From assembly GCA_949358305.1 (NCBI GenBank), contig OX442314.1:65977369-66041368 (forward strand): 64,000 nucleotides of DNA. The letters are read 5' to 3'. Of the stretch, positions 1-64,000 are shown piece after piece; position 1 is the first letter of the stretch; every line of letters starts with the position of its first letter. This DNA is from Strigamia acuminata. Lineage: Eukaryota; Arthropoda; Chilopoda; Geophilomorpha; Linotaeniidae. The position numbers and the translations under genes were made by a program. The notes beneath the pieces are model-generated. The model worked only from the letters and a program-made list of their open reading frames with translations, searched no databases and was not told the DNA's origin.

Positions 1-2
1 AT

Positions 3-3000
3 TACGCGAACCGATGTCCACGTCCACCCCGTCAACAACAGGGACAACCTACGGTTTCACTCCAACGTAATTCTCGGAGCAAGAGTCGCCGGCGCAACAA
101 GAACGCTGCTGCGAAGGCCAACAACGCGCGTCCCCGAGAAAGCTCGCATCCACACCGAGAGGGGACATATTTTGTCAATGCGCCGCAGGTTATCCAACGT
201 CCAGTCGCTCATTTTATGCAATCCAATGAGTGGATTCTGGATTGCGGCGCTACAGATCACGTATCTCACGTGCGTGCCGGTTTCACCGAGTTCACCGATG
301 TCATTCCATTCGACATCGAGTTGGGACAGGGAAAGTCCCAAGTGACGGGAAAAGGAACGGTTCGTTTGCTAATGGCGATCGATAAGACCCGGTGCACCGT
401 GAATTTAACAAACGTCCTTTACGCGCCGAATTTCGAGGCAAACTTGATTTCGGTTTCGAAGATAGACAAGGCGCGACATCATATCCACATTTTCAATAGT
501 GAGATACATGTTTACGAATCGGACATTCGCAGCCCTCTTATTCGTGCAAAGGAGAGAGGAGGTCTTTATTATGTGGACGGTTTGTGTACAAATCCGACAT
601 TTGCGACAACGGTTTCTCCCACTGTACAACCGACTCCAACGCTACCGCCGCAAATGTACGTGACTACGGAAGAGGATTTCATTAAAATTCCCAAACCGAA
701 AAAGGGAAAAGGACAGCAACGAGAAATTACGGATTTTCGGATTGAAATGCCGCTAGTTGAACCCGTGAAGCAAATTCCCGTCCAACAAGCTCCCATTCCA
801 ACCAATCCGATTCCTCCTCCTATCCCTACTCAAATCCACAACGATTTGACCACCCTTCCTTCCTATGCGAATGCCCTACAGTCAATCCCAACGGCAACTC
901 CTATTGCAATTCCAAATGCAAATTCCTTTCCTCCCCTTGGCAACCCGTCTCAACCTAAAAAGAAGGTCATCGCCAATCCAGCCTCCGTCAAGGACGCCAC
1001 CGGCTTATGGCATAGCCGTCTTGGCCACCTTCATACGAATGGAATGAAGCTATTGGCCGCAAACGACCAAGTTTACGGAATGTCACCAGGGGAAGTGAGC
1101 AGGGAATTGGCCTGCAACGACTGCAGAATAGCCAAATCGACAAAAGCTTCTCATAAGCCTGATCCTAATCCCTCGACTACGAAGCCTTTGGACCTTCTCC
1201 ACATGGATATTTGGGGGCCAGCCCCAGTTCCATCGTTTGGAGGAGCACGTTTTGTCCTTACCGTCATCGACGACGCAACACGCTATTGCTGGATTATACC
1301 GCTAGCCCAGAAATCGCAGGTTTTCGCAACCTTTAAGGACTTCGTTGCTCGAGTTGAGAGAATCCAGGACACGCAAATAAAAGCGATTCGGACTGATCGA
1401 GGCGGAGAGTTTATGTCAAACGAGTTTCTCCGATATCTACAAGCCAAGGGCATCCAAGGTCAACGGACAAATCCGTCGTCACCACAGATGAACGGCACGG
1501 CCGAGCGCATAAACCGGACAATGGCCGACAACTTTCGTGCAGTCTTATCCGAGACTAAGTTGCCGGAGGCGCTCTGGGCCGAGCTAGCGGTCACGTTTGC
1601 CTACATCAAGAATCGGAGCCCTCATTCTCGACTTAACAATCAAGTTCCGTATATCCTTTGGCGACAGAGAGCCCTTTCGTTACGACATCTACGAAAAGTC
1701 GGTTCCAAGTGCTGGGTGCACTACACCGCACCAGGACGCAAGAAGCTGGATCCGCGGGCCTGGGAGGGATATTTAGTCGGCTACGCTTCAGGGACCCGTG
1801 GATACAGAATTTGGAACCCAACTGACAACCAAGTCTACGAATCTATTCACGTTAAGATCGATGAGCGGCAGTCGTATCGGAAATCCATCAAAATTTCGAC
1901 GCAGCAGCCGCAACAATCGTTTACTGGTCCCGGACAGCAAACCGTTACATTTGATGATAACCTACATTACCATCAGTGGCCGAAAGGATCTGATTCCGAG
2001 GCGTCAGAACATTCTGCGAACGATTCCGAACGTGTGTCGACGGCATCCGCTTCGATGCACACGCCTCTGGCTTTTCCGCACATCCACATACCACCACCGA
2101 CAACTCCGGAACGGGCATTGCTGGATTTATGTGCGACCTTACCTCCGGGTTCTGCGTCTCTTCGACAATCCCATCATATTTCATATGAAGAGGAACGTGA
2201 TACGGACCACGACATCCGAGAGATGGACGAATTGTCAATTTATCCGGAAACATCCGAACACGTTGATGCGTCAGCGGAACAATCGGCACGACCATCGCCT
2301 CCGACAACTCCTCGTACATCCGCTCCGCCATCACCTCAGCGATCGGCAGCGCCTTCTCTTCCCCGTGAAACACCGGTACCGACGCCGAGATTTATTACGA
2401 CGCGTCGTCAGCAACGTGTTGATGATCAGGCTGCGCAAGGGTTGCAAATTTTCGACCCCGATCCCAATTCACCAGCGACTGCGCGCCACACTACTCATAA
2501 GTGGCGATTCGTCGGTGGAGATGGCGAGTGCCGTGAATGGGTACGCGAGGAACACCTGAGAAAGGATCAAAAACCCGGGAAGATCTTAATTGATGTCTAT
2601 TATTTTCCAACTCCGAAGATCCGTCTAAGATCTTATCACGACATCGAGGAGTATTGTATGTTGAACAATATTGATTACGACCCCGGACTGTTTTTCTTCG
2701 GTAATCTCGAACACAAATTGCCAACTCTTCCGGGCGTTCGTCATGCGGCTCATCTGTGCCGAACCGAGCCGGCTTCATTCGCCGAAATTCCCAAGTTCAA
2801 CGACGCTCCGAAATGGCGTGAAGCAATCGGAGAGGAACTCGATATGTTCAAAGAGCGAGAAATCTATAAAGAAGTTCCCCGACCACCCGACACCACTATT
2901 CTTGGCTGCAAGTGGATTTTTAAACTCAAAACCGATGCAGCCGGAACCGTCACCCGATACCGAGCACGCTTAGTAGCACAAGGTTTTTATCAAACCCTCG

Positions 3001-4289
3001 GAGTCGATTTTGATGAGGTGTTTAGCCCAGTCGTGAACTTCATATTGATCCGTCTGTTTTTCTGTCTTCTCGTCGTATTGCGTGGTTGGCAGGACGCCCA
3101 CCTCGACGTGAAAGGTGCGTACCTGTACGGGGAATTAAAGCATAACGTATACATGAGAATCCCTGCAGGTGCCACATGCACTGATCCAAATAACGTGTGG
3201 CTTCTTCTCAAATCGCTTTACGGCCTCCACCAATCCGGGAGACAATGGTTCGAGAAACTTGACGAGACACTTCGGGCCCTCGGATTTCGAAGACTGCCAG
3301 CATGTAATTGTGTTTACGTGTTCGGGAATACAGCTGTTATGCTGGTCTACGTGGACGATATCGTCGTGTTTTACGCGTCCGACAGCGTTTTTAATCAGCT
3401 AATCCGTCTCATCTCTTCGAAATTCGATATAGTCAACCTCGGTCCAATCACGAAGTTATTAGGCGTCGAGTTTATCCGCGACGCCGGACGCACGTTCATA
3501 ACGCAACGTGCTTATATCGCCAAACTGGTTAAGAAATTCGGGGCGTCGACCAATAATCTCGTCAAGACACCAGTGACCCCGGGAACGACACTCGTTAGAG
3601 GATCGACCGAAAACTTGGAAGATTTTCCATACCGATCTCTAATCGGTTCACTTCTGTTTTTGGCATCGAGAACTCGTCCCGACATACTCTATTCCGTCAT
3701 CGCTTTGGCACAGTACAACACGTGCTATAATCGAACCCACATCCGCGCCCTGTTACAGGTTCTGCAGTACGTGGCAAACACTGCGGAGCTTTGCATCGAG
3801 TTATCCGGTTGCTCTTCTAGTCAACTATCTGCATTTACCGACGCGTCGTGGGCAAGCGATCCGGAGACATCATTGAGCTTCGGAGGATACATCGTATACG
3901 TTGGAAATGTCCCTATTGGCTGGTCCTGTCGCAAACAGTCGACCGTAGCGTGCTCAACCATGGAAGCTGAATTTATCGCCCTGGTTGAGTGCGTGAAGGA
4001 GATTTTCTGGCTCGACAGCGTGTACACCGAATTCCCGATTCTCAATCGTCTATCCCGACCTATCGTGTATTCGGACGCCCTGGCCTCGATTCAATTCACA
4101 TCTAATGATATCGAGAACGCGAAGACGAAGCATATTCGCGTGAAGTTTCACTGGCTCAGGGAGTGGTTTACTGCGGGAGTCTTCGATCTTCGAAAGGTAG
4201 CCGGCGAAGCTAATACCGCCGACATATTCACAAAGTGGCTATCTTCGGAACGTTTACGATCATTGATTTCGAAGATCTTCCGAGCATAA
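3..4289 (+). CDS. pol: Copia Gag-Pol polyprotein, 5'-partial (protease, integrase, RT, RNase H)
   Basis: This is the polyprotein of a Ty1/Copia retrotransposon: it matures Gag, copies element RNA and integrates the cDNA. The frame is open from base 3 without a stop, so the ATG at 216 is internal. Counting from that Met: protease motif DCGATDH at about residue 10; zinc-binding gag-pre-integrase region (WHSRLGH ... CNDC) near 260-310; integrase core with catalytic Asp in MDIWGP (about 330), Asp in RTDRGGEF (about 392) and Glu in NGTAERINRT (about 428); a Pro/Ser-rich linker; RT from about 860 (WIFKLK, RARLVAQGF, YVDDIV near 1045); RNase H with FTDASWASD near 1207 and STMEAEF near 1247; a final DIFTKWL. 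No stop or frameshift is visible, so pol may be functional. Odd: the protease has Cys where Copia proteases usually have Ser or Thr. Confidence 0.92.
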   Translation, partial: YANRCPRPPRQQQGQPTVSLQRNSRSKSRRRNKNAAAKANNARPRESSHPHREGTYFVNAPQVIQRPVAHFMQSNEWILDCGATDHVSHVRAGFTEFTDVIPFDIELGQGKSQVTGKGTVRLLMAIDKTRCTVNLTNVLYAPNFEANLISVSKIDKARHHIHIFNSEIHVYESDIRSPLIRAKERGGLYYVDGLCTNPTFATTVSPTVQPTPTLPPQMYVTTEEDFIKIPKPKKGKGQQREITDFRIEMPLVEPVKQIPVQQAPIPTNPIPPPIPTQIHNDLTTLPSYANALQSIPTATPIAIPNANSFPPLGNPSQPKKKVIANPASVKDATGLWHSRLGHLHTNGMKLLAANDQVYGMSPGEVSRELACNDCRIAKSTKASHKPDPNPSTTKPLDLLHMDIWGPAPVPSFGGARFVLTVIDDATRYCWIIPLAQKSQVFATFKDFVARVERIQDTQIKAIRTDRGGEFMSNEFLRYLQAKGIQGQRTNPSSPQMNGTAERINRTMADNFRAVLSETKLPEALWAELAVTFAYIKNRSPHSRLNNQVPYILWRQRALSLRHLRKVGSKCWVHYTAPGRKKLDPRAWEGYLVGYASGTRGYRIWNPTDNQVYESIHVKIDERQSYRKSIKISTQQPQQSFTGPGQQTVTFDDNLHYHQWPKGSDSEASEHSANDSERVSTASASMHTPLAFPHIHIPPPTTPERALLDLCATLPPGSASLRQSHHISYEEERDTDHDIREMDELSIYPETSEHVDASAEQSARPSPPTTPRTSAPPSPQRSAAPSLPRETPVPTPRFITTRRQQRVDDQAAQGLQIFDPDPNSPATARHTTHKWRFVGGDGECREWVREEHLRKDQKPGKILIDVYYFPTPKIRLRSYHDIEEYCMLNNIDYDPGLFFFGNLEHKLPTLPGVRHAAHLCRTEPASFAEIPKFNDAPKWREAIGEELDMFKEREIYKEVPRPPDTTILGCKWIFKLKTDAAGTVTRYRARLVAQGFYQTLGVDFDEVFSPVVNFILIRLFFCLLVVLRGWQDAHLDVKGAYLYGELKHNVYMRIPAGATCTDPNNVWLLLKSLYGLHQSGRQWFEKLDETLRALGFRRLPACNCVYVFGNTAVMLVYVDDIVVFYASDSVFNQLIRLISSKFDIVNLGPITKLLGVEFIRDAGRTFITQRAYIAKLVKKFGASTNNLVKTPVTPGTTLVRGSTENLEDFPYRSLIGSLLFLASRTRPDILYSVIALAQYNTCYNRTHIRALLQVLQYVANTAELCIELSGCSSSQLSAFTDASWASDPETSLSFGGYIVYVGNVPIGWSCRKQSTVACSTMEAEFIALVECVKEIFWLDSVYTEFPILNRLSRPIVYSDALASIQFTSNDIENAKTKHIRVKFHWLREWFTAGVFDLRKVAGEANTADIFTKWLSSERLRSLISKIFRA

Positions 4290-4345
4290 ACTTATCGTGA
4301 CATTCCTAGTTTCTTTTCACCCGACTTCGAGGATCATCGGGTTTC

Positions 4346-5041
4346 TGTGGGAATACCGAGCTTAGTTAAGTGATAACCACGACAGTACCCGGCCCGATGG
4401 TTCGACTTTATCATCTTTTTTTTTTTTTTCTCAACGATTATCAACTGTAATTCCAGTTTACGTTCATCTTGTCCCCTGATAAATATTTCCATCGAAGAGG
4501 GGATTTGTTGGTCAAAAGACCATTTTGTATCGATGAATACATTTGTTATTTCCTAGTTTTCCCTTTGTGTTTAGGTATACAGCGCATCTTTGTTATTATT
4601 TAATTGATTTCGATGTTACCATTCGTTTTGCGCTGTCCCGTATGTAATTCCATACTTTTATCACTTTATGCTAGGATTTGTCCTATTATCAAATGATTTG
4701 TTCAAACTTAATGTAAATTCCCGGCACTAGGTGCCACTACCCATTGCTTTTTCATCCAAGATGGCGTCATACACAGCCGTGTATGACTTAGCTGCTTTCC
4801 CACCTGTTTGGATACCTATTTGTAATGTATTACTATTTAATTAAACCGTTTTTATTGTTTTACTCATTGTGTTTGATTTAAAGCACCTTTAGTGCTTCTT
4901 GCTAGCGCATATAAGCGGCATTAGGCCGCGCGCATTTCCGAAACGATACGCGTCGTATCGTTAACGTCTGTGCGGGTCGCACAGCGCCAATTCACGCTTT
5001 CAATCGGTTTACACCGATATTTTGCGCATTCTCTGCCTACA
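4346..5041 (+). repeat. Copia 3' LTR (about 696 bp)
   Basis: Noncoding sequence after the pol stop. It starts TGTGGGAATACC and most likely ends at CCTACA, giving short inverted termini TGTGGG/CCTACA. The next bases match the family A BEL/Pao element (compare 48540-48555), so the element ends here or up to 13 bases earlier at GCGCA. It contains a CCAAGATGGCGTC motif and AT-rich U3-like sequence. The 56 bases between the stop and 4346 hold no clear polypurine tract. The boundary rests on termini and on the neighbouring element, because the partner LTR is outside the window. Confidence 0.6.
4756..4768 (+). promoter_or_regulatory. YY1/Pho-like motif in Copia LTR
   Basis: CCAAGATGGCGTC resembles the AAGATGGCGGC consensus bound by YY1/Pleiohomeotic proteins. 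Unrelated LTRs in this window carry the same core. Function is inferred from motif and location only. Confidence 0.35.
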
Positions 5042-5042
5042 T

Positions 5043-8000
5043 TTAAAGAGTGTAGCCGACCGGATACGGTTGAAGAGTTGCGGGTCAATCGAAGCCACAG
5101 CCCAACGCCTCAATGAAGAGGATAATGCTGGATCGACGTCTTACGACGTTTACAAGCTACTCCTTCAGTCTAGACACGGAGCCAGAGAGCTCAAGGTGAC
5201 AGCTTTAAGTGCAAGAAGCCTACCGCATGTGTATGGGATAGCCAGCCCTGATACCATTCAGAAAGTTAAAGATTTGGGGTTCGAATTGGCTGAGGACTTA
5301 CCTTCGACTGCAGGCAATGTTGATATCTTGCTTGGAGTTGATGTTTGGTGGGAAATCTGCCTTGACGGACGAAAGCGATTGGATAACCGCTTGGGTTTGG
5401 TCAATACCATTTTTGGGTGGGTGTTGTCAGGAGCCGCTGGGTCGACAGATGTCTTCTCCGAGAGCTCGCGTGACGTTTCTTGCTGCAACACCTGTGAGAT
5501 TAAGACTGACCGTGACTTGGAAAAGCTTTGGAGTTTGGAGGCTGTTGGAATTACCGCTGGCGAACGCGATTCAGATTTTGTTCGAGATCGCTTTGAGAAG
5601 TCGCACAAGCGAATGGATGATGGTCGCTACCAAGTTTGCTTGCCCTTTAACGATAAGATCGGGGCTTTGGAGTCAAACTGGGAGTTGGCTCTGAATCAAC
5701 TATCACATACGCTTAGGCGAATTGATAGTAACAGCGACCACAAGGAACGTTATAACAAAGCCATGTGGGACTACGTCAAGGAAGAGCACGCGGAAGTAGT
5801 ACCTCTTGCAGAGAGATACAAGAAAACTGGAGTTTATGTTATTCCGCACCATCCAGTGATCAAGGAGGACCGGGAAACGACCAAGTTCCGTGTCGTTTTC
5901 AACGCGTCGTCGGCGAAGAAGGGGCTACCTTCGCTGAACGACTGTCTGTATCCTGGCCCTTCTTTAAATCCGGATATTGTCCCAGTTATGATCCGTTTTC
6001 GCCTTTTTTGTGTAGTGGCGATAGCAGACATCAAGCAGGCTTTCCTGCAAGTGCTGATTAATCCTGACCACTGCGATTTTTTGCGGTTCCTTTGGGTCTC
6101 AGAAGAATATTTCCAAGAAGGATATTCTTGGCAGAATTTGTGGGATCACCTGGTCGTTTTAAGAATGATAGTCGTCCCTTTCGGGGTGAATTCTTCGCCA
6201 TTCTTGTTGTGCGCTGTCATCCGCGCGCAAGGGCGATTGTATTTGGTGCTTTTCCCCAAAGAGGCAGACGCCCTCGATAAGGGCATCTACATGGACGACT
6301 TGACGTCCGGGGCCGATGGAACCCAAGAGACAGTTACGCACTGTGTCAATTTACGCAGGATCCTTGACGAGGGAAAGATGCCTCTCGTCAAGTGGGCATC
6401 ATCAAAGGCAGATGTCTTTGACGCACTCAAAGACAAGGATTTCCACATGCGTGCAGACAAGTTTGAAGATCTAGGAGTTGTCAAGATGCTGGGCATCCTT
6501 TGGAGCGTCCAAGATGATACGCTAATGTTCAGGATCCCAACCGGTGTTGAGATTCCCCAGTCAAGGAGGGGCATTCTGTCATTATTGGCATCAGTCTTCG
6601 ACCCCTTGGGGTTGATAGCTCCAGTCATTTTGCGGATGAAGCTACTTTTACAGAGTATGTGGGGTCGCGACATCAAATGGGATGACATAATCTCAGAAGA
6701 GAACCGAGAGATAGTGGTCAAATGGTACGCCGATCTTCAGCGCCTCACCGAAGCCCGGGTGAAGCGTTGGATGGGGACGTACTCGGGCCAAGAAATGGAC
6801 ATTGACGTCTTTTGCGACGCAAGTCCACAGTCGTACGGGTGCGCAATCTACGTTCGAGCTGCGTCAGGCGCGACCCAACTGCTCTTGAGCAAAAGCAGAA
6901 TTGCCCCCACCACCAAGTTGACTTTGCCACGCCTAGAATTGACCGCAACTGTTGTTGGAGTCCGGATGGTGGAGTACATCCTAGAGGATTTCCTACCAGG
7001 TTATCCAGTTGGGAAGATAAGGTATTACTCGGACTCAATGGTTGCGCTCGGGTGGTTGAAGTCTGATAAGAACAGGTGGAAGCCATATGTCTCCAACAGA
7101 GTGGCAGAAGTTCTTGAAAAGTCAAGTCCGAGTCAGTGGGCATACGTCCCGACGGACAGGAATCCAGCGGACGTATTGACACGCCCATGCGAGGCAAAGA
7201 ACCTTTTGGCCAACCGTCTCTGGTGGGACGGGCCCGGTCAGTTGGAAGACCTCGCGGACGAACCTGAGGACGTTGACCTCCCAATGGAAGAGGCAAAAAA
7301 GGAAAAGGTAGCTTTGGTTGCGTCAGATGGAGAAGCGCATATGTGCGAGGTTTTCAAGCGATTTAGTAGTTTTAATCGCCTCGTGCGAGTTTTCGCGCTC
7401 ATGCGGCGCTGGCTTCCTTTTTTCGCCCGCGGGAGGGACCTCGAGGTTCTCGAGATAGAAGTTGCCGAAGAAAGAGTCATCCGCTTGGCCCAGGTCTTGA
7501 GTTTTCCAGACGAAAGACAAGCCGCAATGTTGAAAGAGAAAGTGGCAAAGGGCTCTATCCTGAAAAATTTCGACGTTTTTCTGGATGAGAGAGATTTACT
7601 AAGACTAAGGAGCCGTCTAGGGAAGTCAGCGCTTCCCTTCGACGAGGCATTTCCCATCATTTTGCACCCGGATAGTTGGGTAACAAGACTAATCATCAAG
7701 AAGGTCCACTTACAGCTCCTGCATGGTGAGCTGAGTGAGACGTTTTACCGGTTGAGAGACAAGTATTGGATTGTAAGAGGACGCCGAACGGTCAAGGCTG
7801 TGATCCGGAGTTGCTTGGTCTGCAAACGAGAGCGGTTGGAACGCAATAACCCAGCCACTGGTGACCCTCCTATGGAGCGCGTCACGCCGGCAGCCCCGTT
7901 CCAGCATACAGGAATTGACCACCTCGGCCCTCTCACAGTCAAGCATAAGGAGAAAGGAAGAAAAGTCTATATTCTGTTGTTTACCTGCCTAGTAACACGA

Positions 8001-8801
8001 GCGATCCATTTGGAAGTCTCTGAGAACCTTTCGGTGGAAAAGTTCCTTCTGGCCTTCCGTCGTTTCGGCGCCAGATTTGGGTACCCGGCGAAAGTGTTCT
8101 CCGACAACTCCAAAACTTTCGAGCGAGGAAGCCAGGAGATACAGTCGTGGGGTAAATTGCTGACCAAGGATGGGATCCGGACGTTCCTTTCGGAGAAGAG
8201 AGTGGTTTGGTCGTTCATCCCACCATTGTCACCTTGGGCTGGAGGAGCCTGGGAGAGACTTGTGCGTTCGGTAAAAGATAAACTACGTAAGATGCTGCTG
8301 CGTAGGACTGTAGACTTGGAGACGCTTCAGACGCTAGCCGTCGAGATAAGCTCCGTGCTTAACTCAAGGCCCCTGTCTTACGTGCATGAGGAGGTTGACG
8401 GCGGGAGAATTCTCAGCCCTGAGAACTTTCTCACTGGAGGAATGCCCAAGTGGGTTATCAACCGTCCACTGCACGCGATACAGAAGAAAGACCTACGGAG
8501 ATTGGATAGAAAAAGACGACTTTTCGTTTGGGAGTTCTGGCGGATTTGGCGCGAGAGTTACCTGAAACAGCTAAGAAATTTTCATGAAGTCAAGGGTGAC
8601 TCCCGTTTCAAGAATCCGGAAGTCGACCAGATAGTATTGTTGGAAAAGGTCGGCTGCAATCCGTACTTCTGGCTGCTGGCACGGGTCATCGAGGTCCTAC
8701 CAGGTGAAGATGGTTTTGTGCGCGTCGTGAGAGTGGTTACAGCCAATGGAAAGGAATATCGACGCTCGGTCAAACACGTAAGGGCTTTGGAGCTGGACTA
8801 G
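5043..8801 (+). pseudogene. pol: BEL/Pao Pol, 5'-truncated by Copia insertion (protease end, RT, RNase H, integrase)
   Basis: Copy A' of the family A polyprotein. The frame is open to the stop at 8801 but has no initiator: homology to the intact copy begins just after the protease DPGSHRSY motif, where the Copia LTR ends. Seen in order: the rest of the protease region (to GWVLSG), RT (FRVVFNASSAKKG, DIKQAFLQV, IYMDDLTSG), RNase H (FCDASPQSYG, LPRLELTA, YYSDSMVALGW, NPADVLTRP), H2C2 zinc domain (LLHGELSE ... SCLVCKR), integrase core (GIDHLGPL, FSDNSKTF, GGAWERLVRS) and a basic C-terminal domain ending KHVRALELD. Within the remaining part no stop or frameshift is seen, so the Copia insertion is the only visible lesion. 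It could not be expressed as a normal polyprotein. Confidence 0.88.
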
Positions 8802-8853
8802 CGTGGTCGAGTCGCTTAGGCCGGCTGTCCGCTTCTTTTTCGGCTGGCAGCGA
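8802..8853 (+). other. 3' untranslated stretch and pre-LTR motif of A'
   Basis: These 52 bases join the pol stop to the 3' LTR. Instead of a purine tract next to the LTR they end with a pyrimidine run (CTTCTTTTT) followed by CGGCTGGCAGCGA. The same arrangement precedes the 3' LTRs of the thymidine-kinase element and family Y, which suggests a plus-strand priming or integration signal. Confidence 0.5.
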
Positions 8854-10426
8854 TGTTGCGAGCAAGAACGCAACAAAAAGATCTGGAGATTTCACGTTGT
8901 TTATTTTCTGAAAGAGAGAAAAGGCTTTTTAATTTTGTTGTCAAGTTTGAATAGATTTGCAACTCTTATCTGACATGTCCAGTTGGTTTGCTGCCTTGTT
9001 GTCACGATCCTGGAAGTTCAAGGGGGTTGTCACTTCGCTTGCCACACCTGGAATGTTTGGAAGTTGTGTTTTTAGTCTTTTGGCATTGTTTTATGTGTCT
9101 TTTTCACTTGTTTGTGTTATTTCTAGTATTTATAAGTTTTCTCCTGTTTCCAGTTCACTTGTGAGAGAGATAGGCGTGCATCGGCAAGATGGCCGCCATA
9201 GCATAAGTGAGCTGGGAAACGGGAGAACTTGAAATAAGCACAATTGCAGTTTTAGTGCTTGTTTCACTGGTAATTTAATTTATACTAACTTGTATTGGTG
9301 TTTAAGGTAGTCCACAGGTGTCTTAGGTCGCTGGATGGACGTTGGACATCGTTTGTGAGCGTTTGCGAGCGTCGGGCGTGAGCGCACGCCTTGCGACGCC
9401 TCTCGTGGTCGTATGGGTCCTGCAAATGAGTTGAATCGGTCGGGTTTCAATGTCCAAGCACTGGGAAAGTTGTACTGACCGTTCTAGGACGCAGATCCAT
9501 CGTTGAGAAGGCCTGTGAGTCGCTCGCGACCTTGTCTGGCTCCATTCACGTCATTTTAGCAGTTGCATGGTCGCCATCTTAGATTTGGTGCTGCACTGGT
9601 GCCCTGTCATTGTTTCTTTTGGGGTTTTAATGGAACCTGGACATAGGGAATATTTACTAGTTATTGTTTGTATATTTACCAATATTAGTTGATGTTAATC
9701 TAAGCTTTTACTTTTGTTATTGCATGGTTGTTAAGGGGTTAAAACTGTGACACGTTGCGCCCTCTTTTGGTGGTGATTGGGTTTGGGCTCAGCATTGTGT
9801 TTTGAGTGTAACTAATGTTAGTTTTAGCCTCTGAATTATTTGTTAAGTTTAAGTGAAGTGCTGTTTGCACAGGTCATACTGTTATCAAGGTGTTAGGTTA
9901 AGTTTTGTCTTTATTTATGTTAAGTTTGACATCTGTTGTAGATATACGGAAACCTTGTCGGCACTATTGTTATTATTCAAATCTGTATTGTTTGGTCACT
10001 GACATTTATTGTAATCAGGTGACCAGTTGTTAAGAGTAGGTTGCTAAAGAAGCAACAGTTGTTATCAGTTGTTAAGTATTAAAAACCAGTTGTTATTTCT
10101 CCTCCTTCTTTGGATAATTTATTCCTGTGTTTCTTTTACTTCAACATTCATGATGACTTGTGAGTAGAGAGCTTTGCCTGCTCTCCTCCTCCCTGGGAGC
10201 ACGGAATTTCTACCCAGTAGCTAAAGAGGTTTTGCCAATCACTTCATCTAAATGCAGTCAGGCCTAGTTTCATGCAGTCAGGCCTAACCCTTCTTCAAGT
10301 TAGGCTTATGCTCAGAGAGAGGATTTCAACTTGTCTCTTCAACCACTATACAGTCTCGGGCGGTTTCCAGAGTTTGGTGACCAATTCGCCAGTTTTTTCC
10401 TGTGAGATCCAAGGTTGTTTGCTACA
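8854..10426 (+). repeat. 3' LTR of BEL/Pao copy A' (1573 bp)
   Basis: Starts TGTTGCGAGC and ends TTTGCTACA. It matches the reverse complement of the LTRs at 43192-44745 and 50752-52305, with substitutions and small indels (1573 against 1554 bp), so A' is an older insertion than A. Its first bases form an inverted repeat, TGTTGCG-8 bases-CGCAACA. It contains two YY1-like sites (about 9185-9199 and 9566-9581). Satellite sequence begins at 10427. Confidence 0.92.
9185..9199 (+). promoter_or_regulatory. Palindromic YY1-like motif in A' LTR
   Basis: CAAGATGGCCGCCAT contains overlapping ATGGC cores on the two strands. The equivalent site in copy A is at 44396-44415. Regulatory function is inferred. 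Confidence 0.35.
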
Positions 10427-13400
10427 TTTCTGCTAAGTCAACTGTGATGAGATCAAAAGTCTATTCTCCCAAATCATTGGTTGGATGTTTCTAAAACTTA
10501 CATTGGAGCCTTCTACTAAGGTTTAAACACTATTTCTGAACATTCAGAGACATTGGTCTTGTGGTGTTTGTGCTAAGTCAACTGTGATGAGATCAAAAGT
10601 CTATTCTCCCAAATCATTGGTTGGATGTTTCTAAAACTTACATTGGAGCCTTCTACTATGGTTTAAACACTATTTCTGAACATTCAGAGACATTGGTCTT
10701 GTGGTGTTTGTGCTAAGTCAACTGTGATTAGATCAAAAGTCTATTCTCCCAAATCATTGGTTGGATGTCTCTAAAACTTACATTGGAGCCTTCTACTAAG
10801 GTTTAAACACTATTTCTGAACATTCAGAGACATTGGTCTTGTGGTGTTTGTGCTAAGTCAACTGTGATGAGATCAAAAGTCTATTCTCCCAAATCATTGG
10901 TTGGATGTTTCTAAAATTTACATTGGAGCCTTCTACTAAGGTTTAAACACTATTTCTGAACATTCAGAGACATTGGTCTTGTGGTGTTTGTGCTAAGTCA
11001 ACTGTGATGAGATCAAAAGTCTATTCTCCTAAATCAATGGTTGAATGTTTCTAAAACTTACATTGGAGCCTTCTACTAAGGTTTAAACACTATTTCTGAA
11101 CATTCAGAGACATTGGACTTGTGGTGTTTATGCTAAGTCAACTGTGATGAGATCAAAAGTCTATTCTCCCAAATCATTGGTTAGATGTTTCTAAAACTTA
11201 CATTGGAGCCTTCTACTAAGGTTTAAACACTATTTCTGAACATTCAGAGACATTGGACTTGTGGTGTTTGTGCTAAGTCAACTGTGATGAGATCAAAAGT
11301 CTATTCTCCCAAATCATTGGTTGGATGTTTCTAAAACTTACATTGGAGCCTTCTACTAAGGTTTAAACACTATTTCTGAACATTCAGAGACATTGGTCTT
11401 GTGGCGTTTGTTCTAAGTCAACTGTGATGAGATCAAAAGTCTATTCTCCCAAATCATTGGTTGGATGTTTCTAAAACTTACATTGGAGCCTTCTACTAAG
11501 GTTTAAACACTATTTCTGAACATTCAGAGACATTGGTCTTGTGGTGTTTGTTCTAAGTCAACTGTGATGAGATCAAAAATCTATTCTCCCAAATCATTGG
11601 TTGGATGTTTCTAAAACTTACATTGGAGCCTTCTACTAAGGTTTAAACACTATTTCTGAACATTCAGAGACATTGGTCTTGTGGTGTTTGTGCTAAGTCA
11701 ACTGTGATGAGATCAAAAGTCTATTCTCCCAAATCATTGGTTGGATGTTTCTAAAACTTACATTGGAGCCTTCTACTAAGGTTTAAACACTATTTCTGAA
11801 CATTCAGAGACATTGGTCTTGTGGTGTTTGTGCTAAGTCAACTGCGATGTGAAATGAACTCAAAATTTTTTTTTCAAAATTTATTGCTTGGGTGTTGCTA
11901 AAACTTATATTGAAGGCTTCTACTAAGGTTTAAACACTATTTCTGAACATTCAGAGACATTGGACTTGTGGTGTTTGTGCTAAGTCAACTGTGATGAGAT
12001 CAAAAGTCTATTCTCCCAAATCATTGGTTGGATGTTTCTAAAACTTACATTAGAGCCTTCTACTAAGGTTTAAACACTAATTCTGAACATTCAGAGACAT
12101 TGGTCTTGTGGTGTTTGTGCTAAGTCAACTGTGATGAGATCAAAAGTCTATTCTCCCAAATCATTGGTTGGATGTTTCTAAAACTTACATTGGAGCCTTC
12201 TACTAAGGTTTAAACACTATTTCTGAACATTCAGAGACATTGGTCTTGTGGTGTTTGTGCTAAGTCAACTGTGATGAGATCAAAAGTCTATTCTCCTAAA
12301 TCAATGGTTGAATGTTTCTAAAACTTACATTGGAGCCTTCTACTAAGGTTTAAACACTATTTCTGAACATTCAGAGACATTGGACTTGTGGTGTTTCTGC
12401 TAAGTCAACTGTGATGAGATCAAAAGTCTATTCTCCCAAATCATTGGTTGGATGTTTCTAAAACTTACATTGGAGCCTTCTACTAAGGTTTAAACACTAT
12501 TTCTGAACATTCAGAGACATTGGTCTTGTGGTGTTTGTGCTAAGTCAACTGTGATGAGATCAAAAGTCTATTCTCCCAAATCATTGGTTGGATGTTTCTA
12601 AAACTTACATTGGAGCCTTCTACTAAGGTTTAAACACTATTTCTGAACATTCAGAAACATTGGTCTTGTGGTGTTTGTGCTAAGTCAACTGTGATGAGAT
12701 CAAAAGTCTATTCTCCCAAATCATTGGTTGGATGTTTCTAAAACTTACATTGGAGCCTTCTACTAAGGTGTAAACACTATTTCTGAACATTCAGAGACAT
12801 TGGTCTTGTGGTGTTTGTGCTAAGTCAACTGTGATGAGATCAAAAGTCTATTCTCCCAAATCATTGGTTGGATGTTTCTAAAACTTACATTGGAGCCTTC
12901 TACTAAGGTTTAAACACTATTTCTGAACATTCAGAGACATTGGTCTTGTGGTGTTTGTGCTAAGTCAACTGTGATGAGATCAAAAGTCTATTCTCCCAAA
13001 TCATTGGTTGGATGTTTCTAAAACTTACATTGGAGCCTTCTACTAAGGTTTAAACACTATTTCTGAACATTCAGAGACATTGGTCTTGTGGTGTTTGTGC
13101 TAAGTCAACTGTGATGAGATCAAAAGTCTATTCTCCTAAATCAATGGTTGAACGTTTCTAAAACTTACATTGGAGCCTTCTACTAAGGTTTAAACACTAT
13201 TTCTGAACATTCAGAGACATTGGACTTGTGGTGTTTGTGCTAAGTCAACTGTGATGAGATCAAAAGTCTATTCTCCCAAATCATTGGTTGGATGTTTCTA
13301 AAACTTACATTGGAGCCTTCTACTAAGGTTTAAACACTATTTCTGAACATTCAGAGACATTGGTCTTGTGGTGTTTGTGCTAAGTCAACTGTGATGAGAT

Positions 13401-16400
13401 CAAAAGTCTATTCTCCTAAATCAATGGTTGAATGTTTCTAAAACTTACATTGGAGCCTTCTACTAAGGTTTAAACACTATTTCTGAACATTCAGAGACAT
13501 TGGACTTGTGGTGTTTCTGCTAAGTCAACTGTGATGAGATCAAAAGTCTATTCTCCCAAATCATTGGTTGGATGTTTCTAAAACTTACATTGGAGCCTTC
13601 TACTAAGGTTTAAACACTATTTCTGAACATTCAGAGACATTGGTCTTGTGGTGTTTGTGCTAAGTCAACTGTGATGAGATCAAAAGTCTATTCTCCCAAA
13701 TCATTGGTTGGATGTTTCTAAAACTTACATTGGAGCCTTCTACTAAGGTTTAAACACTATTTCTGAACATTCAGAAACATTGGTCTTGTGGTGTTTGTGC
13801 TAAGTCAACTGTGATGAGATCAAAAGTCTATTCTCCCAAATCATTGGTTGGATGTTTCTAAAACTTACATTGGAGCCTTCTACTAAGGTGTAAACACTAT
13901 TTCTGAACATTCAGAGACATTGGTCTTGTGGTGTTTGTGCTAAGTCAACTGTGATGAGATCAAAAGTCTATTCTCCCAAATCATTGGTTGGATGTTTCTA
14001 AAACTTACATTGGAGCCTTCTACTAAGGTTTAAACACTATTTCTGAACATTCAGAGACATTGGTCTTGTGGTGTTTGTGCTAAGTCAACTGTGATGAGAT
14101 CAAAAGTCTATTCTCCCAAATCATTGGTTGGATGTTTCTAAAACTTACATTGGAGCCTTCTACTAAGGTTTAAACACTATTTCTGAACATTCAGAGACAT
14201 TGGTCTTGTGGTGTTTGTGCTAAGTCAACTGTGATGAGATCAAAAGTCTATTCTCCTAAATCAATGGTTGAACGTTTCTAAAACTTACATTGGAGCCTTC
14301 TACTAAGGTTTAAACACTATTTCTGAACATTCAGAGACATTGGACTTGTGGTGTTTGTGCTAAGTCAACTGTGATGAGATCAAAAGTCTATTCTCCCAAA
14401 TCATTGGTTGGATGTTTCTAAAACTTACATTGGAGCCTTCTACTAAGGTTTAAACACTATTTCTGAACATTCAGAGACATTGGACTTGTGGTGTTTGTGC
14501 TAAGTCAACTGTGATGAGATCAAAAGTCTATTCTCCCAAATCATTGGTTGGATGTTTCTAAACCTTACATTGGAGCCTTCTACTAAGGTTTAAACACTAT
14601 TTCTGAACATTCAGAGACATTGGTGTTTGTGCTAAGTCAACTGCGATCTGAAATGAGCTCAAAATTTTTTTTTCAAAATTTATTGCTTGGGTGTTGCTAA
14701 AACTTACATTTAAGGCTTCTACAAAGGTTTAAACACTATTTATAAACATTCAGACACATTGGACTTGTGGTGTTTGTGCTAAGTCAACTGTGATGAGATC
14801 AAAAGTCTATTCTCCCAAATCATTGGTTGGATGTTTCTAAAACTTACATTGGAGCCTTCTACTAAGGTTTAAACACTATTTCTGAACATTCAGAGACATT
14901 GGTCTTGTGGTGTTTGTGCTAAGTCAACTGTGATGAGATCAAAAGTCTATTCTCCTAAATCAATGGTTGAATGTTTCTAAAACTTACATTGGAGCCTTCT
15001 ACTAAGGTTTAAACACTATTTCTGAACATTCAGAGACATTGGACTTGTGGTGTTTGTGCTAAGTCAACTGTGATGAGATCAAAAGTCTATTCTCCCAAAT
15101 CATTGGTTGGATGTTTCTAAAACTTACATTGGAGCCTTCTACTAAGGTTTAAACACTATTTCTGAACATTCAGAGACATTGGACTTGTGGTGTTTGTGCT
15201 AAGTCAACTGTGATGAGATCAAAAGTCTATTCTCCCAAATCATTGGTTGGATGTTTCTAAAACTTACATTGGAGCCTTCTACTAAGGTTTAAACACTATT
15301 TCTGAACATTCAGAGACATTGGTCTTGTGGCGTTTGTTCTAAGTCAACTGTGATGAGATCAAAAGTCTATTCTCCCAAATCATTGGTTGGATGTTTCTAA
15401 AACTTACATTGGAGCCTTCTACTAAGGTTTAAACACTATTTCTGAACATTCAGAGACATTGGTCTTGTGGTGTTTGTTCTAAGTCAACTGTGATGAGATC
15501 AAAAGTCTATTCTCCCAAATCATTGGTTGGATGTTTCTAAAACTTACATTGGAGCCTTCTACTAAGGTTTAAACACTATTTCTGAACATTCAGAGACATT
15601 GGTCTTGTGGTGTTTGTGCTAAGTCAACTGTGATGAGATCAAAAGTCTATTCTCCCAAATCATTGGTTGGATGTTTCTAAAACTTACATTGGAGCCTTCT
15701 ACTAAGGTTTAAACACTATTTCTGAACATTCAGAGACATTGGTCTTGTGGTGTTTGTGCTAAGTCAACTGCGATGTGAAATGAACTCAAAATTTTTTTTT
15801 CAAAATTTATTGCTTGGGTGTTGCTAAAACTTATATTGAAGGCTTCTACTAAGGTTTAAACACTATTTCTGAACATTCAGAGACATTGGACTTGTGGTGT
15901 TTGTGCTAAGTCAACTGTGATGAGATCAAAAGTCTATTCTCCCAAATCATTGGTTGGATGTTTCTAAAACTTACATTAGAGCCTTCTACTAAGGTTTAAA
16001 CACTAATTCTGAACATTCAGAGACATTGGTCTTGTGGTGTTTGTGCTAAGTCAACTGTGATGAGATCAAAAGTCTATTCTCCCAAATCATTGGTTGGATG
16101 TTTCTAAAACTTACATTGGAGCCTTCTACTAAGGTTTAAACACTATTTCTGAACATTCAGAGACATTGGATTGTGGTGTTTGTGCTAAGTCAACTGTGAT
16201 GAGATCAAAAGTCTATTCTCCTAAATCAATGGTTGAATGTTTCTAAAACTTACATTGGAGCCTTCTACTAAGGTTTAAACACTATTTCTGAACATTCAGA
16301 GACATTGGACTTGTGGTGTTTCTGCTAAGTCAACTGTGATGAGATCAAAAGTCTATTCTCCCAAATCATTGGTTGGATGTTTCTAAAACTTACATTGGAG

Positions 16401-17350
16401 CCTTCTACTAAGGTTTAAACACTATTTCTGAACATTCAGAGACATTGGTCTTGTGGTGTTTGTGCTAAGTCAACTGTGATGAGATCAAAAGTCTATTCTC
16501 CCAAATCATTGGTTGGATGTTTCTAAAACTTACATTGGAGCCTTCTACTAAGGTTTAAACACTATTTCTGAACATTCAGAGACATTGGTCTTGTGGTGTT
16601 TGTGCTAAGTCAACTGTGATGAGATCAAAAGTCTATTCTCCCAAATCATTGGTTGGATGTTTCTAAAACTTACATTGGAGCCTTCTACTAAGGTTTAAAC
16701 ACTATTTCTGAACATTCAGAGACATTGGTCTTGTGGTGTTTGTGCTAAGTCAACTGTGATGAGATCAAAAGTCTATTCTCCTAAATCAATGGTTGAATGT
16801 TTCTAAAACTTACATTGGAGCCTTCTACTAAGGTTTAAACACTATTTCTGAACATTCAGAGACATTGGACTTGTGGTGTTTGTGCTAAGTCAACTGTGAT
16901 GAGATCAAAAGTCTATTCTCCCAAATCATTGGTTGGATGTTTGTAAAACTTACATTGGAGCCTTCTACTAAGGTTTAAACACTATTTCTGAACATTCAGA
17001 GACATTGGACTTGTGGTGTTTGTGCTAAGTCAACTGTGATGAGATCAAAAGTCTATTCTCCCAAATCATTGGTTGGATGTTTCTAAAACTTACATTGGAG
17101 CCTTCTACTAAGGTTTAAACACTATTTCTGAACATTCAGAGACATTGGTGTTTGTGCTAAGTCAACTGCGATCTGAAATGAGCTCAAAATTTTTTTTTCA
17201 AAATTTATTGCTTGGGTGTTGCTAAAACTTACATTTAAGGCTTCTACAAAGGTTTAAACACTATTTATAAACATTCAGACACATTGGACTTGTGGTGTTT
17301 GTGCTAAGTCAACTGTGATGAGATCAAAAGTCTATTCTCCCAAATCATTG
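10427..17350. repeat. 140-bp satellite, array 1 (about 49 monomers)
   Basis: Head-to-tail monomers of exactly 140 bp (for example, GCTAAGTCAACTG recurs at 140-base steps from 10572). Most are over 95% alike. Two common forms differ at TCCCAAATCATTGGTTGGATG against TCCTAAATCAATGGTTGAATG. Divergent 147-bp monomers begin near 11842, 14641, 15768 and 17166. Larger periods are superimposed: 1120 bp (8 monomers) across about 12100-14480, and a block repeated 3926 bp away (28 units; B1 monomers at 11842 and 15768). No open frame or gene is present. Confidence 0.98.
12100..14480. repeat. 8-monomer (1120-bp) tandem duplication inside array 1
   Basis: Diagnostic single-base variants repeat at an offset of exactly 1120: GTTTCTGCTAAG near 12393/13513, TTCAGAAACATTGG near 12650/13770, AAGGTGTAAACAC near 12765/13885 and GAACGTTTC near 13149/14269. 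Confidence 0.9.
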
Positions 17351-18708
17351 TGTTTCTGGCAAGGTCGCAGGCGACAACCAGGCCAGAAGGAGGGGCGGCA
17401 ATACTTGACTGCTGCTTGGCTAAAATTGATACACAGAAGTTGGCCAAAGACTTGAAGAAATGCAAACACTGGACTTGAACTTGCTGCTTCACATGATGAT
17501 CTGCCACTGGTGAGTTCAAGGAGGAGGAAGGAGGATTTTTCTACTCACTGCACATTGCTTTCTGGTTGTATAGAGAAATGAGACTTGGAGAGAAATAAAA
17601 AGCAACCATTTTATTCTCTAAATTCTTAACAAGACTACTACAATTGAATCACGAGGATATTACAAAGAAGTCACACTTTAACAATAATAAGAAACAACAA
17701 GTGTAACTATCTCCACATTGTATAAGGACACTTGCACTTAAAGTTACAGAGGTCTCTAAGTGCTTGTAAAGAGAAATAAGTACTGCTGGCACAACAAAAC
17801 TACCGTAGAAGTTAATAGTTGAAAACACATAAGCCTAACAGCAAGTATTTGACATTAAATGCAAAAGTATACATTAACAACAGTCTCTAACCACAATGCT
17901 CGTTGAGAACTAAATTATTCACTCTAAAACACACTGAACAACTCATAAAATAGAGAAAAGAATAAGTAAAGACATTTTAGACCAATGAGCTGGCAACTTT
18001 ACAGTAAGTGCAGAAGTTAAGTTATAAATCAACACAGATAAATCTTAAACTTAACACTTTTACATTGCATAATAATTAAGTGATTAATTATTAATCAGAA
18101 CCCACAAAAACTCTTTGGGATTAAACATTTTCTCCTCTCTTTACAGATACAAGTAGACCACTCCCACAGTAATGGCCGACAATGTAAACAGAGATCACTT
18201 GCAGGAAGATAGAAAGGCTTGAAATTAGCTCACTAGACAGGCTACACACAATCTAAGTTAACAAAACGCTTAATTGGTTAGTAATATACAGAAAACAAAC
18301 AGAAATTGATTGAAACAGCTTAAAACTGATAATAACATACATTTCTCATTCTAGTACCCTTTTGCTGTCTGAGAGCATCATTACACCTTGTCACTACATT
18401 GACAATAGTGGACTGGAAACAGGAAAACACTTGGAAACATCAAAACATGCATAACACAGGTAAACAAGATAGAAAATAAATTCTAAGTGGATAAATAACT
18501 AATGTAAAAACTCTTTTCTTCCCAGATTTATCCGGTCAGATCAACCAGTACTGAGAAATTCACTCAAACTAACTCAAAGAAGACTTATATTCAAATAAGT
18601 GTCTAATTAAATTCCCAATCTAAGATAAATATTAAAAACCCTTTTTAATAATTCCAGATGACTAATTTTTAAGACGTTTAGCAGCTTTCCTTTATGTTGC
18701 TAGCAACA
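17351..18708 (-). repeat. 3' LTR of the thymidine-kinase element (1358 bp)
   Basis: In element sense it begins TGTTGCTAGCAACA, a perfect 14-base palindrome, and ends GCCAGAAACA. It reads the same as 22582-23939 along its length by eye. Small frames inside it are not supported as genes. Unlike the other LTRs here it has no AAGATGGCG motif. Confidence 0.95.
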
Positions 18709-18743
18709 TAGATTGCCGGCGAAAAGAAAGTGCGAACAACCCA
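18709..18743 (-). other. Pre-LTR motif of the thymidine-kinase element
   Basis: Only 35 bases separate the stop codon from the 3' LTR. In element sense they end with a pyrimidine-rich CTTTCTTTT and CGCCGGCAATCTA directly before TGTTGC, matching the layout in families A and Y. No adjacent polypurine tract is present. Confidence 0.5.
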
Positions 18744-21700
18744 TCATTTAGTTCGATTACTTCTGGTCTTTGATGATAATATTTGGGAGACCTCTTTCAC
18801 CTTTTCGTATTCCACTCTGGGTGGCATGATTCTTTGACGGATCAAATTTGGTATCCACGGAGGTATTCTTCGGTTGACAATCATACAACTAAGTCGAATA
18901 ATTCCGTTGATGATTTTCCTTTTCGTCTCTAGGGACTTCATGGGCTTTGAGAAACATACTCGACAGGTTGGTTTGTATTTGTCGATCCCTCCTATCATCT
19001 TGACTCGGGTTTCGTGCGAAATTCGTCTTGAAAATTCAGCTTTATCTCCGCAAAAATAACATTTTGCTTGTAGTTTCACAACAGACTCGGCTAGTGGAAC
19101 TAACTCGGATATCTGATCAAATGGCTTCCTCTTGAAGTCGACGTCTAATGCGGCGACTATTACCTTTTTCTTTTGCTCAGCCATTTCATTTGAAAAAGTA
19201 AAAATGTCGGGAAAAAACTGTCCTTCGTCAATTCCGATTGTCTTCACTAATTTCGTTTTTTCCACAGCATTGGTTAGGCTACTGGTCGCGATTGCTTCTC
19301 GTCGATGACCGTCGTGGGTCACGACTTCGGTTTTACTGTAACGATCGTCATTGGAGTGTTTAATTAGCAGGGACGACGTCTTCTCTTCCTTTTCTAAAAG
19401 CTTCAATAACTTGGTCGTTTTCCCCGCATACATTGGACCAATGATGAGATGAATTCCCTTTTGATTGGTTGACAAATCAATTTTCTTTTTCCAGAAATTC
19501 AGAATCACGTTTCCACTCCATCTCACGATTGCACACAATTTGGGTAAACTGGGCACTTGGTTTGTAAGTAATTCGACGTTCTTTCTCCCTGACTCTAACT
19601 GATTTCGCCCTCGTAATTCCGGCTTCATGTCCGAGCTTGGAGTTCTGTTGACCAATCCTCCATCCTTGAACGACTTTTTCGTTTTTTGGAGGGTGGTGTC
19701 CAGTTCCTCTTTCTCCAGACCACTGGAGAGGCTCGCGGCAAAACAAGAAGGTGTGACGTCTGTCTGTTTATTCACACCGGGTTCGCCATTCATGTTGGGC
19801 AGTGATTTCGGAATTAATTGGACTATTTTGTTTTCGTCATTTTCAGGTTGATTTGAGATCACTTCTTCTTTGGACTCGACCGCCATGCAAGAAATGTTGC
19901 ACGCTGCCATGTTTTCTTCAAGCGGGTTGTTTGGTTTCAGTCGACCGTTTAGAATCCACCCAAAAATTGTCTCCATTAATCCCAACTCGTCGTTGATTTT
20001 TCGGCTTCCACCTTGACAAATCTTCCACCATGCGTTGCTTCCTAATAAGACGTCAATGTCTTCCGATTCTGACGGATGTATCTCAGCCATCTCAAGTCCG
20101 AGTGATTGGACTTGCTTTATGGCTTCTGCTCCAATTATCCCTTTGACTTTCGGGAGTGTGTCGGTTTCTAATGCAAGGATTGATGTCTTTTTTGTTCCGT
20201 GTCTTGATTGTAGTTCGAATCTAAAGACATCATGTGTCGTCGGAACTGGCTTTTTGTTGAGCAGACACTGTGTCATCGTGTGTAGTGTCTCGATCTTTTG
20301 CATCCGGAATTTATTTACTAGTCTCTTCGTGACGTAGGAGCGATGGCTTCCTGGATCTAGTAATCCGCGGACGGGGTACATGTCTCCATTTTTCTTCACA
20401 AAAAGAGCAGTGAAGACCATCAGTTGAATCTCCACCGACTCGGTAAGCGATACATTAGTAGACACGTTTTCTTCTTTTGGTGTAATCGCTTTTTCTTTGT
20501 TGTTTTTGTTGCAGATCGATGTGTGATGTCTTCCACCACACAAGCGACAACAAAACTTCACGGTACATTCTTTGGCTGTGTGGTTATATCTCAAGCAGTT
20601 GAAACAAAGTCGTTTCTTCTTCACTATTTCGATCCTCGCTGGTACATCGAGATCCGCATCACAATTTGCGTGTGCGTGATCACCATCACAATAAGCGCAG
20701 GCGGGTTTGCGGTTTGGATTTGACTTGGAATTCATACTCAATTTTCCATTCTCGGAAGTCACGAATGAGGACATGGTTCCAGTTGGTCTTTCTCTTGTTT
20801 CCTTTGAAGTTTTCTCAAATTTTTCTGACTTCTTCAGATGAGCGCGCTTAAGGAGAACGCTTTCTTCCGACAATTCAGCCAGTTGTATCTCGGTTGCTAC
20901 GAAGTCCAGAAAAACGTTAACATCATCAACTTTTCCTTGATGCTTTCGGTAAAAACGTTGGGAGATCTCCGGTGGAAATTTTCTAAGTAGTTCTGGAATA
21001 AGGTACGTTCCAGTAGTGTCAACTGACACAGACAGTTGCGCCATGGTCCGGACAGCAGATGCCAATGACGTGAATAGAGCTTTGAGTGGCTCGATTGGGT
21101 AGAGATCGAAAACGGGTTTCGACTCCCTAATCATCTTTGAAATAGCATTTCTCTGCGTGTTTTCAGAACCGAATAGACTCTCCAATGTGTTTTTCGCTAA
21201 TGGGTAGGCGTCATCAGTTATTGGGTACGACTTGATTGCGGATTCTGCAGCCCCAGTGCAGCATGACCTCAGATATATAAGCTTTTCCACGTTCGAAAGC
21301 TCCGTGTTCTGATCAACTGCTGATTCGAATAAATTCGCAAAACCTCTATATTCAGTTGCATCGCCACTAAATTTGGCAATGTCGGTTTTCGGCAATCTCG
21401 TGTTTCTCCTAGATGAAGCGGACGTCTGGTTTAAACTGGAATTCTGTCCCGGATGGGAACCAAATTGCCCTGCCATTTTTCCAGACACTTTTGCTCTTTG
21501 CTTCAATAAATTTACTCTGGTTCTAATGTCTTCAATTCGTTGAAGCCCCGCTAAATAGTCCTCTCTTTTTGACTCGTCTTTAAGAGCTTTCAATTCGTCG
21601 GCGAGATCACTCAATTGCTGGTCAACCGTTATTTGCATGGCTTCCAGCTCTCCTCCGTCTAGAATGTTGACTGAAGATCCCAGCAGATCCTCGGCTCCTT

Positions 21701-21761
21701 GAGCCTTTGCTTTCCAAATGACCTCCTTTTCCTCGAGATCAGCAGCGGATAATGTAGCCAT
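18744..21761 (-). CDS. BEL/Pao Gag-protease fused in frame to TK1-type thymidine kinase (1005 aa)
   Basis: The start is the ATG at 21761 (context ATTATGGCT). Order: N-terminal helical region similar to Gag of element A (ELEAMQ ... LKQRAKV); DUF1759-type Gag domain about 121-214 (LPKTDIAKFSGD); three CCHC-like zinc knuckles about 353-415; aspartic-protease-like region with LDPGSHRSY near 467 and GWILNG near 605; a linker of about 160 residues without recognisable domain; then a thymidine kinase about 770-945. Kinase marks: P-loop GPMYAGKTT at about 775, lasso-type segment DDRYSKTEVVTHDGHRREA, catalytic Glu in IDEGQFFPDI near 845, VPLAESVVKLQAKC, zinc cysteines CYFC and CRVC, and GGIDKYKP. All key residues of the TK1 (type II) family are present. 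That family phosphorylates thymidine to dTMP with ATP. A 60-residue tail follows. RT, RNase H and integrase are absent. Whether the kinase is released by proteolysis or packaged in Gag particles is inference. Confidence 0.95.
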   Translation of the reverse strand: MATLSAADLEEKEVIWKAKAQGAEDLLGSSVNILDGGELEAMQITVDQQLSDLADELKALKDESKREDYLAGLQRIEDIRTRVNLLKQRAKVSGKMAGQFGSHPGQNSSLNQTSASSRRNTRLPKTDIAKFSGDATEYRGFANLFESAVDQNTELSNVEKLIYLRSCCTGAAESAIKSYPITDDAYPLAKNTLESLFGSENTQRNAISKMIRESKPVFDLYPIEPLKALFTSLASAVRTMAQLSVSVDTTGTYLIPELLRKFPPEISQRFYRKHQGKVDDVNVFLDFVATEIQLAELSEESVLLKRAHLKKSEKFEKTSKETRERPTGTMSSFVTSENGKLSMNSKSNPNRKPACAYCDGDHAHANCDADLDVPARIEIVKKKRLCFNCLRYNHTAKECTVKFCCRLCGGRHHTSICNKNNKEKAITPKEENVSTNVSLTESVEIQLMVFTALFVKKNGDMYPVRGLLDPGSHRSYVTKRLVNKFRMQKIETLHTMTQCLLNKKPVPTTHDVFRFELQSRHGTKKTSILALETDTLPKVKGIIGAEAIKQVQSLGLEMAEIHPSESEDIDVLLGSNAWWKICQGGSRKINDELGLMETIFGWILNGRLKPNNPLEENMAACNISCMAVESKEEVISNQPENDENKIVQLIPKSLPNMNGEPGVNKQTDVTPSCFAASLSSGLEKEELDTTLQKTKKSFKDGGLVNRTPSSDMKPELRGRNQLESGRKNVELLTNQVPSLPKLCAIVRWSGNVILNFWKKKIDLSTNQKGIHLIIGPMYAGKTTKLLKLLEKEEKTSSLLIKHSNDDRYSKTEVVTHDGHRREAIATSSLTNAVEKTKLVKTIGIDEGQFFPDIFTFSNEMAEQKKKVIVAALDVDFKRKPFDQISELVPLAESVVKLQAKCYFCGDKAEFSRRISHETRVKMIGGIDKYKPTCRVCFSKPMKSLETKRKIINGIIRLSCMIVNRRIPPWIPNLIRQRIMPPRVEYEKVKEVSQILSSKTRSNRTK

Positions 21762-22581
21762 AATCCTCACCGAGAAATGAAGAATTCAAGGATCAGTTCA
21801 GGACTCAAACTCAACTTAACTGACTAAATTGGTTAACAAGAAATTGTCTAATTCTTTTACACTCTAGGATTTACTGAACACACAAAAGCAGGATGGATAT
21901 CCACAAGCTGTTAACAGGATTGAAACACACGGGATGTTAACAGGATTGGCAAATTAACCCCCAAAATTCAATAATTAAAGGTAATTGACAATTCTCTTAT
22001 TTTCACAATTGAGTTTCTGACTAGATACTCGTTTTAAATTGGGATACCAACACTAAAGCTTGGTATTATTCACTAATTCACTGGATATTCTCTAAATTCC
22101 ACAAACTGGAATCGAGAATTTATTCAAACTGTTAAGACTTAAACTTCTTCTCCCCCCAACTACACCAGTTTCTAATCAAAAACTCCTTTGAAATGATTAC
22201 AGCAGCAAATTCGGATATTATTCTATTTAAATAATAATTCTTAATAATTATTTCTTCAAATCTTCTTGTAGGATGTACATTGCGTTGTGTTTGGAATTGA
22301 TTGTCGTGCAGGATCGCTCGTACTCTCGAAGCCTTGCTTGATCCAAGTTGAAAAACATCTTGACCATCTTGACAATTTGAGAATCCAACTTGAAAAACCC
22401 ACTTTTTTGCCTGTGAAAGGCGGACGAGAGCATACACTTCACTGTAGTGGCACAACTTCAATGGCACTTTACACATAAAAGCTTTGCACAGCTTGAGAAC
22501 AAAACCCACTGATGAATTTTGCAGCACACATGAAGGTCCACTGAGATAACTGGAAGAAATCCTTGGTTCACGGTACCAAAT
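21762..22581 (-). other. 5' leader of the thymidine-kinase element
   Basis: About 820 bases between 5' LTR and Gag start, AT-rich, with no convincing frame (a 166-codon frame at 22132-22632 crosses into the LTR and resembles nothing I know). It begins with the primer-binding site. It should also hold any packaging signal, but none is recognisable by eye. Confidence 0.7.
22556..22578 (-). promoter_or_regulatory. Primer-binding site of the thymidine-kinase element
   Basis: In element sense, 3 bases after the 5' LTR, TGGTACCGTGAACC then AAGGATTTC. TGG pairs with the tRNA CCA end. The first 11 bases are the same as in element A and one base different from those of X. A tRNA-His-like acceptor stem (complement TGGTGCCGTGA) fits best, with one mismatch. 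Confidence 0.65.
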
Positions 22582-23939
22582 TGTTTCTGGCAAGGTCGCA
22601 GGCGACAACCAGGCCAGAAGGAGGGGCGGCAATACTTGACTGCTGCTTGGCTAAAATTGATACACAGAAGTTGGCCAAAGACTTGAAGAAATGCAAACAC
22701 TGGACTTGAACTTGCTGCTTCACATGATGATCTGCCACTGGTGAGTTCAAGGAGGAGGAAGGAGGATTTTTCTACTCACTGCACATTGCTTTCTGGTTGT
22801 ATAGAGAAATGAGACTTGGAGAGAAATAAAAAGCAACCATTTTATTCTCTAAATTCTTAACAAGACTACTACAATTGAATCACGAGGATATTACAAAGAA
22901 GTCACACTTTAACAATAATAAGAAACAACAAGTGTAACTATCTCCACATTGTATAAGGACACTTGCACTTAAAGTTACAGAGGTCTCTAAGTGCTTGTAA
23001 AGAGAAATAAGTACTGCTGGCACAACAAAACTACCGTAGAAGTTAATAGTTGAAAACACATAAGCCTAACAGCAAGTATTTGACATTAAATGCAAAAGTA
23101 TACATTAACAACAGTCTCTAACCACAATGCTCGTTGAGAACTAAATTATTCACTCTAAAACACACTGAACAACTCATAAAATAGAGAAAAGAATAAGTAA
23201 AGACATTTTAGACCAATGAGCTGGCAACTTTACAGTAAGTGCAGAAGTTAAGTTATAAATCAACACAGATAAATCTTAAACTTAACACTTTTACATTGCA
23301 TAATAATTAAGTGATTAATTATTAATCAGAACCCACAAAAACTCTTTGGGATTAAACATTTTCTCCTCTCTTTACAGATACAAGTAGACCACTCCCACAG
23401 TAATGGCCGACAATGTAAACAGAGATCACTTGCAGGAAGATAGAAAGGCTTGAAATTAGCTCACTAGACAGGCTACACACAATCTAAGTTAACAAAACGC
23501 TTAATTGGTTAGTAATATACAGAAAACAAACAGAAATTGATTGAAACAGCTTAAAACTGATAATAACATACATTTCTCATTCTAGTACCCTTTTGCTGTC
23601 TGAGAGCATCATTACACCTTGTCACTACATTGACAATAGTGGACTGGAAACAGGAAAACACTTGGAAACATCAAAACATGCATAACACAGGTAAACAAGA
23701 TAGAAAATAAATTCTAAGTGGATAAATAACTAATGTAAAAACTCTTTTCTTCCCAGATTTATCCGGTCAGATCAACCAGTACTGAGAAATTCACTCAAAC
23801 TAACTCAAAGAAGACTTATATTCAAATAAGTGTCTAATTAAATTCCCAATCTAAGATAAATATTAAAAACCCTTTTTAATAATTCCAGATGACTAATTTT
23901 TAAGACGTTTAGCAGCTTTCCTTTATGTTGCTAGCAACA
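22582..23939 (-). repeat. 5' LTR of the thymidine-kinase element (1358 bp)
   Basis: Same length and apparently same sequence as 17351-18708. The right edge GCAACA is followed by ATTG and by satellite in the phase expected from the left flank. Confidence 0.95.
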
Positions 23940-24374
23940 ATTGGTTGGATGTTTCTAAAACTTACATTGGAGCCTTCTACTAAGGTTTAAACACTATTTC
24001 TGAACATTCAGAGACATTGGTCTTGTGGTGTTTGTGCTAAGTCAACTGTGATGAGATCAAAAGTCTATTCTCCTAAATCAATGGTTGAATGTTTCTAAAA
24101 CTTACATTGGAGCCTTCTACTAAGGTTTAAACACTATTTCTGAACATTCAGAGACATTGGTCTTGTGGTGTTTGTGCTAAGTCAACTGTGATGAGATCAA
24201 AAGTCTATTCTCCCAAATCATTGGTTGGATGTTTCTAAAACTTACATTGGAGCCTTCTACTAAGGTTTAAACACTATTTCTGAACATTCAGAGACATTGG
24301 TCTTGTGGTGTTTGTGCTAAGTCAACTGTGATTAGATCAAAAGTCTATTCTCCCAAATCATTGGTTGGATGTCT

Positions 24375-27300
24375 CTAAAACTTACATTGGAGCCTTCTAC
24401 TAAGGTTTAAACACTATTTCTGAACATTCAGAGACATTGGTCTTGTGGTGTTTGTGCTAAGTCAACTGTGATGAGATCAAAAGTCTATTCTCCCAAATCA
24501 TTGGTTGGATGTTTCTAAAATTTACATTGGAGCCTTCTACTAAGGTTTAAACACTATTTCTGAACATTCAGAGACATTGGTCTTGTGGTGTTTGTGCTAA
24601 GTCAACTGTGATGAGATCAAAAGTCTATTCTCCTAAATCAATGGTTGAATGTTTCTAAAACTTACATTGGAGCCTTCTACTAAGGTTTAAACACTATTTC
24701 TGAACATTCAGAGACATTGGACTTGTGGTGTTTGTGCTAAGTCAACTGTGATGAGATCAAAAGTCTATTCTCCCAAATCATTGGTTGGATGTTTCTAAAA
24801 CTTACATTGGAGCCTTCTACTAAGGTTTAAACACTATTTCTGAACATTCAGAGACATTGGACTTGTGGTGTTTGTGCTAAGTCAACTGTGATGAGATCAA
24901 AAGTCTATTCTCCCAAATCATTGGTTGGATGTTTCTAAAACTTACATTGGAGCCTTCTACTAAGGTTTAAACACTAATTCTGAACATTCAGAGACATTGG
25001 TCTTGTGGTGTTTGTGCTAAGTCAACTGTGATTAGATCAAAAGTCTATTCTCCCAAATCATTGGTTGGATGTTTCTAAAACTTACATTGGAGCCTTCTAC
25101 TAAGGTTTAAACACTATTTCTGAACATTCAGAGACATTGGTCTTGTGGTGTTTGTTCTAAGTCAACTGTGATGAGATCAAAAGTCTATTCTCCCAAATCA
25201 TTGGTTGGATGTTTCTAAAACTTACATTGGAGCTTTCTACTAAGGTTTAAACACTAATTCTGAACATTCAGAGACATTGGTCTTGTAGTGTTTGTGCTAA
25301 GTCAACTGTGATGAGATCAAAAGTCTATTCTCCCAAATCATTGGTTGGATGTTTCTAAAACTTACATTGGAGCCTTCTACTAAGGTTTAAACACTAATTC
25401 TGAACATTCAGAGACATTGGTCTTGTGGTGTTTGTGCTAAGTCAACTGTGATTAGATCAAAAGTCTATTCTCCTAAATCATTGGTTGAATGTTTCTAAAA
25501 CTTACATTGGAGCCTTCTACTAAGGTTTAAACACTATTTCTGAACATTCAGAGACATTGGTCTTGTGGTGTTTGTTCTAAGTCAACTGTGATGAGATCAA
25601 AAGTCTATTCTCCCAAATCATTGGTTGGATGTTTCTAAAACTTACATTGGAGCTTTCTACTAAGGTTTAAACACTAATTCTGAACATTCAGAGACATTGG
25701 TCTTGTGGTGTTTGTGCTAAGTCAACTGTGATGAGATCAAAAGTCTATTCTCTTAAATCATTGGTTGAATGTTTCTAAAACTTACATTGGAGCCTTCTAC
25801 TAAGGTTTAAACACTATTTCTGAACATTCAGAGACATTGGACTTGTGGTGTTTGTGCTAAGTCAACTGTGATGAGATCAAAAGTCTATTCTCCCAAATCA
25901 TTGGTTGGATGTTTCTAAAACTTACATTGGAGCCTTCTACTAAGGTTTAAACACTAATTCTGAACATTCAGAGACATTGGTCTTGTGGTGTTTGTGCTAA
26001 GTCAACTGTGATTAGATCAAAAGTCTATTCTCCCAAATCATTGGTTGGATGTTTCTAAAACTTACATTGGAGCCTTCTACTAAGGTTTAAACACTATTTC
26101 TGAACATTCAGAGACATTGGTCTTGTGGTGTTTGTTCTAAGTCAACTGTGATGAGATCAAAAGTCTATTCTCCCAAATCATTGGTTGGATGTTTCTAAAA
26201 CTTACATTGGAGCTTTCTACTAAGGTTTAAACACTAATTCTGAACATTCAGAGACATTGGTCTTGTGGTGTTTGTGCTAAGTCAACTGTGATGAGATCAA
26301 AAGTCTATTCTCCCAAATCATTGGTTGGATGTTTCTAAAACTTACATTGGAGCCTTCTACTAAGGTTTAAACACTATTTCTGAACATTCAGAGACATTGG
26401 TCTTGTGGTGTTTGTGCTAAGTCAACTGTGATGAGATCAAAAGTCTATTCTCCCAAATCATTGGTTGGATGTTTCTAAAATTTACATTGGAGCCTTCTAC
26501 TAAGGTTTAAACACTATTTCTGAACATTCAGAGACATTGGTCTTGTGGTGTTTGTGCTAAGTCAACTGTGATGAGATCAAAAGTCTATTCTCCTAAATCA
26601 ATGGTTGAATGTTTCTAAAACTTACATTGGAGCCTTCTACTAAGGTTTAAACACTATTTCTGAACATTCAGAGACATTGGACTTGTGGTGTTTGTGCTAA
26701 GTCAACTGTGATGAGATCAAAAGTCTATTCTCCCAAATCATTGGTTGGATGTTTCTAAAACTTACATTGGAGCCTTCTACTAAGGTTTAAACACTATTTC
26801 TGAACATTCAGAGACATTGGACTTGTGGTGTTTGTGCTAAGTCAACTGTGATGAGATCAAAAGTCTATTCTCCCAAATCATTGGTTGGATGTTTCTAAAA
26901 CTTACATTGGAGCCTTCTACTAAGGTTTAAACACTAATTCTGAACATTCAGAGACATTGGTCTTGTGGTGTTTGTGCTAAGTCAACTGTGATTAGATCAA
27001 AAGTCTATTCTCCCAAATCATTGGTTGGATGTTTCTAAAACTTACATTGGAGCCTTCTACTAAGGTTTAAACACTATTTCTGAACATTCAGAGACATTGG
27101 TCTTGTGGTGTTTGTTCTAAGTCAACTGTGATGAGATCAAAAGTCTATTCTCCCAAATCATTGGTTGGATGTTTCTAAAACTTACATTGGAGCTTTCTAC
27201 TAAGGTTTAAACACTAATTCTGAACATTCAGAGACATTGGTCTTGTAGTGTTTGTGCTAAGTCAACTGTGATGAGATCAAAAGTCTATTCTCCCAAATCA

Positions 27301-28330
27301 TTGGTTGGATGTTTCTAAAACTTACATTGGAGCCTTCTACTAAGGTTTAAACACTAATTCTGAACATTCAGAGACATTGGTCTTGTGGTGTTTGTGCTAA
27401 GTCAACTGTGATTAGATCAAAAGTCTATTCTCCTAAATCATTGGTTGAATGTTTCTAAAACTTACATTGGAGCCTTCTACTAAGGTTTAAACACTATTTC
27501 TGAACATTCAGAGACATTGGTCTTGTGGTGTTTGTTCTAAGTCAACTGTGATGAGATCAAAAGTCTATTCTCCCAAATCATTGGTTGGATGTTTCTAAAA
27601 CTTACATTGGAGCTTTCTACTAAGGTTTAAACACTAATTCTGAACATTCAGAGACATTGGTCTTGTGGTGTTTGTGCTAAGTCAACTGTGATGAGATCAA
27701 AAGTCTATTCTCTTAAATCATTGGTTGAATGTTTCTAAAACTTACATTGGAGCCTTCTACTAAGGTTTAAACACTATTTCTGAACATTCAGAGACATTGG
27801 ACTTGTGGTGTTTGTGCTAAGTCAACTGTGATGAGATCAAAAGTCTATTCTCCCAAATCATTGGTTGGATGTTTCTAAAACTTACATTGGAGCCTTCTAC
27901 TAAGGTTTAAACACTAATTCTGAACATTCAGAGACATTGGTCTTGTGGTGTTTGTGCTAAGTCAACTGTGATTAGATCAAAAGTCTATTCTCCCAAATCA
28001 TTGGTTGGATGTTTCTAAAACTTACATTGGAGCCTTCTACTAAGGTTTAAACACTATTTCTGAACATTCAGAGACATTGGTCTTGTGGTGTTTGTTCTAA
28101 GTCAACTGTGATGAGATCAAAAGTCTATTCTCCCAAATCATTGGTTGGATGTTTCTAAAACTTACATTGGAGCTTTCTACTAAGGTTTAAACACTAATTC
28201 TGAACATTCAGAGACATTGGTCTTGTGGTGTTTGTGCTAAGTCAACTGTGATGAGATCAAAAGTCTATTCTCCCAAATCATTGGTTGGATGTTTCTAAAA
28301 CTTACATTGGAGCCTTCTACTAAGGTTTAA
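24375..28330. repeat. 14-monomer (1960-bp) tandem duplication inside array 2
   Basis: Rare variants recur exactly 1960 bases apart: AAAATTTACATTGG at about 24517/26477, TCTTGTAGTGTTTG at 25281/27241 and TCTCTTAAATC near 25750/27710. Confidence 0.9.
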
Positions 28331-28805
28331 ACACTAATTCTGAACATTCAGAGACATTGGTCTTGTGGTGTTTGTGCTAAGTCAACTGTGATTAGATCAA
28401 AAGTCTATTCTCCTAAATCATTGGTTGAATGTTTCTAAAACTTACATTGGAGCCTTCTACTAAGGTTTAAACACTATTTCTGAACATTCAGAGACATTGG
28501 TCTTGTGGTGTTTGTTCTAAGTCAACTGTGATGAGATCAAAAGTCTATTCTCCCAAATCATTGGTTGGATGTTTCTAAAACTTACATTGGAGCTTTCTAC
28601 TAAGGTTTAAACACTAATTCTGAACATTCAGAGACATTGGTCTTGTGGTGTTTGTGCTAAGTCAACTGTGATGAGATCAAAAGTCTATTCTCTTAAATCA
28701 TTGGTTGAATGTTTCTAAAACTTACATTGGAGCCTTCTACTAAGGTTTAAACACTATTTTTGAACATTCAGAGACATTGGTCTTGTGGTGTTTGTGCTAA
28801 GTCAA

Positions 28806-31800
28806 CTGCAATGTGAAATGAACTCAAAATTTTTTTTTCAAAATTTATTGCTTGGGTGTTGCTAAAACTTATATTGAAGGCTTCTACTAAGGTTTAAACA
28901 CTATTTCTGAACATTCAGAGACATTGGACTTGTGGTGTTTGTGCTAAGTCAACTGTGATGAGATCAAAAGTCTATTCTCCCAAATCATTAATTGGATGTT
29001 TCTAAAACTTACATTGGAGCCTTCTACTAAGGTTTAAACACTATTTCTGAACATTCAGAGACATTGGTCTTGTGGTGTTTGTGCTAAGTCAACTGTGATT
29101 AGATCAAAAGTCTATTCTCCCAAATCATTGGTTGGATGTTTCTAAAACTTACATTGGAGCCTTCTACTAAGGTTTAAACACTATTTCTGAACATTCAGAG
29201 ACATTGGTCTTGTGGTGTTTGTGCTAAGTCAACTGTGATGAGATCAAAAGTCTATTCTCCCAAATCATTGGTTGGATGTTTCTAAAATTTACATTGGAGC
29301 CTTCTACTAAGGTTTAAACACTATTTCTGAACATTCAGAGACATTGGTCTTGTGGTGTTTGTGCTAAGTCAACTGTGATGAGATCAAAAGTCTATTCTCC
29401 TAAATCAATGGTTGAATGTTTCTAAAACTTACATTGGAGCCTTCTACTAAGGTTTAAACACTATTTCTGAACATTCAGAGACATTGGACTTGTGGTGTTT
29501 ATGCTAAGTCAACTGTGATGAGATCAAAAGTCTATTCTCCCAAATCATTGGTTAGATGTTTCTAAAACTTACATTGGAGATTTCTACTAAGGTTTAAACA
29601 CTATTTCTGAACATTCAGAGACATTGGACTTGTGGTGTTTGTGCTAAGTCAACTGTGATGAGATCAAAAGTCTATTCTCCCAAATCATTGGTTGGATGTT
29701 TCTAAAACTTACATTGGAGCCTTCTACTAAGGTTTAAACACTATTTCTGAACATTCAGAGACATTGGTCTTGTGGCGTTTGTTCTAAGTCAACTGTGATG
29801 AGATCAAAAGTCTATTCTCCCAAATCATTGGTTGGATGTTTCTAAAACTTACATTGGAGCCTTCTACTAAGGTTTAAACACTATTTCTGAACATTCAGAG
29901 ACATTGGTCTTGTGATGTTTGTTCTAAGTCAACTGTGATGAGATCAAAAATCTACTCTCCCAAATCATTGGTTGGATGTTTCTAAAACTTACATTGGAGC
30001 CTTCTACTAAGGTTTAAACACTATTTCTGAACATTCAGAGACATTGGTCTTGTGGTGTTTGTGCTAAGTCAACTGTGATGAGATCAAAAGTCTATTCTCC
30101 CAAATCATTGGTTGGATGTTTCTAAAACTTACATTGGAGCCTTCTACTAAGGTTTAAACACTATTTCTGAACATTCAGAGACATTGGTCTTGTGGTGTTT
30201 GTGCTAAGTCAACTGCGATGTGAAATGAACTCAAAATTTTTTTTTCAAAATTTATTGCTTGGGTGTTGCTAAAACTTATATTGAAGGCTTCTACTAAGGT
30301 TTAAACACTATTTCTGAACATTCAGAGACATTGGACTTGTGGTGTTTGTGCTAAGTCAACTGTGATGAGATCAAAAGTCTATTCTCCCAAATCATTGGTT
30401 GGATGTTTCTAAAACTTACATTAGAGCCTTCTACTAAGGTTTAAACACTAATTCTGAACATTCAGAGACATTGGTCTTGTGGTGTTTGTGCTAAGTCAAC
30501 TGTGATGAGATCAAAAGTCTATTCTCTTAAATCATTGGTTGAATGTTTCTAAAACTTACATTGGAGCCTTCTACTAAGGTTTAAACACTATTTCTGAACA
30601 TTCAGAGACATTGGTCTTGTGGTGTTTGTGCTAAGTCAACTGTGATGAGATCAAAAGTCTATTCTCCTAAATCAATGGTTGAATGTTTCTAAAACTTACA
30701 TTGGAGCCTTCTACTAAGGTTTAAACACTATTTCTGAACATTCAGAGACATTGGACTTGTGGTGTTTATGCTAAGTCAACTGTGATGAGATCAAAAGTCT
30801 ATTCTCCCAAATCATTGGTTAGATGTTTCTAAAACTTACATTGGAGATTTCTACTAAGGTTTAAACACTATTTCTGAACATTCAGAGACATTGGACTTGT
30901 GGTGTTTGTGCTAAGTCAACTGTGATGAGATCAAAAGTCTATTCTCCCAAATCATTGGTTGGATGTTTCTAAAACTTACATTGGAGCCTTCTACTAAGGT
31001 TTAAACACTATTTCTGAACATTCAGAGACATTGGTCTTGTGGCGTTTGTTCTAAGTCAACTGTGATGAGATCAAAAGTCTATTCTCCCAAATCATTGGTT
31101 GGATGTTTCTAAAACTTACATTGGAGCCTTCTACTAAGGTTTAAACACTATTTCTGAACATTCAGAGACATTGGTCTTGTGGTGTTTGTTCTAAGTCAAC
31201 TGTGATGAGATCAAAAATCTACTCTCCCAAATCATTGGTTGGATGTTTCTAAAACTTACATTGGAGCCTTCTACTAAGGTTTAAACACTATTTCTGAACA
31301 TTCAGAGACATTGGTCTTGTGGTGTTTGTGCTAAGTCAACTGTGATGAGATCAAAAGTCTATTCTCCCAAATCATTGGTTGGATGTTTCTAAAACTTACA
31401 TTGGAGCCTTCTACTAAGGTTTAAACACTATTTCTGAACATTCAGAGACATTGGTCTTGTGGTGTTTGTGCTAAGTCAACTGCGATGTGAAATGAACTCA
31501 AAATTTTTTTTTCAAAATTTATTGCTTGGGTGTTGCTAAAACTTATATTGAAGGCTTCTACTAAGGTTTAAACACTATTTCTGAACATTCAGAGACATTG
31601 GACTTGTGGTGTTTGTGCTAAGTCAACTGTGATGAGATCAAAAGTCTATTCTCCCAAATCATTGGTTGGATGTTTCTAAAACTTACATTAGAGCCTTCTA
31701 CTAAGGTTTAAACACTAATTCTGAACATTCAGAGACATTGGTCTTGTGGTGTTTGTGCTAAGTCAACTGTGATGAGATCAAAAGTCTATTCTCTTAAATC

Positions 31801-32000
31801 ATTGGTTGAATGTTTCTAAAACTTACATTGGAGCCTTCTACTAAGGTTTAAACACTATTTCTGAACATTCAGAGACATTGGTCTTGTGGTGTTTGTTCTA
31901 AGTCAACTGTGATGAGATCAAAAGTCTATTCTCCCAAATCATTGGTTGGATGTTTCTAAAACTTACATTGGAGCTTTCTACTAAGGTTTAAACACTAATT
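28806..32000. repeat. 9- to 10-unit higher-order repeats (1407 and 1267 bp)
   Basis: 147-bp variant monomers are spaced 1407 then 1267 bases. Rare variants such as GTTTATGCTAAG and TTGGAGATTTCTAC (about 29572 and 30839) recur 1267 apart. The block starting at 28806, including its ATTAATTGGATG variant, is found again at 34357. Confidence 0.85.
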
Positions 32001-32167
32001 CTGAACATTCAGAGACATTGGTCTTGTGGTGTTTGTGCTAAGTCAACTGTGATGAGATCAAAAGTCTATTCTCCCAAATCATTGGTTGGATGTTTCTAAA
32101 ACTTACATTGGAGCCTTCTACTAAGGTTTAAACACTAATTCTGAACATTCAGAGACATTGGTCTTGT

Positions 32168-33913
32168 TGTTGCCAGCAAGCAGTGATTGCTGCAAGGACT
32201 GGCAACTCACGCACCTCGTAATAAACATTCGAGCGATCAAATCTTCGCACAGCACTTTTCACTACTCGACTCGATTGAAACCATTCTGACATCTGATAAC
32301 GCATATCATGTTTTCTGACTTGGCCATCATTGTCCTCTCCATGTCGACCAAAACTCGAGAACCTGGCTTTTGCTTTAAACATGACTGTTGGCGGATATTC
32401 GGGCTCGAATATCAATCTCGTCTTTCATAAATCAAAGATGGCGCAGATTCGAATCTCGCGCTTGTGTGCAACCGAAAAGAAACACTCGTTCTTATTTACG
32501 AACAAATATAAACCGATGTTTAATCGTTCAAATCAGAACTATAACTGTTTTTACAATGTGTAAACTCGTGTCACGGTCTCTAACAACAATAAACGTCAAC
32601 ACGACAGCATTATTAATAAAATAGATAACAATATATCAAAAAGCCAATGTCTCAAAACGGCCTCCGTACAACAAAACAAGAACGGCCGTTGAGAGTTCAA
32701 ATTACACCAAAAAACTTATCTTTAATATCGAAAATCGAGCATATAAATAACTCAAACCCTAATGATTATTTAATACAGCGAAAATGAAATGAAAGAAGGT
32801 GCAAACCTTCAAAATTAAAACCTCAACGAACATTGAATGGAAATCTCGAAAACCCGAAAACTGCTACATTTCGCCACGAGACGTCGCCTAATCAATGTCA
32901 ACGAAAACTTAATCTAATCAATCGTAATTCTCGCATCCCGAACATGGCCACTGTCTTAATACGAATAAAGAACCCAAATAATGCATCCTCGACACTCGTT
33001 GTGCGCATTTAATAAATCCCTTGCATTGCACGGAATTAAATTCCCATCGCCCGCACTAAACCCAATGCTATTCGCGGGCGAGTTATAAAACCCGAACTCG
33101 ACCGAATAGATGCACGATGCGCCAAATCACGTGACACCCGACCAAACGATTGAATCTTATCCGAAACACAAAACAACGAAAAAATAACCAACTAATCAAT
33201 TCGAAATCGCATTAAATCACACAATAAAAACTTAAGTCGAACAAATCTTATTCTGAATCAAATTAAATCTCAATCGAAAACGAGGCTCGTTGTACCAACT
33301 GTCTTCTAATGGCGGATCTAGATGATCAACGCTCCTTGGTGAGCAACGAAGCTTCGCCTCGGCCCAACGCCGAATCATCGGACTTTAATCCACGGTAAAT
33401 TACAACTAAAGCTATTTATTTAATCACCGGAGTGGTTTCTAAACTAATGTATTCAAATCTACAGCTTCAAAACAACATCTTTCCGAGTGCACTTCGACCA
33501 GACCAAACCGCTCGATAATCAACAACGACTTCGCTTTTCGCTTTGAAACCCATCCTCGCCGTTATCGCCTTTAATTAGCGACCCAATGCCTGCCTGTACC
33601 GTGTCAGATAAGTTCTTGAAAATTATTCAAACTAACCGGAACCGAAATTAAAAACCTTAACTTTTCCTTTGTAGATAAATCCGATGCCCGAACTTAACAC
33701 AAGATGGCGGACTGCGCTCACCTCTCATTTCCAATGTTGCGAACTCTTCGAGAAATTGAGACTTTCAAAGAAACGAAATGACCGAAACGATTCAGCAAAC
33801 CCCGACAACTTACAAGGTAAACATTCCACGAATGGTAATTCGAATCATGCAGATGAACCAAAGTTTCTTTCTCTTTTCTGAATATTAATTTTGTTGCGTA
33901 TCTGCTCGCAACA
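32168..33913 (-). repeat. Solo LTR of BEL/Pao-like family X (1746 bp)
   Basis: Nearly the same sequence, in the opposite orientation, as the LTR at 56882-58627 and of equal length; I see only a few substitutions (for example near 33322). In element sense it begins TGTTGCG-8 bases-CGCAACA and ends GCTGGCAACA. Flanks are TTGT (32164-32167) and TCGT (33914-33917): a 4-bp target duplication with one substitution. No internal region remains, as expected after LTR-LTR recombination. Short frames inside are not supported as genes. Confidence 0.92.
33700..33712 (+). promoter_or_regulatory. YY1-like motif in family X LTR
   Basis: CAAGATGGCGGAC is the closest match in the window to the YY1/Pho consensus; weaker copies are at about 33306 (TAATGGCGGATC) and 32434 (AAAGATGGCGCAG). 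The same sites occur in the second X LTR, for instance near 57083. Confidence 0.4.
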
Positions 33914-36900
33914 TCGTGGTGTTTGTGCTAAGTCAACTGTGATTAGATCAAAAGTCTATTCTCCTAAATCATTGGTTGAATGTTTCTAAAACTTACATTG
34001 GAGCCTTCTACTAAGGTTTAAACACTATTTCTGAACATTCAGAGACATTGGTCTTGTGGTGTTTGTTCTAAGTCAACTGTGATGAGATCAAAAGTCTATT
34101 CTCCCAAATCATTGGTTGGATGTTTCTAAAACTTACATTGGAGCTTTCTACTAAGGTTTAAACACTAATTCTGAACATTCAGAGACATTGGTCTTGTGGT
34201 GTTTGTGCTAAGTCAACTGTGATGAGATCAAAAGTCTATTCTCTTAAATCATTGGTTGAATGTTTCTAAAACTTACATTGGAGCCTTCTACTAAGGTTTA
34301 AACACTATTTTTGAACATTCAGAGACATTGGTCTTGTGGTGTTTGTGCTAAGTCAACTGCGATGTGAAATGAACTCAAAATTTTTTTTTCAAAATTTATT
34401 GCTTGGGTGTTGCTAAAACTTATATTGAAGGCTTCTACTAAGGTTTAAACACTATTTCTGAACATTCAGAGACATTGGACTTGTGGTGTTTGTGCTAAGT
34501 CAACTGTGATGAGATCAAAAGTCTATTCTCCCAAATCATTAATTGGATGTTTCTAAAACTTACATTGGAGCCTTCTACTAAGGTTTAAACACTATTTCTG
34601 AACATTCAGAGACATTGGTCTTGTGGTGTTTGTGCTAAGTCAACTGTGATTAGATCAAAAGTCTATTCTCCCAAATCATTGGTTGGATGTTTCTAAAACT
34701 TACATTGGAGCCTTCTACTAAGGTTTAAACACTATTTCTGAACATTCAGAGACATTGGTCTTGTGGTGTTTGTGCTAAGTCAACTGTGATGAGATCAAAA
34801 GTCTATTCTCCCAAATCATTGGTTGGATGTTTCTAAAATTTACATTGGAGCCTTCTACTAAGGTTTAAACACTATTTCTGAACATTCAGAGACATTGGTC
34901 TTGTGGTGTTTGTGCTAAGTCAACTGTGATGAGATCAAAAGTCTATTCTCCTAAATCAATGGTTGAATGTTTCTAAAACTTACATTGGAGCCTTCTACTA
35001 AGGTTTAAACACTATTTCTGAACATTCAGAGACATTGGACTTGTGGTGTTTATGCTAAGTCAACTGTGATGAGATCAAAAGTCTATTCTCCCAAATCATT
35101 GGTTAGATGTTTCTAAAACTTACATTGGAGCCTTCTACTAAGGTTTAAACACTATTTCTGAACATTCAGAGACATTGGACTTGTGGTGTTTGTGCTAAGT
35201 CAACTGTGATGAGATCAAAAGTCTATTCTCCCAAATCATTGGTTGGATGTTTCTAAAACTTACATTGGAGCCTTCTACTAAGGTTTAAACACTATTTCTG
35301 AACATTCAGAGACATTGGTCTTGTGGCGTTTGTTCTAAGTCAACTGTGATGAGATCAAAAGTCTATTCTCCCAAATCATTGGTTGGATGTTTCTAAAACT
35401 TACATTGGAGCCTTCTACTAAGGTTTAAACACTATTTCTGAACATTCAGAGACATTGGTCTTGTGGTGTTTGTTCTAAGTCAACTGTGATGAGATCAAAA
35501 ATCTATTCTCCCAAATCATTGGTTGGATGTTTCTAAAACTTACATTGGAGCCTTCTACTAAGGTTTAAACACTATTTCTGAACATTCAGAGACATTGGTC
35601 TTGTGGTGTTTGTGCTAAGTCAACTGTGATGAGATCAAAAGTCTATTCTCCCAAATCATTGGTTGGATGTTTCTAAAACTTACATTGGAGCCTTCTACTA
35701 AGGTTTAAACACTATTTCTGAACATTCAGAGACATTGGTCTTGTGGTGTTTGTGCTAAGTCAACTGCGATGTGAAATGAACTCAAAATTTTTTTTTCAAA
35801 ATTTATTGCTTGGGTGTTGCTAAAACTTATATTGAAGGCTTCTACTAAGGTTTAAACACTATTTCTGAACATTCAGAGACATTGGACTTGTGGTGTTTGT
35901 GCTAAGTCAACTGTGATGAGATCAAAAGTCTATTCTCCCAAATCATTGGTTGGATGTTTCTAAAACTTACATTAGAGCCTTCTACTAAGGTTTAAACACT
36001 AATTCTGAACATTCAGAGACATTGGTCTTGTGGTGTTTGTGCTAAGTCAACTGTGATGAGATCAAAAGTCTATTCTCCCAAATCATTGGTTGGATGTTTC
36101 TAAAACTTACATTGGAGCCTTCTACTAAGGTTTAAACACTATTTCTGAACATTCAGAGACATTGGTCTTGTGGTGTTTGTGCTAAGTCAACTGTGATGAG
36201 ATCAAAAGTCTATTCTCCTAAATCAATGGTTGAATGTTTCTAAAACTTACATTGGAGCCTTCTACTAAGGTTTAAACACTATTTCTGAACATTCAGAGAC
36301 ATTGGACTTGTGGTGTTTCTGCTAAGTCAACTGTGATGAGATCAAAAGTCTATTCTCCCAAATCATTGGTTGGATGTTTCTAAAACTTACATTGGAGCCT
36401 TCTACTAAGGTTTAAACACTATTTCTGAACATTCAGAGACATTGGTCTTGTGGTGTTTGTGCTAAGTCAACTGTGATGAGATCAAAAGTCTATTCTCCCA
36501 AATCATTGGTTGGATGTTTCTAAAACTTACATTGGAGCCTTCTACTAAGGTGTAAACACTATTTCTGAACATTCAGAGACATTGGTCTTGTGGTGTTTGT
36601 GCTAAGTCAACTGTGATGAGATCAAAAGTCTATTCTCCCAAATCATTGGTTAGATGTTTCTAAAACTTACATTGGAGCCTTCTACTAAGGTTTAAACACT
36701 ATTTCTGAACATTCAGAGACATTGGTCTTGTGGTGTTTGTGCTAAGTCAACTGTGATGAGATCAAAAGTCTATTCTCCCAAATCATTGGTTGGATGTTTC
36801 TAAAACTTACATTGGAGCCTTCTACTAAGGTTTAAACACTATTTCTGAACATTCAGAGACATTGGTCTTGTGGTGTTTGTGCTAAGTCAACTGTGATGAG

Positions 36901-39900
36901 ATCAAAAGTCTATTCTCCTAAATCAATGGTTGAACGTTTCTAAAACTTACATTGGAGCCTTCTACTAAGGTTTAAACACTATTTCTGAACATTCAGAGAC
37001 ATTGGACTTGTGGTGTTTGTGCTAAGTCAACTGTGATGAGATCAAAAGTCTATTCTCCCAAATCATTGGTTGGATGTTTCTAAAACTTACATTGGAGCCT
37101 TCTACTAAGGTTTAAACACTATTTCTGAACATTCAGAGACATTGGTCTTGTGGTGTTTGTGCTAAGTCAACTGCGATGTGAAATGAACTCAAAATTTTTT
37201 TTTTAAAATTTATTGCTTGGGTGTTGCTAAAACTTATATTGAAGGCTTCTACTAAGGTTTAAACACTATTTCTGAACATTCAGAGACATTGGTCTTGTGG
37301 TGTTTGTGCTAAGTCAACTGTGATGAGATCAAAAGTCTATTCTCCCAAATCATTGGTTGGATGTTTCTAAAACTTACATTGGAGCCTTCTACTAAGGTTT
37401 AAACACTATTTCTGAACATTCAGAGACATTGGTCTTGTGGTGTTTGTGCTAAGTCAACTGTGATGAGATCAAAAGTCTATTCTCCTAAATCAATGGTTGA
37501 ATGTTTCTAAAACTTACATTGGAGCCTTCTACTAAGGTTTAAACACTATTTCTGAACATTCAGAGACATTGGACTTGTGGTGTTTCTGCTAAGTCAACTG
37601 TGATGAGATCAAAAGTCTATTCTCCCAAATCATTGGTTGGATGTTTCTAAAACTTACATTGGAGCCTTCTACTAAGGTTTAAACACTATTTCTGAACATT
37701 CAGAGACATTGGTCTTGTGGTGTTTGTGCTAAGTCAACTGTGATGAGATCAAAAGTCTATTCTCCCAAATCATTGGTTGGATGTTTCTAAAACTTACATT
37801 GGAGCCTTCTACTAAGGTGTAAACACTATTTCTGAACATTCAGAGACATTGGTCTTGTGGTGTTTGTGCTAAGTCAACTGTGATGAGATCAAAAGTCTAT
37901 TCTCCCAAATCATTGGTTAGATGTTTCTAAAACTTACATTGGAGCCTTCTACTAAGGTTTAAACACTATTTCTGAACATTCAGAGACATTGGTCTTGTGG
38001 TGTTTGTGCTAAGTCAACTGTGATGAGATCAAAAGTCTATTCTCCCAAATCATTGGTTGGATGTTTCTAAAACTTACATTGGAGCCTTCTACTAAGGTTT
38101 AAACACTATTTCTGAACATTCAGAGACATTGGTCTTGTGGTGTTTGTGCTAAGTCAACTGTGATGAGATCAAAAGTCTATTCTCCCAAATCATTGGTTGG
38201 ATGTTTCTAAAACTTACATTAGAGCCTTCTACTAAGGTTTAAACACTAATTCTGAACATTCAGAGACATTGGTCTTGTGGTGTTTGTGCTAAGTCAACTG
38301 TGATGAGATCAAAAGTCTATTCTCCCAAATCATTGGTTGGATGTTTCTAAAACTTACATTGGAGCCTTCTACTAAGGTTTAAACACTATTTCTGAACATT
38401 CAGAGACATTGGTCTTGTGGTGTTTGTGCTAAGTCAACTGTGATGAGATCAAAAGTCTATTCTCCTAAATCAATGGTTGAATGTTTCTAAAACTTACATT
38501 GGAGCCTTCTACTAAGGTTTAAACACTATTTCTGAACATTCAGAGACATTGGACTTGTGGTGTTTCTGCTAAGTCAACTGTGATGAGATCAAAAGTCTAT
38601 TCTCCCAAATCATTGGTTGGATGTTTCTAAAACTTACATTGGAGCCTTCTACTAAGGTTTAAACACTATTTCTGAACATTCAGAGACATTGGTCTTGTGG
38701 TGTTTGTGCTAAGTCAACTGTGATGAGATCAAAAGTCTATTCTCCCAAATCATTGGTTGGATGTTTCTAAAACTTACATTGGAGCCTTCTACTAAGGTGT
38801 AAACACTATTTCTGAACATTCAGAGACATTGGTCTTGTGGTGTTTGTGCTAAGTCAACTGTGATGAGATCAAAAGTCTATTCTCCCAAATCATTGGTTAG
38901 ATGTTTCTAAAACTTACATTGGAGCCTTCTACTAAGGTTTAAACACTATTTCTGAACATTCAGAGACATTGGTCTTGTGGTGTTTGTGCTAAGTCAACTG
39001 TGATGAGATCAAAAGTCTATTCTCCCAAATCATTGGTTGGATGTTTCTAAAACTTACATTGGAGCCTTCTACTAAGGTTTAAACACTATTTCTGAACATT
39101 CAGAGACATTGGTCTTGTGGTGTTTGTGCTAAGTCAACTGTGATGAGATCAAAAGTCTATTCTCCTAAATCAATGGTTGAACGTTTCTAAAACTTACATT
39201 GGAGCCTTCTACTAAGGTTTAAACACTATTTCTGAACATTCAGAGACATTGGACTTGTGGTGTTTGTGCTAAGTCAACTGTGATGAGATCAAAAGTCTAT
39301 TCTCCCAAATCATTGGTTGGATGTTTCTAAAACTTACATTGGAGCCTTCTACTAAGGTTTAAACACTATTTCTGAACATTCAGAGACATTGGTCTTGTGG
39401 TGTTTGTGCTAAGTCAACTGCGATGTGAAATGAACTCAAAATTTTTTTTTTAAAATTTATTGCTTGGGTGTTGCTAAAACTTATATTGAAGGCTTCTACT
39501 AAGGTTTAAACACTATTTCTGAACATTCAGAGACATTGGACTTGTGGTGTTTGTGCTAAGTCAACTGTGATGAGATCAAAAGTCTATTCTCCCAAATCAT
39601 TGGTTGGATGTTTCTAAAACTTACATTAGAGCCTTCTACTAAGGTTTAAACACTAATTCTGAACATTCAGAGACATTGGTCTTGTGGTGTTTGTGCTAAG
39701 TCAACTGTGATGAGATCAAAAGTCTATTCTCCCAAATCATTGGTTGGATGTTTCTAAAACTTACATTGGAGCCTTCTACTAAGGTTTAAACACTATTTCT
39801 GAACATTCAGAGACATTGGTCTTGTGGTGTTTGTGCTAAGTCAACTGTGATGAGATCAAAAGTCTATTCTCCTAAATCAATGGTTGAATGTTTCTAAAAC

Positions 39901-42900
39901 TTACATTGGAGCCTTCTACTAAGGTTTAAACACTATTTCTGAACATTCAGAGACATTGGACTTGTGGTGTTTCTGCTAAGTCAACTGTGATGAGATCAAA
40001 AGTCTATTCTCCCAAATCATTGGTTGGATGTTTCTAAAACTTACATTGGAGCCTTCTACTAAGGTTTAAACACTATTTCTGAACATTCAGAGACATTGGT
40101 CTTGTGGTGTTTGTGCTAAGTCAACTGTGATGAGATCAAAAGTCTATTCTCCCAAATCATTGGTTGGATGTTTCTAAAACTTACATTGGAGCCTTCTACT
40201 AAGGTGTAAACACTATTTCTGAACATTCAGAGACATTGGTCTTGTGGTGTTTGTGCTAAGTCAACTGTGATGAGATCAAAAGTCTATTCTCCCAAATCAT
40301 TGGTTAGATGTTTCTAAAACTTACATTGGAGCCTTCTACTAAGGTTTAAACACTATTTCTGAACATTCAGAGACATTGGTCTTGTGGTGTTTGTGCTAAG
40401 TCAACTGTGATGAGATCAAAAGTCTATTCTCCCAAATCATTGGTTGGATGTTTCTAAAACTTACATTGGAGCCTTCTACTAAGGTTTAAACACTATTTCT
40501 GAACATTCAGAGACATTGGTCTTGTGGTGTTTGTGCTAAGTCAACTGTGATGAGATCAAAAGTCTATTCTCCTAAATCAATGGTTGAACGTTTCTAAAAC
40601 TTACATTGGAGCCTTCTACTAAGGTTTAAACACTATTTCTGAACATTCAGAGACATTGGACTTGTGGTGTTTGTGCTAAGTCAACTGTGATGAGATCAAA
40701 AGTCTATTCTCCCAAATCATTGGTTGGATGTTTCTAAAACTTACATTGGAGCCTTCTACTAAGGTTTAAACACTATTTCTGAACATTCAGAGACATTGGT
40801 CTTGTGGTGTTTGTGCTAAGTCAACTGTGATGAGATCAAAAGTCTATTCTCCCAAATCATTGGTTGGATGTTTCTAAAACTTACATTGGAGCCTTCTACT
40901 AAGGTGTAAACACTATTTCTGAACATTCAGAGACATTGGACTTGTGGTGTTTGTGCTAAGTCAACTGTGATGAGATCAAAAGTCTATTCTCCCAAATCAT
41001 TGGTTGGATGTTTCTAAACCTTACATTGGAGCCTTCTACTAAGGTTTAAACACTATTTCTGAACATTCAGAGACATTGGTGTTTGTGCTAAGTCAACTGC
41101 GATCTGAAAAGAGCTCAAAATTTTTTTTTCAAAATTTATTGCTTGGGTGTTGCTAAAACTTACATTTAAGGCTTCTACAAAGGTTTAAACACTTTTTATA
41201 AACATTCAGACACATTGGACTTGTGGTGTTTGTGCTAAGTCAACTGTGATGAGATCAAAAGTCTATTCTCCCAAATCATTGGTTGGATGTTTCTAAAACT
41301 TACATTGGAGCCTTCTACTAAGGTTTAAACACTATTTCTGAACATTCAGAGACATTGGTCTTGTGGTGTTTGTGCTAAGTCAACTGTGATGAGATCAAAA
41401 GTCTATTCTCCTAAATCAATGGTTGAATGTTTCTAAAACTTACATTGGAGCCTTCTACTAAGGTTTAAACACTATTTCTGAACATTCAGAGACATTGGAC
41501 TTGTGGTGTTTCTGCTAAGTCAACTGTGATGAGATCAAAAGTCTATTCTCCCAAATCATTGGTTGGATGTTTCTAAAACTTACATTGGAGCCTTCTACTA
41601 AGGTTTAAACACTATTTCTGAACATTCAGAGACATTGGACTTGTGGTGTTTCTGCTAAGTCAACTGTGATGAGATCAAAAGTCTATTCTCCCAAATCATT
41701 GGTTGGATGTTTCTAAAACTTACATTGGAGCCTTCTACTAAGGTTTAAACACTATTTCTGAACATTCAGAGACATTGGTCTTGTGGTGTTTGTGCTAAGT
41801 CAACTGTGATGAGATCAAAAGTCTATTCTCCCAAATCATTGGTTGGATGTTTCTAAAACTTACATTGGAGCCTTCTACTAAGGTGTAAACACTATTTCTG
41901 AACATTCAGAGACATTGGACTTGTGGTGTTTGTGCTAAGTCAACTGTGATGAGATCAAAAGTCTATTCTCCCAAATCATTGGTTGGATGTTTCTAAACCT
42001 TACATTGGAGCCTTCTACTAAGGTTTAAACACTATTTCTGAACATTCAGAGACATTGGTGTTTGTGCTAAGTCAACTGCGATCTGAAAAGAGCTCAAAAT
42101 TTTTTTTTCAAAATTTATTGCTTGGGTGTTGCTAAAACTTACATTTAAGGCTTCTACAAAGGTTTAAACACTTTTTATAAACATTCAGACACATTGGACT
42201 TGTGGTGTTTGTGCTAAGTCAACTGTGATGAGATCAAAAGTCTATTCTCCCAAATCATTGGTTGGATGTTTCTAAAACTTACATTGGAGCCTTCTACTAA
42301 GGTTTAAACACTATTTCTGAACATTCAGAGACATTGGTCTTGTGGTGTTTGTGCTAAGTCAACTGTGATGAGATCAAAAGTCTATTCTCCTAAATCAATG
42401 GTTGAATGTTTCTAAAACTTACATTGGAGCCTTCTACTAAGGTTTAAACACTATTTCTGAACATTCAGAGACATTGGACTTGTGGTGTTTCTGCTAAGTC
42501 AACTGTGATGAGATCAAAAGTCTATTCTCCCAAATCATTGGTTGGATGTTTCTAAAACTTACATTGGAGCCTTCTACTAAGGTTTAAACACTATTTCTGA
42601 ACATTCAGAGACATTGGACTTGTGGTGTTTCTGCTAAGTCAACTGTGATGAGATCAAAAGTCTATTCTCCCAAATCATTGGTTGGATGTTTTTAAAACTT
42701 ACATTGGAGCCTTCTACTAAGGTTTAAACACTATTTCTGAACATTCAGAGACATTGGTCTTGTGGTGTTTGTGCTAAGTCAACTGTGATGAGATCAAAAG
42801 TCTATTCTCCCAAATCATTGGTTGGATGTTTCTAAAACTTACATTGGAGCCTTCTACTAAGGTTTAAACACTATTTCTGAACATTCAGAGACATTGGTCT

Positions 42901-43191
42901 TGTGGTGTTTGTGCTAAGTCAACTGTGATTAGATCAAAAGTCTATTCTCCCAAATCATTGGTTGGATGTCTCTAAAACTTACATTGGAGCCTTCTACTAA
43001 GGTTTAAACACTATTTCTGAACATTCAGAGACATTGGTCTTGTGGTGTTTGTGCTAAGTCAACTGTGATGAGATCAAAAGTCTATTCTCCCAAATCATTG
43101 GTTGGATGTTTCTAAAATTTACATTGGAGCCTTCTACTAAGGTTTAAACACTATTTCTGAACATTCAGAGACATTGGTCTTGTGGTGTTTG
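33914..43191. repeat. 140-bp satellite, array 3 (about 66 monomers)
   Basis: Divergent 147-bp monomers begin near 34357, 35764, 37171, 39418 (type B1) and 41097, 42076 (type B2). Spacings of 1407, 1407, 2247 and 979 bases show several overlapping higher-order periods, and 8-monomer blocks with AAGGTGTAAACAC and GTTTCTGCTAAG markers recur. The first part is a second copy of array 2 from about 28740 onward. No gene. Confidence 0.98.
41017..42200. repeat. 7-unit (979-bp) tandem duplication with B2 monomers
   Basis: The sequence around the B2 monomer at 41097, including the AAACCTTACATTGG variant, the shortened 132-bp monomer before it and the ACACTTTTTATAAAC variant inside it, recurs 979 bases later. 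Confidence 0.88.
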
Positions 43192-44745
43192 TGTAGCAAA
43201 CAACCTTGGCTCTCACAAGGAATACTGGCGAATTGGTCTGTAAACTCTGGAGACCGCCCGAGACTGTATAGTGGTTGATGAAACAAGTTGACCTCTCAGC
43301 CCAAACTCTAGGCCTAACTGCATCATGAGAAATCAGGCCTAACTGCATTCAGTTGAAAATGATAAAGGAAGCTCTCTGGATACTGGGGAAAACCTTGTGC
43401 CTCCAGTGAGGAGGAGAGCATGCAAAGCTTTCTACTCACTCATTTGCATATTTCCCTGAGTAGGAAATAAGATCAGAAAAGAATGTTCAAAGCAGGAGTG
43501 AAAACACATCAACTTTTTAATCTTAACAACAAGTAACAACTGATTGCTTCTTTAGCAACCACACAACAACTGGTCACCTGCTTACAATAAATATCAGTGA
43601 CCAAACAATACAGATTTGCATAATAACAATAGTGCCAACAAGGTTTCCGTATTCCTACAACAGATGTCAAACTTAACATAAGTAAAGGCAAAACTTAACC
43701 TAACACCTTGATAACATTATGACCTGTGCAAACAGCACTTCACTTAAACTTAACAGATAATTCAAAGGCTAAAACTAACATTAATTACACTCAAAACACA
43801 ATGCTTAGCCCAAACCCAATCACCACCAACAGAGGGCGCAACGTGTCACAGTTTTAACCCCTTTACAACCATGCAATAACAAAGGTAAAGGCTTAGATTA
43901 ATAACTCTTAATATTGGTAATTTATACAAACAATAACTAGTATATATTCCCTATGTCCAGGTTTCATTAAAACCCCAAACTAAATAATAACAGGGCACCA
44001 GTGCAGCACCAAATCCAAGATGGCGACCATGCAACTGCTAAAATGACGTGAATGGAGCCAAACAAGGTCGCAAGCGACTCACAGGCCTTCTCAACGATGG
44101 ATCTGCGTCCTAGAACGGTCAGTACAACTTTCCCAGTGCTTGGACATTGAAACCCGACCAATTCAACTCATTTGCAGGACCCACACGACCACGAGAGGCG
44201 TCGCAAGGCGTGCGCTCACGCCCGACGCTCCCGAACGCTCACAAACGATGTCCAACGTTCATCCAGCGACCCAGGACACCTGGGGAGTTCCTTAAACACC
44301 AATACAAGTTAGTATAAATTAAATCACAAGCAAAACAAGCACTAAAACTGCAATTGTGCTTATTTCAGGTTCTTCCCGTCTCCCAGTTCACTTGCGCTAT
44401 GGCGGCCATCTTGCCGGTGCACGACTATCTCCCTCGCAAGTGAACTGGAAACGGGAGAGAACTTACAAATACTAGAAACAACACCTAAAAGTGAAAAAGA
44501 CACATAAAACAATTACAAAAGACTAAAAACACAACTTTCAAACATTCCAGGTGTGGCAGGCGAAGTGGCAACCCCCTTGAACTTCCAGGATCGTGTCAAC
44601 AAAGCAGCAAACCAACTGGACATGTCAGATATGTGTTAAAAATCTATTCAAACTTGACAACAAAATTAAAAAAGCCTTTTCTTCCTTTCAGAAGATAAAC
44701 AACGTGAAATCTCCAGATCTTTTTGTTGCGTTCTTGCTCGCAACA
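43192..44745 (-). repeat. 3' LTR of element A (1554 bp)
   Basis: In element sense TGTTGCGAGC ... TTTGCTACA, with the TGTTGCG-8-CGCAACA terminal inverted repeat. Matches 50752-52305 by eye throughout. YY1-like motifs at 44015-44030 and 44396-44415. Confidence 0.97.
44015..44030 (+). promoter_or_regulatory. YY1-like motif in element A LTR
   Basis: CCAAGATGGCGACCAT, with ATGG cores on both strands. A second, palindromic site (ATGGCGGCCATCTTGCC) is at about 44399-44415. Both recur in the 5' LTR 7560 bases to the right. Confidence 0.35.
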
Positions 44746-44797
44746 TCGCTGCCAGCCGAAAAAGAAGCAGACAGCCGGCTCAAACAAATCGACCACG
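44746..44797 (-). other. 3' untranslated stretch and pre-LTR motif of element A
   Basis: Fifty-two bases between stop codon and 3' LTR. In element sense the last part is CTTCTTTTT then CGGCTGGCAGCGA, the same pyrimidine run plus CGGC motif as in A', Y and the thymidine-kinase element. Confidence 0.5.
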
Positions 44798-47700
44798 CTA
44801 ATCCAGCTCCAAGGCCCTCACGTGTTTGACCGAGCGGCGGTATTCCTTTCCATTGGCTGTAACTACTCTCACGACGCGCACAAACCCATCTTCGCCGGGT
44901 AGGACCTCGATGACCCGTGCCAGCGGCCAGAAGTACGGATTGCAGCCGACCTTTTCCAGCAATACTATCTGGTTGACCTCCGGATTCTTGAAACGTGAGT
45001 CGCCCTTAACTTCATGAAAATTTCTTAGTTGTTTCAGGTAACTCTCGCGCCAAATCCGCCAGAACTCCCAAATGAAAAGTCGTCTCTTTCTATCCAATCG
45101 CCGTAGGTCTTTTTTCTGTATCGCGTGCAGCGGACGGTTGATTACCCACTTGGGCATTCCTCCAGTGAGGAAATTCTCAGGGCTGAGAATTCTCCCGCCG
45201 TCAACCTCCTCATGCACGTAGGACAGTGGCCTTGAGTTAAGCACGGAACCTATCTCGGCGGCTAGCGTCTGTAGCGTCTCCAAATCTACGGTCCTGCGCA
45301 GCAGCATCTTACGCAATTTATCTTTCACCGACCGCACAAGCCTCTCCCAGGCTCCTCCGGCCCATGGTGACAATGGTGGAATGAACGACCAAACCACTCG
45401 CTTCTCCGAAAGGAACGTCCGGATCCCATCCTTGGTCAGCAATTTACCCCACGACTGTATCTCCTGGCTTCCTCGCTCGAAAGTTTTGGAGTTATCGGAG
45501 AACACTTTCGCCGGATACCCAAATCTTGCGCCGAAACGACGGAAGGCCAGAAGAAACTTTTCCACTGAAAGATTCTCGGAAACTTCCAAATGTATCGCTC
45601 GCGTTACTAGGCAAGTAAATAATAGAATATAGACTTTCCTTCCTTTCTCCTTATGCCTGACTGTGAGAGGACCGAGGTGGTCAATTCCTGTATGCTGGAA
45701 CGGGGCTGCCGGCGTGACGCGCTCCATCGGCGGGTCACCAGTGGATGGGTTATTGCGGTCCAACCGTTCTCGTTTGCAGACCAAGCAACTCCGGATCACA
45801 GCCTTGACCGTTCGGCGTCCTCTTACAATCCAATACTTGTCTCTCAACCGATAAAACGTCTCACTCAGCTCACCATGCAGGAGCTGCAAGTGAACCTTCT
45901 TGATGATTAGCCTTGTTACCCAACTATCCGGGTGTAACAAGATGGGAAACGTCTCGTCGAAGGGAAGCTCTGACTTCCCTAGACGGCTCCTTAGTCGTAG
46001 TAAATCTCTCTCATCCAGAAATATGTCGAAATTTTTCAGGATGGAGCCCTTTGCCACCTTCTCCTTCACCATCGCGGCTTGTCTTTCGTCTGGAAAACTC
46101 AAGACCTGAGCCAAGCGGATGACTCTTTCCTCGGCAACTTCTATCTCGAGAACCTCGAGGTCCCTCCCGCGGGCGGAAAAAGGAAGCCAGCGCCGCATGA
46201 ATGCGAAAACTCGTACGAGGCGATTAAAACTGCTAAACCGCTTGAAAACCTCGCATATATGCGCTTCTCCATCTGACGCAACTAAAGCTACCTTTTCCTT
46301 CTTTGCCTCTTCCATTGGGAGGTCAACGTCTTCGGGTTCGTCCACGAGGTCTTCCAACTGACCAGGCCCGTCCCACCAGAGACGGTTGGCCAAAAGGCTC
46401 TTTGCCTCGCATGGGCGTGTCAATACGTCCGCCGGATTTCGATCCGTCGGGACGTATGCCCACTGACTCGGACTTGACTTCTCAAGAACTTCTGCCACTC
46501 TGTTGGAGACATATGGCTTCCACCTGTTCTTATTAGACTTCAACCACCCGAGCGCGACCATTGAGTCCGAGTAATACCTTATCTTCCCAATCGGATAACC
46601 CGGTAAGAAATCTTCTAAGATGTACTCCACCATCCGGACTCCAACAACCGTTGCTGTCAACTCAAGGCGAGGTAAAGTCAACTTAGTGGTGGGGGCAATT
46701 CTGCTTTTGCTCAAGAGCAGTTGGGTTGCGCCTGACGCAGCTCGAACGTAGATTGCGCACCCGTACGCCTGTGGACTTGCGTCGCAAAAAACGTCAATGT
46801 CCATCTCTTGGCCCGAGTACGTCCCCATCCAACGCTTCACCCGGGCTTCGGTGAGGCGCTGAAGATCGGCGTACCATTTGGCCACTATCTCTCGGTTCTC
46901 TTCTGAGATAATGTCGTCCCATCTGATGTCGTGACCCCACATACTCTGCAAGAGTATCTTCATCCTCAAAATGACTGGAGCTATCAACCCCAAGGGGTCG
47001 AAGACTGATGCCAATAATGACAGAATGCCCCTCCTGGACCGGGGGATCTCAACACCGGTGGGGATCCTGAACATAAGCGTGTCGTCTTGGACACTCCAAA
47101 GGATGCCCAGCATTTTGACAATGCCTAAATCTTCAAACTTGTCTGCACGCATGTGGAAATCTTTGTCTTTGAGTGCGTCAAAGACCTCTGCCTTTGATGT
47201 TGCCCACTTGACGAGAGGCAGCTTTCCCTCGTCAAGGATTCTGCGTAGATTGACACAGTGTTTTACTGTCTCTTTGGTTCCATCGGCACCGGACGTCAAG
47301 TCGTCCATGTAGATGCCCTTGTCTAGGGCATCTGCCTCTTTGGGGAAAAGCACCAAATACAATCGCCCTTGCGCGCGGATCACAGCGCACAACAAGAATG
47401 GCGACGAATTCACCCCGAATGGTACGACTATCATTCTTAAAACGACCAGATGATCCCACAAATTCTGCCAAGAATATCCTTCTTGGAAGTATTCTTCTGA
47501 AACCCAAAGGAATCGCAAAAAATCGCAATGGTCCGGATTAATCAGCACTTGCAGGAAAGCCTGCTTAATGTCTGCTATCGCCACTACACAGAAAAGGCGA
47601 AAACGGATCATAACTGGGACAATATCCGGATTTAAAGAGGGGCCAGGATACAGGCAGTCGTTCAGCGAAGGTAGCCCCTTCTTCGCCGACGACGCGTTGA

Positions 47701-50071
47701 AAACGACACGGAACTTGGTCGTTTCCCGGTCCTCCTTGATCACTGGATGGTGCGGAATAACATAAACGCTAGTCTTCTTGTATCTCTCTGCCAGAGGTAC
47801 TACTTCCGCGTGCTCTTCTTTGACGTAGTCCCACATGGCTTTGTTATAACGTTCCTTGTGGTCGCTGTTACTATCAATTCGCCTAAGCGTATGTGATAGT
47901 TGATTCAGAGCCAACTCCCAGTTCGACTCCAAAGCCCCAATCTTATCGTTGAAGGGCAAGCAAACCTGGTAGCGACCATCCTCCATTCGCTTGTGCGACT
48001 TCTCAAAGCGATCTCGAACAAAATCTGAATCGCGTTCGCCTGCTGTAATTCCAACAGCCTCCAGACTCCAAAGCTTTTCCAAGTCACGGTCAGTCTTAAT
48101 CTCACAGGTGTTGCAGCAAGAAACGTCACGCGAGCTCTCGGAGAAGACATCTGTCGACCCAGCGGCTCCTGACAACACCCACCCAAAAATGGTATTGACC
48201 AAACCCAAGCGGTTATCCAATCGCTTCCGTCCGTCAAGGCAGATTTCCCACCAAACATCAACCCCAAGCAAGATATCAACATTGCCTGCAGTCGAAGGTA
48301 AGTCTTCAGCCAATTCGAACCCCAAATCTTTAACCTTCTGAATGGTATCAGGGCTGGCTATCCCATACACATGCGGTAGGCTTCTTGCACTTAAAGCTGT
48401 CACCTTGAGCTCTCTGGCTCCGTGTCTAGACTGAAGGAGTAGCTTGTAAACGTCGTAAGACGCCGATCCAGCTTTCTCCTCATTGAGGCGTTGTGCGGTG
48501 GCTTCGATCGACCCACAACTCTTCAACCGTATCCGGTCGGCTACACTCTTTAAAATGTAGGACCGATGGCTGCCCGGATCTAACATGCCACGTATCGTGT
48601 GCGAACCTCCAGACTTTGTTTTTAACTCCGCTGTGAATATCATCAACTGAAGCGTTGATGAGATCGCCAAGGAGACGTTTGCACTCACGTCCTTGGGCTT
48701 CTCTACACCACCTCTACTCTGGGCATTCAATTTCCTGCAGATGGACGAGTGATGTCGTCCGCCGCAAGTCCTGCAGCTGGTTTTAACCTGACATCGCATT
48801 GCTCTGTGTCCTTCTTGCAGGCAATTGAAGCAAAGTCTGTTTTGTTGGGCTATGGTGGACTTCTCTGCCACGCTCATTTCTTTTTTACAGAAGGTGTTGG
48901 CATGGCCTTCTTTGCAAAAAATGCAAATTGCGCTTTCCACGGTCAGCTTTGGGCTAGAAGACTCTTTGGCTCTTTTGGATGTAGCGCATGTAGACATTGT
49001 GCCCTTGCGTTGATCTTTATCCTTGTCGGAACTTCCAGACTTGTCTTTCTTTGTTGCGAGACCTCCTGTTCCCATGACGTCTTCCATTTGCTCTAAGAGC
49101 TGAACTTCAGCCGCAAAGAAATTCAAAATTGTCACTAAATTTGAGGTCTTAGCTCCTTGCTGCTGGTAAAACCTCATTACCATGGCAGGTGGAAATTTTC
49201 TCAGCACGTCTGGTGCCAGAAGCAGACCAGCAGTCTGTACTGGAACGCTCAACTGTTCCAGCAAGCGGATAGCAGTGGACACCTTGGTCAATTGTGTCCT
49301 GACAGCTTTGACCGGATGCAACTCAGCAACCTGTCTCATGTCCCTTATGGACTTGACCAGAGCCACTCTCTGGGCTTCATCGTCCCCATAGGAACGGACC
49401 AACTCTTCTCTTGCTAAATTGTAATTACCATCCACTAAAGGGAATGCAGAGATCAGCATGGCGGCTTCTCCTGTACACAGCGACTGCAAGTATTGCAACT
49501 TCTCAATTTCTGATAAATCAGGGTTGCTGTGGACCGCCGAGTCAAAGCTGCTTAGGAAGGGACGGAATGTCGTCACATCTCCATTAAATTTCTGCATTTC
49601 CAACTTAGGAAGCTTTGCATTATTATGCCTTCTTGTCGACTGTGACAAGGTCTGGTTCAAAATCGAACCCTGGGACGTATTGGTCATTGACGCTGAAGCA
49701 TTTGCCGGGTTAGCTGACCAATGAGTCACGTGCTTCTTGGACATCTGTGTTCTGCTTTTAAGAACTGAAATCGGTGTCTCTAACTCTTCGATTTCCCTTA
49801 GATATCCTAAATACTGCTCCCTTGTCAGCTTTGGCTGCATAGTGTTCAGGTCGTTAATCATTTTCATGATCTTTTCATCGGCGACCATTTCTATGGCTTC
49901 CAACTCTCCTGTGTCTTTTAAGGTCAAAGACCTTCTCAAAACCGCATCCAAGGAGATTCCAATCGTCGTGAATCTACCAGCCAACACGTCCATTTCTTCT
50001 GGCGGTTGTTGCTCAACCGTTGTTGGCGTCGTTCTCCCTGATCCTGACCTTGATCCACCTCCTGTAGCCAT
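44798..50071 (-). CDS. gag-pol: BEL/Pao Gag-Pol polyprotein, intact (1757 aa)
   Basis: The start is the ATG at 50071 (GACATGGCT, a good context); the upstream in-frame codons are a TTG-led extension. Approximate residues: low-complexity N-terminus; Gag DUF1759 from 154 (LPKLEMQKFNGD); three zinc knuckles 383-445 (CIFCKEGHANTFC, CFNCLQEGHRAMRC, CRTCGGRHHSSIC); protease region with LDPGSHRSY near 497; RT from about 780 (FRVVFNASSAKKG, DIKQAFLQV, IYMDDLTSG near 920); RNase H (FCDASPQAYG near 1095, SDSMVALGW, NPADVLTRP); H2C2 zinc domain; integrase core with Asp in GIDHLGPL, Asp in FSDNSKTF and Glu in GGAWERLVRS; DUF5641-like C-terminus. It makes particles, copies RNA and integrates cDNA. No stop or frameshift is seen. 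Odd: the protease has DPGS where DSG or DTG is usual. Confidence 0.96.
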   Translation of the reverse strand: MATGGGSRSGSGRTTPTTVEQQPPEEMDVLAGRFTTIGISLDAVLRRSLTLKDTGELEAIEMVADEKIMKMINDLNTMQPKLTREQYLGYLREIEELETPISVLKSRTQMSKKHVTHWSANPANASASMTNTSQGSILNQTLSQSTRRHNNAKLPKLEMQKFNGDVTTFRPFLSSFDSAVHSNPDLSEIEKLQYLQSLCTGEAAMLISAFPLVDGNYNLAREELVRSYGDDEAQRVALVKSIRDMRQVAELHPVKAVRTQLTKVSTAIRLLEQLSVPVQTAGLLLAPDVLRKFPPAMVMRFYQQQGAKTSNLVTILNFFAAEVQLLEQMEDVMGTGGLATKKDKSGSSDKDKDQRKGTMSTCATSKRAKESSSPKLTVESAICIFCKEGHANTFCKKEMSVAEKSTIAQQNRLCFNCLQEGHRAMRCQVKTSCRTCGGRHHSSICRKLNAQSRGGVEKPKDVSANVSLAISSTLQLMIFTAELKTKSGGSHTIRGMLDPGSHRSYILKSVADRIRLKSCGSIEATAQRLNEEKAGSASYDVYKLLLQSRHGARELKVTALSARSLPHVYGIASPDTIQKVKDLGFELAEDLPSTAGNVDILLGVDVWWEICLDGRKRLDNRLGLVNTIFGWVLSGAAGSTDVFSESSRDVSCCNTCEIKTDRDLEKLWSLEAVGITAGERDSDFVRDRFEKSHKRMEDGRYQVCLPFNDKIGALESNWELALNQLSHTLRRIDSNSDHKERYNKAMWDYVKEEHAEVVPLAERYKKTSVYVIPHHPVIKEDRETTKFRVVFNASSAKKGLPSLNDCLYPGPSLNPDIVPVMIRFRLFCVVAIADIKQAFLQVLINPDHCDFLRFLWVSEEYFQEGYSWQNLWDHLVVLRMIVVPFGVNSSPFLLCAVIRAQGRLYLVLFPKEADALDKGIYMDDLTSGADGTKETVKHCVNLRRILDEGKLPLVKWATSKAEVFDALKDKDFHMRADKFEDLGIVKMLGILWSVQDDTLMFRIPTGVEIPRSRRGILSLLASVFDPLGLIAPVILRMKILLQSMWGHDIRWDDIISEENREIVAKWYADLQRLTEARVKRWMGTYSGQEMDIDVFCDASPQAYGCAIYVRAASGATQLLLSKSRIAPTTKLTLPRLELTATVVGVRMVEYILEDFLPGYPIGKIRYYSDSMVALGWLKSNKNRWKPYVSNRVAEVLEKSSPSQWAYVPTDRNPADVLTRPCEAKSLLANRLWWDGPGQLEDLVDEPEDVDLPMEEAKKEKVALVASDGEAHICEVFKRFSSFNRLVRVFAFMRRWLPFSARGRDLEVLEIEVAEERVIRLAQVLSFPDERQAAMVKEKVAKGSILKNFDIFLDERDLLRLRSRLGKSELPFDETFPILLHPDSWVTRLIIKKVHLQLLHGELSETFYRLRDKYWIVRGRRTVKAVIRSCLVCKRERLDRNNPSTGDPPMERVTPAAPFQHTGIDHLGPLTVRHKEKGRKVYILLFTCLVTRAIHLEVSENLSVEKFLLAFRRFGARFGYPAKVFSDNSKTFERGSQEIQSWGKLLTKDGIRTFLSEKRVVWSFIPPLSPWAGGAWERLVRSVKDKLRKMLLRRTVDLETLQTLAAEIGSVLNSRPLSYVHEEVDGGRILSPENFLTGGMPKWVINRPLHAIQKKDLRRLDRKRRLFIWEFWRIWRESYLKQLRNFHEVKGDSRFKNPEVNQIVLLEKVGCNPYFWPLARVIEVLPGEDGFVRVVRVVTANGKEYRRSVKHVRALELD

Positions 50072-50751
50072 GTCAGACCTGGAATGGCAGAAAGTGAAGA
50101 CAATCAATCAGCCAAAAACCAAAGACACACACCAGACAAAACACAAGTACCAGTTGGCCAAACAGTGACCAAATACACTAACTGCTAAACTAAAGAACTG
50201 AGTGACACAACACTCAAAAATTCTCTTAACTGGTGCTAAACTTTTCTATGCTGAGGAAATTGAGTGATGCAACACCCAAAAATTCCCTGAACTCTAAAGT
50301 AGACTATTTCCTGTTAACTACTTCTAAACTGTGCTCTCCTGCTTGTGCAGTTATCTAGAGCGAGACAAACTTAAATTGCTACTTAAATGCAAAAAAACAC
50401 ACTTCCCCTCCCCCCTGAGAGGGCACATCAAGTAATCCCAATAAAAACCCAACCAAAACCACTTTAATCAACTAAATAATCTTCTTCTTTCAGGTGGCAG
50501 CAACTGATCAACTTGCACATTGCGTTGTGAATTACTTGGCAGACTCAGGATGTCCATGGCCGCTCTCACGTGACTCTCTGGCGTGCGCACTTGATGCCGG
50601 ACGCTCGCGGAACCAGCCGCACAAGACGAACCAACTGGCGCGCACCAAACCACTTGAGCCACTTGCTGAACGCCCAAATGACCACTGAAACGCACACGCT
50701 GCGCAAACGTGCACGAAATCCTGGAATCACGGTACCAAAAACTCAGCTCCC
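50072..50751 (-). other. 5' leader of element A
   Basis: 680 bases between 5' LTR and Gag ATG. A possible splice acceptor (pyrimidine-rich sequence then CCATTCCAG) lies 9 bases before the ATG in element sense. Frames on either strand here (for example 49737-50168 and 50468-50908) cross into Gag or the LTR and look incidental. Confidence 0.7.
50714..50737 (-). promoter_or_regulatory. Primer-binding site of element A
   Basis: In element sense, 14 bases after the 5' LTR, TGGTACCGTGA followed by TTCCAGGATTTCG. The first 11 bases equal those of the thymidine-kinase element. A tRNA-His-like 3' end (complement TGGTGCCGTGA) matches 10 of 11; the primer tRNA is not certain. Confidence 0.65.
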
Positions 50752-52305
50752 TGTAGCAAACAACCTTGGCTCTCACAAGGAATACTGGCGAATTGGTCTG
50801 TAAACTCTGGAGACCGCCCGAGACTGTATAGTGGTTGATGAAACAAGTTGACCTCTCAGCCCAAACTCTAGGCCTAACTGCATCATGAGAAATCAGGCCT
50901 AACTGCATTCAGTTGAAAATGATAAAGGAAGCTCTCTGGATACTGGGGAAAACCTTGTGCCTCCAGTGAGGAGGAGAGCATGCAAAGCTTTCTACTCACT
51001 CATTTGCATATTTCCCTGAGTAGGAAATAAGATCAGAAAAGAATGTTCAAAGCAGGAGTGAAAACACATCAACTTTTTAATCTTAACAACAAGTAACAAC
51101 TGATTGCTTCTTTAGCAACCACACAACAACTGGTCACCTGCTTACAATAAATATCAGTGACCAAACAATACAGATTTGCATAATAACAATAGTGCCAACA
51201 AGGTTTCCGTATTCCTACAACAGATGTCAAACTTAACATAAGTAAAGGCAAAACTTAACCTAACACCTTGATAACATTATGACCTGTGCAAACAGCACTT
51301 CACTTAAACTTAACAGATAATTCAAAGGCTAAAACTAACATTAATTACACTCAAAACACAATGCTTAGCCCAAACCCAATCACCACCAACAGAGGGCGCA
51401 ACGTGTCACAGTTTTAACCCCTTTACAACCATGCAATAACAAAGGTAAAGGCTTAGATTAATAACTCTTAATATTGGTAATTTATACAAACAATAACTAG
51501 TATATATTCCCTATGTCCAGGTTTCATTAAAACCCCAAACTAAATAATAACAGGGCACCAGTGCAGCACCAAATCCAAGATGGCGACCATGCAACTGCTA
51601 AAATGACGTGAATGGAGCCAAACAAGGTCGCAAGCGACTCACAGGCCTTCTCAACGATGGATCTGCGTCCTAGAACGGTCAGTACAACTTTCCCAGTGCT
51701 TGGACATTGAAACCCGACCAATTCAACTCATTTGCAGGACCCACACGACCACGAGAGGCGTCGCAAGGCGTGCGCTCACGCCCGACGCTCCCGAACGCTC
51801 ACAAACGATGTCCAACGTTCATCCAGCGACCCAGGACACCTGGGGAGTTCCTTAAACACCAATACAAGTTAGTATAAATTAAATCACAAGCAAAACAAGC
51901 ACTAAAACTGCAATTGTGCTTATTTCAGGTTCTTCCCGTCTCCCAGTTCACTTGCGCTATGGCGGCCATCTTGCCGGTGCACGACTATCTCCCTCGCAAG
52001 TGAACTGGAAACGGGAGAGAACTTACAAATACTAGAAACAACACCTAAAAGTGAAAAAGACACATAAAACAATTACAAAAGACTAAAAACACAACTTTCA
52101 AACATTCCAGGTGTGGCAGGCGAAGTGGCAACCCCCTTGAACTTCCAGGATCGTGTCAACAAAGCAGCAAACCAACTGGACATGTCAGATATGTGTTAAA
52201 AATCTATTCAAACTTGACAACAAAATTAAAAAAGCCTTTTCTTCCTTTCAGAAGATAAACAACGTGAAATCTCCAGATCTTTTTGTTGCGTTCTTGCTCG
52301 CAACA
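50752..52305 (-). repeat. 5' LTR of element A (1554 bp)
   Basis: Same sequence as 43192-44745. The right edge CGCAACA is followed by TTTGTGCTAAG, satellite in the phase that continues from the left flank. Confidence 0.97.
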
Positions 52306-55300
52306 TTTGTGCTAAGTCAACTGTGATGAGATCAAAAGTCTATTCTCCTAAATCAATGGTTGAATGTTTCTAAAACTTACATTGGAGCCTTCTACTAAGG
52401 TTTAAACACTATTTCTGAACATTCAGAGACATTGGACTTGTGGTGTTTGTGCTAAGTCAACTGTGATGAGATCAAAAGTCTATTCTCCCAAATCATTGGT
52501 TGGATGTTTCTAAAACTTACATTGGAGCCTTCTACTAAGGTTTAAACACTATTTCTGAACATTCAGAGACATTGGACTTGTGGTGTTTGTGCTAAGTCAA
52601 CTGTGATGAGATCAAAAGTCTATTCTCCCAAATCATTGGTTGGATGTTTCTAAAACTTACATTGGAGCCTTCTACTAAGGTTTAAACACTATTTCTGAAC
52701 ATTCAGAGACATTGGTCTTGTGGCGTTTGTTCTAAGTCAACTGTGATGAGATCAAAAGTCTATTCTCCCAAATCATTGGTTGGATGTTTCTAAAACTTAC
52801 ATTGGAGCCTTCTACTAAGGTTTAAACACTATTTCTGAACATTCAGAGACATTGGTCTTGTGGTGTTTGTTCTAAGTCAACTGTGATGAGATCAAAAGTC
52901 TATTCTCCCAAATCATTGGTTGGATGTTTCTAAAACTTACATTGGAGCCTTCTACTAAGGTTTAAACACTATTTCTGAACATTCAGAGACATTGGTCTTG
53001 TGGTGTTTGTGCTAAGTCAACTGTGATGAGATCAAAAGTCTATTCTCCCAAATCATTGGTTGGATGTTTCTAAAACTTACATTGGAGCCTTCTACTAAGG
53101 TTTAAACACTATTTCTGAACATTCAGAGACATTGGTCTTGTGGTGTTTGTGCTAAGTCAACTGCGATGTGAAATGAACTCAAAATTTTTTTTTCAAAATT
53201 TATTGCTTGGGTGTTGCTAAAACTTATATTGAAGGCTTCTACTAAGGTTTAAACACTATTTCTGAACATTCAGAGACATTGGACTTGTGGTGTTTGTGCT
53301 AAGTCAACTGTGATGAGATCAAAAGTCTATTCTCCCAAATCATTGGTTGGATGTTTCTAAAACTTACATTAGAGCCTTCTACTAAGGTTTAAACACTAAT
53401 TCTGAACATTCAGAGACATTGGTCTTGTGGTGTTTGTGCTAAGTCAACTGTGATGAGATCAAAAGTCTATTCTCCCAAATCATTGGTTGGATGTTTCTAA
53501 AACTTACATTGGAGCCTTCTACTAAGGTTTAAACACTATTTCTGAACATTCAGAGACATTGGATTGTGGTGTTTGTGCTAAGTCAACTGTGATGAGATCA
53601 AAAGTCTATTCTCCTAAATCAATGGTTGAATGTTTCTAAAACTTACATTGGAGCCTTCTACTAAGGTTTAAACACTATTTCTGAACATTCAGAGACATTG
53701 GTCTTGTGGTGTTTGTGCTAAGTCAACTGTGATTAGATCAAAAGTCTATTCTCCCAAATCATTGGTTGGATGTCTCTAAAACTTACATTGGAGCCTTCTA
53801 CTAAGGTTTAAACACTATTTCTGAACATTCAGAGACATTGGTCTTGTGGTGTTTGTGCTAAGTCAACTGTGATGAGATCAAAAGTCTATTCTCCCAAATT
53901 ATTGGTTGGATGTTTCTAAAATTTACATTGGAGCCTTCTACTAAGGTTTAAACACTATTTCTGAACATTCAGAGACATTGGTCTTGTGGTGTTTGTGCTA
54001 AGTCAACTGTGATGAGATCAAAAGTCTATTCTCCTAAATCAATGGTTGAATGTTTCTAAAACTTACATTGGAGCCTTCTACTAAGGTTTAAACACTATTT
54101 CTGAACATTCAGAGACATTGGACTTGTGGTGTTTGTGCTAAGTCAACTGTGATGAGATCAAAAGTCTATTCTCCCAAATCATTGGTTGGATGTTTCTAAA
54201 ACTTACATTGGAGCCTTCTACTAAGGTTTAAACACTATTTCTGAACATTCAGAGACATTGGACTTGTGGTGTTTGTTCTAAGTCAACTGTGATGAGATCA
54301 AAAGTCTATTCTCCCAAATCATTGGTTGGATGTTTCTAAAACTTACATTGGAGCTTTCTACTAAGGTTTAAACACTAATTCTGAACATTCAGAGACATTG
54401 GTCTTGTGGTGTTTGTGCTAAGTCAACTGTGATGAGATCAAAAGTCTATTCTCTTAAATCATTGGTTGAATGTTTCTAAAACTTACATTGGAGCCTTCTA
54501 CTAAGGTTTAAACACTATTTCTGAACATTCAGAGACATTGGTCTTGTGGTGTTTGTGCTAAGTCAACTGTGATGAGATCAAAAGTCTATTCTCCCAAATC
54601 ATTGGTTGGATGTTTCTAAAACTTACATTGGAGCCTTCTACTAAGGTTTAAACACTATTTCTGAACATTCAGAGACATTGGTCTTGTGGTGTTTGTGCTA
54701 AGTCAACTGTGATTAGATCAAAAGTCTATTCTCCCAAATCATTGGTTGGATGTCTCTAAAACTTACATTGGAGCCTTCTACTAAGGTTTAAACACTATTT
54801 CTGAACATTCAGAGACATTGGTCTTGTGGTGTTTGTGCTAAGTCAACTGTGATGAGATCAAAAGTCTATTCTCCCAAATCATTGGTTGGATGTTTCTAAA
54901 ATTTACATTGGAGCCTTCTACTAAGGTTTAAACACTATTTCTGAACATTCAGAGACATTGGTCTTGTGGTGTTTGTGCTAAGTCAACTGTGATGAGATCA
55001 AAAGTCTATTCTCCTAAATCAATGGTTGAATGTTTCTAAAACTTACATTGGAGCCTTCTACTAAGGTTTAAACACTATTTCTGAACATTCAGAGACATTG
55101 GACTTGTGGTGTTTGTGCTAAGTCAACTGTGATGAGATCAAAAGTCTATTCTCCCAAATCATTGGTTGGATGTTTCTAAAACTTACATTGGAGCCTTCTA
55201 CTAAGGTTTAAACACTATTTCTGAACATTCAGAGACATTGGACTTGTGGTGTTTGTGCTAAGTCAACTGTGATGAGATCAAAAGTCTATTCTCCCAAATC

Positions 55301-56881
55301 ATTGGTTGGATGTTTCTAAAACTTACATTGGAGCCTTCTACTAAGGTTTAAACACTATTTCTGAACATTCAGAGACATTGGTCTTGTGGTGTTTGTGCTA
55401 AGTCAACTGTGATGAGATCAAAAGTCTATTCTCCCAAATCATTGGTTGGATGTTTCTAAAATTTACATTGGAGCCTTCTACTAAGGTTTAAACACTATTT
55501 TTGAACATTCAGAGACATTGGTCTTGTGGTGTTTGTGCTAAGTCAACTGTGATGAGATCAAAAGTCTATTCTCCTAAATCAATGGTTGAATGTTTCTAAA
55601 ACTTACATTGGAGCCTTCTACTAAGGTTTAAACACTATTTCTGAACATTCAGAGACATTGGACTTGTGGTGTTTGTGCTAAGTCAACTGTGATGAGATCA
55701 AAAGTCTATTCTCCCAAATCATTGGTTGGATGTCTCTAAAACTTACATTGGAGCCTTCTACTAAGGTTTAAACACTATTTCTGAACATTCAGAGACATTG
55801 GTGTTTGTGCTAAGTCAACTGTGATGAGATCAAAAGTCTATTCTCCCAAATCATTGGTTGGATGTTTCTAAAACTTACATTGGAGCCTTCTACTAAGGTT
55901 TAAACACTATTTCTGAACATTCAGAGACATTGGTCTTGTGGTGTTTGTTCTAAGTCAACTGTGATGAGATCAAAAGTCTATTCTCCCAAATCATTGGTTG
56001 GATGTTTCTAAAACTTACATTGGAGCCTTCTACTAAGGTTTAAACACTATTTCTGAACATTCAGAGACATTGGTCTTGTGGTGTTTGTGCTAAGTCAACT
56101 GCGATGTGAAATGAACTCAAAATTTTTTTTTCAAAATTTATTGCTTGGGTGTTGCTAAAACTTATATTGAAGGCTTCTACTAAGGTTTAAACACTATTTC
56201 TGAACATTCAGAGACATTGGACTTGTGGTGTTTGTGCTAAGTCAACTGTGATGAGATCAAAAGTCTATTCTCCCAAATCATTGGTTGGATGTTTCTAAAA
56301 CTTACATTAGAGTCTTCTACTAAGGTTTAAACACTAATTCTGAACATTCAGAGACATTGGTCTTGTGGTGTTTGTGCTAAGTCAACTGTGATGAGATCAA
56401 AAGTCTATTCTCCCAAATCATTGGTTGGATGTTTCTAAAACTTACATTGGAGCCTTCTACTAAGGTTTAAACACTATTTCTGAACATTCAGAGACATTGG
56501 ATTGTGGTGTTTGTGCTAAGTCAACTGTGATGAGATCAAAAGTCTATTCTCCTAAATCAATGGTTGAATGTTTCTAAAACTTACATTGGAGCCTTCTACT
56601 AAGGTTTAAACACTATTTCTGAACATTCAGAGACATTGGTCTTGTGGTGTTTGTGCTAAGTCAACTGTGATTAGATCAAAAGTCTATTCTCCCAAATCAT
56701 TGGTTGGATGTCTCTAAAACTTACATTGGAGCCTTCTACTAAGGTTTAAACACTATTTCTGAACATTCAGAGACATTGGTCTTGTGGTGTTTGTGCTAAG
56801 TCAACTGTGATGAGATCAAAAGTCTATTCTCCCAAATTATTGGTTGGATGTTTCTAAAATTTACATTGGAGCCTTCTACTA
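52306..56881. repeat. 140-bp satellite, array 4 (about 33 monomers)
   Basis: Divergent 147-bp monomers begin near 53161 and 56099. A 2938-bp (21-unit) duplication joins them: the rare variant CCCAAATTATTGG occurs near 53896 and 56834, and GGATTGTGG, a one-base deletion, near 53562 and 56500. A shortened monomer (GACATTGGTGTTTGTGC) is near 55795. The array is interrupted by the X element at 56882. Confidence 0.98.
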
Positions 56882-58627
56882 TGTTGCGAGCAGATACGCA
56901 ACAAAATTAATATTCAGAAAAGAGAAAGAAACTTTGGTTCATCTGCATGATTCGAATTACCATTCGTGGAATGTTTACCTTGTAAGTTGTCGGGGTTTGC
57001 TGAATCGTTTCGGTCATTTCGTTTCTTTGAAAGTCTCAATTTCTCGAAGAGTTCGCAACATTGGAAATGAGAGGTGAGCGCAGTCCGCCATCTTGTGTTA
57101 AGTTCGGGCATCGGATTTATCTACAAAGGAAAAGTTAAGGTTTTTAATTTCGGTTCCGGTTAGTTTGAATAATTTTCAAGAACTTATCTGACACGGTACA
57201 GGCAGGCATTGGGTCGCTAATTAAAGGCGATAACGGCGAGGATGGGTTTCAAAGCGAAAAGCGAAGTCGTTGTTGATTATCGAGCGGTTTGGTCTGGTCG
57301 AAGTGCACTCGGAAAGATGTTGTTTTGAAGCTGTAGATTTGAATACATTAGTTTAGAAACCACTCCGGTGATTAAATAAATAGCTTTAGTTGTAATTTAC
57401 CGTGGATTAAAGTCCGATGATTCGGCGTTGGGCCGAGGCGAAGCTTCGTTGCTCACCAAGGAGCGTTGATCGGCTAGATCCGCCATTAGAAGACAGTTGG
57501 TACAACGAGCCTCGTTTTCGATTGAGATTTAATTTGATTCAGAATAAGATTTGTTCGACTTAAGTTTTTATTGTGTGATTTAATGCGATTTCGAATTGAT
57601 TAGTTGGTTATTTTTTCGTTGTTTTGTGTTTCGGATAAGATTCAATCGTTTGGTCGGGTGTCACGTGATTTGGCGCATCGTGCATCTATTCGGTCGAGTT
57701 CGGGTTTTATAACTCGCCCGCGAATAGCATTGGGTTTAGTGCGGGCGATGGGAATTTAATTCCGTGCAATGCAAGGGATTTATTAAATGCGCACAACGAG
57801 TGTCGAGGATGCATTATTTGGGTTCTTTATTCGTATTAAGACAGTGGCCATGTTCGGGATGCGAGAATTACGATTGATTAGATTAAGTTTTCGTTGACAT
57901 TGATTAGGCGACGTCTCGTGGCGAAATGTAGCAGTTTTCGGGTTTTCGAGATTTCCATTCAATGTTCGTTGAGGTTTTAATTTTGAAGGTTTGCACCTTC
58001 TTTCATTTCATTTTCGCTGTATTAAATAATCATTAGGGTTTGAGTTATTTATATGCTCGATTTTCGATATTAAAGATAAGTTTTTTGGTGTAATTTGAAC
58101 TCTCAACGGCCGTTCTTGTTTTGTTGTACGGAGGCCGTTTTGAGACATTGGCTTTTTGATATATTGTTATCTATTTTATTAATAATGCTGTCGTGTTGAC
58201 GTTTATTGTTGTTAGAGACCGTGACACGAGTTTACACATTGTAAAAACAGTTATAGTTCTGATTTGAACGATTAAACATCGGTTTATATTTGTTCGTAAA
58301 TAAGAACGAGTGTTTCTTTTCGGTTGCACACAAGCGCGAGATTCGAATCTGCGCCATCTTTGATTTATGAAAGACGAGATTGATATTCGAGCCCGAATAT
58401 CCGCCAACAGTCATGTTTAAAGCAAAAGCCAGGTTCTCGAGTTTTGGTCGACATGGAGAGGACAATGATGGCCAAGTCAGAAAACATGATATGCGTTATC
58501 AGATGTCAGAATGGTTTCAATCGAGTCGAGTAGTGAAAAGTGCTGTGCGAAGATTTGATCGCTCGAATGTTTATTACGAGGTGCGTGAGTTGCCAGTCCT
58601 TGCAGCAATCACTGCTTGCTGGCAACA
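56882..58627 (+). repeat. 5' LTR of family X element (1746 bp)
   Basis: Begins TGTTGCGAGC, ends GCTGGCAACA. Nearly the reverse complement of the solo LTR at 32168-33913 and of the same length. Left flank is satellite (CTTCTACTA). It carries YY1-like sites (for example GTCCGCCATCTTG near 57083). Short frames inside are not supported. Confidence 0.93.
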
Positions 58628-59265
58628 TAGCCCTTTTTGTGGTGCCGTGGATGACCGGGATTCGTCGGGTAGACGAGGAGAGAGCCAGCAACCAGATGAG
58701 AATAGAAGTCCCAGGGTCGCAAAAGGAAGCAGCCGGCGTCAACAGAGAAGTGCCCGCACTGATGGGTTGAGGGCGAAGCGGCAAGCGGTCTCTCGTCGGG
58801 CGGTAATCAAGTCGAAGGAGATTTGGGAAAAATACGTCGCGGGAGGTCGGTTGGTCCGAAAGCGTCGGTCGAGCCGTCGGAAGGGACAATGGCGTCGCGG
58901 GACCGGAATGAAGAAGGTTGCGGAAATTAAGCAGTCGGCGTATAAAGAAGGAGGAACGATCGGAACCCTGAATCTCGGGCGAGCCTAGAAGTTATACACA
59001 ACGCAATGACACTAGAAGAGAAGAGTCTTGTGTTTTCTTTTTTCGAATTGTTTATTTGTTTTAAGTTAGTTTAGAGTTGTTTTAGGATTGTTTTGGGGGT
59101 TTTTGTTTCGTTCGGCTAGTGTATGTGTATTGCGGGGTTGTTATGTCGGATTCGATTTGGTGTGCGGTATATTGGTAGTCTTAATTTGTGGGGCGTGCTC
59201 TGTTTCAGGGCTCAACGAGGGTCGTAAGACACTCTTGCCTAATGAAGCGAGTCATTGAAAAACGC
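58628..59265 (+). other. Internal leader of family X element
   Basis: Follows the 5' LTR. A frame beginning in the LTR runs to 58988 and its second half is rich in Arg, Lys, Ser and Gly, but it resembles no Gag I know and may be chance. From 58989 to 59265 no frame or motif stands out. It ends at the Y LTR; AACGC before 59266 may be the start of the Y target duplication. Confidence 0.55.
58640..58664 (+). promoter_or_regulatory. Primer-binding site of family X
   Basis: Twelve bases after the LTR, TGGTGCCGTG then GATGACCGGGATTCG. The first 10 bases equal the complement of a eukaryotic tRNA-His 3' end with CCA. Same position and sense as in A and the thymidine-kinase element. Confidence 0.6.
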
Positions 59266-60827
59266 TGTTGCAGGTCAACAAGACAGAAGGAAAGGAATGG
59301 CGATGCGTATCCAAATTCAAGACACTTGAGCTCGCCCAAGGTCGTATGGCGTGGCTAGTACGAAAATCGCACTGGAGAGCAATAAATCCGCAACAAATGG
59401 CATTGTTGAACCGCTGGAACAATGTGGAGAACACCTGCACCAAGTATCCAATAGGTGGCGGAAACATAAGTTGGCCTGAGAAATTTTAAACTACTCACTA
59501 CACATTGAATGTGTTTGAAAATAAGCCTAAAACAAGAGCTAATAAAACACAACACATTTATTCAAAGGTTGGTTAATAACTGATGAAATTACAGCAATTA
59601 GATTGGTTCTTAGAGAACCGCACATGCGCAGTACCGAATATGGCACGCGCCAGGCCGATAGCGGCGAAATACAGATACACAAAAGATTCCGTTACCATGG
59701 TAACGGAGGAAACAAGATCACGGCAAAGTTGGCATTTGCTTAAAAATGCACTAAAAATACATTGAAATACATTGAAATGACCACAAGAATGCGGTGAACA
59801 AAAAAGCTAATCACAACAATGTCCAAAAACACGTTAAACAATGAGATATTAGCAATAAACCGATCTCGGAAAGAGAGGATTGACGATAGCCAATCACAGG
59901 CCAGGAAAATTACATAACGATCACATTTGAATTTCGATCGGTACAAAAGCACAAAATTATCGAAGAATACATACTGAATAATAACGCAATGTAATAGTAA
60001 ATGCAAATTATGTGATATAAAATACAAAAATAACGGTTACATTGTGTAATCGTCGCTTGGGACAAACATGGCGACCGGCGAACATAACAAAGGTGTTGGA
60101 TCAAACATGGCGTCCGGCGAACATAACATCGGCGGCAAAATCACACGTAAAATGAATGTAAAAACACTAAATGTATATAATCAATAAAGTATCGATTAAA
60201 TAACAAGAATAATTATCAATTCTCTTCACAAAACATCGGAATAAAATACACAGATTGAATAAATACGAATTTATCGGCCAAACGAACATTCCCGGCTGCG
60301 CTTTTATGGCAGATGGAAACGAACGTTCAAACCAAACAAACGGAACTTCCAAAGCAGTTTTGATGCATCTAGATAGAAAGAGCATGCTTGAATTAGTCTA
60401 AACGAATGCTTAATAAAATTCCAAGGGATTTGAAAAGTACTAAACAAAAGGTTAGAAGACGGAACCGTAACTTTACGGGAAACAGAAAAATGACGTCACT
60501 AGCATCGCAAATGTATACTAGGGAACGAAATATGCACCAAAACAGTTCGGAATCAACACAAACTCTCTTAAAACAAGTGAATAAGTCAATAAATGCACGG
60601 AATAAGATATTTGAAATAAATACAAAGCATAAACACTACTAAATATTGAAAAGTATGAATAAAAATCAAGTCAAAACACTTTAATAAGCAATAAAAATCT
60701 GAAAAGTGAAAAAATACCAATTAGGCAAAGGAAATAAAAACACTTAAAGATTTTAATCAACTCAAAGTAAATGGTAATAAATAATGACAATAAAATAGCA
60801 CAACAATATCTACGCTGTCTTGCAACA
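59266..60827 (-). repeat. 3' LTR of family Y (1562 bp)
   Basis: In element sense it starts TGTTGCAAG and ends CCTGCAACA, giving a 7-base perfect inverted terminus TGTTGCA/TGCAACA. AT-rich. It contains two similar blocks about 39 bases apart, each with AAACATGGCG-CCGGCGAACATAAC-like sequence (60064-60086 and 60103-60127). No frame in it is supported as a gene. Confidence 0.85.
60064..60127 (+). repeat. Duplicated ATGGCG-containing block in Y LTR
   Basis: CAAACATGGCGACCGGCG and CAAACATGGCGTCCGGCG, each followed by AACATAAC, are spaced 39 bases apart. This may be a doubled promoter or regulatory element: the ATGGCG core is the one seen in the other LTRs. Confidence 0.45.
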
Positions 60828-60887
60828 GCGAATTGCCGGCGAGAGGACAGAGATGGAGAACCACGCAAAAAAATCACAAAAGAAAAA
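60828..60887 (-). other. 3' untranslated stretch and pre-LTR motif of Y
   Basis: Sixty bases between the pol stop and the 3' LTR. In element sense the last part is a pyrimidine-rich TCTCTGTCCTCT followed by CGCCGGCAATTCGC next to TGTTGC. Confidence 0.5.
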
Positions 60888-63800
60888 TCACTCAAGTTCT
60901 AGGGCTCTCACATGCTTGACTGACCTTTTCAACTCACGTCCATCGGGTAGCACAACTTTTATCACACGGATTTGACCATCCTCACCGGGAAAAATTTCTT
61001 TTATCCTAGCAAGGGGCCAAAAATAGGGATTTGTACCCATTTTCTCTAGCAACACGATTTGGTCTACTTTAGGGTTTTTGAAGAACTTATCACCTTTTGT
61101 TTCATAAAAATTCCTCAGTTGCATGAGGTAACTCTTTTTCCAAATTTTCCAGAACTCCCAAATAAATTGGCGTCGTTTAATGTCTAGTTTTCGCAAATCT
61201 GATTTTTTAATTGCACTCAATTGTTTGTTTATTACGTATTTTGGCATGCCTCCTGTTAGAAAGTTTTCAGGTGCCAAAATTCTACCACCATCAACACTGT
61301 CGGGGACATAACTTAAAGGTCGTGAATTTAGCACTGAACTAATTTCCAGAGCCAAAGTTTGGAGAGTTTCTAAGTCTACGGTGCTGCGCAACAATGTCTT
61401 TCGAAGTTTATCTTTAACAGAGCGGACTAAACGCTCCCACGCTCCGCCCATCCATGGAGACAGCGGTGGGATGAATGTCCAGAGCACCCTTTTTTCAGAT
61501 AGGAATGTTTTCACGTCATTATGACCGATGAGTTTCCCCCATGATTGTAATTCGAGGCTTCCGCGCTCAAACGTCTTACTGTTGTCAGAGAAAATCTTCC
61601 CGGGGTATCCGTGGCGTGCCCCAAATCTTCTCATTGCAAGCAAAAACTTTGGCACAGAAAGGTCCTCTGATACTTCTAAATGTATGGAACGGGTCACCAT
61701 ACACGTGAAAAGCAAGATGTAAACTTTTTTCTTTTCCTTCTTATTGCTGCCGACATAAATGGGACCCAAGTGGTCCACTCCTGTGTTTTGGAATGGCGCC
61801 GCTGGTGTCACACGTTCAGCAGGAAGGTCACCCGTTGAAGGGTTATTCTTTGCCAACTTTGCACGTCGACAAATGGCACACTCACGAATCACAGTTTGTA
61901 TAGTTCTTCGTCCTCTTATAATCCAAAATTGTTCGCGTAGGTGATACAAGGTTTCGCTTATGTCACCGTGAAGCAACTCCAGATGCACTTTTTTAATTAA
62001 CAGCCTTGTTATCCAACTGTCATAATGCAAAATAATTGGATAAACTTCATCAAATGTCAATAAAGATTTTTTCAAGCGGCTACGAAGTCGAAGTAATCCG
62101 TCCTCGTCAATGAAGAGCTCGAAATTGCGTAGGGTGGAATGTTTAGACAATTCTCTTTTGTTTTTCACATCATCAATCTCCTCAGAAAAATGTAGTTTCT
62201 GGGAAAATTGCAGGATCTTCAATTGGTTGTCCTCTAACTCGAGTGGCGAGAGAGGCTCACCGCGCAAAAGTTTGTTTTTCCATCGCAAAATGTATGAGAA
62301 AACTCTCAAAAGTTTGTTGTAATTCCGGAAACGTTTGAAGAATTGTCCAATAAAACTTTCTTTAACTTGAATAGTCATCACTACAATTTTTCGTTCCTCT
62401 TCTGGAAGAATCTCTTGTATAATTTCTGTTTTTTCTAGTTTTGAGACATCAACTCCAAACCACCAAAGTTTATTTTACATCAATGTTTTTGAGTTATGTG
62501 GTCGAGTCAATAAATCTGCTGGGTTAAATTCCGTTGGTACGTGAGACCATTGTTCAGGTTTGGTCGAAGAAATAATTTCTTGCACACGGTTTGAAACGTA
62601 TGGCTTCCACACGTTTTTGTCACTGTTTATCCAGGCTAAAGTTATGGTGGAGTCAGAGTAGTAACGAATTTCAGTAACGGGGTAACCTGGAAGAAAGTTT
62701 TCTAACAGGTACTTTGTCATTCTCACTCCTACCACTGCTGCAGTTAATTCAAGTCGAGGAAGAGTCACTTTTTTCGTCGGCGCAATACGACATTTACTCA
62801 ACAATAAAGTTCTTTTGCCCTCCAGATTGACGACAAAAATTGAACAGCCAAATGCCTTAGTGCTTGCGTCACAGAATACTTCTAAAGTGATATCTTGACC
62901 GGAATAAGTCTGTAGCCAACGTTGAACTTTCAATTCTTTCAATTTTTGTATGTCTTGACTCCACTCTTCGACTTCTTTTTTCTCTGAGTCAAGAATCTTT
63001 TCATCCCAGTTTTTTGTCCTAATCCAGATTGCTTGAACTAGCAGTTTCATTTGAAGCACAACAGGAGCAATGAGTCCCATTGGATCGAATATGGAAGCCA
63101 TTAATGAAACAACTTCTCGCTTTGTATTCGGAATTTTTTCAATTGTCGGAATGTTAAACATCATGACATCTTCTGCCGTGTTCCACAATATTCCAAGCAT
63201 TTTTATAATTCCTAAGTCCGAAAACTCCTCTCCTCGCATATGAAAACCTTCTTTTTTCAAATTGTTGAAGACGTCCTTGCTTGAGGTCGCCCACTTCACG
63301 AGGGGAAGCTTTCCGTCGTCTAATATCATTTTCAGTTTCTCGCAATGTGATGTTGTGTCCGCTGTAAAATCTCCTCCTGACGTCAAATCATCCATGAAGA
63401 TTCCATCATCGAGTGCGTCGACTTCTTTTGCATGAGTTTCTTCAAATTGTTTCGCTTGTTTCCTAATCGTCGCACACAAGAGGAATGGAGAAGAAATGAC
63501 GCCAAATGGCACGACAATCATTCTCAGAACCATTAGATTATTCCACAAATTTTGCCATGAGTATGGCTCTTTGAAATAGTCACGAGCGACCCACAAAAAA
63601 CGTAAAAAGTTTGTTTGAGTTGGGTTGATCATAACCTGGAGAAACGCTTGCTTAATGTCTGCTATTATTGGAATACAATAGAGACGGAATCTCACAATAA
63701 CGAGAATTAAGTCTGGGTTGAGGGAAGGTCCCGGAAATAGACAGTCATTGAGGGAACGCTTTCCTTTTTTCGCTGAAGAGGCGTTAAACACCACTCTAAA

Positions 63801-64000
63801 TTTTGTCGTGTCGCGATCCTCCTTGATTACAGGGTGGTGAGGTATATTGTAGGTTCCTTTCTTCAGAAAACGCTCCTCTTTTGGGACTTCCTCCGCGTGA
63901 TTTTCGTGAATATACTGCCACATGGACTCGTCGTAACGTTTTTTGTAATCCTCGTTGGCATCTATTCTTTTGAGCGTGTTGGCCAGTTGGTTCATGGCCA
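60888..64000 (-). pseudogene. pol: BEL/Pao Pol of family Y, partial, with one in-frame stop
   Basis: The reading frame enters from beyond 64000 and ends at 60888 (KHVRALELE). In order: end of the protease-RT linker, RT (FRVVFNASSAKKG, DIKQAFLQV, and FMDD near 63388-63398 where A has YMDD), RNase H (FCDASTKAFG, LPRLELTA, YYSDSTITLAW, NPADLLTRP), a TAA at 62475-62477, then in the same frame NKLWWFG, H2C2 zinc domain (LLHGDISE ... ECAICRR), integrase core (GVDHLGPI, FSDNSKTF, GGAWERLVRS) and C-terminal domain. The stop lies in the RNase H-integrase linker, and the frame is otherwise continuous on both sides, so a single nonsense mutation separates RT from integrase. Readthrough is conceivable, but a defective copy is more likely. 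Confidence 0.9.

What the first reader, a model, noticed from the sequence alone, without database searches (positions are those of the whole stretch)
17351..23939. A retrotransposon that carries a complete thymidine kinase where its polymerase should be
One uninterrupted ORF joins BEL/Pao Gag and the protease region to a TK1-type thymidine kinase with P-loop, catalytic Glu, lasso-type segment and four zinc cysteines intact. RT, RNase H and integrase are absent, and the stop lies only 35 bases from the 3' LTR. Established: TK1 makes dTMP, the limiting salvage precursor for DNA synthesis, and some retroviruses carry dUTPase for a related purpose. Inference: a captured kinase could raise dTTP for reverse transcription, perhaps inside particles, in cells where host TK1 is off. 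I know of no described BEL/Pao element of this type, but I could not search.
Basis: partly seen in the sequence, partly recalled or inferred. Interest (0 to 1): 0.95.

Follow-up and report, generated by a model that had tools for sequence, protein, structure and literature searches.

The report
Retrotransposon carrying thymidine kinase, not polymerase
In a centipede genome, a recently active jumping element has an intact DNA-precursor enzyme, thymidine kinase, where its copying enzymes should be, in dozens of intact copies and two diverged families, which suggests that a selfish element gains from carrying a gene for making DNA building blocks.

Summary
Confirmed. Window 17351-23939 is a complete non-autonomous BEL/Pao-derived LTR element: identical 1358-bp LTRs, 4-bp target duplication, one minus-strand frame of BEL Gag, a protease-like region and a TK1-type thymidine kinase; no RT, RNase H or integrase. 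The genome matches the HiFi assembly of the centipede Strigamia acuminata. It is not a one-off: of 150 scored kinase hits (205 candidates), 84 lie in full-length Gag-kinase frames, in two families 51% alike, on eight placed chromosomes. All 15 elements whose flanks I checked have perfect 4-5 bp target duplications. Kinase codons are under purifying selection (dN/dS 0.08-0.19 by NG86, 0.14-0.36 by YN00), the linker much less (about 0.5-0.7). The host has its own intron-bearing TK1, 44-45% identical. The intronless kinases placed in the tree form one clade, including three further multicopy kinds without recognisable Gag. Best reading: the element makes Gag plus kinase, borrows RT and integrase from autonomous BEL elements, and keeps the kinase for thymidine phosphorylation; that this feeds reverse transcription is inferred. 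Eight paper searches showed no such element; dUTPase-bearing LTR elements are the nearest printed precedent that I saw.

The parts
17347..17350 (.). target-site duplication ATTG (left)
17351..18708 (-). 3' LTR
   Evidence: identical to the other LTR over 1358 bases
18710..18725 (-). pre-3'LTR motif TTTTCGCCGGCAATCT (stands where a polypurine tract is expected); 88 of 96 exact genome matches of TTTTCGSCGGCAATCT lie within 1.2 kb of a Gag-TK kinase
18744..21770 (-). Gag - protease-like - thymidine kinase open frame, 1008 aa, no stop
20946..21371 (-). Gag domain DUF1759 (residues 134-275)
   Evidence: Pfam E 2e-17
20562..20609 (-). CCHC zinc-knuckle-like (residues 388-403), weak
   Evidence: E 0.15
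20346..20357 (-). protease-like motif DPGS (residues 472-475), shared with the RT-bearing BEL element
   Evidence: alignment
18951..19454 (-). TK1-type thymidine kinase domain (residues 773-940), P-loop, DEGQFF and four Cys intact
18747..18950 (-). C-terminal tail after the kinase, 22 of the first 44 residues shared between the two families; not found in the one RT-bearing element compared (best chance hit E 0.15)
22561..22578 (-). primer-binding-site-like TGGTACCGTGAACCAAGG just inside the 5' LTR; core TGGTACCGTGA shared with one RT-bearing BEL element of the window; tRNA not identified
22582..23939 (-). 5' LTR
23940..23943 (.). target-site duplication ATTG (right)
10427..17350 (.). 140-bp satellite array that the element interrupts; it goes on at 23940-32167
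43194..52305 (-). RT-bearing BEL/Pao element of the same region (frame 44798-50107, 1769 aa; LTRs 100% identical over 1552 bases): the kind of helper needed, Gag 37% identical

Best explanation
It is a recently transposed, non-autonomous LTR retrotransposon that descends from BEL/Pao. Its one frame makes Gag, a protease-like region and a fused TK1-type thymidine kinase. Shown: structure, many copies, recent transposition, constraint on the kinase. Inferred: (1) it assembles its own Gag particles; (2) RT, RNase H and integrase come in trans from autonomous BEL elements; (3) the kinase phosphorylates thymidine, and because it is made in one frame with Gag it is plentiful where the element RNA is reverse-transcribed, so that dTMP, and through host kinases dTTP, is raised in cells where host TK1 is low. 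A lineage ancestral to both families took up one intronless kinase and has kept it since. My odds by step: element as described 0.97; mobilised in trans 0.85; kinase active 0.8; benefit through dTTP 0.5.
For: LTRs 100% identical within 5 of 5 elements for which both LTRs were fetched and paired (window, L009, L010, L011, L027); in L024 and L025 no LTR pair was seen in the stretch held. Perfect 4-5 bp target duplications in 15 of 15 elements checked (those five and ten further copies), with LTR ends set at TG...CA. Of 150 scored PF00265 hits (205 candidates), 84 have a full 995-1013 aa frame. Of 59 scored Gag hits (1309 candidates), 51 are 96-100% identical and 47 of these have the full Gag-kinase frame; the other 8 (55-56%) are all the second Gag-kinase family. 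Gag (58.5%) and kinase (57.1%) diverged alike between families and the kinases of the two families form a clade, support 100/97: one uptake. dN/dS (NG86): kinase 0.08-0.19 in nine within-family pairs with dS above 0, Gag 0.05-0.10 in three pairs, linker 0.49-0.62 in three. All 15 distinct fetched Gag-kinase copies with an unbroken kinase keep P-loop, DEGQFF and four Cys; a sixteenth, L025, is broken within the kinase. Primer-site core shared with an RT-bearing element.
Against: No expression, protein or activity data. YN00 gives higher kinase dN/dS (0.14-0.36); the nine pairs overlap and differ by 8-101 bases; further close pairs have dS 0 with 0-2 base differences and give no ratio. No RT-bearing element with the same LTRs or a close Gag was seen: the LTR search scored 40 of 122 candidates and the Gag search 59 of 1309, and BEL Gag pieces that I compared otherwise are about 25-40% identical (43-49% over one 53-residue piece in L047). 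One kinase makes only dTMP; the later steps need host enzymes. The host has its own TK1, so need for a second one is not shown. Protease identification is weak. Related kinases also sit in multicopy units without recognisable Gag, so retention need not be tied to reverse transcription.
Confidence: 0.6

Rival explanations
1. The kinase fold is kept for a non-nucleotide role in the particle, such as tetramer formation, RNA or membrane binding through its basic flanks and conserved tail.
For: Kinase is fused to Gag; the C-terminal tail is conserved between families (22 of 44 residues) and is modelled as helices, with low confidence towards its end.
Against: The residues kept are those of catalysis and zinc binding: P-loop, DEGQFF, four Cys in 15 of 15 unbroken kinases fetched. 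The variable linker shows that the frame as a whole is not simply frozen.
Confidence: 0.15
2. The kinase acts on other substrates or at another level: for example it lets the element or the germ cell use deoxyuridine or thymidine from outside, or the kinase is a spread gene kept for another reason, and the LTR element is only one of several vehicles.
For: Three more multicopy intronless kinase kinds (57, 13 and 5 places) lie in repeats in which I saw no Gag, and their placed members form one clade with the element kinases. c190 versus c216 dN/dS 0.12.
Against: The Gag-kinase families are monophyletic and co-diverged with their Gag, which ties the kinase to this element. Nothing seen in the c190 and c216 repeats shows how they move.
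Confidence: 0.2
3. A passenger: a processed kinase copy caught by an LTR element and amplified without use.
For: Capture of cellular sequence by LTR elements is known in general (recalled). Copies within a family are nearly identical, so recent amplification alone explains most intact frames.
Against: Kinase open in two families 57% identical with saturated dS, and L002 versus L009 has dS about 1.0 with dN/dS 0.10 (0.14 by YN00); a passenger would have decayed.
Confidence: 0.04
4. Assembly artefact joining Gag to a kinase gene.
For: None found.
Against: HiFi assembly (PMC10556566); 84 full-length frames, 17 LTR pairs at element spacing (34 of 40 scored LTR rows), target duplications in 15 of 15 elements checked.
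Confidence: 0.01

Closest known systems
BEL/Pao LTR retrotransposons
   Same: LTRs TG...CA, DUF1759 Gag, CCHC-like, LDPGS motif, 4-5 bp target duplications, primer-site core as in the RT-bearing element of the window
   Different: No RT, RNase H or integrase; a kinase in their place
Non-autonomous LTR elements that keep only gag (BARE-2, TR-GAG types; recalled, not tested)
   Same: Own Gag, no polymerase, must be mobilised in trans
   Different: Those carry no extra enzyme, as I recall them; this one carries a constrained nucleoside kinase
LTR retrotransposons and retroviruses with dUTPase (fungal Gypsy elements, PMC2864245, passages read)
   Same: A nucleotide-metabolism enzyme carried by a retroelement, with the same proposed use in non-dividing cells
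   Different: Those fungal elements have the dUTPase within or beside Pol; here the enzyme is a TK1 and Pol is gone
Cellular TK1 / type II thymidine kinases
   Same: Fold, P-loop, DEGQFF, zinc Cys
   Different: Intronless, fused to Gag, with another C-terminal tail; 44-45% identical to the host TK1 on C9
Thymidine kinases of large DNA viruses (fold matches)
   Same: A selfish genome carrying its own TK
   Different: DNA viruses; no named retroelement TK among the 50 rows listed

Membership tests
BEL/Pao LTR retrotransposon | Paired LTRs with TG...CA ends and short target duplication | tested here: met
BEL/Pao LTR retrotransposon | BEL/Pao Gag (DUF1759) | tested here: met
   E 2e-17; 37% to the RT-bearing element
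BEL/Pao LTR retrotransposon | Aspartic protease | tested here: inconclusive
   LDPGS motif conserved; Pfam only below cut-off and only in the sister family
BEL/Pao LTR retrotransposon | RT, RNase H, integrase | tested here: not met
   absent at E up to 1; hence a non-autonomous BEL-derived element, not an autonomous BEL/Pao
BEL/Pao LTR retrotransposon | Primer-binding site like that of an RT-bearing member | tested here: met
   core TGGTACCGTGA shared with the one RT-bearing element compared, window 43194-52305; the tRNA was not identified
TK1 (type II thymidine kinase) | Pfam TK domain and fold | tested here: met
TK1 (type II thymidine kinase) | P-loop, DEGQFF, four zinc Cys | tested here: met
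   these columns are invariant or nearly so in an alignment of 41 TKs that includes the window
TK1 (type II thymidine kinase) | Thymidine phosphorylation | not testable with these tools
   needs an enzyme assay
Gag-only non-autonomous LTR element | Moved in trans by a named partner with matching LTRs | tested here: inconclusive
   no RT-bearing element with the same LTR or close Gag among the rows scored (40 of 122; 59 of 1309)

The most novel reading that the evidence does not exclude
A lineage of retrotransposons gave up its own polymerase and lives as a parasite of other BEL elements, while investing in precursor supply: Gag-fused thymidine kinase feeds reverse transcription. In the same genome one captured kinase has become shared cargo of several unrelated multicopy units, so thymidine supply is a resource over which selfish elements compete.
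Probability: 0.3. Interest if true: 0.93.

Novelty: new variant of a known kind. Interest (0 to 1): 0.84.

Why it matters
Whether retroelements are limited by dNTP supply is an open question, mostly argued from host restriction and from dUTPase genes (recalled). Here an element has kept, under purifying selection and through the split of two families, a gene whose known product is a DNA precursor, while losing its polymerase. That makes dNTP limitation of reverse transcription testable in an animal, and shows a route by which a non-autonomous element can carry a metabolic gene. It also supplies a natural Gag-enzyme fusion with dozens of open copies.

Tried and rejected
Assembly artefact: rejected. 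Passenger pseudogene: rejected on dN/dS. Two Gag-kinase families as two separate captures: not supported, since they form one clade 100/97 and Gag and kinase diverged equally. Kinase as part of a Maverick/Polinton: of 79 polymerase-B places the nearest to 46 of the 169 kinase places that I compared is 28 kb away, so not supported; the other 123 places were compared only by eye. Host TK1 as direct parent: in the tree it groups with mollusc TK1s, not with the mobile clade (93/91), but holding host and mobile kinases together is not rejected (AU p 0.225), so the source (this host long ago, another animal, or a virus) is open; no viral TK was in the tree. The first quick tree (70 rows) placed three unnamed proteins next to the mobile clade; this did not hold in the careful tree (47 rows; I left out most unnamed trichomonad-like rows, three long-branch rows and two near-duplicates). 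Nature of the c190, c216 and c221 units: Pfam on the ORFs that I chose gave nothing over cut-off but the kinase, Rfam nothing in seven loci; ends not found. Position contrast on chromosome 1 (11 of 11 Gag-kinase places at 64 Mb or beyond versus 0 of 70 of the listed Peptidase_A17 hits) is biased: only 150 of 1068 A17 candidates were scored, and the window itself holds A17 elements in that region. Protein database: the search with the kinase part (candidates limited to long proteins) gave 4 hits and the whole-frame search (7992 candidates scored) 7 hits; the Pfam columns show no Gag-kinase fusion. Papers: ten searches answered, of which 75 and 76 were for host identity; one search was malformed. 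No listing of the other eight showed a thymidine kinase in an LTR retrotransposon; the library lacks most subscription journals and preprints. Papers seen: PMC10556566 parts 1 and 2 of 3; PMC2864245 and PMC4244043 passages; all others listing only.

Full report
What is there. The window is C1:65977369-66041368 of a 237.5-Mb genome in 157 contigs. Contig C1 (66,985,994 bp), C11 (9,836,499 bp) and the 15,068-bp mitochondrial contig C157 equal the longest scaffold, the N90 scaffold and the 15.07-kb mitochondrion reported for the centipede Strigamia acuminata, qcStrAcum1.1, a 98-fold PacBio HiFi assembly (PMC10556566, parts 1 and 2 of 3 read). The paper gives 158 scaffolds and 237,534,282 bp against 157 and 237,517,015 here, a small difference that I cannot explain. 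By length C12 is X and C13 is Y.

The element. LTRs 17351-18708 and 22582-23939 are identical over 1358 bases, with TG...CA ends and target duplication ATTG. It is on the minus strand and interrupts a 140-bp satellite array. After the 5' LTR comes a primer-site-like TGGTACCGTGAACC, then one frame 21770-18744: DUF1759 Gag, a weak CCHC, a region homologous to the protease part of the RT-bearing element in the same window, a variable linker, a TK1-type kinase, and a tail. RT, RNase H and integrase families are absent at E up to 1. The kinase matches human TK1 entries at E 7.8e-43 or less good; the AlphaFold model (mean pLDDT 83, 41 sequences) fits human TK1 1xbt at TM 0.95 by target length.

Copies. 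PF00265 against the whole genome: 205 candidates, 150 scored, all over the cut-off. Sorted by open-frame length, with fetched examples as a guide, these are 51 of family Gag-TK1 (that of the window), 41 of family Gag-TK2, and 40, 13 and 5 of three other kinds (c190, c216, c221); 84 of the 150 have the full 995-1013 aa Gag-kinase frame. With the union is 169 places: 51, 43, 57, 13, 5. The 94 Gag-kinase places lie on eight placed chromosomes (1, 3, 4, 5, 6, 7, 9, Y by length) and on unplaced contigs. The Gag part of the window found 59 scored places among 1309 candidates: 51 at 96-100% identity, 47 of them with the full frame, then 8 at 55-56%, all family 2. The LTR search scored 40 of 122 candidates, all at 99-100%; 34 of the 40 rows form 17 pairs at 5219-5233 bases. 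A 16-base motif next to the 3' LTR has 96 exact matches (109 with up to one mismatch; reversed control 4), 88 of the 96 within 1.2 kb of a Gag-kinase kinase; 6 of the 94 Gag-kinase places lack it. Perfect 4-5 bp target duplications were found in 15 of 15 elements checked: the window, L009, L010, L011, L027 and ten further copies; in L010 and L027 the LTR end was set at CA, the computed repeat running 1-3 bases further. Of the ten further copies 4 have satellite on both sides and 1 on one side. The copy on C21 has the same flanks as the window, so it may be a duplicate of the same insertion and not an independent one.

Selection. NG86 dN/dS on the kinase: window-L011 0.15, window-L024a 0.19, L011-L024a 0.15, L009-L010 0.17, L010-L027 0.17, L009-L002 0.10 with dS 1.0, and L009 against L003, L004 and L005 0.08 each. 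These pairs overlap. Six further pairs (L024a-L024b; L009 against L027, L001, L006, L007, L008) have dS 0 and 0-2 base differences, so no ratio; L001 is the same copy as L009. Between families dS is saturated. Gag 0.05-0.10; linker 0.49-0.62. YN00 gives higher kinase values where it could be computed (0.14-0.36) and 0.53-0.74 for the linker. All 15 distinct fetched Gag-kinase copies with an unbroken kinase keep P-loop, DEGQFF, the IGG/VGG-Y segment and four Cys; some of these have shortened Gag frames; one more copy (L025) is broken within the kinase.

Origin. The host has an ordinary TK1 with six introns within C9:8317700-8319700, minus strand. It is 65-73% identical to the 13 best-matching other TKs of my set, whose named members are animals, and 42-47% identical to the mobile kinases, 44-45% to those of the LTR elements. 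In the careful tree of 47 rows the 11 mobile rows form one clade (99/96) and the two Gag-kinase families a clade inside it (100/97); host TK1 groups elsewhere (93/91), but a host-plus-mobile clade is not rejected (p 0.225). Gag (58.5%) and kinase (57.1%) are equally diverged between families, as expected if one uptake preceded their split.

How it likely works. Without RT and integrase it must be moved in trans. RT-bearing BEL elements are plentiful (150 scored of 1068 Peptidase_A17 candidates), three lie in the window, one of them cut by its end, and one was compared and shares the primer-site core. Its Gag is only 37-38% identical, so which family helps is open. Keeping its own Gag and a constrained kinase suggests that both matter for its spread. 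Thymidine phosphorylation as the kept activity is inferred from conserved residues; a gain in dTTP for reverse transcription, in line with what has been proposed for dUTPase in non-dividing cells (PMC2864245, passages read), is inference. Because kinase and Gag are one frame, the kinase is made in step with Gag; whether it is cleaved off is unknown.

What is new. In the eight searches listed under Tried and rejected I saw no LTR retrotransposon with a thymidine kinase. dUTPase-bearing LTR elements are the closest idea, and Gag-only non-autonomous elements (recalled) the closest architecture. The combination is a new variant of a known kind. The further kinase-bearing repeats point to a wider spread of the same kinase clade by means that I could not resolve: c190 (57 places; L023 and L028 align over about 9.9 kb at 98%, L021 and L026 in pieces) and c216, which shares stretches outside the kinase with c190.

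Limits. Letters from the genome were rationed, so most copies are known by coordinates and frame length only. Family assignment by frame length is mine. The chromosome-position contrast is biased (see Tried and rejected). No expression or activity data exist here.

Noticed in passing
L021, L023, L026, L028 (c190); L014-L020, L022 (c216); L012, L013 (c221): Intronless thymidine kinases of the same clade as the element kinases, 57, 13 and 5 places, in long repeats in which I recognised no Gag; c190 versus c216 kinase dN/dS 0.12. One c216 copy (L022) has an altered P-loop. Means of spread unknown.
   Followed up: partly
window 43194-52305: Complete RT-bearing BEL/Pao element (1769-aa frame) with 100% identical 1552-bp LTRs, also between 140-bp satellite arrays.
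   Followed up: partly
window 60888-63995: A second BEL/Pao pol in two frames, whose 3' end has CGCCGGCAAT just before TGTTGC, close to the Gag-kinase motif; its Gag lies beyond the window.
   Followed up: no
window 216-4289: Copia-type element frame of 1357 aa; the same protein sequence opens L065.
   Followed up: no
G000, 79 places: Many Maverick/Polinton-type DNA polymerase B frames, a large part of them about 1340 aa without stops: recent activity likely.
   Followed up: no
L024: Two Gag-kinase fragments about 5.3 kb apart, 99.7% identical over 1488 bases, kinase 90-91% to the window.
   Followed up: no
G000:C13 (Y by length): 19 of the 94 Gag-kinase places lie on the Y at 7.9-10.3 Mb; none on X.
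   Followed up: no
L041 (C157): Mitochondrial contig with cox1, cox2 and cox3 in a row and what looks like 12S rRNA divergent from cox1, read by eye.
   Followed up: no
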